Below, piece by piece: positions 1 to 64,000 of a stretch of DNA of 64,000 bases. Positions within the stretch are counted from its first letter, which is position 1; the number at the start of each line of letters is the position of its first letter. Both the position numbers and the translations under genes were made by a program. The notes under the pieces were generated by a model that was not told where the DNA came from, did not search any database, and worked only from the letters and a program-made list of their open reading frames with translations. The stretch covers positions 53,332-117,331 of IMG/VR virus record IMGVR_UViG_3300050132_000248. One strand, given 5' to 3'. This stretch comes from a virus.

Positions 1-333
1 GAAGAACAGATGCAGAATGACAATGCTCAGAAAGAACTTGATAGAATTAATAAGAAAGAGATTGCAATCATTATGGCAACCAAAGATACTGGTGGACCAG
101 AAGAAGGTGACACAGGTCCTAATGCTGCTGAAATGGGAAAACTTGAGAATGAAAGAGTTAGAGTGACAAAGGATAACCTTACCAAATTAGCAGAGTTGAC
201 AAATAAAGCAAAAGCAGATAATCAGAAGAATGATATTGAAAAGGAAAAGCTTAAAGTGGAAAGAGAAAAGATAAAAGCAGATATTTCTGTAGCAAAACTC
301 AATGCTAGGAATAGAGGAGGTAAAAAGAACTAA
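1..333 (+). CDS. C-terminal end of probable portal protein (partial)
   Basis: The reading frame is open from the first base (three codons before the first ATG), so this is probably the 3' end of a longer gene cut by the window edge. The visible ~110 residues are highly charged and helical, rich in Lys, Glu, Asn and Gln, with a basic tail, and they lack hydrophobic core segments. Portal proteins of crAss-like phages often end in such a charged coiled-coil tail, and the portal gene normally lies just upstream of the scaffold and capsid genes, which follow here. The portal call is therefore positional inference; a small free-standing charged protein starting at base 10 cannot be excluded. The gene ends about 100 bases before the next one, across an AT-rich gap with T-runs. 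Confidence 0.5.
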   Translation, partial: EEQMQNDNAQKELDRINKKEIAIIMATKDTGGPEEGDTGPNAAEMGKLENERVRVTKDNLTKLAELTNKAKADNQKNDIEKEKLKVEREKIKADISVAKLNARNRGGKKN

Positions 334-435
334 TGCTATATTACCCAAAAAAGTAATATCATTCTTCATCAAAAATGTTTTTTTTAATTAAATTTATTAT
401 AATTTTACATCACAATTTGATTTAAACAACTACAT

Positions 436-1695
436 ATGGCTGAGAAACAAAATGATAGTCCTTCCTTTAGTATTGAGGAAACGATGACTGCAGGTGCCGG
501 TGATCAACAACTCTTTAATGATTTGATATCACCTGAAACAGTATCTGGAAATGCAGATGATCTTAAACCTGTTGAAGAAAAAAAGAAAGAGGAAATTCCT
601 GAAAAGAAAAACATTGAGAAGAAAACTCCTGAGAAAAAACTTCCTGAGAAGAAAGAAGAAATAATTCCAGAAACAGAGGAAGACGAGACTAAGAAAGGTC
701 AGAATGCAATTTCTAGTTTTCTTGAGAAAGAAGGAGATGAAGAAGAGGAAGAGGAAGAAGTAATTCCAGAGAAGAAAGAAAAAATAGAAGGAGAAGAAGA
801 ACCAGAACCTTCTAAATTTAATGCTCTTGCAAAAGACCTTTTCAAACTTGGAGTATTTACAAAGGAAGATGATGATGATGAACCAGTTATTTCAACTCCT
901 GAAGAATTCCTTGAGAGATTTCAGAATGAAGGAAAGAAAAGAGCAACAGAAGCTTTACAAACCTTTATAGGAAAATTTGGTGATGACTATCAGAATGCAT
1001 TTGATGCCATATTTGTAAAGGGAGCAGATCCTAAAGAATATTTTGCAGCATATAATGCTGCTGTGGATTATGCTCAAATGGACATGACGAAGGAATCAAA
1101 TCAAGAAGCTGTCATTCGTCAAGCTCTTACAGATCAGGGACTTGATCCTGAGGATGTAAAAACAGAATTAGAAAGACTAAAGAACTATGGTGATTTAGAA
1201 ACTGTTGCTGCCAAACATCACAAGGTATTAGTGAAAAAGGAAGCACTTAAACTTCAACAGATAGAACAAAAGGCTGAAGAAGATTCTAAACAGAAAACAA
1301 TCATCAAGAATCAATATATAACTAATGTGCAGAATGTTCTGCAAGAAAAAGTAAAAGCAAAGGAGTTTGACGGCATACCAATCAACTCTAAATTAGCAAA
1401 CGAACTACAAGATTTTTTATTGGTGGATAGATGGAAGACTTCTTCCGGGGAAACACTCACTGACTTTGATCGTGCTATTTTGGAGTTAAAGCGTCCTGAG
1501 AATCACGCAAATAAGGTTAAACTTGGTCTTCTCTTGAAAATCATGGAAAAGGATCCCACACTATCTGTCATTCAAAAATCTGGTATTACAAAAAAGACGA
1601 ATGAGATATTCAGCGAAACTGCCAAACAAGTAACTAAAGGAAAGGCAAATGTAGCTGATGGATCAGTGAAAAAGAATTCATGGTTTATTCAATAA
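436..1695 (+). CDS. Probable capsid scaffold-like acidic protein
   Basis: This 419-residue protein sits directly upstream of the capsid gene. Residues about 45-130 are an extreme low-complexity stretch of Glu, Lys and Pro with runs of acidic residues, likely disordered. The C-terminal two thirds look helical and charged, and the end is basic (KKNSWFIQ). Position between portal and major capsid, high charge and predicted helices are the usual marks of a phage scaffold or scaffold-protease fusion. I see no Ser/His/Asp protease motif, so a pure scaffold or head-assembly role is more likely. Function is inferred from context, not from a recognised domain. An A-rich leader rather than a Shine-Dalgarno sequence precedes the ATG. 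Confidence 0.55.
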   Translation: MAEKQNDSPSFSIEETMTAGAGDQQLFNDLISPETVSGNADDLKPVEEKKKEEIPEKKNIEKKTPEKKLPEKKEEIIPETEEDETKKGQNAISSFLEKEGDEEEEEEEVIPEKKEKIEGEEEPEPSKFNALAKDLFKLGVFTKEDDDDEPVISTPEEFLERFQNEGKKRATEALQTFIGKFGDDYQNAFDAIFVKGADPKEYFAAYNAAVDYAQMDMTKESNQEAVIRQALTDQGLDPEDVKTELERLKNYGDLETVAAKHHKVLVKKEALKLQQIEQKAEEDSKQKTIIKNQYITNVQNVLQEKVKAKEFDGIPINSKLANELQDFLLVDRWKTSSGETLTDFDRAILELKRPENHANKVKLGLLLKIMEKDPTLSVIQKSGITKKTNEIFSETAKQVTKGKANVADGSVKKNSWFIQ

Positions 1696-1724
1696 TTAAT
1701 TATTAACCTTAACACTTAAATAAA

Positions 1725-3278
1725 ATGGCTATTCAAACAGTTCCCGGGTTAACGGGTTTTGTCTACTCCCGTGTGGCTTCAATGGACAAACGTGCAGTGG
1801 GTAAATTAACAGACGCAAATCACTTGGAATCATTTCACAGTACAGAGCCTGCGGACTATGATAAAAAAATCATTAGTCTATATACCCAGAGCTCTTTGTA
1901 TAGTAATGACTTCCTTGACATGATCAACAAAAGTACTCCCTATTACATCGACAACAATTCTGATGCATGGAAATGGGATGTACAGGTACCTTACAAATTT
2001 CCAAAAATCATCGACATTCCTGCAGCTACATTGAACTTATCAAAGCCGGGGATTGATGGTCAGGAATTTCAAATTGTTCTAGATACTAATGAGTTCTCCA
2101 AGAATGCAATTGTATCTGTGGGTTCTCGTCAGTATGGTCCTCGTTGGTATGTTACCAAAGATCCTATGCCTTACAATGTTGGATATCTTTACAACTTTAC
2201 ACTTGTAAGTGATAATCCTATAATTGATTACGTCAGTAGTACATTCCTTCAGGTAGGTGTTGAACTTGAACTCATTGATGGTGTAATAGGTGAATTTGAT
2301 CAGGATCTCTTAGGACTTCCTAGGTTGGGTGAAAAAATCACAATGTTTGAATCTCTTGGTTCAGCATATGGTTTTGAACACAAAATTACACAATGGGCTG
2401 ATGAGAAGATGATGAGGGATGCTTCTGGTAAAGCTTTAGACATTCTTGTATATGCTCCTCAGCGTAGGAATCAACTTCCTCTTACAAGAAATGATATTAA
2501 ATGGGAACCCTTTATTGAGTTCTGGATGCGTAAATCAATGCTTGAATTAAAGGTGAAGCGTATGATTTGGAGTAAGCCAGGAACTGTAAAAACAGGGGGT
2601 ACCAAACAAGAATTAAAACGTGTATCTGCTGGTGTATACCATAGAATGCGTAACAATGGAAACCTTGTTCAATACAACAGGGGAGAATTCTCTGCTAATC
2701 TAATTCGTTCTGTCTTTGGTGATTTGTTCTATAGAAGGGTCGATGTAAAAGACCGTCATGTGAAAATGTATACCAATGAATCAGGATTTGATGTTTTCCA
2801 ACAGGCTCTTAAGAATGATGCTCTCAATTCTGGATTAACTTTCATGGCAGATTCTGGTAACAGATATTTGCAGGGTGAAGGTCAGCACATCACTTATAAC
2901 TTTGCATTTGATGCAATGGTTACAAGGGAAACTGGTAGAGTGGAACTTATTCACTTAAAAGAACTTGACCTGCCACAGAGCAATCTTGAATTTGGTCAGA
3001 ATAAAAAATCTACACCTGTATTCATGGTGTTTGATGTCTCTCCAATGAGTGATGGATCAATGGTAAACAATATTCGTGAGGTAAGGATGCAAGGTGCTCC
3101 TTCGATGACATGGGGATATATTGATGGTACTGCTCATCACTTAGGCTTTGCAAAGAGTCAGGGTATGAGCTCTGCAAATAAATTCCCGGGATATGAACTC
3201 TGGATGAAAGACCGTTGTGATGTATTTATTGAAGATCTATCTCGTACAGTGTTGATTGAAGAAATTCCACAACTCTGA
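1725..3278 (+). CDS. Major capsid protein (crAss-like)
   Basis: The 517-residue product forms the icosahedral shell. The length is close to that of crAss-like major capsid proteins (about 490-520). The N-terminus (starting MAIQTVPG), the even mix of beta-type and helical segments, the lack of low complexity and the place after a scaffold-like gene all fit an HK97-fold capsid protein. No catalytic motif is visible. The leader before the ATG (attaaccttaacacttaaat) is A/T-rich without a Shine-Dalgarno sequence. A very similar leader precedes the gene at 5081, which suggests both are strongly translated. A strong hairpin terminator follows the stop codon. The call combines family resemblance and gene order; an HMM search against Crassvirales capsid proteins would settle it. 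Confidence 0.85.
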   Translation: MAIQTVPGLTGFVYSRVASMDKRAVGKLTDANHLESFHSTEPADYDKKIISLYTQSSLYSNDFLDMINKSTPYYIDNNSDAWKWDVQVPYKFPKIIDIPAATLNLSKPGIDGQEFQIVLDTNEFSKNAIVSVGSRQYGPRWYVTKDPMPYNVGYLYNFTLVSDNPIIDYVSSTFLQVGVELELIDGVIGEFDQDLLGLPRLGEKITMFESLGSAYGFEHKITQWADEKMMRDASGKALDILVYAPQRRNQLPLTRNDIKWEPFIEFWMRKSMLELKVKRMIWSKPGTVKTGGTKQELKRVSAGVYHRMRNNGNLVQYNRGEFSANLIRSVFGDLFYRRVDVKDRHVKMYTNESGFDVFQQALKNDALNSGLTFMADSGNRYLQGEGQHITYNFAFDAMVTRETGRVELIHLKELDLPQSNLEFGQNKKSTPVFMVFDVSPMSDGSMVNNIREVRMQGAPSMTWGYIDGTAHHLGFAKSQGMSSANKFPGYELWMKDRCDVFIEDLSRTVLIEEIPQL

Positions 3279-3291
3279 TAATATTGAGAAA

Positions 3292-3323
3292 GCTCCCTCT
3301 TATTGAGGGGGCCTTCTTCTTTT
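3292..3323 (+). terminator. Intrinsic terminator after the capsid gene
   Basis: Eight-base arms (gctccctc and gagggggc, one G-U pair) flank a five-base loop and are followed by a pyrimidine tract (cttcttctttt). It lies 14 bases after the major capsid stop and would limit read-through from this highly expressed gene. Confidence 0.8.
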
Positions 3324-3353
3324 GAATTTAATTAATTTAAACTACATATTTAT

Positions 3354-4322
3354 ATGGGAAAAATAGGAAAGATTTCTACTATTAAGAAGGACTATTCAGT
3401 TAGTGGATTAGAAACAATGCAAGGAGGATTATCAAAACATGGACTCACAAGAATTCCGGGTACAGGTGTTTTTAAATATCCTTATAAGGAAATGGATGGA
3501 AAGTATAGAACAGGATTAGACAAAGATGCTTCCTACATTAAAAGGATAAGTGATCCTACAGAACAAGATATTGAACGAAAGAGAGTGGAGGATTTAAAGC
3601 AGAAATTAGAGAGTGCTCTTGGGGATGTTAAACTTGGTCCTCGTTCAACTTTCTGGAATTATGCACTTTCTACATCAACTGACGATACTCTTCATGTTCA
3701 ACCTATGAAGTTAATAGATGGAGATAACTATTTTGACTTAAATATTCCTAGTCAGGAACTTGCTTTTTCTTGGTTAAGAGTGCATCCTACAATTGCAAGT
3801 TCTTATGGAGCTTGGGAAAGAGGAGACTATCCTGCTGAGACACAGTTTTATGTTGTTGATGATGACATTGAAAATTTGGTAGTATTTAAAAAGAAGGTGT
3901 TAATCAATAAGGCAATCTCAAAGTTTGACAGTATGACTCCTGATAAGAAGAAGAAGGTAGCCAGACTTTTAGGACTTCCTGTTACTGATAGTACAACAGA
4001 AGAATCTGTCTATAATCAGGTGGATAATGTTCTTAAACAAACTGAATTCAAATCTGGAAAATATCAAGGATTATCAACAGTTGAGGTATTCAACAGATTT
4101 GCAGATATGAAAGAAAACCTACTCCATATAAAAGATGTAATTAAACAAGCCGTTCAATTCTCTATATATAGGGTGAAACCTAATGGCAAAATATATGAAG
4201 GTGAATTTGAAGTGGCTACAGATGAAGATGAACTTCTAAAATTTCTTGCAGATGATGATCATCAGGAGGATTTGATGACATTAGAAGGTAAACTTAAAAT
4301 GAAGAAAATTGCTTCCGTATGA
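3354..4322 (+). CDS. Conserved crAss-like head or connector protein, function unknown
   Basis: A 322-residue soluble protein of mixed helix and strand, rich in Lys and Asp, with no signal peptide, membrane segment or recognisable catalytic motif. It begins just after the capsid terminator and its stop overlaps the next start by four bases (ATGA), so the two are probably translationally coupled. Place directly downstream of the capsid gene suggests a head-completion, head-tail connector or internal head role, but I cannot name its family. The middle portion (about residues 100-170) has alternating aromatic and acidic residues; the C-terminal third is helical and charged. Confidence 0.6.
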   Translation: MGKIGKISTIKKDYSVSGLETMQGGLSKHGLTRIPGTGVFKYPYKEMDGKYRTGLDKDASYIKRISDPTEQDIERKRVEDLKQKLESALGDVKLGPRSTFWNYALSTSTDDTLHVQPMKLIDGDNYFDLNIPSQELAFSWLRVHPTIASSYGAWERGDYPAETQFYVVDDDIENLVVFKKKVLINKAISKFDSMTPDKKKKVARLLGLPVTDSTTEESVYNQVDNVLKQTEFKSGKYQGLSTVEVFNRFADMKENLLHIKDVIKQAVQFSIYRVKPNGKIYEGEFEVATDEDELLKFLADDDHQEDLMTLEGKLKMKKIASV

Positions 4323-5050
4323 TACCTGTAGATAGTTTATTGTATAAAATAGATCAGAAACTAAATAAGCTATCGACAAACGATCACCAGCGTATTCAAT
4401 TGGAAGATAAGATATTAGCCTTAAATGAGGCTCAATTAAAACTAATTAAGGAAAAAGTTGATGGTCCTCCCACTCCTTCAGGAGCAGGAATGGATGCAAC
4501 AAGAAAGAGATATGAAGATCTTCAGAAACTCATAGAGTATTGGGAAGATCATCCTCTTGATCTAAAACTCACGAACAAAGAATTAAATAAGTGGACTGCT
4601 TCTTTGTCAACTATAAGTCCTGCATATATGCTTTATGTTGATGCATATGTTCTTGCTGATAAAGGAAAATGCAAAGACAGGAAAATATGGATAAACAGAG
4701 ACTTATTGGCTCATGGAGATATTCAGTTTGTATTAAATAATGTTCATTACAAACCATCATTTGAATATCAGGAGACATGTAGTTATGTAGCTTCAGATCA
4801 GATTGACATCTTTACAGATGGTACATTTACACCTACAAAACTATTTCTATCTTATTTACGTTATCCCCTTTATATAGATAAGGAGGGATATGTAAAATTA
4901 AATGGAAAAGATTCTGTCACTCAGGATTGTGAATTAAAGAATTACTTAGAAGATGAACTCGTTGATTTAGCTGTACAAGATCTTGCTGGCTATACAGAAA
5001 ATGCAGGTGCAATGAGTACAGCACAAAGTAGAATACAAAAAAATGAATAA
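4319..5050 (+). CDS. Conserved head-region protein, function unknown
   Basis: A 243-residue acidic protein that starts inside the last codons of the previous gene (four-base overlap), which suggests the two are made together and perhaps bind one another. The first ~60 residues look like a helical hairpin; the rest alternates short strands and helices and holds several Tyr and Cys residues. It has no membrane segment or signal peptide and no motif I recognise. Place within the capsid block, before the Thr-tailed protein at 5081, supports a virion head or connector role by context only. Confidence 0.55.
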   Translation: MIPVDSLLYKIDQKLNKLSTNDHQRIQLEDKILALNEAQLKLIKEKVDGPPTPSGAGMDATRKRYEDLQKLIEYWEDHPLDLKLTNKELNKWTASLSTISPAYMLYVDAYVLADKGKCKDRKIWINRDLLAHGDIQFVLNNVHYKPSFEYQETCSYVASDQIDIFTDGTFTPTKLFLSYLRYPLYIDKEGYVKLNGKDSVTQDCELKNYLEDELVDLAVQDLAGYTENAGAMSTAQSRIQKNE

Positions 5051-5080
5051 TTTATTATTAACCCTTAAATCTTAAACAAA

Positions 5081-6262
5081 ATGGCTGATTTTTCTTTGAC
5101 TACCGTCTTTGTAGTACCTGTTGGGAACACTGTTCCAAGCACAGGATCTACACAGAATTTGGCTGCTGGTCAAGTGGGAATTTTTCTCAATGATTACAGT
5201 GCTGCAACTGCCGGAAATGTTGCTGCTGCTCCTTATTTCTACATTGCTCAAGGTAGGACTAACACCTATCTGCAAGGTAGTAAACGCTCTGCTAAAATAA
5301 AAGGTTGTCCTTCAGGAACTGGCTGCAATAGCAATGTAACTGAATGGTACAAGGTAACAGGATGCCCTACACCAGTTAATCAGATAATTGATATTGGTAG
5401 TTGGAATGTACAATGTGGTGATATAGTCACATTAACAATTCGTGCTCATTCAAGTTATATTGATACTCTGTATTTCAATGGTTTAACTCGTAGTGTAACT
5501 GTTAATGCTCCTTGTTGTGCATGTGGTGCAGATCCTTGTACTCAAGTTGATTACAATGCTCTTATTAATGCATTCATTGTAAAACTGAATGCTACTGCTT
5601 CTGATTTCCTATTACCCGGAAGTACAGGAAGTAATCCTGATAATATTTATTTGTCACAATTCTTCACCTTCACTAATGTTGGTGGAACAGTTTTGGAAAT
5701 CCAAGGTAAACCTCTTACCAAATATGGTCAGCCTTGTGATGTCTCTGCTTTTCCATTTGAATATGACAGAATGTGGTTCAGGACATTTGTTTATAGTGGA
5801 CCTGCTACTACAGCTGACTTTATTGTTAGTGATGCTTGTAACATCGTAGCTACATCTACAACTACACAGAACTCCAACTTTGCAAAAGGTACTGATGCTG
5901 AAATTCAACAGTTGGAAAAGAATTATTACAGTTATCAGGCTGGTTATCTGAAACATATGTATAGGTTGATGGGATACAATGGTAACTATGAAGATTGGGT
6001 TACTGCTGGAACTATCTATAATACATATTATATCAAATTCAATGGACTTGATAGAAATGAAGAAAATTGGGGTGACTATATTCCTGAGGATAGTATGGTG
6101 ATAATTGCTGTTCAGAAGAGTAGTGCTGCAGAGACAGCTATTGTAAATATTCTTACACCTGCTCTTGGTTCTCCTACTGACGATAGTGGTGCATGTATTA
6201 CTACAACATCTACTACTACAATTGCTCCAACAACTACTACTACAACCACTGGGATAGGCTAA
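5081..6262 (+). CDS. Candidate capsid decoration or head-fibre protein with Thr-rich tail
   Basis: A 393-residue, beta-rich protein with low Lys content, abundant Thr, Ser, Gly and Asn, and clustered cysteines (around residues 70-150, including CCACG). It ends in a Thr-rich tail (about residues 373-390) broken by IAP, of the same type found in several genes further on. It has its own strong terminator, and its leader (tattaacccttaaatcttaa) closely matches that of the capsid gene, so it is probably abundant. This fits a capsid decoration or auxiliary protein or head fibre, with the Thr tail exposed on the surface. Function is inferred from place and composition. Confidence 0.5.
   Translation: MADFSLTTVFVVPVGNTVPSTGSTQNLAAGQVGIFLNDYSAATAGNVAAAPYFYIAQGRTNTYLQGSKRSAKIKGCPSGTGCNSNVTEWYKVTGCPTPVNQIIDIGSWNVQCGDIVTLTIRAHSSYIDTLYFNGLTRSVTVNAPCCACGADPCTQVDYNALINAFIVKLNATASDFLLPGSTGSNPDNIYLSQFFTFTNVGGTVLEIQGKPLTKYGQPCDVSAFPFEYDRMWFRTFVYSGPATTADFIVSDACNIVATSTTTQNSNFAKGTDAEIQQLEKNYYSYQAGYLKHMYRLMGYNGNYEDWVTAGTIYNTYYIKFNGLDRNEENWGDYIPEDSMVIIAVQKSSAAETAIVNILTPALGSPTDDSGACITTTSTTTIAPTTTTTTTGIG
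6199..6250 (+). repeat. Thr-codon (ACN) low-complexity tract at gene end
   Basis: A run of act/aca/acc triplets encodes the C-terminal Thr-rich tail of the preceding gene. It is the first of nine similar tracts in the window. Confidence 0.85.
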
Positions 6263-6279
6263 CTAAATAATTAACTTAT

Positions 6280-6331
6280 AAGAACCGTTAAGGGTAAGGG
6301 GATTCCCAAATTCCTTAACGGTTCTTTTTTT
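6280..6331 (+). terminator. Strong intrinsic terminator
   Basis: Perfect 14-base inverted arms (aagaaccgttaagg / ccttaacggttctt) flank a 19-base loop that holds a smaller gggga/tccc pairing, and a run of seven T follows. It closes the capsid-decoration block and is the strongest hairpin I found in the window. Confidence 0.9.
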
Positions 6332-6344
6332 AAATAAAACAACA

Positions 6345-6893
6345 ATGGCAAACATCATAAATATATTAACCATTCCTACTTATGACCTTAATACATTAGC
6401 TGTTGTTGACAACTCAGTGTATGATGGCACACCTCCTTCTGTTACATTAACAATAGATGTACCTGGATTTGGACAAGCTATGGGATTGGCTTTTAATGTT
6501 AATTCTGTAAATATTTATAACTCAATAAACTTGGGTATATCTTCAGCACTTGAACCTCTTCCTGATGGTAATTATTGCATCTCATATATGATAACTGGAA
6601 ATCCTGTTCCAGCGATAGAGAAGAGAATAATGAGAGTTGATAGGCTTCAGCAAAAATTTGATGAAGCTTTTCTTACCCTTGATATGATGGAAAATGATAG
6701 AGCAATAAAGACGCAATCAAAAATTGATCTTATGAGCATTTATTTCTTCATACAGGGAGCAATTGCTTCAGCAAATAATTGTGCTGTTGCAGAGGCAACC
6801 AAACTTTATATTCAAGCAGACAGGATGTTGAATTCATTTATAGGAAAGAATTGTGGATCTTCAGGAAACAATTACATTATAAATTTTTCATAA
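6345..6893 (+). CDS. Small structural-type protein, function unknown
   Basis: A 182-residue protein in two halves. Residues 1-90 are beta-rich; residues about 90-170 look like a helical hairpin with a few cysteines (NNCAVAEATKLYIQADRML), ending in a Gly/Asn-rich tail. It has no signal peptide, membrane helix or catalytic motif. It follows the strong terminator, so a promoter should lie between the hairpin and the ATG, although I see no clear box. It leads a short cluster with the Cys-rich microprotein and the next gene, tightly spaced, upstream of the adhesin island. A baseplate, fibre-attachment or head-tail joining role is possible. Confidence 0.5.
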   Translation: MANIINILTIPTYDLNTLAVVDNSVYDGTPPSVTLTIDVPGFGQAMGLAFNVNSVNIYNSINLGISSALEPLPDGNYCISYMITGNPVPAIEKRIMRVDRLQQKFDEAFLTLDMMENDRAIKTQSKIDLMSIYFFIQGAIASANNCAVAEATKLYIQADRMLNSFIGKNCGSSGNNYIINFS

Positions 6894-6894
6894 T

Positions 6895-7032
6895 ATGAAG
6901 TGTATAGGATGCCACAAATCAGTTTCATGCAGTTGCCAATTAGTAGATGGCTTATGCTTACAATGTAGAAAACTTAAGAAAGGAATAATCAATGCTGCAC
7001 TCACGACTTACAAATTGTTCAGGAGCTACTGA
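6895..7032 (+). CDS. Cys-rich zinc-ribbon-like microprotein
   Basis: A 45-codon frame begins one base after the previous stop (TAATATG). It encodes a basic microprotein with six cysteines arranged as CxxC, CxC and CxxC (positions 3, 6, 12, 14, 21 and 24), the pattern of a small zinc-binding knuckle, followed by a basic helix. It overlaps the start of the next gene by 41 bases in another frame, which suggests translational coupling. The dense cysteine pattern would be unlikely in non-coding DNA. A structural zinc protein or small regulator of assembly is possible. Confidence 0.6.
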   Translation: MKCIGCHKSVSCSCQLVDGLCLQCRKLKKGIINAALTTYKLFRSY

Positions 7033-7588
7033 CATATCTATATTATTAAATGATATAGATTGCAAGTTGGTAAAACTTGGGAATGCATTATATGGGAATG
7101 CAGTCTATATGATGAATAATGATATTTCAGCAGTTGACATAATTGATTTATTAACATACAAAAGAATTCTTACCTTTAAACAGGTAAATCCTAATTATGC
7201 TTCAGTTGGAAGTTCATGGGGAGCAGAAATGATTGGTGATGTTATTCAATGGAACCAAACCAATCTTATTTATAGAACACCTTACATCTTCTGGTGGAAC
7301 AGAATAATCAAAGATGCTATTTCAACAGATACAATATTTCCTGATCTTATTCCACAAAAGACAGTTATCACCACCATTAGTGTTGATAATTTAACTACTA
7401 ATGGATTTCAACTTGTCATTCAGTTATCAGACACTACTGAGTTACTTAATGAATATATAAATCCATCTGGATTTTTAACATTAACACTTAACACACCAGT
7501 TAATTCATTGAGTGGAATTAATATCACATCTCCTTCATGGAATGGTGCAGAAATAAATCTTTCACTAACTATTGAAAATCCATTTTAA
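6992..7588 (+). CDS. Structural-type protein, function unknown
   Basis: A 198-residue protein with a helical N-terminal half (residues ~15-60) and a beta-rich C-terminal half rich in Thr, Ser and Asn, ending in alternating hydrophobic residues like a fibre or receptor-binding beta-sandwich. Its start lies within the Cys-rich microprotein gene. The next gene, the large adhesin, begins at the base after its stop. This close coupling suggests it may be an attachment or chaperone partner for that fibre, but there is no direct motif for it. Confidence 0.5.
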   Translation: MLHSRLTNCSGATDISILLNDIDCKLVKLGNALYGNAVYMMNNDISAVDIIDLLTYKRILTFKQVNPNYASVGSSWGAEMIGDVIQWNQTNLIYRTPYIFWWNRIIKDAISTDTIFPDLIPQKTVITTISVDNLTTNGFQLVIQLSDTTELLNEYINPSGFLTLTLNTPVNSLSGINITSPSWNGAEINLSLTIENPF

Positions 7589-10500
7589 ATGAGAAAGATT
7601 TTAATATTTATATTGCTTTTATGGACAGGATTTCTTGTTGCTCAGAATCCTTTTAAAACTTCTAAGCTAACTACTCCACTTATTTTTATACCTGATAATA
7701 TAACTGCTCCTTCTCCTTCAACAGATTTTATATATCATATAGGGAGTGGTCTTTACTGGGGTAATCAACTTCTTAATTTTGATACAACAGGAGTTGCAAA
7801 GAGAGGATGGGTAACAGCTACTTTTGAACCTAAGTTGGGAAATCCTCTTGTGAATGGATGTATATTATCTTCTACAACAGGAGGGTTAAGATCATGGATT
7901 CCTAAAAGTGGTATAATAGACACTACAATTTTAACAACCCTCTGGCATTTCAATCATTATGCTACATGGACAGACAATGGCAATAATAAGCAAACCAGCA
8001 AGAGGGATACTGTACAAGTAGAATTTCTCAAACTTCCTAATGATGGACTTTCTGCAATAGACTTTGATAATTACGATAGCACAACTATTTACAGTGATCG
8101 AAGTGGAAATTTGGTTTTATCAACCGATATGTACAATGGAAATTATTTTAATTTATCCAGACCAGCACCAGGTTATTCTGGATTCAGGATAGCAGCTCAA
8201 AATAAAATGAGCCCGATTACCGAAGAAATAAGTGGCAATTCAAATTTCGATAACCCATTTATAGATTTGTCTATTGTTTCAAAGGGTGAAAATACTTCTG
8301 ATTTAAGATTTGATTCAACCGGAATGTGTTTTTACTTTTCAACACCCGGAATACATAGAATGAATTTAATGAAAGACACGTTACCTTGTGATACCATATT
8401 TTCAAAACACTTAAAACTTGAAGATTTGTCAGGTTCAGGAACTTCATTGGGATTGGATTCTCACAATAACGTAATAAAGACAAGTGTTGGTGATTATGAT
8501 TCCATCTGGACTGAAGATTTAACATTAGGTCACCATTGGTTATATTTAAGACGTTTTAATGATAGTGTGGGAATAGGACTATCGCAACCAACTGCTAAAT
8601 TAGACGTAAACGGAGAAATTAAAGCAACTGTAAATAGTGGGGATGCCATAAATGCAACTTCAATAACAGGAATTGGAGTTTATGCTAATGCTCCTGACAA
8701 TGTAGGTGTATGGGGTGCGTCTTATAATGGTTCTGGGGTATATGGTTCTTCTACAAATAGCTATGGGGTATACGGAAATAGTTATGCAAGCGATGGAGTT
8801 AAAGGCATTTCAATAACAGGATTTGCGGGTGAATTTATTGGTCTTACAAAGATGGATAGTGTTATTATTACCCACGTCAAACTTCGCACAGGATTAGATA
8901 CTATAATGGTAATAAATCACGATAGCTTGTATAAGCAACTATTACCCACCATCCCTGCTGGACAGATTCAATCTGATTGGAACCAGACAAATAATGTTTA
9001 TCTCGACTTCATTAAGAATAAACCCAACCTTTCAATTTATCGTACATTGGGTAATCATGATTCACTTTCACAGTTAAAGGAAAAAAGTTATAATGATCTG
9101 ACTGATAAACCATCTTTCGTTAGCGGAACTGGCCCCCAAAATTATTTACCAGTGTGGTTATCAGGAGGAATAAGTTTAGGTACGAGTATAATAAGTACAA
9201 CGGGAACAGATATAACTTCTATTTCTACTTATAAAGGATTACATTCTGATGGACATAATATTTTTATGGGTGGTGGTGGTCAAAATTCCATAGGACAAGT
9301 GGGGTCAACTTATCTTGGAAGTAATAATACTGTTTATGGGAATCAATCTTTTATGAATAATACTAATGGTTATATGAATGTCGCCATTGGTAATACATCG
9401 TTATATAGTAATACAACGGGGATTGGTAATGTCGCCATTGGCGGTCAATCTTTGTTTAACAATAGTACAGGAAATTATAATATTGCCATTGGCTATGGTT
9501 CAATGATGCCTTCTAATGGTGACAATAATACTGCTATTGGGAAATCAACACTTATGACTAATACCACTGGAAGTCATAATACAGCAATAGGGTTTTTTTC
9601 TATGGAGGGAAACGAAACAGGATTTTATAATACCGCAATTGGAGAAAATAGTTTGGGAGAAGTATTATATGGTTGGGGTAATACAGGATTGGGTAGTTAT
9701 TCTTTATGGTTAAATTTTAATGGAAGTGACAATATTGGAATAGGAGATAGTGCTGGATTTAATGAAACAAGTTCATTTAATCTTTATATTGGTAAAGGAG
9801 ATTCTACGACAGCTCCTATTTATGGAAAAATGTCTAAAAACAGATACAGAATAAACGGCAATTTACTTGTAAAAACCATTCCAATAGCAGGTTCACGGCC
9901 CAATTATGTTTTATCTCCAGACGCAAATAATAATATACAAAAATATTCATTTCCTTCTTATTCAGCCGGATATGGATTAGGACTATCAGGAACTACCTTC
10001 TATAATTCACGTTATTGGGGAACACAGGATAGTCTTAAAACATCATTATCGGGATTGGTATTGGCAACAGCAGGTAAGCTGACAGCAATTACTAATAATT
10101 CTTCAAATTGGGATAGCGGATATGCTTACCGATTGACAGGAGCAACAGGTTCAGCACCCTTGACATTGGGATTAAGTGGTAATGCTTTAACAGGTTCGAT
10201 AGATACCTCAACAGCAAAGACAGGTTTGGCAAACTTATATCAACTTGGATTGAAGGCTAATAAAGCCACTACGATAACAATAAACGGAACAGGGTATGAT
10301 CTATCCACCAATAGGAGTTGGTCTATTGCAGGTAGTGATACTTCGTTACTCAAGCACAAAAATGATACCGTGAATACCAAAACCGGATTCACTACTTTAT
10401 ACCAAAACGGTTTGAAGGCAAACAAATCAACCATCTTAACTATTAATGGTACGGCATACGATATTTCGGCTAATAGAAGCTGGACAATTGCCACTACCGA

Positions 10501-11803
10501 CACCTCGCTTTTGAAGCACAAAAACGACAGTATAAATGCAAAGACAGGGTTCACTACCTTGTACCAAAATAGTCTAAAGCAGAATAAGATCACCACTTCA
10601 GCCGACACTTCTAAGTTTGCATGGCATGACTTAACTATGCACAAAATTTATTACAGTAATATTCAGGCTACTCCATTTACTTGGAGTTCGGATTATGGAG
10701 CTTGGCAATCTTCCAATCCATTTATATTCACTAATCCGGTTACTCTTTTCAACGGGTTGACAGTGCATGGAACACAGACGTGGGATGCTACCTATGCTGC
10801 CTCTTCGTTTGATTCAATAATAGGATTGACAAGCGGCACTGTTGGTAGGATGAAATGGTACTTACCTTTTTATGTTAAAGACAGTAACAAACAAGGTAAT
10901 CCTATCACACTGAAATATGGTTATACTCATTATCAGCCTATTGGGAGTTATGGTACGGGATCAGTAACCAACATCACAATGGGTTACGGGTTATCTTCAA
11001 CTCAATCACCGCTGACTACAACAGGAACGATGAAGGTTGATAGTACGGTGTTGGTTTCAACAGTAAGATTAGGGCATCTTACAAGTTACCCGACTTTAAA
11101 TCAATCCACAACAGGTAGTGCCGGAAGTGTTACTAATGCTCTTTCTAATGGATACGGAATTAACTCATTAACATATAATGGGAGTTCTGCATTATCAATA
11201 GTAGTAGATACTTCGCATATTTGGAGTTCTGTCAGGGCGGGACATCTGACGGCTTATCCTACATTGAATCAGAATACCACAGGCACGGCTAACGTGGCTG
11301 GTGGAACCGTTGGGGCAGTGCCCTATCAAAGTGCGGCGAATACAACAGGAGTAGTAGCAGCAACAGCAACAGCAGGATTACCTTTAATATCTGGCGCAAA
11401 TGCCATACCAACTTGGGCAACCTCACCCCCACTTTATAAATCTACTATCAGGGAGTTGTTTCCGCCTGTATTTGTTGATACCTCTGCATTAATTAGTACC
11501 GGAAAAGTTTTAATCGGTTATTCAGGAAATATAACGATTGACACTTTAATTTATGTTCTTAACAGACGTGCAGGAACACCATCAATAACACCTACTATTA
11601 AATATGGAACAGATTGGACGGCATCAGGCACATCAGTAGTGACAGCACCGGGGGCAGTAACTTCTTATTCAACACCGACAAAAGTATCAGGAGGTACATT
11701 AAACAATATCACTATTTCAGCAGGTAATCTTATCTGGATGACTTGGACAGAAACAGTAGCACCTAAAGAATTATATGTAATTATTCTGGGACATTATAAT
11801 TAA
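7589..11803 (+). CDS. Large adhesin or tail-fibre protein with signal peptide
   Basis: A 1404-residue repeat-rich protein. Residues 1-19 form a typical Sec signal (basic start, hydrophobic core, VAQ cleavage-type end), unusual for a virion protein. Residues ~335-415 hold GVYG/GVWG repeats. Residues ~560-730 hold NTAIG/NVAIG-type repeats like those in beta-roll heads of trimeric adhesins and in Bacteroidota fibre proteins. Residues ~870-1000 hold three copies of a ~60-residue unit with NGLKANK and RSW motifs. The C-terminus is a small beta domain. The gene starts at the base after the previous stop. Base usage shifts from AT-rich phage style at the 5' end to more G/C downstream, so it looks mosaic. 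It may be a tail fibre or a secreted or surface adhesin captured from the host. Confidence 0.65.
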   Translation: MRKILIFILLLWTGFLVAQNPFKTSKLTTPLIFIPDNITAPSPSTDFIYHIGSGLYWGNQLLNFDTTGVAKRGWVTATFEPKLGNPLVNGCILSSTTGGLRSWIPKSGIIDTTILTTLWHFNHYATWTDNGNNKQTSKRDTVQVEFLKLPNDGLSAIDFDNYDSTTIYSDRSGNLVLSTDMYNGNYFNLSRPAPGYSGFRIAAQNKMSPITEEISGNSNFDNPFIDLSIVSKGENTSDLRFDSTGMCFYFSTPGIHRMNLMKDTLPCDTIFSKHLKLEDLSGSGTSLGLDSHNNVIKTSVGDYDSIWTEDLTLGHHWLYLRRFNDSVGIGLSQPTAKLDVNGEIKATVNSGDAINATSITGIGVYANAPDNVGVWGASYNGSGVYGSSTNSYGVYGNSYASDGVKGISITGFAGEFIGLTKMDSVIITHVKLRTGLDTIMVINHDSLYKQLLPTIPAGQIQSDWNQTNNVYLDFIKNKPNLSIYRTLGNHDSLSQLKEKSYNDLTDKPSFVSGTGPQNYLPVWLSGGISLGTSIISTTGTDITSISTYKGLHSDGHNIFMGGGGQNSIGQVGSTYLGSNNTVYGNQSFMNNTNGYMNVAIGNTSLYSNTTGIGNVAIGGQSLFNNSTGNYNIAIGYGSMMPSNGDNNTAIGKSTLMTNTTGSHNTAIGFFSMEGNETGFYNTAIGENSLGEVLYGWGNTGLGSYSLWLNFNGSDNIGIGDSAGFNETSSFNLYIGKGDSTTAPIYGKMSKNRYRINGNLLVKTIPIAGSRPNYVLSPDANNNIQKYSFPSYSAGYGLGLSGTTFYNSRYWGTQDSLKTSLSGLVLATAGKLTAITNNSSNWDSGYAYRLTGATGSAPLTLGLSGNALTGSIDTSTAKTGLANLYQLGLKANKATTITINGTGYDLSTNRSWSIAGSDTSLLKHKNDTVNTKTGFTTLYQNGLKANKSTILTINGTAYDISANRSWTIATTDTSLLKHKNDSINAKTGFTTLYQNSLKQNKITTSADTSKFAWHDLTMHKIYYSNIQATPFTWSSDYGAWQSSNPFIFTNPVTLFNGLTVHGTQTWDATYAASSFDSIIGLTSGTVGRMKWYLPFYVKDSNKQGNPITLKYGYTHYQPIGSYGTGSVTNITMGYGLSSTQSPLTTTGTMKVDSTVLVSTVRLGHLTSYPTLNQSTTGSAGSVTNALSNGYGINSLTYNGSSALSIVVDTSHIWSSVRAGHLTAYPTLNQNTTGTANVAGGTVGAVPYQSAANTTGVVAATATAGLPLISGANAIPTWATSPPLYKSTIRELFPPVFVDTSALISTGKVLIGYSGNITIDTLIYVLNRRAGTPSITPTIKYGTDWTASGTSVVTAPGAVTSYSTPTKVSGGTLNNITISAGNLIWMTWTETVAPKELYVIILGHYN
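10207..10590 (+). repeat. Triplicated ~60-residue unit inside the adhesin gene
   Basis: Three successive diverged copies encode KTGxxxLYQ, LKANK, INGTxYD, RSWxIA and SLLKHKND motifs; the third is incomplete. They look like fibre shaft repeats made by internal duplication. The copies differ at the DNA level, so the duplication is not recent. Confidence 0.7.
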
Positions 11804-11815
11804 AAACGAGCAATT

Positions 11816-12310
11816 ATGAAAACATTATTTGTAATTTATTTATTGTTTACAACAGGATTCATTAGTTTGATTCTTTATCACGATTATAAGGATCATCATT
11901 ATACAGGAGAGTGTAAAGGAGTGTTATCTGAAAAGGTTGAAAATTCATACTCGGTTACATCTATTGGAAGTGATGGATTAGATTGTTCTAAATGTAAAAT
12001 ACTAAAAAATAATGGTCATGCCTACATTGGCAGTCAGGCTATTAGTATTGATAAGAAAAAATGCAAACTATTAAAAAACTTTAATCCACCCGAGGAACTT
12101 TATGGTATAACTATTCCTAAAAACGTTAAACTGATTAAGGTAAATTTCGATTGGTCAAAAGTTACAATATCAAAATCAGATACATTTGAGTTACCAAAAA
12201 AGGTTACGCCTTATCTTTTTAATCATGGGTATCCTTATGCAACCGATAAATATGGAAGACCATTAGACAGTAATATTGAAGTTGATTCTATAATTTTTAT
12301 AGATAAATAA
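11816..12310 (+). CDS. Membrane-anchored small protein, function unknown
   Basis: A 164-residue protein with one N-terminal hydrophobic segment (residues ~3-20), most likely an uncleaved anchor, then a region with a CSKCKIL cysteine pair and a later cysteine (~53-70), and a mixed C-terminal domain rich in Lys, Pro and Ile. It lies 12 bases after the adhesin and before the LRR gene, so all three secreted or membrane products look like one unit. The two flanking genes suggest cargo for the cell surface or periplasm. I recognise no family. Confidence 0.5.
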   Translation: MKTLFVIYLLFTTGFISLILYHDYKDHHYTGECKGVLSEKVENSYSVTSIGSDGLDCSKCKILKNNGHAYIGSQAISIDKKKCKLLKNFNPPEELYGITIPKNVKLIKVNFDWSKVTISKSDTFELPKKVTPYLFNHGYPYATDKYGRPLDSNIEVDSIIFIDK

Positions 12311-12325
12311 AAGTAAAATGAATTT

Positions 12326-12344
12326 CACACACACACTCACACAC
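12326..12344 (+). repeat. CA dinucleotide repeat before LRR gene
   Basis: A run of CA repeats broken by one T lies five bases upstream of the LRR gene start. It occupies the leader where translation or slippage-based control could act. Nothing like it occurs before other genes here. Confidence 0.7.
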
Positions 12345-12348
12345 GCTT

Positions 12349-13782
12349 ATGAAAAGGGTAACTATTTTATATAGGGTAATAGCTGTATGCGTTGCCCTTT
12401 TCTTTCTTCCCTTGCTCTCAATAGGGCAGCACTATCAGGCAGGTTCAGGTTCTACTCCTTCCACCGGCTGGACGCCTCCTGCTGCATGGGTTGATAGTAC
12501 AGGTGCTATCACCACTTCTGTGATGGGTGCTGATGGAACTCTTGCTGCATCTACTATTAAAATCCTTGTCGATACACGTATGGCTAACCGTACCATTGCT
12601 TTCACTGTGACGGCTGCTAATGGCTATACGGTGAATTGGGGAAGGAAAGAAAGCGGGGTTAATTATGCTAACGGTGCTTTAGCAGAAAGAACTTATGATA
12701 GTACAAAATGTCAACGATATTGTGTTATCACTATAACCAAAACAGGTGCAGGGGCAATAACAGCCTTTACAGTATCTCGTAGTACAACCTATGTAGCAAC
12801 TCAAACTCAATATCCTCAATATCTATGGATAGCCGCTAATTATTCAGGTGCTGCACCTGTGATGTATATTTCAAATTGTTATACTTGTAATTTAAAGGCA
12901 GCTTATTTAATAACTGTAACCTCGTTGGGGTCACAATGCTTTTACGATTGCTACGCCTTGCAGTCGGTGACAATACCCAGTAGTGTAACCTCGTTGGGGA
13001 CATATTGCTTTTCCTATTGCTACGCCTTGCAGTCGGTGACAATTCCGTCAGGCGTAACCTCGTTGGGGACATATTGCTTTTCCTATTGCTACTCTTTACA
13101 GTCGGTGACAATACCCAGTAGTGTAACCTCGTTGGGGCCACAATGCTTTTACAGTTGCTACGCCTTGCAGTCGGTGACAATACCCAGTAGTGTAACCTCA
13201 TTGGGGACAAATTGCTTTGCCAATTGCACCGCCTTGCAGTCGATAACTATCCTCAGTTCTGTAACCTCGATTGGGGCAAATTGCTTTCAATATTGCTACG
13301 CCTTGCAGTCGATAACTATCCCATCAGGAACCACAAGCATACCAGCATCTATGTTTACAGGTGATGTATCACTTAATAACGTAACTTATACGGGAACAGA
13401 AACAAGTGCAGAAGATCACGGAACAAATATGTTTTATCAATGCGAACAGCTTGACACCTTAAAAATGGCAGGGTTGAAAACTCAAAGATTTGCATTTTAC
13501 GGACAAGCTGGTCAATTGAATAAATTAGGTTCAGTAGGCAACCTTCATAATGACAGCATACCTGTAAGGATAAACTGGGCCGCTTCTACTTTTGCAAGTG
13601 GAACCGCACCGCAACTAGACCTATCTTATTGCTCGATGACCGAATTACAAATGAGGGCAATATTAAACTGTCTACCTACCGTTGTAGGAAAGCAAGTAAA
13701 ATTATCGGGTAATCCCGGATATGCTTCATTAACAACGGCAGATAAAGCTAAAGCAGTAGCAAATGGATGGACAATAAATTAA
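12349..13782 (+). CDS. Secreted BspA-type leucine-rich-repeat protein
   Basis: A 477-residue protein. Residues 1-26 are a Sec signal (basic start, long hydrophobic core, IGQ end). A beta-rich domain spans ~30-185. Residues ~188-330 contain tandem 23-residue repeats of the BspA/LRR_5 type, with the pattern LQSVTIPSSVTSLGxxCF repeating. A C-terminal domain (~330-477) includes further LRR-like segments. BspA-type proteins are common on Bacteroidota and other host-associated cells, where they bind matrix proteins or partner cells. Their presence in a phage late block is unusual. G/C-richer codons differ from neighbouring capsid genes, which suggests transfer from a host. It could alter the surface of the infected cell or serve as a virion adhesin. 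Confidence 0.75.
   Translation: MKRVTILYRVIAVCVALFFLPLLSIGQHYQAGSGSTPSTGWTPPAAWVDSTGAITTSVMGADGTLAASTIKILVDTRMANRTIAFTVTAANGYTVNWGRKESGVNYANGALAERTYDSTKCQRYCVITITKTGAGAITAFTVSRSTTYVATQTQYPQYLWIAANYSGAAPVMYISNCYTCNLKAAYLITVTSLGSQCFYDCYALQSVTIPSSVTSLGTYCFSYCYALQSVTIPSGVTSLGTYCFSYCYSLQSVTIPSSVTSLGPQCFYSCYALQSVTIPSSVTSLGTNCFANCTALQSITILSSVTSIGANCFQYCYALQSITIPSGTTSIPASMFTGDVSLNNVTYTGTETSAEDHGTNMFYQCEQLDTLKMAGLKTQRFAFYGQAGQLNKLGSVGNLHNDSIPVRINWAASTFASGTAPQLDLSYCSMTELQMRAILNCLPTVVGKQVKLSGNPGYASLTTADKAKAVANGWTIN
12916..13329 (+). repeat. Six tandem 69-bp LRR repeats
   Basis: Copies starting at 12916, 12985, 13054, 13123, 13192 and 13261 each begin gtaacctcg or a close variant and are exactly 69 bases apart (23 codons). 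Several are nearly identical at DNA level, including synonymous sites, so they expanded recently and can recombine to change repeat number. Confidence 0.95.
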
Positions 13783-13899
13783 CCAACTAAAGAGAACACT
13801 GAATAAAGGATAACTCATTAAAATAACTGATATGGCACTACTCGAAACAGCCCAGCCTTAGATAAGATTTAAAAGTCAAACAAAATAAATTTATAAATT

Positions 13900-15021
13900 A
13901 TGACAACCTGCACAAATTGTTTTAGTGGTTGTGTGGAGACCACATCAGATAAATGTGTGAAATACACTGGGAACGATATTACGTTTCTGAATATTCATAC
14001 AGGAGATTCCCTTGAATCAATTGAGGAACATATCACGGATTATATAGCTACTGTATTTAGTGGGATAGGTATAATGCCTGTAATTGAATCAACATTGATT
14101 TGTACTACTGTGAAGCAATTTCTTCCTTGTGATGATTGTGGTGCTCCTACATTAGTAGATATTCTCACTGCTATCATAGAAGCAATATGCTCACTTGAAA
14201 CTCAGATTGTCGCTAATACAGCATCAATTAATACTATAGAGGCAACTTATGATGTAAGCTGTTTCAGTGGTACACCAATTGTAGGAACTCATGCTGTTCT
14301 TCAAGCAGCTATTACAACTCTCTGTGCAGCAATAGGAAATATAACAACATTGCAAAATCTTTTTGCAACGTGTATTACAACCAGTAATATTAATACCTAT
14401 ATCCAGAATTATATAAATGCTCAGTCAAATGTCAATATGTATACCAAAATGGTACCATATGTCATTTATCCTTTTTATCCAAGCACAACAATTATGTCAG
14501 GAGCATTTGACATCAATGGAATAGGATTGGGAACATGGCAGAATATATATCTCTGTAATGGATATGGTGGCTTCACTCCTGACTTAAGAGGAAGAAGTTT
14601 AATTGGAACAACAGATATGGGTGGTGGACCATTTAATCCTAATGTGGATCCCGGGAGTGGTAATCCAACTTACAATCTAGGTACTCTGAATGGACAGAAT
14701 TCTGTAACTCTTTCTTCTCCACAAATACCAGCACATACACATACAACTAATGTTGTAGTAACTGATCCTACGGGTCTTGCAGAAATTCCATTTGGAGGTG
14801 GTGAGATTTTTACAACCATGAGTGGTGGTCAGTTCGCAATTACTGAAATTAATGGTGTAGGTAGTAGTGTAGCACCTGAGCAGAAATCAACTACTGTTCC
14901 AGTAACTATGACAGATCTTTCTGTAAGTGTTTCAATTAATCCAAATTCACCAGCAGGAAGTGCTCATACAAATGTTCATCCTGTACTTGGTGTATATTAT
15001 ATTATGTTCATACCTTCTTAA
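13900..15021 (+). CDS. Tail-collar-type fibre protein
   Basis: A 373-residue protein. The N-terminal half (1-190) is Cys-rich and helical, including CVKYTG and GDSLESIE segments that look like a virion-attachment domain. The C-terminal half (about 200-373) matches the phage tail-collar plan: a Gly-rich core with TPDLRGRSLIG, a His-rich PAHTHTT segment and a final HPVLGVYYIMF strand. Such proteins sit at the tail or at fibre tips and often bind surface sugar. It restarts phage-like AT-rich codon use after the adhesin island and precedes Thr-linked fibre genes. The region 13783-13899 upstream holds only an AT-rich leader and a nine-codon frame. Confidence 0.75.
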   Translation: MTTCTNCFSGCVETTSDKCVKYTGNDITFLNIHTGDSLESIEEHITDYIATVFSGIGIMPVIESTLICTTVKQFLPCDDCGAPTLVDILTAIIEAICSLETQIVANTASINTIEATYDVSCFSGTPIVGTHAVLQAAITTLCAAIGNITTLQNLFATCITTSNINTYIQNYINAQSNVNMYTKMVPYVIYPFYPSTTIMSGAFDINGIGLGTWQNIYLCNGYGGFTPDLRGRSLIGTTDMGGGPFNPNVDPGSGNPTYNLGTLNGQNSVTLSSPQIPAHTHTTNVVVTDPTGLAEIPFGGGEIFTTMSGGQFAITEINGVGSSVAPEQKSTTVPVTMTDLSVSVSINPNSPAGSAHTNVHPVLGVYYIMFIPS

Positions 15022-15034
15022 TAATTAGACAGTT

Positions 15035-16033
15035 ATGAGTGTAGTTGATTTTAGACAGTGTAAATATTTCTTTCTTCCTTTGAATCCAAAATGTACTACA
15101 ACCACTAGTAGCACTACTATTTTTGTTCCTACTACTACAACATCAACTACTATCACAACGTCAACAACAAGTACAACTACAACAGTTTATCCTCCCATCA
15201 CTACAACAACCACCACTACTACAACTTGTCATTGCTATACAGGATATATAGTAACGCCAGATGGAACTAAATGTTCAAAAACAATAACAACATTAGTCAC
15301 TCCTCCAACTAATTTACAAGTGTCTGTTTCTAAGACTTACTCTCAGTATAGTAATTATGGAAGTATTCTGTTTAATCCTGGGTATAATTTAAATGGAACT
15401 ACCTCAGCAGGATATCAAGTGTTACACACTAATCTATGGCAGAATATTCCAAATGATTTAGTGAGTGGTCCTATGAATAGATGTGGACTTTGGACTCCTA
15501 CATATAATAATAATCAGGATGTTGGTTTTACTCATTGTATTACTGTTGGTACTACAAAGACATATTATATTGCTGTAGGCTGTGATAATTATGCAATCAT
15601 TCGTGTAGATGGAACTACTATAGTTTCTCAAGATGTTTCTGCTCTCACTACTCAATTTGGTGCAGGAGCATCAGTAACCTTTAAATACTGGTTTATATAT
15701 CCAATACAGTTAAATGCAGGATCTCATGTGATTGAAATGATTGGTCATAATATTTCAAGTATTGCAGCATTAGGTACTGAAATTTATGATGCTACCTCAG
15801 ATGATATTATTAATGCAACTGACTATACTACTTTTTATAATGCTCATATTATATTCAGTACAAAGGATATGATAGGACAGGATATTGAAATTGGTACTGG
15901 TGGATTTGGTTGGACATGCCCAGATGGATATTCTTTAATCATGTGTAATGGAGCACCATATTGTACTAATACAAGTTATCTAAACTGCGGTGCCACACCT
16001 CCAATTACAACTACTACAACCTTATTATTATAG
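15035..16033 (+). CDS. Thr-linked fibre protein with carbohydrate-binding-like module
   Basis: A 332-residue protein built as short head (1-19), Thr/Ser-rich linker (~20-64, with VYPP spacer), then a beta-rich Cys-containing module (~65-320), and a short Thr tail ending LLL. The module has DNYAIIRVDG, FKYWFIYPIQLNAGSHVIEMIGH-type strands resembling a PA14 or lectin-like jelly roll, which I infer only from the pattern. It lies between tail-collar and another Thr-linked gene, so a tail-fibre or receptor-binding role is likely. No signal peptide is present. What glycan or receptor it binds cannot be told from sequence. Confidence 0.6.
   Translation: MSVVDFRQCKYFFLPLNPKCTTTTSSTTIFVPTTTTSTTITTSTTSTTTTVYPPITTTTTTTTTCHCYTGYIVTPDGTKCSKTITTLVTPPTNLQVSVSKTYSQYSNYGSILFNPGYNLNGTTSAGYQVLHTNLWQNIPNDLVSGPMNRCGLWTPTYNNNQDVGFTHCITVGTTKTYYIAVGCDNYAIIRVDGTTIVSQDVSALTTQFGAGASVTFKYWFIYPIQLNAGSHVIEMIGHNISSIAALGTEIYDATSDDIINATDYTTFYNAHIIFSTKDMIGQDIEIGTGGFGWTCPDGYSLIMCNGAPYCTNTSYLNCGATPPITTTTTLLL
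15094..15227 (+). repeat. Thr-codon linker tract
   Basis: A long ACN-rich tract encodes the Thr/Ser linker of the fibre gene, broken by a VYPP spacer; it joins a short head to the receptor-type module. Confidence 0.85.
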
Positions 16034-16056
16034 AATAATTAATAACACTTAACCAA

Positions 16057-16587
16057 ATGAATGTATATATTAAACTTTTAGTAGCAGGAGCAAATGTTGG
16101 TCCATTTGATCTATATTCAAATGTAGACAGTTTTGCAACAGCATTTGAAACAGGAGTGGCAAAAGCATCTCTTGTTAGTGGATATACAGCCACTGATGTA
16201 CCAAATGAAACAACACAAATTAAGATAGTGTCTACGGGTAATTGCACTAATTTCATTATTCTTGATATTGGAATACCTACAACTACTACAACCACCTTAT
16301 ATCCTCCTACTACATCAACTACTACAACTCATGCTACAACCACTACAACCACTACTGCTCGTCCTTATTATACAATAAAAGATTGTAACTCAGAGACAGA
16401 GTATTGTGTCTCAACATATTGCCCTCCTACAATAGGAGATGTGGTTCAATATCAAATGGGATATCCAATTCCTTCAGGAACAATTCTTTGTGGAACTATT
16501 GAAGGAACTTCTGTAGATACACCCGTTGGTGTTATATATGATTGTGCTCCACGTATTTGTGGAGAAACTCCTTGTGGTATAGAATAA
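16057..16587 (+). CDS. Thr-linked two-module structural protein
   Basis: A 176-residue protein in three parts. Residues 1-73 form an N-terminal module (IKLLVAGANVGPFDLY ... IKIVSTGNC). Residues ~74-100 form a Thr-rich linker with an LYPP spacer. Residues ~101-176 form a small Cys-rich module (seven cysteines) likely stabilised by disulfides or metal. The first module is clearly related to the N-terminus of the protein starting at 24729, so it is a duplicated adaptor unit, perhaps the part that docks onto the tail. The Cys-rich module would be exposed. Short 5' spacing after the previous gene supports co-expression. Confidence 0.6.
   Translation: MNVYIKLLVAGANVGPFDLYSNVDSFATAFETGVAKASLVSGYTATDVPNETTQIKIVSTGNCTNFIILDIGIPTTTTTTLYPPTTSTTTTHATTTTTTTARPYYTIKDCNSETEYCVSTYCPPTIGDVVQYQMGYPIPSGTILCGTIEGTSVDTPVGVIYDCAPRICGETPCGIE
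16277..16356 (+). repeat. Thr-codon linker tract
   Basis: ACN-rich tract encoding the linker between adaptor and Cys-rich module, with the recurring LYPP spacer. Confidence 0.85.
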
Positions 16588-16600
16588 CAAGTCTTGATAT

Positions 16601-16675
16601 AACTAATTTAGTTAAATGAGTTAATGATTTTAGTTAAATTAGTTTTGGTTCTTCCAAATAGAGTTCGTACCTTTA
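16601..16675 (+). promoter_or_regulatory. Candidate Bacteroidota-type promoter with inverted repeat
   Basis: A ten-base inverted repeat (aactaattta / taaattagtt at 16601 and 16635) precedes a possible -33 TTG at 16645 and a TACCTTTA box at 16668, 20 bases apart, close to the TTTG and TAnnTTTG layout of Bacteroidota promoters. The repeat overlaps the -33 region and might be an operator or the end of the upstream transcript. It would drive the tail genes from 16698. Confidence 0.45.
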
Positions 16676-16697
16676 TGTCGTTTTTAATATCATATCT

Positions 16698-17435
16698 ATG
16701 GCAATCCTTCGTAAGCTCGTAAGTGATGTCCGCAGTCTTCATAAATTGCTTTCTACAGATAGTATAGCAACGGATAGGATGATAGCTAGTGAATTGAAAG
16801 TAAATGCACTTTTATTACTCAAGAGGGAAACAAACCTAAGAAGGTTGTGGGCTACAGACACAATTTTTACCACTATACCCTGTCTTCAGATGATTGAAGT
16901 ACCTATCTCAGAATGTTGTGATTATGCTGATCCCTGCAATATAGCAAGAAGTAAATTACATCTTCCACGGATATGTGAAGGAAACTATCAATATCTCATA
17001 CAGGGAGTCTATTCAATAAATGCCATGAGAGGCAAAGCCACAAAACTCAAAGAGGTTACAATCAATAGATATATCAACCTCCTGAAACTTCCAATTGTAA
17101 AGAAAGAGAATTATTATTGGATAGCAAATGATTATCTATATGTAACCAATCCAATGGTGCAAAAGGTAAGAATGGCTGCTTTGTTTGAAGAAGATGTTCC
17201 TAATGAATTAATGTATCCAGAATGTGAATGTGGAGAAGCTCCTCCTTTAGATGAATTATGCAAGAATCCTTTGGATAAGGAATCTTTCATTCCCGGGTAT
17301 TTGGAAAAACAAGTTCTTCAACTGACATCACAAACATTATTAAGTACATACTTTGGAGTAAGGATGGAAACAGAACCTTTGAGTGGTGTAGATGAACAGG
17401 TAGCTGCACCTCCACAAAATCAAAGAGGGAGATAA
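16698..17435 (+). CDS. Probable connector ring protein (crAss-like)
   Basis: A 245-residue protein. The N-terminal ~60 residues are helical and basic (starting MAILRKLVSDVRSLHKLL). The middle contains Cys pairs (SECCDYADPC) and Tyr-rich strands. The tail is Pro/Gln-rich and basic. It begins the portal-proximal tail set (this gene, HU-like, tail tubular, nozzle) that is conserved in order in crAss-like phages. I therefore place it among the ring or connector proteins below the portal. I cannot show this from a motif; structural comparison with crAss-like ring proteins would test it. A candidate promoter lies upstream. Confidence 0.55.
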   Translation: MAILRKLVSDVRSLHKLLSTDSIATDRMIASELKVNALLLLKRETNLRRLWATDTIFTTIPCLQMIEVPISECCDYADPCNIARSKLHLPRICEGNYQYLIQGVYSINAMRGKATKLKEVTINRYINLLKLPIVKKENYYWIANDYLYVTNPMVQKVRMAALFEEDVPNELMYPECECGEAPPLDELCKNPLDKESFIPGYLEKQVLQLTSQTLLSTYFGVRMETEPLSGVDEQVAAPPQNQRGR

Positions 17436-17439
17436 TACT

Positions 17440-17931
17440 TTGAGTAGAACAGCAACTGATTACAGAAGTGCAAGTAAAACTAATTACGATGATTTTTGTA
17501 AACGTCATCCAAGTGTAATTCTTACATTTGATCAATGGAAATCTATCATCTATGACTTCAATGAATCATTTAAAGAATATATTCTTGAGACAGGTGATAG
17601 AATAAAGTTTCCATTTGGATTTGGAGAGTTTTCAATTAACAAGAAGAAGCGAAAGAAGATTCTAAAATTCAATGGGCAAGAAAAAGTTGGCCTTCCTATT
17701 GATTGGAAGAAGACAAAAGAAAAAGGAAAAACTATCTACAATTTTAACTTTCATACAGAAGGTTATTTTTTTGGCTGGAAGTGGTTTAAAACTACAGCAA
17801 GATTTAAGAATGTAGACCTTTGGTATTTTAAGCCAACTAGAGCTACATCAAGATTGCTTGGTCATTACATTAATATAGATAAGAAATATCAGAATATTTA
17901 TCGTGAATGGAAGCTTGCTAATGCAACATAA
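17440..17931 (+). CDS. HU/IHF-fold-like structural protein, TTG start
   Basis: A 163-residue basic protein. Residues ~50-75 (GDRIKFPFGFGEFSINKKK) resemble the beta-hairpin entry of the HU/IHF fold, where a Pro-Gly-type turn and Phe precede a basic arm. The remainder is rich in Lys, Trp and Phe. crAss-like phages encode IHF-like proteins among virion genes, and this place between ring and tail tubular genes fits. The frame contains no ATG at all, and the only plausible start is TTG at 17440, five bases after the upstream stop, so a weak start may limit its level. DNA binding versus a purely structural ring role cannot be decided here. Confidence 0.55.
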   Translation: MSRTATDYRSASKTNYDDFCKRHPSVILTFDQWKSIIYDFNESFKEYILETGDRIKFPFGFGEFSINKKKRKKILKFNGQEKVGLPIDWKKTKEKGKTIYNFNFHTEGYFFGWKWFKTTARFKNVDLWYFKPTRATSRLLGHYINIDKKYQNIYREWKLANAT

Positions 17932-17942
17932 AATAGAACAAG

Positions 17943-18905
17943 ATGTATTATTATCGTTATAATTTCGTATCCCCAGAATCCTCATTTGCTACAATTAAGG
18001 AGGAATTCAAGTCATATTTTGATACCTCTGCGATAGACGACCTAATGTTTCCTACATGGTTAAATAAGGCTCTAAACAAATTGGGTAAGTCTTCATATAT
18101 AATCAGTGAAGAGATTTTGTACATTAAAGATTTTGAAGACAGACTTCCTGATAATTTTTATGCTGTAAGAGAAGCATGGGCATGTACAGAGATGGTAGGA
18201 TATCCTTATCAGACTGCTAATTCATTTTATTCTCAGGCAGCCTCTGCAACAACTATTCAGGTGTCTCCAATGGTAGTGGATGGACAACCTTGCAATGATC
18301 CTGTATGTCCAAACGATGCATGTGACCCATGTATGCCAAATCTGGTACAGGCTATCTATAAAACTAATAATGAGTTCACAAGAACATTTCATAAGGAATA
18401 TTTACTACAACCCGGGAATATATCTGTTAGACAACATTGTGATGTAGAATATACATCTGCTTGGGATAGAGTTTCAAAGATACATCAGAGTACACCTTTC
18501 TCTTCTTCTTATGATTCTTTTGATATCAGAGATAATAAATTTGTCACTAATTTCAGAGATGGGATTGTTCATCTTGTATTTTATGCCACTGAATATGATA
18601 ATTTGGGTAGTCAGATGATTCCTGATAATTTTCGTATAAAGGAATATGTAGAAGCATATATTAAGATGAAGTTAATTGAAATGCTTGTAAATCAAGTAAC
18701 TGATGAAACTTTTAATCAACTTCAACAGAAACTCGTTTATTATACAAAGCTACATGACGAAGCTCTTATTCTAGCGTTCTCAGAAATAAAATCACAAGAT
18801 ATTTGGACAAAGCAGAGAAGAATAAAAAAGGATTTAAATCGTTTTAACATGTATGAACTCCCGGGAAGTATACCTAATAGACATTCTTGGAAACGTAATG
18901 TTTAA
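17943..18905 (+). CDS. Tail tubular (gatekeeper) protein, T7 gp11/P22 gp4-like
   Basis: A 320-residue protein of a size and helical layout that fit the short-tail adaptor proteins (T7 gp11, P22 gp4). These bind below the portal and carry the nozzle. The N-terminal helices (about 15-60) and the helical C-terminus (about 235-300, with KEYVEAYIKMKLIEMLVNQ) are typical, with a Cys-rich insertion (~118-132) in between. It sits directly before the giant nozzle gene, as gp11 precedes gp12 in T7-type phages. Its end, with many basic residues, is seven bases from the next start. The call combines place and layout. Confidence 0.65.
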   Translation: MYYYRYNFVSPESSFATIKEEFKSYFDTSAIDDLMFPTWLNKALNKLGKSSYIISEEILYIKDFEDRLPDNFYAVREAWACTEMVGYPYQTANSFYSQAASATTIQVSPMVVDGQPCNDPVCPNDACDPCMPNLVQAIYKTNNEFTRTFHKEYLLQPGNISVRQHCDVEYTSAWDRVSKIHQSTPFSSSYDSFDIRDNKFVTNFRDGIVHLVFYATEYDNLGSQMIPDNFRIKEYVEAYIKMKLIEMLVNQVTDETFNQLQQKLVYYTKLHDEALILAFSEIKSQDIWTKQRRIKKDLNRFNMYELPGSIPNRHSWKRNV

Positions 18906-18910
18906 TTGAA

Positions 18911-21900
18911 ATGACTGAGGAAGAAGGAAATATAAAGCAGGAATTTAACTTTGCTCAAACAGGACTTAATCTTGATTTGACCCCATCACAAGTCAAAGAA
19001 GGAATGACAACTTTTTGCCTTAATGGTTCTGTTGAAAATTTTGATGCAAACGGAATATCTTATCAAAATGAACAGGGCAATGAATTTTGTATTTCTTTTC
19101 CTGAAGGATTTGTTTTAATTGGAAAGCATTTCATTAATGAGCAAAGCAGACATATTTTCTTTATTACTAATCCAAATGAACCTGCTTATCCAGATCAGAT
19201 TGGTTATATGGATAATAATGATGGCTTATACCATATAATGATACAGGGTGCTTTTGGTTTTAACATTCATTATCCTATTCATAAATGTGTACATAAAATA
19301 AATAATTGCTCCACAGAAATATACTGGACAGATGGCCTTAACTCAAGACGCTATCTCAATTTTGATAAAATCCCATATGTATTAATTGGAGGAACACCTG
19401 CGTGTAATCCCATCTATGGAACTGATATTGATGTTAATCAATTAAAGCTTCAGCCTAATTTTAATATTCCTGAGCTTTCTGTAAGTGATGTAACTAATGT
19501 AGGAACTCTTGTTGAGGGTACATATCAGTTTGCTATTCAGTATTGTGACATCTCTGGCAATGAATACACCTCTTATTATTCTGTTACAAATCCCACACCT
19601 ATTACTGATACATCTATAGTTTCAGTTAATTTTAATAATCAAATAGGAAAGTCAATTGTCCTTGATATAACTAATCTTGATCTAAGTGGACAGTTTCAGT
19701 ATTTCAATTTAGCTGTTATAAAAACTATTAATGCTATTTCTTCTGTAGAATTAGTAGGAACTTATTTCATAGAGGGAGATAGTAAACAAATAATCTATAC
19801 AGGACAGTCTTCCAGTAATACAACTACAAATATTCGACTTTCAATAAATGATATATTTGAGAAGTTTCCCTATTATGATATTGCTAATGATCTAACAGCT
19901 GTTCAGGATGTTCTTGTATGGGACGATCTTATATCTATTGATAGGATTAATTATCAAGGGATTGCGAATGGAATTACTCTGCAATGGCAAACTTGGAGAA
20001 TTCCTGCAGATGAGAATTATTCCAATGAATTGAATGCAACTAATTATCGTTCTTATTTAAGAGATGAAGTGTATCCATTTGAAATAGTTTTCTTATTGAA
20101 GAATGGAAAACAAACAGATGGATTTCATATCCCGGGAAGAGCAAAGGATTTTAATGAATTACATCAACCTGATGTTCCCAACACTGATGCTGATTTCATA
20201 GGAACTCCTGATTACTATGATAGTGAAATAGGTTATTCTCCTTTTTGGAAAATTTACAATACAGCAAGTGTTGTAGAGAATGATCCTGAATATACAACTG
20301 ATCCTGAGTATAAAGGACCTTATCAAACAGGAGAATTTGCATATTGGGAATCTACTGAACAATATCCCTGTAATAAAGATGTGTGGGGAGAGCTTGCAGG
20401 ACAAAATATAAGACATCATAAATTTCCTGATATTCTTGTTTCTCCAATTTTTGAATCACAGATATTCACTGGAATGAGTGGAATGGTAATGAGTAATGAA
20501 GCCATTTTTCCAATAGGTATTAAAATTGATGTAGATCAGATAAAGACATTGATTAATATATCCTCTCTTACAACTGAACAGAAAGGTGATATTGTTGGAT
20601 TTAAAATAGTTAGAGGAGACAGATCAACAAACAAATCTGTTATAGCAAAAGGCATATTAAGGAATGTAGGTATTTATACAAGAGAAAATGATATAGGAGA
20701 AAACAATTCATTCTATTTTCCAAATTATCCTTATAATGATTTGAATGAAGATGTGTTTATTAATAGAACTAATAATGCATATACAGATGAATGTGCTTCC
20801 TATGATATTACAATAGATAATATTCCTCCGACAAGCCCAATAAACCCTCCTGATCCTATCACAGGAAAACCTTATGCTGAGGTAAGTTATGTTGATTGCA
20901 GTACTAATAACAATACAACTATAAAATACTTTACTATAGGATCAACTGATCCTATAACAGGAAATCCTTATAGAATTTGTTCTATTGGCAGACCTTCATT
21001 TGATCAGGGAACTGGAACTGTATGTACATCTTCTTATGAGGTGTGGAATGTACATTCAGGAGGATGGCTTAGCAGAGGATATAGATATGGTTGGTATGAC
21101 AGATGCAAGGGTTGGAGTGAAGATTGGATGCCGGGAAATGAATGGGGAGGAACTGCGGTGAGTGTTCAGGTGGTTCCTAATACAGGAGGGGTAACACAGG
21201 TAGAAGGACCAGGAAGTATTCATACATCTTATGTAGAAACTATAACCCCAGAAGGTATTTCATGTTCAGAGGCACAAGGTCTTCCTCCAATTAGAAGCAA
21301 TCCTTCTCTTGCATATAGACAAATATTTAACTCTCCTGAAACATCTTTCAGTAAGCCTTTCTTAGGAAACATTCTTAAACTTGAGAATGTTATATTTGGA
21401 GCTGGAATAGCTCATTTTGCAGAAGTGAAAAACAATGCAAAATACAGACTGATTACAGAGGAAGCTCAGCATGATGCTTTAACTGCTTCTGAAATAATGG
21501 CAGCTATGGCTAGTCCATTTGATCCTCAGGTAATGTTTAGTGCCTATCAGACTTATCTTCAAATATATCTTAATGGTATCACAAGAAAGAATTTTGCTTA
21601 TTCATATAACTCAATAGCAAATTATGACTATTGGGCAGATATTCCAAATGGTCAGGGAGTAAAACAACGCAACCTTGATATTAAAACATATTTGGTACCA
21701 AATGTGGTATCTACTACTGATGACAATCCTTTAAATAATTGGGAGAGGGAAACCTCTATTTATTTAAGAACGGTAGGAGCATTAGATGATAGTGTTCCTC
21801 CATTGCCATTTCCAGACCAGAGTCCTGATATACCTATAGCCAATCCTCCTCTAATAGAAAAATCAAGAGTAACAGCAAGTGGATGTGATGATTGTAATTA

Positions 21901-24727
21901 TCCTAATAGGAATGTACCCATCACTGTTGTTTCTTATTATGCTTCTATCAAAGATGATTTTGTAAATCAATGGGGACAAATTTATTCATATACCACTATT
22001 GATACAGGATATCAGAATACACTTACGAATATAGCCTATAATACTATTTTTGGAGGAGACACCTTTATTAATAGATTTGCATTTAAAATCAAACTTCCAT
22101 TCTTTCTTGACAATAGAGTGAATGCTCCTGATGATAGTGATATATTCTATGATGAAATTGGAAATGTTGGTTTTCCTGTTTATTGGCATTCAGCAAGATC
22201 TATACTGAAAGATTATGTGATACAGAAAGTTGGAAGAAATGCTGCAAAAGACGCTGAACCCTTAACTAATATCATATCATACAAGGCTCATAATTTTGAT
22301 TGTCCTAATAGTCAAGGAGAGACATATGATTCATCAGGAAATGTAATTAGTACTGATACAACTGCTCCCGGGAGAACATATTATTCTGGATATTATTATC
22401 TGTTTGCATATGGCATTCCTAACTTTTATTGTGAGAGTTCTGTGAATGTCGATCTTAGACAGGCTTTCAATAGTAAGGAAGGAGATTTCTTTCCCCATGT
22501 AACAAATCATATTCCTGATGATTGGGTACAGGAAAGCAAGGTTTCTATTGCTAATGATAATACCTATTATTATAATACAACCTTTTCAAAGCAAAATAAA
22601 GAAAATGTATTTACACATCTTCCTCCAGATTGGGAATCTGACCTTTGTTATACTCTCTATCCTTTTAGAGCCATCTATTCTGATTCACAAAATACAGATG
22701 CTGATAACAGAGTGAATGCATGGCTTAATTATAGGGCTCTTTCATATTTTGATTTTCCTCAGAACTATGGAAATCTTATATCCCTTGATGGTATTCAGAA
22801 CAGAGCTATTCTGGCAAGGTTTGAAGATAAGACTTTAATGTATGATAACCTATTGACAATTGATACAAGTAATCCTCAGGCAGCTTATGTAGGAAATCCT
22901 AATATGTTTAGGAAGTCTCCACCAATTGATTTTGCTGAAACTGATCTTGGTTATCTTGGGAGTCAGAATACAATGCTTTTAAAAATTCCACAAGGACAAT
23001 TAACTGTAGATGCAAAGAGAGGACAAGTGTTTCTATTAAATGGATCCTCTAATGCTGTTGATCTTTCTGGATTTGGTTCTGGATTAAATAGATTTTTCAC
23101 CGATCATTTAGCTTTTGAAATCCTTCGATGGTTTCCCGATGTAGATACAGATAATAATTATAATGGCATTGGTTTACATGGAGTGTATGACAGTAAGTTT
23201 GACAGACTCATTCTTACTAAACTTGATTATATACCTATTGATAAAAATGTAAAATACGATTCTGTTACAAGAGATTTCTATATTGAGAATATTACATCAA
23301 TGCATGTTTGTGATTGTGCATTATTTGGAATTGCTTATGGAATAGATCCTTTCACATTAGAAGGAGAAGCATGGCAGGGAGGATCTCCTCCTGAAGTTCC
23401 TATGGCACCTTATACACAACAACCTTGTGCTTCTCATCAATTTACTCAAAGAGTAATTGTGTCTCTAAATGATCCTAATTATTTCTGTAATAAGTCATGG
23501 ACTCTTTCATATAATGTAAATACAAAGAGTTGGATTAGCTTCCATAGTTATATTCCTAATTGGTATATTGGAGAGAATAATTTCTTCTATTCAGGAATAA
23601 ATGGTTGCTGTGGAGATTTTGATTTTATTGCAGGAACAATGGTCACTACTACAAGCACCACAAGTACAACGAGTACTACAACTACTCTACATCCTCCTAC
23701 AACAACTACTACATCAACTAGTACATCAACAACATCTACCACCACTACAGCAACTACGAGTACAACTACTACATTATATCCACCAACAACAACCACCACT
23801 ACGACAATTTGTCAAAGACCTATGGGACTAACTAATTATCCACTTGTTACAGGATATACACTCACCACTCCTCCAGTTGAATTTGGTTCAACAGGTAGTG
23901 AAGCAGAAGCCTGTAGTGCTGAATACTTCTTATCAACTTATGATATTTCAAAGGATCCAAACGGATTGTTAGTAAATATTCTACGTGCTCAAGCATTTTC
24001 ATTATCCTTATGGCAAAAAGTTTACAATGGATGGGTAGCTACTGATTGTAATGTTGTTCCTGATGGATGGTATTTCACTGAAGAACTTATGTACTCCAAT
24101 CTGGTATTCAATGTTATAAGTGGAATAATTGTTGAAATAGATTCATGTATATCAAGTACGACAACTACATCTTCTACAACAAGTACTACCACCACTCTAT
24201 ATCTGAATAATTGTGGAGACATTATTTTGTATAATAGTGGACTTATGTATGAGAAGGATTATTCAATTTCAGTAGGTAGTGTAACAGGGACAACCTTATT
24301 TGATTTTAATACTGATGTTGACCCAGTTAGGTTCATAGTAATATGGAATTCATCCAATGTTATAGATACAGGATATCATGGTGATGTAGATTATGATTTT
24401 GGTGGAGCAAATAGATCAATGTTCAATTTTGGTTTATTAGGAAAAATTGATCCTGTAACACATAATGCATATCCCGATGCTATAACATATACTGATGATG
24501 GATATCCAAGAATAAGTTCTGCCACAGTTGCTACTTATTCATTTAGCAAATCAACAGCAAGTCCAACTAATGTTGAGGTATCTATATATTCATCAATAGA
24601 TGATTCAACAGGAAAATTCAGACTTTATTGCCCGGGAGTAACCACTACAACTACAATAACTCTCACACCTACAACTACTACTACCACTACACATATAGCA
24701 ACCACTACGACAACAACAACACATTAA
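18911..24727 (+). CDS. Giant tail nozzle (muzzle) protein with C-terminal receptor modules
   Basis: A 1938-residue beta-rich protein without signal peptide. The core (1-~1577) is rich in Asn, Tyr, Asp and Pro, typical of large short-tail nozzle or propeller proteins. It follows the tail tubular gene, as expected for the crAss-like muzzle. After the core come three Thr-rich linkers (about 1578-1632, 1749-1762 and 1911-1938) that separate two modules (~1633-1748, ending ISGIIVEIDSC, and ~1767-1909, containing DTGYHGDVDYDF). Such modules also occur in smaller form in other genes here, so the C-terminus looks like an added receptor-binding extension. It probably forms the tail tip through which DNA leaves. 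Confidence 0.7.
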   Translation: MTEEEGNIKQEFNFAQTGLNLDLTPSQVKEGMTTFCLNGSVENFDANGISYQNEQGNEFCISFPEGFVLIGKHFINEQSRHIFFITNPNEPAYPDQIGYMDNNDGLYHIMIQGAFGFNIHYPIHKCVHKINNCSTEIYWTDGLNSRRYLNFDKIPYVLIGGTPACNPIYGTDIDVNQLKLQPNFNIPELSVSDVTNVGTLVEGTYQFAIQYCDISGNEYTSYYSVTNPTPITDTSIVSVNFNNQIGKSIVLDITNLDLSGQFQYFNLAVIKTINAISSVELVGTYFIEGDSKQIIYTGQSSSNTTTNIRLSINDIFEKFPYYDIANDLTAVQDVLVWDDLISIDRINYQGIANGITLQWQTWRIPADENYSNELNATNYRSYLRDEVYPFEIVFLLKNGKQTDGFHIPGRAKDFNELHQPDVPNTDADFIGTPDYYDSEIGYSPFWKIYNTASVVENDPEYTTDPEYKGPYQTGEFAYWESTEQYPCNKDVWGELAGQNIRHHKFPDILVSPIFESQIFTGMSGMVMSNEAIFPIGIKIDVDQIKTLINISSLTTEQKGDIVGFKIVRGDRSTNKSVIAKGILRNVGIYTRENDIGENNSFYFPNYPYNDLNEDVFINRTNNAYTDECASYDITIDNIPPTSPINPPDPITGKPYAEVSYVDCSTNNNTTIKYFTIGSTDPITGNPYRICSIGRPSFDQGTGTVCTSSYEVWNVHSGGWLSRGYRYGWYDRCKGWSEDWMPGNEWGGTAVSVQVVPNTGGVTQVEGPGSIHTSYVETITPEGISCSEAQGLPPIRSNPSLAYRQIFNSPETSFSKPFLGNILKLENVIFGAGIAHFAEVKNNAKYRLITEEAQHDALTASEIMAAMASPFDPQVMFSAYQTYLQIYLNGITRKNFAYSYNSIANYDYWADIPNGQGVKQRNLDIKTYLVPNVVSTTDDNPLNNWERETSIYLRTVGALDDSVPPLPFPDQSPDIPIANPPLIEKSRVTASGCDDCNYPNRNVPITVVSYYASIKDDFVNQWGQIYSYTTIDTGYQNTLTNIAYNTIFGGDTFINRFAFKIKLPFFLDNRVNAPDDSDIFYDEIGNVGFPVYWHSARSILKDYVIQKVGRNAAKDAEPLTNIISYKAHNFDCPNSQGETYDSSGNVISTDTTAPGRTYYSGYYYLFAYGIPNFYCESSVNVDLRQAFNSKEGDFFPHVTNHIPDDWVQESKVSIANDNTYYYNTTFSKQNKENVFTHLPPDWESDLCYTLYPFRAIYSDSQNTDADNRVNAWLNYRALSYFDFPQNYGNLISLDGIQNRAILARFEDKTLMYDNLLTIDTSNPQAAYVGNPNMFRKSPPIDFAETDLGYLGSQNTMLLKIPQGQLTVDAKRGQVFLLNGSSNAVDLSGFGSGLNRFFTDHLAFEILRWFPDVDTDNNYNGIGLHGVYDSKFDRLILTKLDYIPIDKNVKYDSVTRDFYIENITSMHVCDCALFGIAYGIDPFTLEGEAWQGGSPPEVPMAPYTQQPCASHQFTQRVIVSLNDPNYFCNKSWTLSYNVNTKSWISFHSYIPNWYIGENNFFYSGINGCCGDFDFIAGTMVTTTSTTSTTSTTTTLHPPTTTTTSTSTSTTSTTTTATTSTTTTLYPPTTTTTTTICQRPMGLTNYPLVTGYTLTTPPVEFGSTGSEAEACSAEYFLSTYDISKDPNGLLVNILRAQAFSLSLWQKVYNGWVATDCNVVPDGWYFTEELMYSNLVFNVISGIIVEIDSCISSTTTTSSTTSTTTTLYLNNCGDIILYNSGLMYEKDYSISVGSVTGTTLFDFNTDVDPVRFIVIWNSSNVIDTGYHGDVDYDFGGANRSMFNFGLLGKIDPVTHNAYPDAITYTDDGYPRISSATVATYSFSKSTASPTNVEVSIYSSIDDSTGKFRLYCPGVTTTTTITLTPTTTTTTTHIATTTTTTTH
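23644..23806 (+). repeat. Thr-codon linker tract, first in nozzle gene
   Basis: The longest ACN tract in the window encodes a Thr/Ser linker with two spacers (LHPP and LYPP). It marks the end of the nozzle core. Confidence 0.9.
24154..24197 (+). repeat. Thr-codon linker tract, second in nozzle gene
   Basis: Short ACN tract separating the two C-terminal modules of the nozzle protein. Confidence 0.8.
24641..24723 (+). repeat. Thr-codon tract at nozzle C-terminus
   Basis: Terminal ACN tract ending in a Thr-His tail just before the stop. A tail with no module after it suggests a lost or exchangeable domain. Confidence 0.85.
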
Positions 24728-24728
24728 A

Positions 24729-25592
24729 ATGAAAACAATATTTATAAAGCTTACTAAAGCAGGGCCTACCTCTGGACCATTTAACATCTATGATCAAGCT
24801 GAGAATATCATAGACTCAAATGTTTCCAAGAAGGACTTGGTTTCAGGTATGGCTTTTATTGTAAATGACAATGTGATTGCTGTGAAAATAGTCTCTACAG
24901 GAGATTGCAAATTTGAGAAGGTTGTTCTTGTTGAAGGCATTACCATACAGCAATATATGGCAACTCAATATGTTGAAATGAAAACCGGATGCTTGTGGAG
25001 ACATTTAACAAACATACAACTCTATAATTCCTTCTATGGAAAGACAGAACCCTACATATTGGAGTACTCATCCTCTTTCAAATTTCAAGATGAGATTCTT
25101 CAATCTTTTACAGATTATTCAAAAGCATATGAATATCTTCCAAATCCAGATGGGGTATTCAATCAGAATACAAGAATAGAAACAGATGATAAGTATTTCT
25201 CAAATATGATTGTTTATAATGGTCAGCAATGTTCAGGAATGTTAAATCTCTTTCCTAAGCCATTGCATAACATGCAAGCATACATGAGCTTTCCAAAATT
25301 CAATTCAGACAGTAAGGATATTTTATTTACAAAGAGTGATAATTTTTATAAAGTGAATACCTTCTTTGATGTTTTAAAAGATGTCAGAGTTCAAATGTTT
25401 AATACTTCTTGTGAGAGTTTATCCATAGATAAAGTATTGAATCAGAGTAATATGGATTATGGTGTTAGAAGTTTTAAGAAAAGTCAGCTTCGTTCAAAGG
25501 ATCTCAAAATCAGAATGATCCTAAATAATTCCTGTACAACACATTTGGTAAGTAATTTTATAATTTCTTCAAATCAAATAAGTTATAAGTAA
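24729..25592 (+). CDS. Tail-associated protein with duplicated adaptor module
   Basis: A 287-residue protein starting one base after the nozzle stop. Residues 1-~75 (IFIKLTKAGPTSGPFNIY ... KIVSTGDC) are a paralogue of the N-terminal module of the protein at 16057; here no Thr linker follows. The rest (76-287) is a mixed domain rich in Phe, Tyr, Asn and Ser. The tight link to the nozzle gene suggests the module binds the same tail site in both proteins. Function is otherwise unknown. Confidence 0.55.
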   Translation: MKTIFIKLTKAGPTSGPFNIYDQAENIIDSNVSKKDLVSGMAFIVNDNVIAVKIVSTGDCKFEKVVLVEGITIQQYMATQYVEMKTGCLWRHLTNIQLYNSFYGKTEPYILEYSSSFKFQDEILQSFTDYSKAYEYLPNPDGVFNQNTRIETDDKYFSNMIVYNGQQCSGMLNLFPKPLHNMQAYMSFPKFNSDSKDILFTKSDNFYKVNTFFDVLKDVRVQMFNTSCESLSIDKVLNQSNMDYGVRSFKKSQLRSKDLKIRMILNNSCTTHLVSNFIISSNQISYK

Positions 25593-25593
25593 T

Positions 25594-27528
25594 ATGAGTG
25601 GGTGGCTAGACAAATATGAAGATGGTGGAAAGATGCAAGAGCATCAGGCAAACTTCAACAACAGTGTTGTAAAGATTCCTGATGGATTTGTTGGTCAAGG
25701 AGAAACTATGCCTAATTGGAAATCCCCAGCTTGGAAAGGTCAATTTCAATATGGTGGAATTCTCGATACTAAAGAATTTAATCCTATCCCCGGGAGCAAG
25801 GGAAATGATGAATACAAAGGACAGGAAGCAAACAGTTATTGGACTGATGAAAAGACACTTCCTCGTAATTTAAGAAATAGAGCAAAGATTGGAAGAAGAC
25901 CTTCTCCACAGGAAGAACAACAGATTAACCAATCAAAAGAATATGTAGGAAGTGATCCTAAAACAGAAAGTGATGTATACAGAATAAATGGTGAACTCAT
26001 TAGGAAGTATGCCTACCCTGATTTCAATGATGGTGGGAATGATCATGCCTATCCAAATTTTGTACCCAAAGGAGAAGTTTGGTTAGATAAAGACAATGTA
26101 GGACAAGATGGAAAGACAACATTAGCTCATGAGCTTCTTGAGAGAGAAAAAATGATGGGGGGAATGTTCTATGACAAATATGGCAAGGATGGAAAAGAAG
26201 CTGGAGCTCATGTTCAGGCTTTAAAATTTGAGAATGAAATAAGGAATGGAAAAGCTGAGGTGCCTCAATTGATTAATAATCAGACACAATCCCCAGATCA
26301 GCAATTACAACCTTTGTCTCAACCTCAAATGAAGAATGGAGGATGGTTAGAGAAATATGAGAATGGTGGAGAAATGTCCTATTATCAAAATGGATTGGAT
26401 TTTAAACCAAGAACAATTAGTCAGAATGGTTCTATCACTCCTCCAAGTATAAAAGAAGCTTCTCAGAATGAATTCAAATCACCTGAGAATATAAATTCAT
26501 TAATGAATATATCAGATCCATTAATTACTCCTCAATTTGACAAAGATGGATTACCTTTATATAATGTAAATGATGTTCATAATACTTTATTAGAGGCAGT
26601 GTCTCCAATGATAAATTTACAGGATAATAGAAAAATACAACAAACAACAGGTAAACCACTTCCTTCTACCGACAGAGTATCAAGAAATATTCCTTCATAT
26701 GGAGTAAGACAATTATTAGATAGATCAATAAATAAAGGATTAAATAGAGAGGATGCTTGGAATGTATTAGGTATAGCATTACAGGAATCAGGATTCGGGC
26801 AAGAAGCTAATGGAGATATAAATATAGGTCATGTAAAATTACATAATGAGAATGATGATGATCCATTTACTGATCTAGTTAATACATATAAAGATAAGAT
26901 GCAACTTGCTACTGATGTAGGATATACTAATCCTTTGCGTAGATTGCAAGTATATAATGGGGATAAGAAACTCTATCGTAATACAGAACAGAATTATTAT
27001 GGACATACAAATGATAAGTATTATGGAGTTCCTATTCCTCCTGAAGGTATAGATGTAAAAAAGAATCCTTTGTTTGGAAAACAAATAACTGATCTAAAAG
27101 AAAATGTTTTAAAGAGGAATCCTGATCTTTATGATATTATGGAAGAGTATTATCCAAGCTCTTCAGATAAACATCCTGCTAAACAATCTACTAATCAAGA
27201 TCAATATGATCAAGGAGGAGTAGTAAAAGATAATATGGGCTATTGGAATCCAATGAATAGAGGAAGAGTTGTTGAAATTGATTCTCCCAATATAACAATG
27301 AGAAATATTACTGAGCCTCTCCTTGGAATTTCAGACTCTGGAGATAAACAAATGATGTATCCCGGGAATGATTATAAGTTTATTGGAAAGAAAGTGAGAG
27401 AATATCCTATTGCTCAGAAGGGAGGAAAATATCCTTCTACAAGATACGGTATCAATGAATTACATCAATTACAAGATTTTACTAATAAACCATCTAGTAA
27501 AAATTGGTTGAATAAATATAACTCGTAA
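25594..27528 (+). CDS. Cargo-type protein with HExxE and lysozyme-like motifs
   Basis: A 644-residue Asn/Gln/Gly-rich protein. Three GWLxKYxxGG-type units occur at ~2-13, ~249-261 and, shortened, at the C-terminus. Residues ~170-215 hold LAHELLE (His179, Glu180, Glu183) followed by AH at 206, resembling a zinc peptidase with Glu as third ligand. Residues ~380-410 hold IALQESGFG (Glu398), resembling the catalytic-Glu region of lytic transglycosylases. Place after the nozzle and before cargo genes suggests it is packed in the virion and ejected, perhaps opening peptidoglycan. These motifs are seen by eye and neither activity is proven. Confidence 0.55.
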   Translation: MSGWLDKYEDGGKMQEHQANFNNSVVKIPDGFVGQGETMPNWKSPAWKGQFQYGGILDTKEFNPIPGSKGNDEYKGQEANSYWTDEKTLPRNLRNRAKIGRRPSPQEEQQINQSKEYVGSDPKTESDVYRINGELIRKYAYPDFNDGGNDHAYPNFVPKGEVWLDKDNVGQDGKTTLAHELLEREKMMGGMFYDKYGKDGKEAGAHVQALKFENEIRNGKAEVPQLINNQTQSPDQQLQPLSQPQMKNGGWLEKYENGGEMSYYQNGLDFKPRTISQNGSITPPSIKEASQNEFKSPENINSLMNISDPLITPQFDKDGLPLYNVNDVHNTLLEAVSPMINLQDNRKIQQTTGKPLPSTDRVSRNIPSYGVRQLLDRSINKGLNREDAWNVLGIALQESGFGQEANGDINIGHVKLHNENDDDPFTDLVNTYKDKMQLATDVGYTNPLRRLQVYNGDKKLYRNTEQNYYGHTNDKYYGVPIPPEGIDVKKNPLFGKQITDLKENVLKRNPDLYDIMEEYYPSSSDKHPAKQSTNQDQYDQGGVVKDNMGYWNPMNRGRVVEIDSPNITMRNITEPLLGISDSGDKQMMYPGNDYKFIGKKVREYPIAQKGGKYPSTRYGINELHQLQDFTNKPSSKNWLNKYNS

Positions 27529-30500
27529 TGAAAAAAGAAATATTAAAGATGGCTCACGTTAGATCGGAAGAGGCCTTCTATCGCAAATACCCTACTGAAG
27601 CTGCCTTCATGAAAGAGCATTCTAAAGAATTTAAAAAAGCTTTACGTGGTACTGCTATTAAGAAAGCACAACAGGGTGCTAATCAATCTGCATACAATCA
27701 ACAGAATGCAGGAATGAATGCTATGGCTGCAGGTGAATCTGAGGTTCAGGATGCTATTGCAAATTTGTCAACAGGAACTCCAAAGAAAACTGTAGGGCAA
27801 GATATTGAGAGTGTTACTAATGATATTCCTGTTGTTGGTGGACTTGTCAAGGATGTAGTGGGTATATTTGATGCAAGTAATGAAGCAAAGCAACAGAAGA
27901 GAGCTGGAGCATTAAGTGATCTTCAAGTGAAGGCAGCAATGTCTCAACCAAGACCACAGAATAGAAAATACAACAGACCTGACTTAGATGCTAATGTAGA
28001 TGATGTTAATTCATTAACGCCAGCACAGGGAACAGGAACCAATCTACTTGGAAGAAATGGAATCATATTATCCAGAGGAGGAGAAATTACAAATACATAT
28101 GCTCCAAATGATATATACACAAATGGAGGATATAGTCCTCTTAGTGATGAAGATAGAATGAAAGCTTATTATTATGGTGGACATATTCCTAAATCAGATG
28201 CTGGGAGTATTATAAGTAGTGTTCTTGGTAGTAGTGGAGGAAGTGGTGGTGGAGGAGGAATATTAGGTGGTCTTCTTGGCGGTGGAGGGGGTAGTACTAC
28301 TACAGATACAACTACTCAGGATCCAGCTAATCGAGTGATTAGATATGTTCAAGCACAAGATGGAACTACCACTACAGGTATATCCACTACATCTTTTGGA
28401 AATACATGGATTGGAAAAGTTCTTCAAGGTCAAAATGTTAACAGCAGTTTAATAAAGAATCCAACAGTTGCTAATAATGTTTCTCAAATAGGTCAAACTT
28501 TACAAACAGGTGTATCTGCTATCCCGGGAGGAGATAATAAAATGTCCAGCTCTATTAAAGGATTGGGAAATACAGTAGGTAGTGCAATTCCTCTTCCGGG
28601 GGCAAGTGAAGCTCTTGGAATTGCAGGAAGTCTTATAGGAGATACTATAACGAATAATATGGGTGGAACAAAAGCAATGGCAAGAGTACAAAGAAATAAT
28701 GATCGACTCTCTGCCATATCAGCTTCTAAACTAATGCAAAGCAATCAGAATAAATATATGAGGACAGGTGGAAACCTGAGACAGAACTATTCTCCAGATA
28801 TGGAAAGAAGTGGAGAGTTAACACCTCTCTGGGGAGGACATGCTGAACCTATCTCCTATAATCCTTATTCACCTAATGGAGGAGAAACTGTGATGTTCAG
28901 AGGAAAATCTCATGAAGAGTCTGCTGGTAATGGAAGAACAGGAATTGGTGTGAGATATGGAGAAGGAGCACCACTACAGTCTTATCAGGATGGTGGTAAT
29001 ACCAATGCTAATGTAGAGGTGGAAAGAGGTGAACCTGCTATGCAGATGCCTGACAATACAGGAACTAGTAATCTGGTTGTCTTTGGTAATCTACCTATTC
29101 CAAATCAATTCATTAGTCAATTAGGAGATCCTAATGCAAAGGGAAAGAAATTCAAAAGCTATGTTGCTGATTTGTCAAAACAGGAAGACAAACAGAATAA
29201 ACTCATAAAGAATACAAGCAGTCAATTACAGGACTTGGATCCTAAGACACCATTTGATAAACTTAAATTCAATAGTCTTTCTCTTGCTCTCAATGGAGCC
29301 AATGATAAATTGAAAGACCTTGCACAGAAGAAACAGAATACTGCTCATTTACAACAGGCAATTAATGACACAGCAGAAGAACAGGGAATAGATGCTGATG
29401 CTCTTGCAAAAGGAAAAATACAAACAGCAAAGAAAGGAACTAAAGTTTCTAAAGCACAGTTAGGTAAGAATGTAAAAACAGACCCTGAACTTGATGAAGG
29501 TGAAACCTATGAAGGATTAAGATCAAGTGAAAATAAACTTACAACAGACTTGGATAATATGCGAAGAACAGATCCAAGACAATATGAACCAAAGGGTAGT
29601 GATAGATATAATCAATATAAAAATGAGTTTCTTGATAAGCAAACAGATTTGAATAGCCTAAGAGATAAGATTATAAGAGTAGGAAGAAGACAGGATGCTG
29701 ATAAAGAGGATTACACAAATGATACTTATGGTGGGGTTCCTGGTTCACAAACAGTAGCAAATGATCTTAATCGTGTTAGAGATTTCTTTAATATTGTTCC
29801 TAGATCAGAGGCAGCAGTTAATATTAATTCTCGTAGAGGGCCTATTGTTTTAGGTAGAAACAATTCAGTAAGTAATAATTCAGGTATAGGTTTTCCTATA
29901 GGAGAGGGGAATGGATATGTACCTTCAGATGGATCAACAGTTTCTAATCCAACAGTTGTTTCTATACCAAATAGACAGAGTTATGCAGCAGCTCCTTCTG
30001 ATGCACAATCAAAAAAAGCTTCTATAGAACAATCTATGAATCTTCGTACTATCCCAGATGTATCAGTTGCAAATATTGATCAAACTGATCCCATGCAATA
30101 TCAGAGTGTGATACCAATGCAGTCACCTAGTGAGAGTTGGATTCATGATAAACAAGTAGGTTCATCTTATGCACCAATAATGCCAATAGATTCTTCAGAT
30201 TGGAATAATACTCATATGTCTAAGCTTGATTCTCAATCTGCAAAGAAACAGATTCCTCAATACTTTAATCCTATTGGGAATTACCTACCAAGCAATAAAG
30301 AGCAATTGGATCCACGTCAGCTTACAGGAGAATATTATGCATTGTCTACTAATGATTTAGAACCTGTTCCTGCTCAACAATATCATCCTAATTTACTCAC
30401 GCCTTACGAAATCTCAATGCAGGATATTCTGAATGAGAATACAGCAGCTACAAGAGGAGCCCAGAAATATATGGGATACAATCCTGCAGCTCAGAGCAAT

Positions 30501-30998
30501 TTAATGGCTCAACAATATGGTGCTAATGAGAAGGTGTTAGGAGATCAATTCAGGATTAATCAGGAAGAGAAAGATAAGGTATATGGACAAAATGTTAATA
30601 CTCTTAATGATGCACAATTGAAGAATCTGGGTATTCTTGATCAGCAATATACAAGACAGGCACAGGCTCTCTCAAATACAAAGAGAACAGCACAGGATGC
30701 ATTGTCTTCAATATCAGATAAATACCTACAGAATAAATTACAGAATGATACTAATGCTATTTACCAGAACATGTATAACTACAGATATGACAGAAATGGT
30801 CATGCATGGAATATGAATGGTCCTGCTAATTTTAATATGCAGGGGAATGGTAACAATCAATCATCTGGTATGGATGAACTAACTCCTGATGAACAACAGA
30901 TTGCTATTTATCAAAATAGAATAGATGATCTAAAGAAAAAGAAGACTAAGGAACAGAGTAGGAATGGATCAATTCTTAAAGCAATGCGAAATATATAA
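27528..30998 (+). CDS. Cargo (ejected virion) protein, Gly/Gln/Asn-rich
   Basis: A 1156-residue low-complexity protein. The N-terminus (HVRSEEAFYRKYPTEAAFMK) is basic and helical. A Gly-rich block lies at ~235-262. YxxGG-type motifs recur (for example YTNGG, YYYGG, YQDGG). A charged helical segment spans ~535-650. The C-terminal third is a Gln/Asn-rich helix. This layout fits internal virion or cargo proteins of crAss-like phages that unfold to pass the tail. It overlaps the previous stop (TAATG), so the start at 27528 is favoured; a second ATG at 27549 is possible. No enzymatic motif is visible. Confidence 0.6.
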   Translation: MKKEILKMAHVRSEEAFYRKYPTEAAFMKEHSKEFKKALRGTAIKKAQQGANQSAYNQQNAGMNAMAAGESEVQDAIANLSTGTPKKTVGQDIESVTNDIPVVGGLVKDVVGIFDASNEAKQQKRAGALSDLQVKAAMSQPRPQNRKYNRPDLDANVDDVNSLTPAQGTGTNLLGRNGIILSRGGEITNTYAPNDIYTNGGYSPLSDEDRMKAYYYGGHIPKSDAGSIISSVLGSSGGSGGGGGILGGLLGGGGGSTTTDTTTQDPANRVIRYVQAQDGTTTTGISTTSFGNTWIGKVLQGQNVNSSLIKNPTVANNVSQIGQTLQTGVSAIPGGDNKMSSSIKGLGNTVGSAIPLPGASEALGIAGSLIGDTITNNMGGTKAMARVQRNNDRLSAISASKLMQSNQNKYMRTGGNLRQNYSPDMERSGELTPLWGGHAEPISYNPYSPNGGETVMFRGKSHEESAGNGRTGIGVRYGEGAPLQSYQDGGNTNANVEVERGEPAMQMPDNTGTSNLVVFGNLPIPNQFISQLGDPNAKGKKFKSYVADLSKQEDKQNKLIKNTSSQLQDLDPKTPFDKLKFNSLSLALNGANDKLKDLAQKKQNTAHLQQAINDTAEEQGIDADALAKGKIQTAKKGTKVSKAQLGKNVKTDPELDEGETYEGLRSSENKLTTDLDNMRRTDPRQYEPKGSDRYNQYKNEFLDKQTDLNSLRDKIIRVGRRQDADKEDYTNDTYGGVPGSQTVANDLNRVRDFFNIVPRSEAAVNINSRRGPIVLGRNNSVSNNSGIGFPIGEGNGYVPSDGSTVSNPTVVSIPNRQSYAAAPSDAQSKKASIEQSMNLRTIPDVSVANIDQTDPMQYQSVIPMQSPSESWIHDKQVGSSYAPIMPIDSSDWNNTHMSKLDSQSAKKQIPQYFNPIGNYLPSNKEQLDPRQLTGEYYALSTNDLEPVPAQQYHPNLLTPYEISMQDILNENTAATRGAQKYMGYNPAAQSNLMAQQYGANEKVLGDQFRINQEEKDKVYGQNVNTLNDAQLKNLGILDQQYTRQAQALSNTKRTAQDALSSISDKYLQNKLQNDTNAIYQNMYNYRYDRNGHAWNMNGPANFNMQGNGNNQSSGMDELTPDEQQIAIYQNRIDDLKKKKTKEQSRNGSILKAMRNI

Positions 30999-31008
30999 TT
31001 AAATTAGT

Positions 31009-31070
31009 GAAATGGATTTAATCAAATTGATTAAAAATATTTCATTGTATAACTTTTTTTATTAAATTTG
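31009..31070 (+). promoter_or_regulatory. Hairpin plus candidate promoter before cargo gene
   Basis: A hairpin (gaaat...atttc outer arms, tttaatc/gattaaa inner arms, loop aaatt) is followed by a TTG at 31045 and a TAAATTTG box at 31063, 15 bases apart, and a T-run. It may end the upstream transcript and start the transcript for the 890-residue cargo protein and the giants. The same TTGTA-N13-TAnnTTTG layout occurs at 54866. Confidence 0.45.
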
Positions 31071-31090
31071 TCACTCTAAAGAATATCACA

Positions 31091-33763
31091 ATGGCCTCGT
31101 GGACAGATAGTAATCAACCATCACAATTTACTCCCTACATTCAACAGATTCCTATTGAAGCAGAAACCCAAGTTGGGCAAACAAAGCAGGCTCAGTATGA
31201 TCAGGGATATCAAAGGATTCAATCTCAGATAGATAAGGTTGCAGGACTCTCTGTTATGAGAGATGTTGACAAGAATTATCTACAATCAAAGATGAATGAA
31301 TTGGGAAATAATCTCAAGATGGTATCTATGGGAGATTTCTCCAATTATCAATTAGTGAATTCTGTTGGAGGAATGGTTAATCAGGTAGGGAATGATCCTT
31401 ATGTACAAGCTGCTGTAGAATCCACAGCAAAGATTAGTAATGAAATGAGTGCAATGAAGACTGCTCGTGCTGCTGGAAAGTCTGATGCAAACAATGAAGA
31501 GTATTTCAATGAGAAGGTGTTAGCTCCCTACATGAATGCAGGACTGAAAGATAGTAATGGAGATCCTGTTTCTTTCAACGGAAACTATACACCATATGTA
31601 GACATTACCAGTGAGGTACAGAAACTTGCAAAGGATGCAGGGGTAGATGATAATGTATTACAACAGATGTATGTCACTGATGCAAATGGTAAGATAATGT
31701 TTGATAAGCAAGGTAATGCCATCCCTGCAAGAACAATGACACAGGTAGAAAACTCTTCTAATGCAAAAGCTCTACAAGGCATTATGACCACTGTCCTATC
31801 CAGAGGAGATGTTCAAAATCAAATGAGTATAGATGCTTGGGCTAATACAAGAGGACAGGATCCAAATGCTCTTCTTGCTGGATATAAACAAGACTATAAT
31901 GACAGGTTTAATGCAATTGATGATCAGATTGTTAAATGGAATACCTTATTAGCAGGGAATGTAAGTGATGATCAAAAAGCCGATCTCCAGAATAATATAA
32001 AACAATTAACAGATAGCAAAGCCAAATATCAGAATCAGCTTAAACAATTAACAGCTCTTGCTCAAAGTAATCCAGATGCATTTAAGGAACAAATCTATAA
32101 GAACAATTATGAGAACAGCTTGATGGACATGTTTCTTAAAACAAAGAAAGAAGAGAAGAATCTTGAAAGCCCCATCACTAAACAAATGGATTGGGAAGCT
32201 GATTATAAACTTAAGTCTGAAATGGAGAGAGCTAATCTTGCTGTCGCTCAAGGACATCTTGCATTAGATAAAGAAATATTTTCTGCTGAATGGATTAAGA
32301 ATCCTGATGGTACTTATACCAAGAATACTGCAACAGGAAAACCCGGAGATGGAGGTGAATTTACTGGTCATAATCCACAAGAAACAAAAGTAGCTGCTGT
32401 TCAAAATGCTAATGATATAAACTCTCTTAAACAGAAAAGTGATGACATTGGTTTATCTTTAATGTATGATATATATACGAGAGCTCCAAATATGCCAAAA
32501 CAGACTATGGAACAGTTTACAGAGTCTATTAATCAAAAAGCGAAAGCTGAAGGTATATCTCCAGAGGATGAAGTATATTCATTTTTGAAGGATGCTGACA
32601 ATCATGCAAAACTAATGGGAGTTCAATTAAGTGGTAGAGATAGAGGAACATTAGGGGCATATATTAATACTCATGATGATTATACAAATAGACTGGCTAT
32701 TACTAGTCAGGTGAGAGACGAGTCTTATAAACATGCTGGTATTAATATTGATGATTATACATCTGCTTTATTGCCAGTAAGTTTCGTGAGACCAGATGGA
32801 ACTACAGAAAGTTATAGTAAAGAGGATATATTCAATGCAGTAGTAAATAAAAACACTGATGTTCTTAACAGAATAGATGAAGGATTAAAAGATAAATATG
32901 GAGCTGGAACATCTGTTGGTCTTCCTTTTGGAACTGGGTCTCCACCTCCTACATCAACTTATGCATATCGTGGGCCAGAAGGAATGGCTATACAAGAACT
33001 TAGAAATAAATTTGGGACTGATGGTAAACTGAAATCAGCATCAGAGGAACAAGAGAAAGAGTTTCAGAAGTTTATACCTACTGATGATGTTATTACATTA
33101 CCACCAGATGCAAAGAAAGAAGATAGAGAAGCAGTAAAACAAAGACTTGCTGCTTTACTGCAAGGATCACAAAAAGGTGATCTTACTGGAGATAATTATA
33201 ATCCTGAAGCAATGATATCAGCTCTTGGTGATGAGAAGAGTGTGGTTAGTTATAATATACATAAACCATTTACAACAGGAGCTCCCACTACAGGAACTGC
33301 TCATGTAAGTCTTGGAAAAACCACTTATAATGTTGATATAAATAATCAGTCTAATCTTGAAACTGCTACTGGAAAAAAGTTTGAGGGATATAATTTTAAC
33401 AGTTATTATGCAAGAGCTATTACTAATAAGAGTTATTCAACTAATCTAGGTGCTGACCCAACTGAGAAGGATGCTTATAAAACATGTATGATTAATCCAA
33501 GCAATCCAGAATACGCAGGGGTATTAAGTCAACTTCAAAACTCTAAGAGATATATTCCTCTTGGAGCAGATCTTAAATTAGCATATGGAGATAAGAATTG
33601 GAATACTTTTGTTTATCTATATGATAAGCAGATAGGAGATGTAAGATATGTTGAATTAGATCATCCTTATCCTCTTGGAAGTGAAAATCAGATAATAAAT
33701 CATTTGAGCACACAACTTGATGATGCTCAGGTTAATAAGATACTTGAAGACAGAAAAAAATAA
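31091..33763 (+). CDS. Internal virion (cargo) protein, function unknown
   Basis: An 890-residue, mostly helical, Gln/Asn/Asp-rich protein without signal peptide. Residues 1-~430 are almost entirely helical, in the style of ejection proteins; the remainder mixes helix and strand. It lies between the 1156-residue cargo protein and the giant RNA polymerase, separated by seven bases from the latter. I recognise no catalytic motif. Ejection with the genome is inferred from place and composition. It has its own leader with a candidate promoter. Confidence 0.6.
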   Translation: MASWTDSNQPSQFTPYIQQIPIEAETQVGQTKQAQYDQGYQRIQSQIDKVAGLSVMRDVDKNYLQSKMNELGNNLKMVSMGDFSNYQLVNSVGGMVNQVGNDPYVQAAVESTAKISNEMSAMKTARAAGKSDANNEEYFNEKVLAPYMNAGLKDSNGDPVSFNGNYTPYVDITSEVQKLAKDAGVDDNVLQQMYVTDANGKIMFDKQGNAIPARTMTQVENSSNAKALQGIMTTVLSRGDVQNQMSIDAWANTRGQDPNALLAGYKQDYNDRFNAIDDQIVKWNTLLAGNVSDDQKADLQNNIKQLTDSKAKYQNQLKQLTALAQSNPDAFKEQIYKNNYENSLMDMFLKTKKEEKNLESPITKQMDWEADYKLKSEMERANLAVAQGHLALDKEIFSAEWIKNPDGTYTKNTATGKPGDGGEFTGHNPQETKVAAVQNANDINSLKQKSDDIGLSLMYDIYTRAPNMPKQTMEQFTESINQKAKAEGISPEDEVYSFLKDADNHAKLMGVQLSGRDRGTLGAYINTHDDYTNRLAITSQVRDESYKHAGINIDDYTSALLPVSFVRPDGTTESYSKEDIFNAVVNKNTDVLNRIDEGLKDKYGAGTSVGLPFGTGSPPPTSTYAYRGPEGMAIQELRNKFGTDGKLKSASEEQEKEFQKFIPTDDVITLPPDAKKEDREAVKQRLAALLQGSQKGDLTGDNYNPEAMISALGDEKSVVSYNIHKPFTTGAPTTGTAHVSLGKTTYNVDINNQSNLETATGKKFEGYNFNSYYARAITNKSYSTNLGADPTEKDAYKTCMINPSNPEYAGVLSQLQNSKRYIPLGADLKLAYGDKNWNTFVYLYDKQIGDVRYVELDHPYPLGSENQIINHLSTQLDDAQVNKILEDRKK

Positions 33764-33769
33764 TAAGTA

Positions 33770-36700
33770 ATGCAAGATGAACCTATTGTAAATCTATCAG
33801 GAGCACCTGATTATTCTGTGAAGGGAACAGCTATTTCTCCTCCAGCAGATCCTACATATACACCCTTGAATGATCCTAATCCTTTTCCCAATGAGTTGAA
33901 GAATAAACCTATAGGTGGATCTGATATAACAATGGCTGAAGCTGCTCAGTATAATCCCAGTAAGCTTTCTGGTGGTATTATGTATGGAGAGACTAGTGAG
34001 AATACTCGTGCTCAGAATCAGAGTGCCATAAGTAGAATAGGAAATGCTGGAATTAATCTTGTAAATAAAACAGGGGCATATATTATTCAGAATGCAGGAT
34101 TTATTGGAGGAGCTGCATTTTCGGCATTAGGAGGACTTGTCAATTATGGAAATGAAGCTCTTGGAGGAGAGGGGAAGATAGTAGCAAATGGAAATGCTGT
34201 TTCATTAATGAGTGATAATTTTCTTACACAAATTGGTGATGCATGGAAGGAAGCTGTACAGGAAGCAAATCCTATATATAAAACAGATAAATATACAAAT
34301 GGAAACATTTGGCAGAAGCTTGCTACTACAAGTTGGTGGTTGGATGATGCAATAGACAGAGCTGCTCTTACAGGAGCTATGCTTATTCCGGGAATGTTAG
34401 AATCAAAAGGATTATTCGGAGTTGCTGGATTAGCTATGAGAGAAGGAGGAGCAATAGAAGCATCTGGTATGATTCCTAAGGTAGCTAAATATCTTGCAGA
34501 TAATCCTAAGATGTATGGAACAATAGGAAGAGCTTTAGGCAGTGATGTATATGAGGCTGCTGCTACAGGTGTTGTTGATGAAAGCACAGCAGCAGGTTTG
34601 GCTTTTAAGAAGGCTGTTCAAACAGCTCAGAATTTAGAAATCACAAGTTTTAATGTAATAGGACAGAATGCTTTAAATGGAAGAGAGTCTCAAACAGCTA
34701 TTGTCAAATCCTTAAATGAACAAAGAGACAAGGGATTAAATACTTATACAGATGATGAAATAAAGGATATGGCAGCTGAAGGAGCAAAAGCATCCTTTTG
34801 GTATAATATGCCATTGACATTATTATCCTCTATGTGGGAAATGCCTCAGGTATTTGCATCATTTAAAGGAGCTACAAATCTTTTAAAGAAAATTACAGGA
34901 GCACAAACATCAGAAGAATTAGAACAGGGAATAACAGGCGCTATAGGAAAGTCATCAGCACCTTCTTTTTGGAATCTTGCATGGAAAGCCCCAATTACAG
35001 CTTTAGAACATGGGCAGTTAGAAAGCTCACAGGTTGCTATTGGTAGATATGTTGAAGAAGCTATTGCTGGAAAGATGGTTGATGGGCATCTTGAAAAGAA
35101 AGGACAAGGTGAAGCATTTAATCCTTGGAATATAAGTGATGCTATGACAGGATCTTTTGGAGAGTATATTAATAACTTTCATGATCCCAATGGAGAAAAT
35201 AATATTGCTCTTGGTACTATCCAAGGTTTATTGACAACTATCTTTGGTAGAGCCTTTAAAGGATTTACAGGAGAATATTCCAAGCAGGATAAAGCTAATG
35301 ATAATCTATTAAAAGGAATGAATGAAGCTCTCGCAAGCAGGAGACTGTTCAATCCTATTAGTGATATGGTAGAGACAGATAAGGAAGGAAACATTGTAAC
35401 TGTTAAGGGAGACGATGGAAAGCAACATGTTAAATTAGATCAAGATAAACTTGCACAACTTGGTGTCAGTTATGTAGATGCTATTAAGAATTACGAAGAC
35501 AGACTTAAATATATTGCCAATGGAGATAAGGTGTCTGTTGATATGATGAACTTCAATTCGTTAAAAGCATTGGCTGCTAATTTCTTTCAGGATGCCCATG
35601 GAAAAGAGTATTTAAAAAATGTGTTAAGATGGGAAGCAAAACAACAGAATCAAAACCCAGAGAGACAGAATGATGTAACAGGAACCGAAGAAGAAACTCC
35701 TGATGTTAAATTACAAGAGAATCTTGAGTATGTAGATCATTTATATAAAATCTATAATGCTATTGATCAACGTCATGCAGGCTTTCTTAATTTAGATGTT
35801 AATTACAAAGATAAAACTGAAGCTGCTCTTGCTCAAGTATTTACAGAGAAATATAAAACTCTTCAATATAATAATGGAGCAGATCAAGTGTTCTATAATA
35901 ATCAAATAGCTAAGAACAATACTGAACTTGGAGGTATTACTGAAAAATCAACAGATGATGGTGTAGTAGCTCAAAGGAATAATAATTTATTAGATCAGAA
36001 TGAAATATTAAACAACAAACTTGATATATCAAAACAAGAATATAAGAACTCAATAGATAGAGATTTAATTAATCAAGCATGGACAGAGGAGAAAGCTCAT
36101 TATCAAGATATTAAGAATACAATTGAAAAAATAAAACAGGATGCTATTGATGAATCAACAGAGAGTAAATCTGTAACAAAGATTCCAATCAATACTAAAT
36201 ATGGGGAGAGACAGATTGAAACCAATACTGACTATGTTGTAGGAAAGGTAATTGATAAAGATGAACAGGGGAATGATGTATTTAGTGCTCCTATTATCAG
36301 AGTGTTGGGAAAGAATGAAGATGGAACAATCAAAATACAATATAACAATAATAAAGGACAATGGGTAAACAGTGATATCAGTGAAGATCATCTTGATAAT
36401 TATAGTCTTACTAAACGTTCTGATTTACAGAAGAATAAGAAAGCCAATTATGTTTTTGAGCATTGGAATACAATGTTTCAACATTGGGGAATAAAAGATA
36501 ATAAAGGAAATCCTGTTACAGGAAGGCTTGAATATAATCAAGCTAAGAACCAAATTCTTTTCAAATATATTGATGACAAAGGAAAAGAAAGAAGAAGAGA
36601 AATAATAGGAAGAAATGTTGTAACACAGGATGGATATAATCATCCTATGCTTCAAGCTGTTGGAGAATTAAAAGCTTCTCAGAAACAAGCAACAGATGAA

Positions 36701-39700
36701 TTTGCAAAAACTCCTACATCTCTCTCTGACAAATTGACACTTAGGAATAATGTAATTGCTTCTCTCTATGAGAATGGAGTTGCCCGTATTGAACAGATTA
36801 AGAAAACCCTTGAGACAAATAAAGAAAGTCTTTCCAAATATGAAGAAACTCTTAAGGAGGAAACAACAAAACTTGAGAAAGAGACAACAAGGAAAAGAGT
36901 TATTAAGAAACAGGTTAGAGCAGTTGAAGCAAGTATAAAGAATCTTACGGATCTACATGAGAGAATTGAGAAGGAAAATATAGAACTTCAGAATGAGAAA
37001 GAAGAAATTGAATACAACCTTCCTATATTCGAGGAATTACTTAACAGTATTGATTCATCTGCTGAAGAATCAAAAGATATTTTACAACAGCTTAAAGATG
37101 ATGTTGATAATTCCGAAAAGCTGATTGATGTTATTTCAAAGCAATTGAAAGCTAATAAAGCTCTTACTGATCAAATACAAAAAGTTCTTTCTGAGAATCT
37201 ATCCATTTTAAAAGATTATATAAAAAGACTGCAGGAAGGGAATCCTAATCTTCCTCTCTCCATAGATGAATTTCAGGATAATATAGAGAAGTATCTTGGG
37301 GAAGAAGGGGCAAAACAACTTATTGCTGAGAGAGGAGGATTTACAGAACAAGTAATGGCATTGGAAAATGATATACTTGATTTTGAAGAGGAACTTAATA
37401 TTCCTTCTCTTTCAAAAGAGGTAGTTACCCTTCAAAAGGAAGCTACCGTTCTTAATGAACAACTTGATGATGCTATAAAACTTCAAATGGCTAAGGATAA
37501 AATCTATGAGGCATTCAAAGAGTTTGTTGATAAACTTGCTCAGGAGGAGAAAGAAGAACAAGAATTTGAGAAAAATGAGGAATTGAAGAAACAATATATT
37601 GGCACAATGGATGATAGTATGCAGAATGTACTTAGTGAAATACATTATGAACCTGCATCAAAGAAATCCTTCTGGTCAGTAATTCGTGGAACAAGACCTT
37701 TCACTCTAAGTAAGAGACAAATAGAAAGAGGAGAGGAAGAGAAACCTCATAATGTAAGAGCTAATAGGTTTGGATTTAAATTTTCTAAATTCAGTGAAGA
37801 GAAACAAGCAGCAATCAGAGGAATAGTAGTTACCCAGAATACTCAAAATGATATTCTTCCCGGACTTACTGATTTTCTCATGAAGGATGCTACTCCAGAA
37901 CAATTAAGAAAATATAAGAAGGAAGAGATTATTGCACTTGCCATGGTGCAGATGAATGACGATGGACAAACATACTCTCTTGTAGATGAAAATGGAGATG
38001 TCATTCCAGAGAAAGATGAAACTGGTAATACTGTTAATCCTCTTGATAGAGCAATCTTCCAGACCTTCCCTATGAGGGATTTAAAAGGTTTTTATAAGAG
38101 TAAAGATGCTGTAGATGATGAAGACATGGAAGAACAAACCATGTTCAGAGATGATGTTCCAGAGAAGAAGAGACTTGCTGCAGAAGAACAATATCAGAAA
38201 TGGAGAGATGCCACTTTACAGAAAACAACATTGGATCCTCCTGAAAAAATAAAGGTATCTTTTGGTATTCCTGAACTTGCAAAAAGAACTGATGAAAAAG
38301 GAAATTTAGTACCAGATAAGGGAGCAAGAACCTCTGCAAAGAAAGCAGGTTTTGTATCAGATGAAGATTTAGACTCCCATCAGGTAATTACTGTTTCTAC
38401 AGAGGATGAAGCTAATGAAGGAGAGGTTACATTTAATAATAGTAAGGGAAGAGTATTCTTAAGAGTTCCAGGGCAAGGACTTGTAAAACTTTTTAATAGA
38501 AAATTTTCTGATGTAGAAGCTAATACAATATTTGATGTTATTCAACAGATATGTAAAAATGGTGCAAAGAAAGGACAGATAACTCCTGAGACCAATCTAC
38601 TTATCAATTGGCTTAAGACAGTTGTATATTGGGGAATAGCAAAAGATCCAAATACAAATGAAAGAAAAGCCGCAGGATATAATAATATATGGTTTGAAAC
38701 AACAAAAGAAGAAGGAAAGCCAGTAACTAGACTTTACATCTCTGGAATCACTAAAGATAAGAGTCAGGCTTTCATGTTTACACCAACAGGATTACAGGAG
38801 AGTAAGTATGAGATTGTTTCTCTCCTTCAGAACCTATATCATAATACATTTGCCACAAAGGTAAATCAGGATAGTTGGCAGAACAAATATTATGAAATCA
38901 AAGGAATAGATAAAGAGGGCAATCCTATAACAGAGGAATGGCCAAATTATCAAACCTATTTACTTTCTGATAAGTCAGTAAAGGATGGAAAGCTTAGTGG
39001 AGAAAGGAATGAAAAAGAAATTCCATTAGTAACTCAATATAAACCAATAACTAATGAGAATGATGTAAATAGAAAGAGTATTTATTTCACATTAAACTCT
39101 CCTACAAGCGATTATAATTTTGAAGCAGAAGAACAGAAAGCAGAAACACCAAAGACAAAGAAAGAAGCTAAGAAACCAGCAACAGAAGAATCAAAAACCA
39201 AAACAAAGAAAGAAGAGACAGCTTATAAACCTGCTCTATTGAAACTTGATGGTTCAGATGAAATGATTCACTTTGATTCATTTGGTGGATTTGATATGAT
39301 GTTTAAACTTAATGCTAAAACTTCTAAAGAAAAAGGAACTATTGATTCCATCTCTTATCCTCAGAAAGCTCTTGATGCATTACAGAATCAAGGAAAGACA
39401 TTAGATCAAGCAAAAGCAGAGCTTAAGAATGCTCTTCTTGCTAAATTGAAAGATCAACTTAATCTGGCTAATGTTCCTAAAGCAGCACCTATAGCAGATG
39501 CTCTTCCAGTTGCTGAAAAAACTGAAGTAAAAGAGAATAATATTGAGCAAAAGAAAAAAGATATAGAAAAAAGAATTCCTGCTTATGTTGACTTTAGTAA
39601 AGGAAAAACAAATAGTCTAAATACATTTAGAAATGAAGCAAGAAGAAAGTGGGAAGGCATTGAAGAAGATGTTATTACTGGAGGTAGACTTCTTAACTTA

Positions 39701-42700
39701 CAAACAGGAATAAATTTCTTAGCAGAAGCTTTTCCAGAATTTTCAAATCTTAAAGACATGTTCTTTAAGAAATCAGATAGTCAAGCTATTGGTATTAAAT
39801 TTTCTGATTTAGTAGAATTAATAGATACCTTAAGAAAACAAGGTATTGATACAGAAGAAGATATAGGTAATAAAATTAAATCTAAATATGAAAATGAAAT
39901 ATCTGAATTAGATAAGACTTCTAAAGAAACTAAACAGGAACCTAAACAAGAATCCACTACAATTGAAGATACCCCAATGGGTATAAAAGAGTCACAACAG
40001 ACACTCAATACACCCGAAGAGGTACAAAATAAAACAGAAGAGGATGATGATATTCCTTCAATAGGAAAAGAAAATAATGAGGCAGCATTTAGAATTGTTC
40101 CATCAGAAAAACCTGTTATATATGAACAAGAAGATTGGGACAAGGTAGAGAAAGATCTTACAAAAATGTTTTCAGTACTCCCTGTATATAGAGTAAGGAA
40201 TGCTATTAGAGCAACTAATGGTAGACAAATTTGGGGAATGCTTCATGAGGGAGGTATCTATCTTGATCAGAATGCAGAGGTTGGTACTATATATCATGAA
40301 GTGTTTGAAGCTGTGTGGAAAATGTTTGCTGGTCCAGAAGAGAAAGGAAAGGTATTAGATGAATTCAGAAGTAGGGATGGAAGTTATCGGGATAGGTTCA
40401 ATCCCATGCATCCATTAATTGAGTATAAAAATGCTAAACCTGAACAGATAAAAGAAGAAATTGCCGAAGAGTTTAGAGATCTTAGATTATATGGAACAAG
40501 AATTGCTACACCAAGAGGACAGAATTTTATAGCCAGACTGTTCCAGAATATTATAGATTTCATCAAGACATTCTTCACTGGAGAGAAATCTCAGAGGAAC
40601 ACACAGGACTTATTTGATAAAATAGGAAATGGATATTATAACAGGTTCAATCCTTATGAAGCAAAATTATCATTTGCTAAGAAGGGCTTTATAAATGTTG
40701 AGGATGCATTCCCTAATGAAGACTCTGAACTTAGAGAGAAAATTCCAACACAGCAAACTCATGATATCATTCAACACATGACCTTTGCTTTTATGAGGGA
40801 TGTAACTAAAACAAATCAGAGTTTATTCCAAATTGAGAAATTAAAGAAAGCAGAAATATATGCAAACTTAAGACTTGAGATTCTTGGAAGAATAAAAGGT
40901 GTAAGAGATGCTTATGCTCAAAGAGCACAAAATGGAGAACAAGCTGCAATAGATGGAGTGAATGCTACTCAACAATTATATGATAATACAAAAGCAGAAT
41001 GGAATGCTCTTGTTGAAAGACATGAACAATTTCTAAATACCCGAGGGTACACCTTTGATGAGAATGATGAATTGAATATGGAGGATGAGAATAAAGGAAA
41101 AGATGAACCTTATGGAGATCCAAGAAAAGTAGACTCTTTCAGAAAATCTAATGCTGCTATTAAAAATCTTCTTGGATCAGTGGCTTATTCACAGAGAGTT
41201 AAAAGAATGATAAATGGAAAAGAGCAAATATCTACAGAGTTTGTTCCTTCTACAATAGGTGGTGCAAAACTTCTTGCTCCTGATCAGGTGCATATTGATC
41301 TTGTAAATAAATTATCTAAGGCATGTGATCTGGATGATATGTTTAGTCTATTCAGAAAAGCAGCAATAGATAATCCTAATTATGAATCTCTTTATCATAG
41401 AGTTGCAAAGCAGACTATTGCTGAGAATACAATAGACTATGATAAGTTTGAAGACTTTGATTGGCAACTTATATCTGCTTTCTGGAAATCTTTTAAACTC
41501 CAGAATCCTGATGCACTTACAGTATTTATTCTTTCTGATGGTAATGTTATTGTCAGTGATTCTTCTATGAACACTGCTACAAAGCAGTCAAAGAAAGAAA
41601 TGTTCTATTCTATGGTTAACAAAATCAAGAGTGATGATTGGGAAAAAGGAAAAGAGTTCTTTACATATAACAAGAAGAATGGAAAGTATACAGCTACAAA
41701 GACTTTGAAAGATATAAAGTTCTCAGGAACCTCTCTTACTAATTATATACTGTTCTTAAAAAAATTAGGTATTGATTTTAAAGAAGAAGATTTAAATGAT
41801 TTAAGACCTACACAGCTTAAACATTTTAGGGATGCTGTTAAAGGGATGCACACAAGTCTTGCTAATCTTGGTCCAGTATTTAATAAGGTGGGAGAACCTA
41901 TAGATGAAGATGGTTATGTAGTGGATAAGAATACACATCTAAGTAAGAAAAGAGAAGATGCTCCAGAAGGAAAACCACAGAATGACAAAAGTGTATATTC
42001 TCTCACATCTAAAACTCTTGACATTGAAGGAAGACTTACCCAACTTGGTGTAATAAAAGCTATTATTGACAGACCTGAATTTGAGAGTACTTATTTTAAT
42101 ATCAATGGAGAGAGAACACAAACTTATATTGGTAGTAATGCTGCCAGCAGATTGTATGATACAATTTCTTCACTAAAGAATCTGAATGATCTTAATAGCG
42201 ATGTAAAAGATTATAAGCAGTTTAGATATCTTCTAACAGATGCTTTTACTCAAGGATCAGTTATTCTGAATAGAATTTTCCTTATGGATAGTACTAAAGC
42301 CAGAAGAGATGGAACAGAGAATATATTAAAAACTACCTTGGCTGATGGAATGAACGATGAAGAAAAAGGCAAGAGTAGAGAATCTTCAAAACAATCTTAT
42401 AAACAAAGACTTATACAGGAAATCAATTTGAATACGAATGGATGTTATTTAAATCTGGTTCCTGCAGATGCCTCTATGGAACATGCTACAAGAATGCATG
42501 AAGAAACTACTCCATTTGTAACTGATGATTCTTTTCTTACAGGTGGCTACCTCTCTATATTTAAAGACTATTTCACTTCTGAACTTACTCTCTCCAGAGA
42601 TAGGAATAGAAGAGTGGTAAAGGGAAAGAAGAAAAGCGATATGCGTTTCTTTAAGGATATCCTTGGGGATGAACTCCATAATAATATTGTTTCCAAACTC

Positions 42701-45700
42701 AATAAGGATAAAAGTCCTGAGGACGTATATGAGAAATATCATAGCAAAATAGAAGCAGCAGTAAAAAACTTTATTCTCAATGAAGCAGATGATACTTATG
42801 ACCTTCTTAAAACATTTGATATTGTAAAAGAAGATGTTGATGGTCTAACTGCTGAGAATCTGAATTTTGCTAATAATATGGATAGTATTACAGAGAAGGA
42901 TTTAAAAACGAAACTTGGAGCTATCTCTGCTAACTATGTTATTGCGAACATAGAAATGCATAAACTTCTATATTCAGATCCCTATCAGTATGAGAATGAG
43001 CTTAAACGTATAAAGAATTTTCTTTCACCAAGGCAATATCTAATGCATGGTTCTCCAAGAGTGAATAGTGCTCTTAATAATGTGTATAATAAAGGATTTA
43101 AGAAAGGTGATATTGGATATACTGATATGAATAGAGATCATTTCAGGGTAGCTACTCTTGCTGATGTGTGGTCTACTGCTGACTTAGACGGATATTATCC
43201 TTTTGAAGAAACTGATGGTGGTGGTATGATTACCATAAAAGGAAAAAGAATGCTTATGTTAAGAGCAGGAATGTGGACAGATGCATTGGAAAAACAATTC
43301 AGACATGATATTGAATATGAAAGAATTGTAAAGGAAACTAAGAATGATATTGATAGAGAAAAAGCACTTGCAAACCATGAGTTAAATAATCCTGGAGTGA
43401 AGGAACTTTACACTCCTCTCAAACCTATTGTTGCAGGTAGTAAAGCTAATGGAAGAAATTATAATGATGCTGTTCTTCAGAAGTTTGCTCTCTCCGTATA
43501 TTCATATAGAATTCTTCATCAACTTGATCCTAATTCCAATGCTATCAAGTTGTATAATAAAATGACGAATGAGGACATAGATTATGCGATTTTTGCATCA
43601 GGGGTAAAGGTGGGAGCAGAAAAACAATTTAATATCTATAATCAGGATGGTTCATTCAATGATGATTCTTTTGAAACACAAGAAGAAAGGGATGATGTTA
43701 ATAAGGAACAAGGAGTTACAAAGATTCCTTATTCTATTATGGCAATACAGTCTGAAGTTCCTACAAAGGAAGGAAATGATGTAACCCAAGGTTCCCAGAT
43801 GACAAAACTTGTCACTATGGATTTCATGGATGCAGGAATGCCTATTGACTTCATGGCTACTGAAAAGGATTTTGACAAGAGAATGGCAAAATGGATAGAG
43901 CTGAAAGATAAGGGCTCTTATAATAAGGGAGATAATCTATATAATGAAATAAAGAATAATCAATCTCTCCATGAAGCAAGAAAAGAAGAAGCTTATAAAA
44001 CTCTGTTAAATAAATTAGGAATAGAGAAAACCGCAGATGGATTTAAAATTGCTGACAGAGACAAACTCTCAACAGCTCTCTCTGGAGAAATAATGAGAAG
44101 AGAAATTAACGATAACATTATTAATGCATTCAAGGAATTCAAACAGAAGAATGTTATTCTTGAAGCAACTCCTTCCTATCAACAAATAAGACATGTTCTT
44201 TATTCAATTGCAGACAAGAGTCTTGTTCATCCAAAGATAACAGGAGGACAGAAGGTTCAGATTCCCTCTACATTCCTTGAGAGTATAAGAGGAAAAGCAA
44301 TTGAGAAGACTGATGAGGATGGAAAGAAGAAAACTACATATACCTCTGATATACTAAAATTCTATGTAAATGAAGATGGAAAGCGTGTTTGTCAAATAAT
44401 GTGTGGTAGATGGTTTAATAGTGATTTGTCTGATGAGGCACTCCTTCATTATTTGAATGATACAGAAGAGGGAAAGAGAATATTAAGAGGGGTAGCTTTT
44501 CGTATTCCAACACAGAAACAAAATTCTATTGATACTTTTGAGATTGCTAAATTCCTTCCAAAGGAATATGGAGACTCAGTTGTTATTCCTTCAGCTCTTG
44601 TAAAGAAAACTGGTTCTGACTTTGACATTGATAAACTCTCTATGTATCTGAAAAATATATTTCAGGATACAGATGGAAATTTAAAACTTGTTCCTTATAA
44701 AGGAATAGGAGAAGAAGCAAAACGTGATATGAAAATGGCTGCTGCTGATTTTCTCAATAGGAAAATGAAATCCCTTGAAGGAAAATTAGAGAAGAATGAG
44801 AATATGCAGGATTTGTTTGGTAAACTCTCTCTTGGACAGGTAAGCGAGAAAACTTTTAATAAATGGCTACCTATTCTTAAAGATTGGTTTGGTAACAATC
44901 TTGTTGATGGTAAACTTCCTGTAGCTGATATTGAACAATTCTTCATGGATAAGATTGAATCAATCAATAAGAAGTTATCTACTCTTAATGATGATGATAT
45001 GTATGATATCATGAATAAGGAACAAGCAGATAGATGGTATAGACAATCTCTTGATAATGAATACATTGAATCATGTGAAAGACTTATTTCTCATCCTCTC
45101 AACTTCAAACATTTAACAGATCCAAACTCATCAAAACAATTAGAGGATATTGAAAAGGGAATAACTAAAGCTCTTGGTGAAGAGGAAATTGATTATGCCA
45201 ATGTGGGGAATATGCTTAATAGAAGATTCATGTCATCCTTAAGACAGGCTTTTGTTGCAGGAAAACAGATGATTGCTATGGCTGCTATTGGCCAGACAAA
45301 CAATGCACAGAATCAAAGATTTATCTCTTACATTGATACAGATAGATTGAATACTCCCGGGATGATAAGTTTAGAAGATAATGAGGTGTTGGGAGGGAAT
45401 GAAAAATCACAAATGTATGCAAACAATCCTAATATTAATTTTCAAGAATATAATTCGGTAATAATAAAAGGTAAGAGAGTGGCAACACTTTCTAAAGCTC
45501 AGGATGCAAACATAAATTCAAAGAAGAGAAATTTCATATCTGATATTATTAGTCAGATAATTGATGGTTGTGTTGATATTGCAAAGAAAGGACCATGGGT
45601 TACACGATTGGGAATTACACCAACACTTGCTCCTACATGGTTATTCCTTATAAAAATAGGTGTGCCTATTAAGAGTGTTGCCTATTTTATGAATCAACCT

Positions 45701-47599
45701 ATTATAAAGGATTATGTAAAGCAAATTGAGAACAAAGGATATTCATGGTTATTCATTAGTGACTTCATTGAGAATTCTCTTGATTCATATTCTCCATCTA
45801 AAGAACAATCAATATCTGAAATCCCATCTGAAGAAGAACTTGAAAAGACAGTAGGAAAGAAAGCTAATGAACTGTCAGACTCTCAACTTGCTCAACAACA
45901 ATATATGTTAAAGGAATTTCTTAAATATGCAAAGATGAGTTCTCATCTCCTTCAGATAACTCAAGGATCCAATTTTGATACTGCATATTTGAGTGATCCT
46001 CTTATTATTACTAAGAAATTGATGCAATATGAGAGAGCAAAGAACTCTATCATCTCTTCTGTGGATGATCTCATTGATGCATCTTTTGTTAGAAAATTAA
46101 AGGATATAATTTCTAATGTTAGAAAGGCTTTTGCAGAAGTTCTTATTTCAGATAAGAAAAATGTATTAGATAGTGTCCTTGGTCCTTATATTAATATGAA
46201 TGACAGAGACTTCTTAAAACTTGCACAGAAAGCAGTTTCAGATTTGTTTGATTGGGCAATGCAGACAGACCAAAATGTTGCAGGAAAAATAGCAAATGTT
46301 CTTGTGAATAAGAAGGTAGATGATAAAGAGATTAAAAGCTATGTGAGACAGGTGATGGATTTTAAGGATAAGATATTTGGTGATCCTGCAAAGAATATTA
46401 AACCTGATATTAATCATCCTCTTTATAATAACTTTGTTCTTAAAGCTTTACAATTAAAACCTGGAGAGAAAGAAGGAAAGGTAGATAACCTTCTCATTAA
46501 AGGAAAAGAGAATAAAGTGTATGATCAGAATATGGTGATACACGGATTTGAAGAAATTCGTGATTACTTGAAGAATAAAGGAGATGATACTCTTTACAGA
46601 AAACTTCTTGCTATTACTGTCATGCAATCTGGATTGAAGAAATCAATTCTTTCTTTTACTGATTTACTTCCTTATGAGGATTTCAAAGATGTGTATTACA
46701 ACTCATTGATTAATATGAACGATGTTCCATATCTATCTGATTTTCATACTGCTCATATCTTTGAAAGAAATAATTATAATGAAGATGACATTATTCCATT
46801 TATAAAAGATAAATTTTCTGAAGGTAACCCTACATGGAGACATCCCGAAGAACCAAGCAGATATTATAAAAATCAAATCTTTGTTGGTGATGGACTGTTA
46901 AAAGCCCAGAAGAAAAACAATGTTCCTATGATTGCATCCATGGATATAGCATCAAGACAAGCTTCTGGAGACTTCATGGTTTATTCATGGCAGGACAAAA
47001 TATCTGTTAAGGAAAGAATAAAGAGGAGAAAGAATGGAGACACTTCTCACATTTATAAACTCCTAATGAAAAAAGTTTATTATGAGAATGAAGAAGGAAA
47101 AATCGTACCTTTGGTCTATATTTCTGAGGTGATGGGTAAAGATGGTATTACACGTACATATAAAAGATACATCTATAAAGCAATCAACACATTAGGTGAT
47201 TCATATATGGCAAGAGAGTTTCCAACCAAGAAAATATTTGCTGATCCTAATTCTACATTAATGAATCCTTCTCTTCTTAACAATGGATTTGACAAGGTGG
47301 AAGAAAAATATGATGCAAATGGACAAAAGATTAGTTCAGGAGAGGTAGAGGATGAAACTGTTGCATATTATTTCAGTAAGGGAGAAAAGAATACAGAGAA
47401 TGAAGTTGTAGAAGAACCTGCTTATTTAAAGAATGAGAATGCCCCAGAGGGCCTTCCTCCTATTAAACGATCACCTGACCAAACAATAAAACTGAAGGAT
47501 GGAACATTCAAATACTCAGAAGTTTCATCTGATATGTTAGAACAAATGGGATACAGTCCTAAAGAAATAGGTGAGAAGTTAAAAATGATTTGTGATTAA
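33770..47599 (+). CDS. Giant virion protein with crAss-like RNA polymerase motif
   Basis: A 4609-residue fusion. The N-terminus (1-~250) has weakly hydrophobic segments (for example ~107-127, ~200-215). A long charged coiled coil spans ~1005-1265. A zincin-like HEVFE lies at 2176-2180. A region near 3617-3621 reads GSDFDIDKL; DFDID is the catalytic double-psi-barrel motif of the virion RNA polymerase known from crAss-like phages, where Asp residues bind magnesium. In those phages the enzyme is packed in the capsid, ejected and used to transcribe early genes. No host-type subunit is present. What the first ~2000 residues do is unknown; they may aid passage through the tail or envelope. Smaller cargo genes precede it. 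The frame has no stop or shift over 13.8 kb. Confidence 0.75.
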   Translation: MQDEPIVNLSGAPDYSVKGTAISPPADPTYTPLNDPNPFPNELKNKPIGGSDITMAEAAQYNPSKLSGGIMYGETSENTRAQNQSAISRIGNAGINLVNKTGAYIIQNAGFIGGAAFSALGGLVNYGNEALGGEGKIVANGNAVSLMSDNFLTQIGDAWKEAVQEANPIYKTDKYTNGNIWQKLATTSWWLDDAIDRAALTGAMLIPGMLESKGLFGVAGLAMREGGAIEASGMIPKVAKYLADNPKMYGTIGRALGSDVYEAAATGVVDESTAAGLAFKKAVQTAQNLEITSFNVIGQNALNGRESQTAIVKSLNEQRDKGLNTYTDDEIKDMAAEGAKASFWYNMPLTLLSSMWEMPQVFASFKGATNLLKKITGAQTSEELEQGITGAIGKSSAPSFWNLAWKAPITALEHGQLESSQVAIGRYVEEAIAGKMVDGHLEKKGQGEAFNPWNISDAMTGSFGEYINNFHDPNGENNIALGTIQGLLTTIFGRAFKGFTGEYSKQDKANDNLLKGMNEALASRRLFNPISDMVETDKEGNIVTVKGDDGKQHVKLDQDKLAQLGVSYVDAIKNYEDRLKYIANGDKVSVDMMNFNSLKALAANFFQDAHGKEYLKNVLRWEAKQQNQNPERQNDVTGTEEETPDVKLQENLEYVDHLYKIYNAIDQRHAGFLNLDVNYKDKTEAALAQVFTEKYKTLQYNNGADQVFYNNQIAKNNTELGGITEKSTDDGVVAQRNNNLLDQNEILNNKLDISKQEYKNSIDRDLINQAWTEEKAHYQDIKNTIEKIKQDAIDESTESKSVTKIPINTKYGERQIETNTDYVVGKVIDKDEQGNDVFSAPIIRVLGKNEDGTIKIQYNNNKGQWVNSDISEDHLDNYSLTKRSDLQKNKKANYVFEHWNTMFQHWGIKDNKGNPVTGRLEYNQAKNQILFKYIDDKGKERRREIIGRNVVTQDGYNHPMLQAVGELKASQKQATDEFAKTPTSLSDKLTLRNNVIASLYENGVARIEQIKKTLETNKESLSKYEETLKEETTKLEKETTRKRVIKKQVRAVEASIKNLTDLHERIEKENIELQNEKEEIEYNLPIFEELLNSIDSSAEESKDILQQLKDDVDNSEKLIDVISKQLKANKALTDQIQKVLSENLSILKDYIKRLQEGNPNLPLSIDEFQDNIEKYLGEEGAKQLIAERGGFTEQVMALENDILDFEEELNIPSLSKEVVTLQKEATVLNEQLDDAIKLQMAKDKIYEAFKEFVDKLAQEEKEEQEFEKNEELKKQYIGTMDDSMQNVLSEIHYEPASKKSFWSVIRGTRPFTLSKRQIERGEEEKPHNVRANRFGFKFSKFSEEKQAAIRGIVVTQNTQNDILPGLTDFLMKDATPEQLRKYKKEEIIALAMVQMNDDGQTYSLVDENGDVIPEKDETGNTVNPLDRAIFQTFPMRDLKGFYKSKDAVDDEDMEEQTMFRDDVPEKKRLAAEEQYQKWRDATLQKTTLDPPEKIKVSFGIPELAKRTDEKGNLVPDKGARTSAKKAGFVSDEDLDSHQVITVSTEDEANEGEVTFNNSKGRVFLRVPGQGLVKLFNRKFSDVEANTIFDVIQQICKNGAKKGQITPETNLLINWLKTVVYWGIAKDPNTNERKAAGYNNIWFETTKEEGKPVTRLYISGITKDKSQAFMFTPTGLQESKYEIVSLLQNLYHNTFATKVNQDSWQNKYYEIKGIDKEGNPITEEWPNYQTYLLSDKSVKDGKLSGERNEKEIPLVTQYKPITNENDVNRKSIYFTLNSPTSDYNFEAEEQKAETPKTKKEAKKPATEESKTKTKKEETAYKPALLKLDGSDEMIHFDSFGGFDMMFKLNAKTSKEKGTIDSISYPQKALDALQNQGKTLDQAKAELKNALLAKLKDQLNLANVPKAAPIADALPVAEKTEVKENNIEQKKKDIEKRIPAYVDFSKGKTNSLNTFRNEARRKWEGIEEDVITGGRLLNLQTGINFLAEAFPEFSNLKDMFFKKSDSQAIGIKFSDLVELIDTLRKQGIDTEEDIGNKIKSKYENEISELDKTSKETKQEPKQESTTIEDTPMGIKESQQTLNTPEEVQNKTEEDDDIPSIGKENNEAAFRIVPSEKPVIYEQEDWDKVEKDLTKMFSVLPVYRVRNAIRATNGRQIWGMLHEGGIYLDQNAEVGTIYHEVFEAVWKMFAGPEEKGKVLDEFRSRDGSYRDRFNPMHPLIEYKNAKPEQIKEEIAEEFRDLRLYGTRIATPRGQNFIARLFQNIIDFIKTFFTGEKSQRNTQDLFDKIGNGYYNRFNPYEAKLSFAKKGFINVEDAFPNEDSELREKIPTQQTHDIIQHMTFAFMRDVTKTNQSLFQIEKLKKAEIYANLRLEILGRIKGVRDAYAQRAQNGEQAAIDGVNATQQLYDNTKAEWNALVERHEQFLNTRGYTFDENDELNMEDENKGKDEPYGDPRKVDSFRKSNAAIKNLLGSVAYSQRVKRMINGKEQISTEFVPSTIGGAKLLAPDQVHIDLVNKLSKACDLDDMFSLFRKAAIDNPNYESLYHRVAKQTIAENTIDYDKFEDFDWQLISAFWKSFKLQNPDALTVFILSDGNVIVSDSSMNTATKQSKKEMFYSMVNKIKSDDWEKGKEFFTYNKKNGKYTATKTLKDIKFSGTSLTNYILFLKKLGIDFKEEDLNDLRPTQLKHFRDAVKGMHTSLANLGPVFNKVGEPIDEDGYVVDKNTHLSKKREDAPEGKPQNDKSVYSLTSKTLDIEGRLTQLGVIKAIIDRPEFESTYFNINGERTQTYIGSNAASRLYDTISSLKNLNDLNSDVKDYKQFRYLLTDAFTQGSVILNRIFLMDSTKARRDGTENILKTTLADGMNDEEKGKSRESSKQSYKQRLIQEINLNTNGCYLNLVPADASMEHATRMHEETTPFVTDDSFLTGGYLSIFKDYFTSELTLSRDRNRRVVKGKKKSDMRFFKDILGDELHNNIVSKLNKDKSPEDVYEKYHSKIEAAVKNFILNEADDTYDLLKTFDIVKEDVDGLTAENLNFANNMDSITEKDLKTKLGAISANYVIANIEMHKLLYSDPYQYENELKRIKNFLSPRQYLMHGSPRVNSALNNVYNKGFKKGDIGYTDMNRDHFRVATLADVWSTADLDGYYPFEETDGGGMITIKGKRMLMLRAGMWTDALEKQFRHDIEYERIVKETKNDIDREKALANHELNNPGVKELYTPLKPIVAGSKANGRNYNDAVLQKFALSVYSYRILHQLDPNSNAIKLYNKMTNEDIDYAIFASGVKVGAEKQFNIYNQDGSFNDDSFETQEERDDVNKEQGVTKIPYSIMAIQSEVPTKEGNDVTQGSQMTKLVTMDFMDAGMPIDFMATEKDFDKRMAKWIELKDKGSYNKGDNLYNEIKNNQSLHEARKEEAYKTLLNKLGIEKTADGFKIADRDKLSTALSGEIMRREINDNIINAFKEFKQKNVILEATPSYQQIRHVLYSIADKSLVHPKITGGQKVQIPSTFLESIRGKAIEKTDEDGKKKTTYTSDILKFYVNEDGKRVCQIMCGRWFNSDLSDEALLHYLNDTEEGKRILRGVAFRIPTQKQNSIDTFEIAKFLPKEYGDSVVIPSALVKKTGSDFDIDKLSMYLKNIFQDTDGNLKLVPYKGIGEEAKRDMKMAAADFLNRKMKSLEGKLEKNENMQDLFGKLSLGQVSEKTFNKWLPILKDWFGNNLVDGKLPVADIEQFFMDKIESINKKLSTLNDDDMYDIMNKEQADRWYRQSLDNEYIESCERLISHPLNFKHLTDPNSSKQLEDIEKGITKALGEEEIDYANVGNMLNRRFMSSLRQAFVAGKQMIAMAAIGQTNNAQNQRFISYIDTDRLNTPGMISLEDNEVLGGNEKSQMYANNPNINFQEYNSVIIKGKRVATLSKAQDANINSKKRNFISDIISQIIDGCVDIAKKGPWVTRLGITPTLAPTWLFLIKIGVPIKSVAYFMNQPIIKDYVKQIENKGYSWLFISDFIENSLDSYSPSKEQSISEIPSEEELEKTVGKKANELSDSQLAQQQYMLKEFLKYAKMSSHLLQITQGSNFDTAYLSDPLIITKKLMQYERAKNSIISSVDDLIDASFVRKLKDIISNVRKAFAEVLISDKKNVLDSVLGPYINMNDRDFLKLAQKAVSDLFDWAMQTDQNVAGKIANVLVNKKVDDKEIKSYVRQVMDFKDKIFGDPAKNIKPDINHPLYNNFVLKALQLKPGEKEGKVDNLLIKGKENKVYDQNMVIHGFEEIRDYLKNKGDDTLYRKLLAITVMQSGLKKSILSFTDLLPYEDFKDVYYNSLINMNDVPYLSDFHTAHIFERNNYNEDDIIPFIKDKFSEGNPTWRHPEEPSRYYKNQIFVGDGLLKAQKKNNVPMIASMDIASRQASGDFMVYSWQDKISVKERIKRRKNGDTSHIYKLLMKKVYYENEEGKIVPLVYISEVMGKDGITRTYKRYIYKAINTLGDSYMAREFPTKKIFADPNSTLMNPSLLNNGFDKVEEKYDANGQKISSGEVEDETVAYYFSKGEKNTENEVVEEPAYLKNENAPEGLPPIKRSPDQTIKLKDGTFKYSEVSSDMLEQMGYSPKEIGEKLKMICD

Positions 47600-47611
47600 T
47601 AAATTATAAAT

Positions 47612-50600
47612 ATGGCAACCTGTCCAAATAAGAATTTGAAAGAGTGGAAAGATCTTGTACAATCCAGAGGTGAAAGTATTGCTCATTATCTATGGGATAA
47701 ACATAAAGGAGAAGTTCCAGAGAAAGAATATGGGATAGGTCAGGAATCAGTAATATATGATTTAAAATCTGTTCGTGCATTAAGAAATGCATCTATAAGA
47801 AATTTTGATATTTCTAAGAATAAAGGAGAAGGTTTCTTTGCTGATTTGCAAAAACAAGGAGTTCCTAAAGATCAAATAGAACTTGTAAGAGATATTCTCT
47901 CTGGATATGATAAACTCTCTGCAAAGGAAGTGGCTACATTAATGGAGAATGCTTATAAGTTTGATGTAGAAACAATTACATCCAAGAAAGATAAACATCC
48001 AGAGAGTGTAGCGGAGAATTATGCCCTTATTGGAAACTATAACTATAGCAGACATGTTAGTTATCAGACTGGAGAATATATTTACAATAAGGAAAATAGA
48101 ACCACAGGTAAAGAGGAAATAATTAGTAAACAAGAGTTTGATAAGGCGATTAATAAATATAATGAACCTGAAAATACAGAACACTATGCTAGATTAACTG
48201 TTCCAGGTGGAAATAATTATTCGGAGAATGTAATCAGAACTCCAGGAATTACTGTATTACCGGATATATATACAGACCATGAAGGAGACTTTAATCAGCA
48301 GAGGGGAGATATGCTTGGCTGGTTCAGAAGTGATGATATGATTGATAAGAGTAGTGAAGCAATTGCTTTAAGAACTGAGGCAAGAAAAACTAATGATTAT
48401 TCTATAGCAAAAACAATTCGCAGGGTTCTTGAAATTCAGTCTAAGTTTCAGAAGGCTAGAGATTATAAATCTTATGTAAGTAATGAAAAAGAAGAAAGAC
48501 AAGTACTGTTAGATAAAAATGAAACTTTCTATAAATTTACTTTAAATAATGATGAATATAATATAGATTCAACTCGTGGTAAAACTTATTTCAAAAATGG
48601 TGAAAATATAGATAGTAAGGATTATGTCTCTGCTTATCAATCACGTTTGAAACAAATATTACCTAAATCATCATCATCTAAGGAATCATTCATACAACTA
48701 TTAGCAAAAGATAACAACTGGGTAACATTCTTCATTAAATCTATTCTTCAAGATAGTGCCAAGAAAGGATATGAGAAAGTATTATTTCCAAGAGGAGAGA
48801 CTGCTGCTAAGGTTGAAGGACATCAACTAGTAGCTGATGAACTTGTTAGACTAAATGAAAATATTAAAGAATCTAAAGCTAAAATTAAAGAAATAGAAGA
48901 TAAAAAGGATGAATATTTTGATTGGTCTAAAGAAATTTTATTAAAAAATGAGAATGAAAAATTAGAGGGGTTAGAACGGAGATTTAAAGAATATAAAGAA
49001 CAAGGTATAGAAAAACTTGCACCTATTGAAGCCTTCTATGAAAAAGCTCTTACTAATATTCTCAAAAAGACATATGGGGATGATATAAGAAAAGTAAAAG
49101 ATGAATATGGTAATGAATGGAATGAAGTAAATATAAAACAAGAACGTGATTTAGAACCCATTCTTCTTCAGAAAGCAGAAATGCCAGTATCCAAAGCATC
49201 ACCAGAAACTCTCTCAAAGGTGAGAGAGGTTGTTAAGAAAATGGGTGTCAATCTTCAAAATCTATCTGACTATTTGAAAGGCAATCCTAATGTACAGGCT
49301 AAAGGAGCAAATGCCCTTACTGATCTTCTCCATGGAATAATAGCAATAGCAGAAGGAAAAGAGAATATTGCTTTGACAGAAGAAATGGTACACGTTGCTA
49401 CATCTATCCTTGAGCAAAAGGATCCAATGCTTGTGACAGAAATGATAGGCAAGATAGATAGATTTTCTATTTATAAGAAGACATTAAATGAATATAGGAA
49501 TGATGTTAATTACCAGACGAAGGATGGAAAGCCTGACATTCGTAAGATTAAAAAAGAGGCTGTTGATAAACTAATTACAGAATTAATTGTCAATAAGAAC
49601 GAAGGAAATACAGAATTTCCTGAATTGAGAGATGAAACAAATAAATCCATTATAAGACAATGGTGGAATAAAATTCTTGATTGGTTCAGGGGGCAATATA
49701 AGAAAGCTAATGTTGATGTGTTCAATGAAGCTACTAATAAGGTGATGAATAATAATTTAGGAACAATAAATGATATAAACAATAATCAAATATATTTACA
49801 AAATGAGTTCACCAAAATTCAACCAGAGACCTCTTACAGAAGAGGAGAAAATGTTAACTTACCAAAAAATTTCGAGATATTATGGGACAGATCAACTGAT
49901 GGGAATAAATTACAACGACACAGGGGAATTTACAACAGCTTGGGATCTTACAATAGTAATACCATTTTCGGAGAAACTAATTGGACTTCTCTTAGAAAAG
50001 AGTTCAATGATAAACTCAACTCCTCTGATATGGAAAGGGAACAATTATTCACTCATACCCTTATTAGTCTTATCAGATCCACATATGGAAATACATTCAA
50101 TAAAGGACTTGCTGGAAAACTTAGTGGATTTAGATACGTCATTGTAGATAATCCTAAAATGTCTCCTATATATACTAGAGGATCGGACATCTGTCTTAAT
50201 ATAAATAAAGAAAGTTCCTTCATAGATCATATTTTTAATAATGCAAAAGAAGGAAATGAGTGGAATCTATTAGATACAATGGTATCTGAGGAACTTATTC
50301 ATTTAGTCTCCTCTAAATTATCAACACCAAAAGAAACAACTGATGCTTATAACGAATTAACACAAGATGATAAAGTTCAAATTTTACAAACATATTTTCA
50401 TGATAATAATTTAGTAAATACTACTTTATTAAAACCCTATCAATATGTACATGAATATGTACGTATGCAAATTCAGAAGAAGGTATTAGGATGGACAACA
50501 GAAGAAACGAGAACTACACTTAAAAAAATTATAGACAAGGTTTGGAACTATCTAAAGGATCTTCTTCCTAAATATACATCCTTGAGATCAATTTATGATA

Positions 50601-53600
50601 AGACATTGAACTTTATAGAAAAAGGAGAAGGAGAATTAAATGAAAATTCTTCTAATGAAATTCTTGGTCTTCCTCAAATTGTTTCTGATGCTCAGAAGAA
50701 AATACAGGAAGGAATTCTTGCAACACCAAATACTATAAGAAAGGTTTATAAGCCAGGAAAATCTGATCCCATGTTTCAGGATACAGAGGAAGCTGATAAT
50801 TGGTATGAAAGACTTATTAATGGTAAGTGGGATGCAAATGGTGTAAAGAAAAGAGTTACGGACAGAGTGAAGACATGGTTTAAACAAAGATTTCCAGATA
50901 AAGAATTTACTCCTGCAGAGAAAACAAAGAATGAATTGAAAAGACAATTTGGTGTCCGTTATCATACATTTCTTGATGAAATTCATCAGAGATATTTTAA
51001 TGGTGATGGAACAAAAAGAGATGTTACAGATGAGAGACCTACTATTAATGATCCTATAGATGCAAGAGTGTATGATCTATTAGATAGATTCTATAGTAAA
51101 TTCACTGAACAATTTTTTAAGGATGGAAAAACACCATTAGTTTTCTCTGAAAGAATTATTTATGATCCTAAACAGAAAGAAGCGGGTACTTTAGACCTAA
51201 TTGTTGTTGATGAAGATGGAAAAACAAATATTATTGATTGGAAATTTCTTGAGGTGGGAAAAGGGAAAGATGATATTGCTCGGTTTAAACAGGGAGCTTT
51301 CCAAATTCAACTTGGTAGATATAAAGAAATGTTAAAGGATGCTTATGGAATAAAGAGTTTTGGAATGACAAGAGCTATTCCTTTTTTATTAAAAATTGAT
51401 AGAGAAAATCCAAATGATGAGAAATCTCCTTATGTTATTAAGGGGATAACTGCAGGTAATGTTGACACTACACAAATAAAAGATTTAAGGCTTATGCCTG
51501 TTTCTGAGGAGACAGAATCTACAGGAGATGAAAATAGAGATAAGATTATTGTCAAGCTGAATGCTATGATGAAGCAGTTTGCTAAAGAGAAAACTACTAA
51601 TGAAGAGGATAGAGAATACAAGATTGAAAGACTGAATACTATTAGAAGAGCTATTCGTGAAATACAAGGAAAAGGAACCTATGATACTCTTATTAAAACT
51701 ATTAAATCCTTAAAAAAACAAGGAGATAATATAATTTCTGATTGGACTTCTCTCTATAAAAACAGAGTTCCTTCTGATGAGGATGTAAAGGATGAAGACC
51801 TTTCTGACTTTGCTATTGGATTAAGAGAATATCGTGATGTTGCAACAACGGTTAGTGATTTTTCAAATACATTGAGAAAACTGTTATATGACAATGATAA
51901 GAAGGAAGATGTAGTAAAAGGTGGAAAAGAATTATCAGATGACATAAGAGATGAGATAGAAAATATTCGTGAGTCATTTGATGATGTCAAAGGAATAATA
52001 AATGAGTTTTGTGATAAGTTTATAGGACTTAGAAATCTTGTATCAGGGATTTTAAAACCAGAACGTGTTCTAAAAGGACTTATGGCAACATTTGGTAATA
52101 TAACACAAATATCATTAAGGTCAGTGAGAATATTATCAAAGATGGTTACTGAAGCTAATCTATCTGCATCAAGAACTGCTTTTGATCAGGTGAGTGAACT
52201 TATGGGGATAAGAGAAAAACTGCTTAAGAAAGGTGGAAACATACATAATATTGTCAGACAAATCTATCAAAAGGATGATGCTGGAAAAATAGTTAATAAA
52301 CTAATTTATAGATATAGTGGAGAATTCTATGATAAACTCAAAGAGAATGCTCAGGATGGAAAGCAGGATAAGAAATGGATAAGAGATAATATTGATATAG
52401 TTGCTTATAAGAAAGCAGCCAAAGAGGTTCTTGAGAGAAGTATAAGACATTATGAAAGGCAATATAAAGATGATAAGGACATGATGAATTCTCTTATCAA
52501 ACAAGAAGTGCAGAGATGGGATATTGATGGAGATATTATTAATACCATCAAGGGATATAAAGATTATAGTAAAAAGAAATTCACTGGATGGACCAACTAC
52601 TTGATTGATAATTATCCTCTTGAGAAATGGGAATCAGAAGAATATAAGAATCTTAAAAAGGATGAAGATTTATTCTCCCTGTATAATTTCATAACTAGAA
52701 TTAATGAAGAAGCTAGAGGAGTTGGCTATATAGATGGAGCCGTGAGAAATACATTTCTTCCTTTTATAAGAAGAAGTACAGCAGAAGCACTTGCTTGGGG
52801 ACTTAATCCTTCTGTTGTTAGTAGTTGGTTTGATAAATTAACACTTAATGCTGATATTAAAGGAGATAAGAGAAATGAGCTTAGCGGAGAAATGGAGAGG
52901 AGTATTCCTAAATATTATACCTATGATTTCACAAGAAAAGAAGATGGAACTCATGATTATTCAGATGTGAGTGAGGAAATCTTTAAGAATATGGTGTTGT
53001 ATATCAATCATATGCAGAAGTATAAAAATCTTAAGCATATTGAAGGACAAATACAATTATTAAAAACTGTAGAGGAATTCAAAGGTCATCTTAAGACAAA
53101 TAAAATAGGAGATGTTGGAGAAGCTGAAGTTCTTAAAGATAATGATGAGAATGTCAAAACACTGAATAAATTTATCAATGCAACAATCTATGGAGATAAA
53201 TATTCCAACTCTGATACAGATATTCCTATTCCTATTCATCCATTTAATGCAATGGGTAAACTAATAAACAGAGTAGCAGGAAGAGAAGTATTTGATGTGG
53301 AAGAACATCCAGATCCTTATTCTCTTATTAAATGCATGGATGCTCTCAACAGTTACTTTCGTATTAAGACATTAGGATTTAATGTTGTCTCTGGAGCTGC
53401 TGTTTATTTTGGTAGTAATATGCAGGTGTTATCACAGGCTGGTAAATATTTCACAGAGGGTGAATTTCTTGCAAATACAATGAAACTATTAAAATCAAAT
53501 AGATTTATTAATGATGATGATAGAAAAATGTTCCTGCAACTGATAGATACATTTGTTCCTATAAGAGCTGATAGAATGGATGCTCAGGTGAGAAAAGCAG

Positions 53601-54820
53601 GCGTATCCTCTCCATTTAGCAGAGTGAGTTTCAATGGTGTATTAATGTCTGTATTAACACAACCAAGTGAATATGTTGAGAAGAGTATATTCATGAGCCT
53701 ACTTGACAATATGATGGTTAATGAAGGAAAGCTTGTAAATATCACAGACTTTGTAAATAGCAAATATGGAGACAGATGGGAATCTGCAGCCAAGCATAAA
53801 GAAATAGCTGGAAAAATAAAATCTGAAATTGCAGAACTTAAGAAAACACGTTCTATAAATTCAATCAAACATTTGGATGAGAATGGAAATCTTGTTATCC
53901 CGGGATTTGATTTGAATAACACAAAAGAAATAGACCGTCTTACTAATTTAACAAGAAATATAGCAAGGACATCTACCCACGGAAGAACATCTTCTGATAT
54001 TAATCAATTCTCCATGAATGTATGGACCAACTCTATGCAGGTGTTTAAGACATGGATTCCAAAACTTGCAATCTCAAGATTTCAACATTTTGATAAGGTG
54101 GGAGATGACTTCAATGCAAAAATAGGTGATGATGGAAATACAGATGGGGAAAGATGGGATGTAGGTAGACTTAGATTGTTCTGGTATGCATTTAGTCAAC
54201 AAGTAATGGGTAAATCATCTGGTATCATAAGTATTCTGTCAGCCAGTGAAAAGGGTGTAGAAACAATGAATCAAATGTATGATGATTTTGGCAGAGAATA
54301 TGAACAGGGAACAGGAGAGAAAATGACAATGCCTAAGGAAGAATTCTTCGATCTTATAAGAACCAATTTAAGAAATGAGGTGAGAGAACTTGGTGTATTA
54401 TTCTCATTAGCAGGGGCTTTGTTTGCTACAGGATTCTTTGCTCCAGGGAGAGATGATGATAAAGCAGCAAAGAATGCTCATAATTATTATGTTAGAATAA
54501 TGGGAAAGTTTGTTGAACAGCTTTCACTATTCTATAATCCTGTAGAGATTCAGAATGTATTGAGTGGAGGCACATTTCCTGCTCTTGGAATATTTACTGA
54601 TATACAAAAATTCACACATAGTATGGTAATGGAAATTACAGGATTAGACAGTTCCAATCCTACCCTCTCTGCTGATGAGGTGGCAAAGAAAGCTCAACCT
54701 ATAAAATATGGAATGAGTTTATTTCCTATGGGAAAAGCTTTTGTAACTTATATGTCTATGTTTGATGCAGATTTTGCAAAGGAATTTAATGTTAGTGTTT
54801 CTGACAAAAATCAGAAGTAG
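47612..54820 (+). CDS. Giant virion protein with PD-(D/E)XK nuclease-like domain
   Basis: A 2402-residue protein. Two EExxH motifs occur, TEEMVH (590-594) and SEELIH (893-897), on helices. A nuclease-like module spans ~1130-1250 with GTLD (Asp1195), IIDWK (Asp1209 and Lys1211) and QIQLGRY (Gln1233, Tyr1237), the order used by RecB/Cas4-type PD-(D/E)XK enzymes. The second half is helical and charged with a final hydrophobic stretch (~2260-2280). It follows the RNA polymerase gene by 12 bases, so both are probably packed and ejected together. It might trim or degrade DNA after entry. crAss-like genomes usually carry several giant virion proteins at this place. Confidence 0.65.
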   Translation: MATCPNKNLKEWKDLVQSRGESIAHYLWDKHKGEVPEKEYGIGQESVIYDLKSVRALRNASIRNFDISKNKGEGFFADLQKQGVPKDQIELVRDILSGYDKLSAKEVATLMENAYKFDVETITSKKDKHPESVAENYALIGNYNYSRHVSYQTGEYIYNKENRTTGKEEIISKQEFDKAINKYNEPENTEHYARLTVPGGNNYSENVIRTPGITVLPDIYTDHEGDFNQQRGDMLGWFRSDDMIDKSSEAIALRTEARKTNDYSIAKTIRRVLEIQSKFQKARDYKSYVSNEKEERQVLLDKNETFYKFTLNNDEYNIDSTRGKTYFKNGENIDSKDYVSAYQSRLKQILPKSSSSKESFIQLLAKDNNWVTFFIKSILQDSAKKGYEKVLFPRGETAAKVEGHQLVADELVRLNENIKESKAKIKEIEDKKDEYFDWSKEILLKNENEKLEGLERRFKEYKEQGIEKLAPIEAFYEKALTNILKKTYGDDIRKVKDEYGNEWNEVNIKQERDLEPILLQKAEMPVSKASPETLSKVREVVKKMGVNLQNLSDYLKGNPNVQAKGANALTDLLHGIIAIAEGKENIALTEEMVHVATSILEQKDPMLVTEMIGKIDRFSIYKKTLNEYRNDVNYQTKDGKPDIRKIKKEAVDKLITELIVNKNEGNTEFPELRDETNKSIIRQWWNKILDWFRGQYKKANVDVFNEATNKVMNNNLGTINDINNNQIYLQNEFTKIQPETSYRRGENVNLPKNFEILWDRSTDGNKLQRHRGIYNSLGSYNSNTIFGETNWTSLRKEFNDKLNSSDMEREQLFTHTLISLIRSTYGNTFNKGLAGKLSGFRYVIVDNPKMSPIYTRGSDICLNINKESSFIDHIFNNAKEGNEWNLLDTMVSEELIHLVSSKLSTPKETTDAYNELTQDDKVQILQTYFHDNNLVNTTLLKPYQYVHEYVRMQIQKKVLGWTTEETRTTLKKIIDKVWNYLKDLLPKYTSLRSIYDKTLNFIEKGEGELNENSSNEILGLPQIVSDAQKKIQEGILATPNTIRKVYKPGKSDPMFQDTEEADNWYERLINGKWDANGVKKRVTDRVKTWFKQRFPDKEFTPAEKTKNELKRQFGVRYHTFLDEIHQRYFNGDGTKRDVTDERPTINDPIDARVYDLLDRFYSKFTEQFFKDGKTPLVFSERIIYDPKQKEAGTLDLIVVDEDGKTNIIDWKFLEVGKGKDDIARFKQGAFQIQLGRYKEMLKDAYGIKSFGMTRAIPFLLKIDRENPNDEKSPYVIKGITAGNVDTTQIKDLRLMPVSEETESTGDENRDKIIVKLNAMMKQFAKEKTTNEEDREYKIERLNTIRRAIREIQGKGTYDTLIKTIKSLKKQGDNIISDWTSLYKNRVPSDEDVKDEDLSDFAIGLREYRDVATTVSDFSNTLRKLLYDNDKKEDVVKGGKELSDDIRDEIENIRESFDDVKGIINEFCDKFIGLRNLVSGILKPERVLKGLMATFGNITQISLRSVRILSKMVTEANLSASRTAFDQVSELMGIREKLLKKGGNIHNIVRQIYQKDDAGKIVNKLIYRYSGEFYDKLKENAQDGKQDKKWIRDNIDIVAYKKAAKEVLERSIRHYERQYKDDKDMMNSLIKQEVQRWDIDGDIINTIKGYKDYSKKKFTGWTNYLIDNYPLEKWESEEYKNLKKDEDLFSLYNFITRINEEARGVGYIDGAVRNTFLPFIRRSTAEALAWGLNPSVVSSWFDKLTLNADIKGDKRNELSGEMERSIPKYYTYDFTRKEDGTHDYSDVSEEIFKNMVLYINHMQKYKNLKHIEGQIQLLKTVEEFKGHLKTNKIGDVGEAEVLKDNDENVKTLNKFINATIYGDKYSNSDTDIPIPIHPFNAMGKLINRVAGREVFDVEEHPDPYSLIKCMDALNSYFRIKTLGFNVVSGAAVYFGSNMQVLSQAGKYFTEGEFLANTMKLLKSNRFINDDDRKMFLQLIDTFVPIRADRMDAQVRKAGVSSPFSRVSFNGVLMSVLTQPSEYVEKSIFMSLLDNMMVNEGKLVNITDFVNSKYGDRWESAAKHKEIAGKIKSEIAELKKTRSINSIKHLDENGNLVIPGFDLNNTKEIDRLTNLTRNIARTSTHGRTSSDINQFSMNVWTNSMQVFKTWIPKLAISRFQHFDKVGDDFNAKIGDDGNTDGERWDVGRLRLFWYAFSQQVMGKSSGIISILSASEKGVETMNQMYDDFGREYEQGTGEKMTMPKEEFFDLIRTNLRNEVRELGVLFSLAGALFATGFFAPGRDDDKAAKNAHNYYVRIMGKFVEQLSLFYNPVEIQNVLSGGTFPALGIFTDIQKFTHSMVMEITGLDSSNPTLSADEVAKKAQPIKYGMSLFPMGKAFVTYMSMFDADFAKEFNVSVSDKNQK

Positions 54821-54865
54821 GTTTTTAGCTATATTATGCAAAAATTTAAAAATTAAAGCTATTAA

Positions 54866-54891
54866 TTGTATTAAAAATAATCGTACATTTG
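54866..54891 (+). promoter_or_regulatory. Candidate Bacteroidota-type promoter
   Basis: TTG at 54866 and TACATTTG at 54884 are 15 bases apart, as at 31045-31070. The box lies 22 bases before the ATG of the 47-residue gene and after the giant gene, so it could start transcription of the lysis and accessory block. The surroundings are almost pure A/T. Confidence 0.5.
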
Positions 54892-54913
54892 TTAATCCTT
54901 AAAAACAGAAATC

Positions 54914-55057
54914 ATGTCATACATACCGCAAGAAACAGGATGGAGCCTTGAAGCTAAATTGCTTGATCAAATCCTCAAGGAAATAAAGAGACTTCAAACA
55001 ATTGTCTCTAAAGGAATAACATATCCAACCACAACTACAACTACAACTCATCCGTAA
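54914..55057 (+). CDS. 47-residue Thr-tailed microprotein
   Basis: A 47-codon frame starting with ATG 22 bases after the TAnnTTTG box. Residues ~10-33 form an amphipathic helix (basic and hydrophobic). Residues 39-45 are seven consecutive Thr, then His-Pro. The Thr tail matches those of the fibre genes, so it is probably a real protein that joins the same surface or docking system. The stop lies 11 bases before the next start. Confidence 0.6.
   Translation: MSYIPQETGWSLEAKLLDQILKEIKRLQTIVSKGITYPTTTTTTTHP
55028..55049 (+). repeat. Thr-codon tract in microprotein gene
   Basis: Short ACN tract encoding the Thr tail of the 47-residue protein. Confidence 0.8.
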
Positions 55058-55068
55058 AACTATAAAAT

Positions 55069-55626
55069 ATGGATAAAGAAGAAAAATCATATGATCCTTC
55101 ATTAAATGTTAAAGAACTATTAATTAACGCGATTAATCGTATTGATGACTTATCCAAAGCTGAATCAAAACGGATAGATGAAAAATTCAGAGATAGCGAT
55201 ATAAAATATCAAATACAATTTACTTCTGCAAAAGAAGCCGTTAGTATTGCTTCAATAGCACAAGAAAAATTAGTAGCACAAGCTCTTGATGGAACTAAAG
55301 AGGAAATCTCCAAAGCTGATCTAAATACTGATAAGAGATTTTCTTTATTATCAGAAAAAATAGATGGAATAACAACTCAAATGAATAAAAGTAGTGGTGA
55401 AAGAGGAATTTATGTTACTCATTCTGATTTAGAGAATGCTATGGATAAATTACAAAATTCTATTGAAGCTACCTTACGACCAGTAGTAAATTTTATGAAT
55501 AGTCAAACTGGACAGAGTAAAGCACAGAATCAGATATGGGGATATATGTTTGGAGGACTAATGTTAATAATAGCCATACTTACATATTTTTCTGCTCATC
55601 CTATTGTTTCACAAATAGCACGATAA
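55069..55626 (+). CDS. Coiled-coil membrane protein of lysis cluster
   Basis: A 185-residue protein with a long charged coiled coil (~15-155) and one membrane helix near the C-terminus (~158-177), with a short tail. A coiled coil on one side of a C-terminal anchor is common among phage lysis helpers and signal-anchored spacers. It precedes a holin-like protein and the M15 peptidase. A regulator of lysis timing or a spanin-like bridge is possible, but the orientation cannot be told from sequence. Confidence 0.5.
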   Translation: MDKEEKSYDPSLNVKELLINAINRIDDLSKAESKRIDEKFRDSDIKYQIQFTSAKEAVSIASIAQEKLVAQALDGTKEEISKADLNTDKRFSLLSEKIDGITTQMNKSSGERGIYVTHSDLENAMDKLQNSIEATLRPVVNFMNSQTGQSKAQNQIWGYMFGGLMLIIAILTYFSAHPIVSQIAR

Positions 55627-55648
55627 AATAATCTTAATCTTGAATATT

Positions 55649-55933
55649 ATGAAAACAAAAATTGTATTATTGTCTCTATTAGCTTTACCATTATTGACGA
55701 CAGCATCACCCTTGTTGGTTGTAATTTCTATTACAGGAATTCTGTATTTCCTTCTATGGGCAGTTATTGTTTGTTCATTCGCATGGCTCCTTTGGTGGTT
55801 GGTAGGTAAACTTCCTTTTGGTACTACAGCACAACAGATATTACGATGGGGATTGATTGTTATAGCAATTATCGTTGTAATTCTTATCCTGATTAATTTT
55901 GTTAGTGGTGGGAATGCTGTAACTTTTAGATAA
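55649..55933 (+). CDS. Small membrane protein, probable holin
   Basis: Starting at ATG 55649 (an earlier TTG at 55640 is less likely), this 94-residue protein has an N-terminal hydrophobic helix and two further membrane segments (about 24-48 and 62-82) with a short polar tail. Size and topology fit a holin, which would open the cytoplasmic membrane to the M15 peptidase encoded five bases downstream. Since holins have little sequence conservation, the call rests on topology and place. Confidence 0.5.
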   Translation: MKTKIVLLSLLALPLLTTASPLLVVISITGILYFLLWAVIVCSFAWLLWWLVGKLPFGTTAQQILRWGLIVIAIIVVILILINFVSGGNAVTFR

Positions 55934-55938
55934 AAATT

Positions 55939-56394
55939 ATGATAACACCTGAAGATTGTATTGCAAAATATGGACCATCTGATTTAACTTTTGAGAAAAA
56001 GTGGATGACTCTCTATATTGTTCCTGATGATATAAGGAAAGCAATTCCTGCATTACCTGGTAGAATTTATATGAATAAGGACTTTGTAAAGCCTTTTGAA
56101 GCAGCGTTATATGATTTGTGTGAAAGCGGTGGTTCAGAAGCCTTTCAGGAATTTGGAGGATGTTTTAATAGGAGACTACAACGTGGAACAGGTATAAATG
56201 GTATTCCTGCAGTTTGGTCTATTCATTCATGGGGAATTGCTGTAGATACAAATGTACCAACAAATCTAGAATTTCAACCAAGTCATCAACCTCCAATATT
56301 AGTGGCCGTCTTTAAAGACAATGGTTTTGATTGGGGTGGTGATTTTAATCCAGGTAGATTGGATCCAATGCATTTCCAATTATCAAAAATTTAA
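55939..56394 (+). CDS. M15-family peptidase endolysin
   Basis: A 151-residue protein with the zinc-ligand pattern of peptidase family M15 (VanY/L-alanyl-D-glutamate type): SIHSWGIAVD gives His96 and Asp103, and DPMHF gives His145. These would cleave peptide cross-links in peptidoglycan. The length fits a single catalytic domain with no separate wall-binding domain, as usual in phages of Gram-negative hosts. No signal peptide is present, so it needs the holin-like neighbour. It sits between two membrane proteins in the lysis cluster. Confidence 0.85.
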   Translation: MITPEDCIAKYGPSDLTFEKKWMTLYIVPDDIRKAIPALPGRIYMNKDFVKPFEAALYDLCESGGSEAFQEFGGCFNRRLQRGTGINGIPAVWSIHSWGIAVDTNVPTNLEFQPSHQPPILVAVFKDNGFDWGGDFNPGRLDPMHFQLSKI

Positions 56395-56397
56395 ATA

Positions 56398-56727
56398 ATG
56401 GAAACAACAGATATTACTAAACTATCCAGTGTTTTAAGATTTATTCTATCATTTGTAGTAATACTTTTTACATTGGGATGGTTTGTCACTCTATTCTGGA
56501 AAATAATTCCTCCAGATAACAAGGATGTTATTAACTTTGCATCAGGTATTATTCTTGGGCAAGGATGGGTGAAGATAGTAAGTTGGTGGTTTCCTTCTGA
56601 TATAAGTTCAGAACATAAAACAGATTTATTATATAACTCTACTCCCAATGTATCTTTAGAAACTCCAGGAACACAGACAGAATCAAAGACAGAAAAAACA
56701 ATTAAAACTGATACTCCTTTAACATGA
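56398..56727 (+). CDS. Small membrane protein, possible second holin or antiholin
   Basis: A 109-residue protein with one strong membrane helix (~13-36), a weaker hydrophobic stretch (~47-67), then a Ser/Thr/Glu-rich hydrophilic tail. It starts three bases after the M15 gene and its stop overlaps the next start (ATGA). Position beside the endolysin suggests a holin, antiholin or membrane scaffold. Confidence 0.45.
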   Translation: METTDITKLSSVLRFILSFVVILFTLGWFVTLFWKIIPPDNKDVINFASGIILGQGWVKIVSWWFPSDISSEHKTDLLYNSTPNVSLETPGTQTESKTEKTIKTDTPLT

Positions 56728-56879
56728 AAGAACAATTGAAACAAGGAAAATTAGCTCAGCAAATTCTGTTGGATATGTTGAATGGTGTAAAGGATATTTA
56801 TCCTGAACGTCTAAAACAAGCTGGTTTAAAAATGAAAGAAACTCCAAAAGATTCGTTAACTAACAACTGGTCATTATGA
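56724..56879 (+). CDS. 51-residue basic helical protein
   Basis: A 51-codon frame overlapping both neighbours by four bases (ATGA at each end), a strong sign of translational coupling. It is Lys/Gln/Leu-rich with a predicted amphipathic helix over the first ~35 residues and no membrane segment. It sits between a membrane protein and the papain-like protease; it might be a small partner of either. Confidence 0.6.
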   Translation: MKEQLKQGKLAQQILLDMLNGVKDIYPERLKQAGLKMKETPKDSLTNNWSL

Positions 56880-57616
56880 GAACATTGAAATTTGGTAAAC
56901 AAGCGCCTAAACTTGATAGTAGAACATTGATGTTAAGTAACTATTTAACTCCATCTTTAACACCTCCTCCTGCATCCTTGGATAATTTGGCAAGGATATA
57001 TTCTAATCTAAAAATCTCTGATCCTACAAAATTATTTCCCATGGATGACAATGATCAATATGGTGATTGCACGATAGCTGGTATTTCTCATGCTGACACA
57101 GTTTATAAAGGATTGATTGGAAAGAAGAGTATTTTGAGTAGTAGAAAGGTGTTAAAACTCTATCTTAAACTTACAGGAGGAGAGGATACAGGACTTAATG
57201 AACTTGATGTATTAAACTATTGGCATAAAAACTCTGTAAATGGAGATAAAATAGATGCATATGTTTCTATTGATCATAAGAATCATACTAATATAATGCA
57301 AGCTATTAGATTATTTGGAGGTGCTTATATAGGATTTCAGGTACAGGAAAACTGTATTCAGGAATTTGATGCACATGAACCATGGACTCCAGGAACATTA
57401 ACACAAGACGGTCATGCTGTATATGTAGTAGCTTATGATAATATTGGTGTAACTGTTCTTACATGGGGTAATACTCAAAAAGGTACATGGGCTTGGTGGG
57501 ATGAATGTGTGGATGAAGCTTATGCTATTCTTCCTCCTGAGGCAGAGAATACCGTCTTTGAACCAGGATTTAATTTTGCTCAATTACAAGTTGATCTCAA
57601 TCTATTAAAAAAATAA
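56876..57616 (+). CDS. Papain-like cysteine peptidase
   Basis: A 246-residue protein whose residues line up with a papain-type triad: Cys65 in NDQYGDCTIAG, His180 in DGHAVYVVAY and Asn199 in TWGNTQKG. The order Cys-His-Asn, the QYGDC context and the GHAV segment support a papain-like fold. The N-terminus (~1-50) is Pro/Leu-rich and lacks a signal. Possible roles are cutting peptidoglycan cross-bridges, maturing virion proteins, or attacking a host protein; the place in the lysis cluster favours the first, but Gly-Gly motifs in cargo proteins make the second worth testing. It follows the 51-residue gene by overlap. Confidence 0.7.
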   Translation: MRTLKFGKQAPKLDSRTLMLSNYLTPSLTPPPASLDNLARIYSNLKISDPTKLFPMDDNDQYGDCTIAGISHADTVYKGLIGKKSILSSRKVLKLYLKLTGGEDTGLNELDVLNYWHKNSVNGDKIDAYVSIDHKNHTNIMQAIRLFGGAYIGFQVQENCIQEFDAHEPWTPGTLTQDGHAVYVVAYDNIGVTVLTWGNTQKGTWAWWDECVDEAYAILPPEAENTVFEPGFNFAQLQVDLNLLKK

Positions 57617-57653
57617 TATTATAATAATTATTCACTCTTAAAATTCAAATAAA

Positions 57654-57905
57654 ATGGAAAATGTTCAAAAAATAGTAGTTGGTAAAAACTACTCAGTAAA
57701 TCATGATGCCACAGTACTTGATCCTAAAACAGGAACACAAGTATCAGCAAAAGATGTTCTTTGTGCAGAAGCACCTGCAGCCATTCTAGCACTTCAGGCA
57801 GCAGAAGCTTTAACTCAGAATATTTTTATGAAGATGCTATATGGAACTATAGCTTCAGCTATACAAGGTTTGTTAGCTGTATTATGTCCACCAACGGTAA
57901 AATAA
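57654..57905 (+). CDS. Small protein with possible membrane-active helix
   Basis: An 83-residue protein with a Val/Asp-rich N-terminal half and an Ala/Leu-rich helix at ~38-78 that could lie in or on a membrane. The leader before the ATG (cactcttaaaattcaaat) is A-rich, similar to other strong starts here. It precedes the membrane-anchored spanin-like gene. No family is recognised. Confidence 0.45.
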   Translation: MENVQKIVVGKNYSVNHDATVLDPKTGTQVSAKDVLCAEAPAAILALQAAEALTQNIFMKMLYGTIASAIQGLLAVLCPPTVK

Positions 57906-57908
57906 ACT

Positions 57909-58532
57909 ATGAAAGTAAACTGGTTGCATATAGTCCTGATATTCATAATTGGGGCAATTAGCATGGGATGGGGTCTGACTAAATGTTCAGGTGATAAGCA
58001 ATTAAAAACTGCAAAAAAATCAACCTCTGACATTCAGATCCTTTACACCAGTTTACTAAAAGCGAGGAATACTACAATAGTTATTCATTCGTCTTATCCT
58101 ATTCTCTATCCAGATTCAATCTTTCCACCTCCAAAAATAATTACATTTACAAAAACAGATACAAGTTGCAATTCTACATCTACTCAAGACTTCACCTATG
58201 GTAAATTATCTTTTACACTTGATGAACTCATTCATAATTGTTATCCTTATGAGAGACACATCCGTAAATTAAAGATTCCTGTAGATTCAGTTGAAACTTG
58301 CTGGACTAATACAATACATGATACAGTTCCTATTTATCATCCTAAAACTCATTATCTTGTTGGAGGAAGTTTAATAGGTTCAGATTTTAAGAGATTTCCT
58401 AATTTTGATTTGAATGCAGGAATCAGTTTAGGAGATATTATTATTATCAGAATAGGTGGAGAGTACAATATTTATCATTCAGAACTATATGGTAAATTAG
58501 GAATTGACATCATTTTAGACAAACGTAAATAA
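57909..58532 (+). CDS. Membrane-anchored spanin-like protein
   Basis: A 207-residue protein with an N-terminal membrane anchor (residues ~5-22). A Cys follows at 26, but Lys at -1 argues against a lipobox. Next come a long hydrophilic segment with a few Cys residues and a C-terminal beta-rich region (~150-203). A single N-terminal anchor with a periplasmic domain, downstream of holin and endolysin genes, fits an inner-membrane spanin or other envelope protein. The beta-rich tail is unusual for a spanin and may instead bind the outer membrane. Confidence 0.45.
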   Translation: MKVNWLHIVLIFIIGAISMGWGLTKCSGDKQLKTAKKSTSDIQILYTSLLKARNTTIVIHSSYPILYPDSIFPPPKIITFTKTDTSCNSTSTQDFTYGKLSFTLDELIHNCYPYERHIRKLKIPVDSVETCWTNTIHDTVPIYHPKTHYLVGGSLIGSDFKRFPNFDLNAGISLGDIIIIRIGGEYNIYHSELYGKLGIDIILDKRK

Positions 58533-58560
58533 TTATTAACTAACACTAAATTAATTTATT

Positions 58561-58854
58561 ATGGCACAAAATCACGGGGCATTACTTAATGGCACAACAG
58601 ATATAGTTGGTGCTATCGCCAGTTTCAATATTGGAATTGACACAAATTACGGAATAACTCTTCAGGCAGGAACAGTTGCTGTAGATGTATTCTCTGCTCA
58701 AGCAGATGGATTGTTACCTGCAACTCTTTATCATTATCAAGCTGTTATTATAGTGAATAGTGTAACATATTTAGGAAATGATGTAACATTTATAACATTA
58801 GCTGACTCCCCTATTCCTACTGTTTCTACACTTGATGCTACTAACATCACATAA
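58561..58854 (+). CDS. Small Fn3-like beta-sandwich protein
   Basis: A 97-residue protein with the late strands of a fibronectin type III fold: LLPATLYHYQAVIIVN and GNDVTFITL. Fn3-like modules are common as add-on surface domains in phages of Bacteroidota. It has no signal or membrane segment. It ends one base before the next small gene. It may be a virion decoration or fibre accessory protein. Confidence 0.55.
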   Translation: MAQNHGALLNGTTDIVGAIASFNIGIDTNYGITLQAGTVAVDVFSAQADGLLPATLYHYQAVIIVNSVTYLGNDVTFITLADSPIPTVSTLDATNIT

Positions 58855-58855
58855 T

Positions 58856-58975
58856 ATGTGGATTATTTCAGCGATATTTTTGGCTCTCCTGATAGGATGG
58901 TGGTTTGGCAACAAACATGGTCATCATATCAGGAGACCAAAAGTTCGCACTAAAAAAGCAACCAATGTTTTCTAA
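58856..58975 (+). CDS. 39-residue single-pass membrane microprotein
   Basis: A 39-codon frame starting one base after the previous stop. Residues ~2-18 (starting MWIISAIFLALLIGWWFG) form a membrane helix; the rest is basic and rich in His, Arg and Lys, a positive-inside tail. Compact coding with a clear topology makes it a plausible real gene, perhaps a small lysis or membrane modulator. Confidence 0.55.
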   Translation: MWIISAIFLALLIGWWFGNKHGHHIRRPKVRTKKATNVF

Positions 58976-58988
58976 TTAAATCAACTAC

Positions 58989-60002
58989 ATGTTTAAGCAA
59001 GAAGAAATAGGAAGAATTGCACAACAGGCTTGTATTGATCATCCTGATATGAGATCATCAGCCCTAGCAGAAATGCTCAAAAAGAAATATCCTAAAATAT
59101 TTAAATCTACAGAACAAGCAAGAACAAGAATTAGATTTTACAGAGGAAAGCATGGAAAAGAACATAGAAAATATTTAAAGAGTGAAATAATACAATATAA
59201 ACCATTAGGTAAGCCTATTGAAACTCCAAAGGTGTTGCTGATAGACGTTGAAACATTACCTAATTCAGCATGGACATGGGGAATATGGCAACAGAACATA
59301 CATCTGGAACAACTTATTAGGAGTGGCTGTCTATTATCATTTTCTTGTAAGTATTTATTTGAACCTGAAGTGTTCTCTGAAATACTCACTCCTCAAGAAG
59401 CAATAGATCATAATGATGAGAGACTTGTTAAATTGGCATGGAAGTGGTTAGAGGATGTAGAAATACTTATTGCTCATAATGGGAAAGCTTTTGATACACA
59501 ATATCTTAACTCAAGATTCATAGTTCATAACTTACCACCACCAGCACCATATAAAATTATTGACACTCTTAATATTCGTAAGGTAACAAGATTTCCAATG
59601 AATAGTCTAAAGTTCTTATGTAAGGAATTAGGACTTAGAGAAAAGATAGATAATGATGGTTTTGAACTTTGGGCAGGATGTGAACATGGTGAACAAGAGG
59701 CTTTAGATGAGATGTTAGAATACAACAAAGGAGATGTGTTAGCATTGGAAGACTTATATGTAAGAATAAGAACATGGTTACCAAATCATCCCAATCTCTC
59801 CTTATATGTAGAAGGAAAAGATGCTATATGTGGAAGATGCTTATCAAAGAAGGAAATGGAATATGTTGGAGATTATGCTACTAATGTAAACTTATTTAAG
59901 AGTTATCGTTGTTCAGAGTGTGGATCAATATCAAGAGTTAGACTCTCATCTACACCAAGGAGTAAAAAGCCTAATTTGTTAATTAATACATCAGTACAAT
60001 AA
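58989..60002 (+). CDS. DEDDy-type 3'-5' exonuclease with Zn-finger tail
   Basis: A 337-residue protein. Residues ~1-60 resemble a small helical DNA-binding domain with an ARTRIRFYRG end. An RNase H-like exonuclease follows with Asp86/Glu88 (DVET), Asp169 (HNGKAFD) and Tyr245/Asp249 (YNKGD), the DEDDy pattern of DnaQ-type nucleases that bind two metal ions. The C-terminus has CxxC at 281/284 and 308/311, a zinc finger. It could act in DNA repair, recombination or degradation. Its place among late genes rather than beside a polymerase is unusual. It overlaps a tandem repeat that leads to the next gene. Confidence 0.8.
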   Translation: MFKQEEIGRIAQQACIDHPDMRSSALAEMLKKKYPKIFKSTEQARTRIRFYRGKHGKEHRKYLKSEIIQYKPLGKPIETPKVLLIDVETLPNSAWTWGIWQQNIHLEQLIRSGCLLSFSCKYLFEPEVFSEILTPQEAIDHNDERLVKLAWKWLEDVEILIAHNGKAFDTQYLNSRFIVHNLPPPAPYKIIDTLNIRKVTRFPMNSLKFLCKELGLREKIDNDGFELWAGCEHGEQEALDEMLEYNKGDVLALEDLYVRIRTWLPNHPNLSLYVEGKDAICGRCLSKKEMEYVGDYATNVNLFKSYRCSECGSISRVRLSSTPRSKKPNLLINTSVQ

Positions 60003-60034
60003 GTGTTTTTCATAAGTAATAAGTGTTTTTCATA
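59998..60034 (+). repeat. Two direct 17-bp repeats before small ORF
   Basis: Two identical copies of aataagtgtttttcata start at 59998 and 60018, a period of 20 bases. They span the stop of the exonuclease gene and end at the ATG of the next gene. This may be an operator, a duplicated leader or a slippage product. Confidence 0.8.
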
Positions 60035-60261
60035 TGATAACTCATTCTGTAAAAGGTAAGAGACATATATTAGGAATGAATGAGGAAGATTTTCAAATCT
60101 TTGCAGAGGTGATATGGTTAATACAACATGGAGTTCCTTCTATTGGATTTAATCGAAAACCTTTAACTCCTAAACAACAAAAAATAGTTGAAGAAATATT
60201 TTCAAGATTTAGCTATGACGATAATTTTGGAATTTATTTAAATAGAATGACAGGACAGTAA
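60034..60261 (+). CDS. Small protein, function unknown
   Basis: A 75-residue protein with a helical pattern (helix about 15-32 and 46-60), basic near both ends, with no membrane segment or known motif. Its start follows two 17-base direct repeats that could control it. It lies between the exonuclease and the HNH endonuclease genes, where small regulators are common. Confidence 0.45.
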   Translation: MITHSVKGKRHILGMNEEDFQIFAEVIWLIQHGVPSIGFNRKPLTPKQQKIVEEIFSRFSYDDNFGIYLNRMTGQ

Positions 60262-60304
60262 TAAATGTAACAAAAATGTACTAAATTTGTGACAAAATTT
60301 AAAT

Positions 60305-60886
60305 ATGACAAAAGAAATTAACTACGTCATGGAGGAATCTGAAATTTGGAAAGATATTTCAGGATATGAAGGAATATATCAGATAAGTAATTTAGGAAGA
60401 GTTAAATCTCTTTCCAGATATACAAAGAATGGAGGAGGAGTATTGTGTTTAAGAAAAGAAACTTTTCTCACTCATTCTCTTTCTGCTAAAGGATATCATA
60501 GAGTGAAGTTATATAAAGATGATGGTAAAATAAAACATACTTTTTCTATTCATAAATTGGTAGCTCTTTCTTTTTTGGATAATTCTCATAATCTTCCTGA
60601 GATTAACCATAAAGATGGAATAAAAGACAATAATAGAAAGAGTAATCTTGAATGGTGTACCAGATCTCATAATATTAGAGAAACTTATAAGTTACATTTA
60701 AGACCTGAAAATACATATAAAGGGAGTGGAAATAAAATGGCAAAATTGACAGAAGAACAAGTTCTACAAATTAGAGAAAGATACTCTAAAGGAGAGATAT
60801 TTCAAACAGAATTAGCTAAAGAATATCATGTTGTTCATAGTTTAATAGGAATGATTATTAACAGAAAAATTTGGAATCATATATGA
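60305..60886 (+). CDS. NUMOD4-HNH homing endonuclease
   Basis: A 193-residue protein. Residues ~14-45 (EIWKDISGYEGIYQISNLGR) form a NUMOD4 motif, followed by an HNH nuclease centre at ~99-120 (NHKDG with His102 and NRKSNLEW with Asn114) and a C-terminal helical DNA-binding part with a helix-turn-helix look. Free-standing HNH endonucleases spread as selfish elements by cutting alleles that lack them. A TAAATTTG box lies at 60282, 23 bases upstream, suggesting its own promoter. The start at 60305 or the in-frame ATG at 60329 are both possible. Its stop overlaps the next start (ATGA). Confidence 0.85.
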   Translation: MTKEINYVMEESEIWKDISGYEGIYQISNLGRVKSLSRYTKNGGGVLCLRKETFLTHSLSAKGYHRVKLYKDDGKIKHTFSIHKLVALSFLDNSHNLPEINHKDGIKDNNRKSNLEWCTRSHNIRETYKLHLRPENTYKGSGNKMAKLTEEQVLQIRERYSKGEIFQTELAKEYHVVHSLIGMIINRKIWNHI

Positions 60887-61899
60887 GAGATTTAAAATTT
60901 ATAACAACTTGTCCGACAGATACTTACTTTTCATGGCAGGTACATTTATGGCTTGAAAGTTTAAAACAATTAGGACATTCAAATAAAGCAATTGTACTTT
61001 TATTTAGTCCTTTAGGAAGACCAATTAATCCTATATGGGAAAAAATTCATAAATTATATCCTGAATCAGAATTTCATACTTATGTGGATGATGGAACAAT
61101 AAATCCTTTTCTTGGTATTTACATTCCAATATTACGTTTATATTCAATGAAAAAATATTGTGAAGAGTATCCAGAGATAGATAAATGTGCTGTGTTTTAT
61201 TGTGATAGTGATATTATTTTTACAGAAAAGTTTAATATAGATCATCTTTTAGAGGATGAAATTATTTATCTTTCTGATACTAATAGTTATATAAATGCTT
61301 CTTATTTTGATAGTAAAATAAAAGATGTTCTTCCTGATAGGTTAGAAGATTATAAAAAGATAGATGTACTTAATGAGGCAGCTAAAATTGTAGGAATTGA
61401 TAGACAAATTTGTGAGAAGAATAATTTACATTCAGGAGGAACTCAATATCTACTCAAAAATACAAATGCTGATTTTTGGAAAACTATTTTTAAAAAATGT
61501 ATACCTCTCTTATCCTATTTAAGAGATATTAATAAGCAATATTTTGCAAATGAAGATAAAGGTTATCAATCTTGGACCTGTGATATGTGGTTGGTTTTAT
61601 GGGAATTATGGAAAAGAGGATTTGAAACCAAAATTGTAGATGAGATGTCATTCAGTTGGGCACCTGATCCAATTGAGAAACTAACTACTTGTCCTATATA
61701 TCATAATGCAGGAATTACAGGAGAATTTATGGATGGTATTCCTTATTTCTATAAAGGGAAATATCATACAGGAACTAATCCAATGATTGATACTCATCTA
61801 CAGACAGTGATTAATAATGAGGAATCAAAAAAACATTGTACTTGGTTCTATGCTAATGCACTTAATGAACTCAATCAAAAATATCATATTGACTATTAA
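60883..61899 (+). CDS. GT-A-type glycosyltransferase
   Basis: Starting at ATG 60883 (overlapping the HNH stop), a 338-residue protein with a Rossmann-like N-terminal region and a DSD motif (108-110) at the end of a strand (VFYCDSDIIF), which in GT-A enzymes binds metal and sugar nucleotide. The later HNAG/WAPDP region could be the acceptor part. It may modify phage DNA, host surface glycans or virion proteins. It lies directly before two genes with Thr-rich tails, so O-glycosylation of the Thr tracts is an attractive idea, not a proof. No membrane segment or signal is present, so it acts in the cytoplasm. Confidence 0.7.
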   Translation: MRDLKFITTCPTDTYFSWQVHLWLESLKQLGHSNKAIVLLFSPLGRPINPIWEKIHKLYPESEFHTYVDDGTINPFLGIYIPILRLYSMKKYCEEYPEIDKCAVFYCDSDIIFTEKFNIDHLLEDEIIYLSDTNSYINASYFDSKIKDVLPDRLEDYKKIDVLNEAAKIVGIDRQICEKNNLHSGGTQYLLKNTNADFWKTIFKKCIPLLSYLRDINKQYFANEDKGYQSWTCDMWLVLWELWKRGFETKIVDEMSFSWAPDPIEKLTTCPIYHNAGITGEFMDGIPYFYKGKYHTGTNPMIDTHLQTVINNEESKKHCTWFYANALNELNQKYHIDY

Positions 61900-61917
61900 C
61901 AATTAATACATACTAAA

Positions 61918-62391
61918 ATGATACCTAATAAACGTAATCTTAAAGCTTATGTCAGACTTGATGGCATGAAAAGAGTAGTTGCCGGAAGTCTAATTCTTCG
62001 TAAGCATATGCCAAAGATGGGCAAGTGGGAAGAAGTGCCAGCTTATGAATGTTGTAATCCAGTTTCTTCTGGTACTACCACCACTACTACAACAATAACT
62101 GGTTCTCCAACTAGATATGCTATGTCAGTTAATTATTATATAAGTGATGGAGCAGCCTGTACAGATGGAATGAGTAACACATCTACAGTATATTCTGGTT
62201 ATCCTCCTGAAAGCATGGTAGGAAAAAGACTGTATACAAATATGTCTCTAACTACTCCATATGTTGAAGCAGGAACTGTTTATCCTATATATAGGAAATT
62301 TATAGTTGTTGCAGGACTCTTTGGTTATTATTCTATGCAGATTGATCCTGTTACTAGTAATGTATTAAGTGTTAATATATGTACAAGTTAA
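61918..62391 (+). CDS. Thr-linked short structural protein (paralogue 1)
   Basis: A 157-residue protein: an N-terminal module (1-48, MIPNKRNLKAYVR ... YECCN), a short Thr-rich linker (~52-61), then a beta-rich module (~62-157) ending LSVNICTS, similar in pattern to the first C-terminal module of the nozzle protein. The N-terminal module is nearly repeated in the next gene. Basic residues and the CC pair suggest a docking domain. Likely a fibre or decoration protein. Confidence 0.6.
   Translation: MIPNKRNLKAYVRLDGMKRVVAGSLILRKHMPKMGKWEEVPAYECCNPVSSGTTTTTTTITGSPTRYAMSVNYYISDGAACTDGMSNTSTVYSGYPPESMVGKRLYTNMSLTTPYVEAGTVYPIYRKFIVVAGLFGYYSMQIDPVTSNVLSVNICTS
62073..62100 (+). repeat. Thr-codon linker tract (paralogue 1)
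   Basis: Short ACN tract joining N-terminal docking module and C-terminal module. Confidence 0.8.
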
Positions 62392-62403
62392 ATATATAAG
62401 AAC

Positions 62404-62658
62404 ATGATACCAAATAAGAGAAGTTTAAAAGCTTATGTCCGTTATGATGGAAATAAGAAAATTGTTCCCGGAAGTTTAATTCTTGCCAGAAAGAAACCTT
62501 TGGTCGGTAATTGGAAAGAGGTTCCAGCATATGAGTGTTGCAATTATACAACTACCACGAGTACTACTCATACAACCACAAGTACGACTACTGTAGCTCC
62601 AACCACTACCACATCTACAACTCATTTGACAACAACCACGACAACTAGCCACTCTTAA
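62404..62658 (+). CDS. Thr-tailed short structural protein (paralogue 2)
   Basis: An 84-residue protein whose first 48 residues closely match those of the gene before (MIPNKR, LKAYVRYDG, GSLIL, EVPAYECCN). It then ends in a Thr-rich tail (49-83) with VAPTTTT and no C-terminal module. It looks like a duplicated docking unit that lost its module or now displays only the tail. The glycosyltransferase gene lies upstream. Confidence 0.6.
   Translation: MIPNKRSLKAYVRYDGNKKIVPGSLILARKKPLVGNWKEVPAYECCNYTTTTSTTHTTTSTTTVAPTTTTSTTHLTTTTTTSHS
62549..62651 (+). repeat. Thr-codon tract (paralogue 2)
   Basis: Long ACN tract forming almost the whole C-terminal half of the short gene. Confidence 0.85.
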
Positions 62659-62669
62659 AAATTAGATAA

Positions 62670-63086
62670 ATGGACTTTTTTCCTGATACCATAGTGGGTA
62701 AATCATCATCTCCTTTAGAGATGACAATGGAGGATATTGCTGGAAAATTTGACTATTTCCAACGTCAAATTCATCTATTACATTTCCAAACTCCTTCCTA
62801 TAGCGAGCACAAAGGTTTACAAATTTGGGATATCCTTCCAGGTCAGCTAGATGAATTTTTGGAAAAAATAATGGGATATGAAGGACGAAAAATAAAGAGT
62901 TATTCAACTCCTCCTATTGTAGACTATTCCATGGAACTTCCTAAGAAGATATTGACTGATTTGAAGGAGTTTGCTAAACAATTAGAGAGTTATGGAAGAC
63001 TCAAGAACTATTCAGACATTGAGAACCTTGCACAGTCGCTTAGCGGAAGTGCAAGTCAGGTTTTGTATTTGCTTACACTATCATAA
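62670..63086 (+). CDS. Ferritin/Dps-like helical protein
   Basis: A 138-residue helical protein. A first helix with QIHLLHFQTPSYSEHKGL matches the pattern of Dps and ferritin-like proteins in phages (His, Trp or Phe, Ser and EH residues at metal sites), followed by a second helix with EFLEKIMGYEG and two more helices. This is like the DUF5856 family. Such proteins may bind metal or protect DNA, but only part of the metal-ligand set is visible. The next gene starts on the last base of its stop codon. Confidence 0.6.
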   Translation: MDFFPDTIVGKSSSPLEMTMEDIAGKFDYFQRQIHLLHFQTPSYSEHKGLQIWDILPGQLDEFLEKIMGYEGRKIKSYSTPPIVDYSMELPKKILTDLKEFAKQLESYGRLKNYSDIENLAQSLSGSASQVLYLLTLS

Positions 63087-63370
63087 TGGAAGTACATAGA
63101 AAGAATTTCCCAGAGGTGATGATTGACAATGACGAAATTTTTATTGACAGTATTATTGGAATTACCGAGGCAGTGGATGAATTCTCTTCTATGGAAATCA
63201 CAAATACAGGACATTCTTTCAATTTCAGAATAGCTCCCAGTACAAATAAATATTTAGAACCTATTCTATACGAGATATTAAAATTTAGTAATATGTTTGG
63301 TATACATTTGGATCTAAGTAAAAGCATGAAGATAAATTCAACAATTAATTTTGAATTGGAAATAATTTAA
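63086..63370 (+). CDS. Small acidic protein, function unknown
   Basis: A 94-residue protein with short strands and helices, Glu/Asp/Ile-rich, no membrane segment. Its ATG shares a base with the TAA of the previous gene (TAATG), so the two are coupled. No family is recognised. Confidence 0.45.
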   Translation: MEVHRKNFPEVMIDNDEIFIDSIIGITEAVDEFSSMEITNTGHSFNFRIAPSTNKYLEPILYEILKFSNMFGIHLDLSKSMKINSTINFELEII

Positions 63371-63383
63371 TCAATTTAATGTG

Positions 63384-63391
63384 TATCTTTG
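63384..63391 (+). promoter_or_regulatory. TAnnTTTG promoter box
   Basis: TATCTTTG matches the Bacteroidota -7 consensus, 22 bases before the ATG at 63414. A clean -33 TTG is lacking (nearest at 63356, 25 bases away). The upstream sequence tttaatcaa is shared with the 31017 region. Confidence 0.5.
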
Positions 63392-63413
63392 TCTCTCACT
63401 AATTTAATTAAAT

Positions 63414-63704
63414 ATGGCATATGATTCAAATAAAAGTTATCAATGGAACCCTGATGAACAATTTACAATTTCAGGAAGAGATTTTGGTCTAATTCTTAAC
63501 ACAATAAGAAGTATTCTAAGCACAGAATCAGCACAACAGATTCTACTTGCAGCAAGGACAAATGATGTTCTTGAAAAAATAATGATAGAGAATGTTGAAC
63601 AAGGAAAAATAGTTGAAAAATCAACTGAAAAAAAAGAATCCTTTAAACTTAAAAAGTATGAAACAAATGATGAATGGTCCAATGGCATCACAGAAAATGA
63701 GTAA
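63414..63704 (+). CDS. Small charged protein, function unknown
   Basis: A 96-residue protein with a helical middle part (~20-58) and a Lys/Glu-rich C-terminus. It follows a TAnnTTTG box, so it may start a new transcript. It overlaps the next gene by about 47 bases. I recognise no family. Confidence 0.5.
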   Translation: MAYDSNKSYQWNPDEQFTISGRDFGLILNTIRSILSTESAQQILLAARTNDVLEKIMIENVEQGKIVEKSTEKKESFKLKKYETNDEWSNGITENE

Positions 63705-63903
63705 AAAACCTATGAAAAAGATGCTACCAATGAAAAAGAAACCCACATCAGTTCCTGTAAGGTCTCAACCAACAAGAATGATGCCTCCTCAACAGGGGCC
63801 AATGCAACAGGGTCCACAACAGCAATTTCAACCTCAGCAACCTCCAATGAAAAAAGGTGGAAAAATGAAGAGGAAAAAATGTTGTGGCGGAGGTCGTATA
63901 TAA
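63658..63903 (+). CDS. Basic Met/Pro/Gln-rich protein
   Basis: Starting at ATG 63658 (an earlier in-frame start at 63613 exists), an 81-residue protein made almost only of Met, Lys, Pro and Gln, ending in a Lys-rich CCGGG tail. It is probably disordered and may bind DNA or RNA in the capsid. The start is uncertain because several in-frame ATGs follow one another. It overlaps the preceding gene in another frame. Confidence 0.5.
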   Translation: MKQMMNGPMASQKMSKKPMKKMLPMKKKPTSVPVRSQPTRMMPPQQGPMQQGPQQQFQPQQPPMKKGGKMKRKKCCGGGRI

Positions 63904-63918
63904 CAAAAGGAAGTAATT

Positions 63919-64000
63919 ATGGCAACTAAAAAAAAGGGCAAGAAAGATTGGATATCTTCAGCTGTGAATCCCAAACACAAGGGATATTGTACTCCAGAAA
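63919..64000 (+). CDS. Basic protein, N-terminus only
   Basis: The window ends inside this frame. The 27 visible residues (starting MATKKKGKKDWISS) are basic with an NPKHKGYCTP segment, a pattern that I associate with small phage proteins but cannot name. The rest lies beyond the window. Confidence 0.5.
   Translation, partial: MATKKKGKKDWISSAVNPKHKGYCTPE

Follow-up and report, generated by a model that had tools for sequence, protein, structure and literature searches.

The window that we analysed is a 64,000-base stretch comprising bases 53332-117331 of a 117,331-base IMG/VR virus record (a metagenomic contig), and it carries, all on the + strand, a crassvirus major capsid gene (1725-3278; Pfam Crass_capsid, E = 2.2e-23), a crassvirus muzzle gene (18911-24727; Pfam crAss_MUZ, E = 1.6e-42) and, downstream of the latter, an open reading frame (ORF) for a 2402-aa protein (47612-54820) that holds a nuclease domain and is presumed to be virion cargo. 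On the basis of the Crass_capsid and crAss_MUZ matches, we assign the source genome to a crAss-like phage (Crassvirales). The three Crassvirales marks that we looked for were present, i.e., the crassvirus capsid, the muzzle, and the DxDxD motif of a virion RNA polymerase (GSDFDIDKL). Amid the structural genes, positions 12349-13782 encode a BspA-type leucine-rich-repeat protein (LRR_5, 9.8e-59). Further along, the ORF at 31091-33763 (890 aa) has a relative, at 5e-15, in the cyanobacterial Leptolyngbya phage Lbo-JY46, a phage with a comparable row of giant genes; a profile of the nuclease domain found no match among the giant proteins of that phage.

Directly upstream of the nuclease-bearing ORF, and separated from it by 12 bases, lies an ORF of 4609 aa (33770-47599, + strand), which we predict from its G[SA]DFDIDK motif to encode the virion RNA polymerase. 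This ORF contains VKKTGSDFDIDKLSMYL (motif GSDFDIDKL), in which DFDID (aa 3617-3621; 44618-44632, + strand) corresponds to the DxDxD catalytic motif described for the RNA polymerases of crAss-like phages (PMC7886860). Large ORFs from 70 related loci have the same G[SA]DFDIDK pattern, and the putative RNA polymerase of crAss001, gp50, has SGSDFDVDKLYIML (SGSDFDVDKL). The 2402-aa protein has a DIDGD of its own at aa 1637, which we considered as a polymerase motif and set aside in favor of the DFDID of the upstream ORF, given the recurrence of the latter in the 70 loci and crAss001 gp50. The predicted polymerase is encoded as one ORF of 4609 aa, whereas crAss001 gp50 measures 2412 aa. Searches of the 4609-aa ORF with Pfam and PHROGs returned nothing convincing.

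Within the 2402-aa ORF, a first-pass annotation had proposed a PD-(D/E)XK nuclease-like domain at 51000-51340 from the motifs GTLD, IIDWK, and QIQLGRY. All three are there in frame, at aa 1192 (51185-51196), aa 1207 (51230-51244), and aa 1231 (51302-51322), respectively, on the + strand. The proposed interval does fall within the domain, but it omits an N-terminal conserved helix with H1118 as well as the C-terminal strands; the domain covers aa 1060-1345 (~50789-51646, + strand). The added N-terminal part includes the motif FGVRYH (50948-50965, + strand), with H1118 at 50963-50965. The first core strand (E117-126 in the model described below) bears a conserved acidic residue, E1180 (51149-51151, + strand). 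Upon aligning 76 sequences, which were ~25-55% identical to the window domain where measured, we found G1114, H1118, E1180, T1193, D1195, D1209, K1211, Q1233, and P1257 unchanged in every row, while Y1237 changed once (75/76). Asp1209 and Lys1211, which had been singled out earlier for mutation and were correctly numbered, thus proved conserved in 76/76 sequences. We discarded the spacing of the three motifs as evidence by itself: among 2000 shuffles of the protein, 162 (8%) displayed the core motif pattern, and only 6 did so once the G...H motif (G1114/H1118) was added.

To obtain a structural view of the domain, we built an AF2 model of aa 1060-1345 with 53 sequences, which reached a mean pLDDT of 91.2 and a pTM of 0.87. 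The model displayed a core of H42-69, E117-126, E131-140, E146-154, H165-186, and E191-205, and this alpha-beta-beta-beta-alpha-beta order is the one expected of the PD-(D/E)XK core, so that the nuclease core anticipated from the motifs was indeed found in the predicted fold. In a Foldseek search against the PDB, the top match and closest solved structure was human MGME1 (PDB 5zyt, 5zyu, and 8xa9; E = 1.8e-4, probability 1.0, 17% identity, TM-score ~0.4), followed by the Argonaute-associated Cas4-family ACE1, Exo5, AdnAB, Cas4, AddAB, and Dna2. Since TM-scores to solved structures were low throughout (0.2-0.4), the class is clear while the subfamily is fixed only loosely. Among viral structure models, proteins from Virus NIOZ-UU157 (48% identity) and from the crAss-like phage cr108_1 matched best. 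At the level of sequence profiles, a search of the kind that the first-pass annotation had suggested matched the domain to PHROG 298 (exonuclease) at 1.5e-6, with matches for 46 of the 53 relatives. Pfam PDDEXK_1 stayed under its curated cut-off, both for a 200-aa piece (E = 0.0019) and for the window domain (E = 0.0017; 18.8 bits versus a cut-off of 22), and matched 15/53 relatives, the best at 1.1e-5. A sequence-profile search against solved structures matched no nuclease.

The nuclease fold is common to the window domain and to Cas4, Exo5, AddB, and Dna2, and the original label of “RecB/Cas4-type” therefore holds at the level of the fold group, as borne out by AF2 and Foldseek. It does not extend to the iron-sulphur cluster: In Cas4, AddB, and Exo5 of the iron-sulphur type, four conserved cysteines bind a 4Fe-4S cluster, whereas the window domain contains no cysteine and none is common in the alignment, which excludes the iron-sulphur subtypes (Cas4, AddB, Exo5, and Dna2). 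MGME1, by comparison, lacks an iron-sulphur cluster and has the motif order H, GxxD, DWK, Q, as in the window domain, although it is a mitochondrial single-domain enzyme, unlike the giant phage protein. MGME1-like is hence the more exact label. Judged from its motifs and the model, this is a PD-(D/E)XK domain belonging to the RecB/MGME1/Cas4 group, its active site intact, and we predict that it is most likely a metal-dependent DNA nuclease. The same record encodes a second, stand-alone PDDEXK protein outside the window (G000:C1:7235-8131), kin of the one annotated in cr108_1. We rejected a recent duplication of this stand-alone protein as the origin of the nuclease domain, since a search of it with the domain profile gave no match. 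Because such a separate protein is encoded, the domain in the giant protein is probably not the sole replication/recombination nuclease of the phage.

The whole 2402-aa protein gave no match among annotated phage records at 1e-5, and a single-domain search of viral contigs found nothing. In the absence of direct matches, relatives were gathered via the capsid protein and then via a tight domain alignment. We picked 37 records by a related capsid protein, i.e., independently of the nuclease, and 21 of these matched the nuclease domain. When these records were searched with the C-terminal 702 aa of the giant protein, 22 of the 37 matched: those 21 plus a record truncated by its contig end. The nuclease was thus present in every testable capsid-picked relative holding the giant protein (21). 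The domain alignment of this close group subsequently led to 80 loci in viral contigs. For the nuclease domain, dN/dS amounted to 0.015-0.21 (14 closest pairs, dS below 0.8), which shows that the domain is under strong constraint, i.e., purifying selection. With no testable relative lacking it, the domain is more suggestive of a core step of infection than of a variable weapon.

The surrounding protein was less uniform across the 80 loci. Its last ~1000 aa were kept in 70-80 of them and aa 451-750 in 72-73, while the stretch preceding the nuclease varied in length from ~55 to 950 aa among relatives, and beyond the nuclease the protein includes other domains as well as N-terminal regions that are lineage-specific. 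The region of aa 451-750 contains an invariant EExxH, which sits in a conserved, all-helical domain (aa 528-735; 49193-49816, + strand; AF2 pLDDT 78). E590, E591, and H594 of this motif, together with E649, were invariant in 76 of 77 aligned rows, with a gap in the remaining row, a fragment. The motif resembles an HEXXH in which Glu invariably takes the place of the first His. We considered a zincin metallopeptidase and dropped it as unsupported, as the fold is helical and a comparison of the EExxH domain with the PDB gave nothing better than E = 1.2; searches on this domain also returned weak DUF2397/JetA matches. The adjacent aa 751-1050 (49862-50761) are an insertion that was found in only one to two other loci of the 80. 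This insertion carries a second EExxH (EELIH, aa 893) and perhaps represents an internal duplication. Near the C terminus lies a hydrophobic 19-mer (aa 2260-2278; 54389-54445). Such a segment occurs among the final 250 residues of 75 out of 76 proteins, a weak hint that the cargo protein touches a membrane, possibly through this segment.

Such an architecture recalls the “polyvalent” proteins, which are likewise giant and multidomain, are injected with phage DNA, and in some cases are fused to virion RNA polymerases (PMC5512222). They commonly carry an HEXXH metallopeptidase, whereas the EExxH found here lies in a helical domain of another, unmatched fold, and we found no RecB-type or related nuclease domains among the polyvalent proteins in the text of Iyer et al. 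2017 (PMC5512222). Injected multidomain proteins of this kind are known to have roles in conflict (PMC5512222), and the additional domains and lineage-specific N-terminal regions of the giant protein would fit a nuclease for counter-defence or exclusion, one that destroys the DNA of plasmids and of other phages, superinfecting or resident, or else nucleic acids that defence systems employ. Typical conflict genes are variable, however, unlike a nuclease that is under purifying selection and found in every testable relative, and known defence and anti-defence families went unmatched except for a weak match to DruK (E = 0.031). We therefore regard such a role as unlikely.

PDDEXK domains have been reported before in this setting: Yutin et al. 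2021 described one in a large transcription-associated protein of some crAss-like phages, with an unclear role (PMC7886860). The window protein resembles that case in that a PD-(D/E)XK domain lies inside a giant protein adjoining a DxDxD RNA polymerase. In its available sections, the text of Yutin et al. 2021 speaks of “some phages” and gives no role, active-site analysis, or virion link (PMC7886860), whereas here the domain occurred in every testable relative of one metagenomic clade, with the catalytic residues all conserved. Collinear pieces of the 2402-aa protein matched a 1714-aa protein of cr108_1 (QOR58988), and the two are collinear over much of the protein. Annotated merely as a hypothetical protein, QOR58988 shares ~25% identity with the window protein in the domain and has an intact H, GTCD, DYK, and Q...Y; a profile built without cr108_1 recovered it at 3.7e-25 (search space set at 10,000 sequences), with the His retained.

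In two cultured Steigviridae, crAss001 and DAC15, a diverged PDDEXK region likewise sits in a giant protein associated with the RNA polymerase (gp47, aa ~1700-1868, and gp61, respectively), toward the C terminus rather than in the middle as in the window protein. In gp47 this region reads GTSVD, GEVD, YDVK, and QLSAY. It thus retains the lysine along with the acidic residues, while in both phages Asp replaces the His (in gp47 within GTSVD). Farther downstream, at aa 2157, gp47 (L188:10120-17145) has an intact zincin-type HEAFH that was not seen in the window protein. The replaced His shows that the active site tolerates some change within the order as a whole, and one could therefore suppose that the domain has kept its fold as a noncutting nucleic-acid clamp for the RNA polymerase; that a nuclease fold may serve purely as a binding module is our own extrapolation. 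A pure binding module would have no need of the expected catalytic residues, which are invariant in 76/76 sequences, and we consider a clamp very improbable.

The relation to gp47 bears directly on how the giant protein may reach the cell. By mass spectrometry, gp47 (262.5 kDa) was found in crAss001 virions alongside gp49 and gp50 (PMC10172136). The C-terminal part of DAC15 gp61 matched gp47 (tblastn, 6e-7), and the cr108_1 protein matched gp47 across the nuclease region (8e-4), whereas a direct comparison of the window protein with gp47 yielded a weak similarity (E = 0.018 over 79 aa) that lies elsewhere than the nuclease. Because this direct similarity is weak and the link runs via DAC15 and cr108_1, carriage in the virion is a point that we infer, and one that distant homology supports: The 2402-aa protein would be carried into the cell within the particle. 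The ejection asserted by the first-pass annotation accordingly finds its backing, through homology, in a virion-detected, late protein of crAss001 that carries a diverged copy of the domain (PMC10172136, PMC8375218). Overall, we think it likely that the 2402-aa protein is virion cargo ejected with the adjoining RNA polymerase and that the PD-(D/E)XK domain in its middle is an intact, metal-dependent DNA nuclease of RecB/MGME1 type.

The timing of expression adds a further consideration. During crAss001 infection, gp47 is transcribed late, unlike the other polymerase subunits, gp49 and gp50, which are middle genes (PMC8375218), and by extension the 2402-aa protein, too, may be expressed late and packaged into virions. 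Late transcription would also suit a nuclease that serves packaging or assembly at the end of the cycle, trimming or debranching packaged DNA, and is merely left in the capsid; such a role predicts presence in the virion equally well. Yet the protein sits in the polymerase-associated ejected set, and packaging cuts come from the terminase, which makes a late role of this kind improbable in our estimation.

As to what the ejected nuclease might cut, our tentative preference, held at somewhat less than even confidence, is for the ends of the phage's own incoming genome. MGME1, Exo5, and AddAB act on free or single-stranded ends. We prefer end processing of the own genome because these nearest folds need such ends and an incoming linear genome offers them. 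The 2402-aa protein would be packaged and ejected together with the virion RNA polymerase; to judge from its class, the nuclease would depend on DNA ends that are free or single-stranded and leave intact circles uncut; early in infection it would resect or trim the linear genome at its ends as it enters, and the trimmed ends would then allow the genome to circularize or the co-injected polymerase to load. The more specific version, in which the injected nuclease readies resected or single-stranded genome ends so that the co-injected virion polymerase can start early transcription, is a speculative one to which we give little weight. To our knowledge, the coupling of a virion RNA polymerase with its own DNA-end nuclease has been described for no phage.

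The same end dependence weighs against the reading that the injected nuclease breaks down the host chromosome, contributing to host shut-off and to the supply of nucleotides. Brought in by the virion, it would be the earliest nuclease in the cell, and crAss001 infection strongly inhibits host transcription genome-wide from 10 to 30 min (PMC8375218). Nucleases with the folds of MGME1, Exo5, and AddAB, being end-dependent or specific for single-stranded DNA, nevertheless do not readily suggest an attack on a circular chromosome that is intact, the phage DNA entering simultaneously would be endangered, and the middle genes of crAss001 include other candidate host-degrading nucleases (PMC8375218). 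We rate host degradation as possible but not probable, and processing of the ends of the incoming phage genome stays our preferred, if tentative, reading.

In the human gut, few viruses are as common as crAss-like phages. That proteins of this kind in crAss-like phages contain PDDEXK domains was already known in 2021, and a 2023 review describes the exact function of these nucleases as unclear (PMC10136315). Our analysis adds the presence of the domain in every testable relative of the clade, an invariant active site, an MGME1-like fold, and a tie to a protein known from the virions of a phage in culture. With named catalytic residues, their invariance in 76 sequences, and a diverged copy in gp47 of cultured crAss001, function becomes a testable question: does the nuclease accompany the virion RNA polymerase into the cell, and what does it cut?
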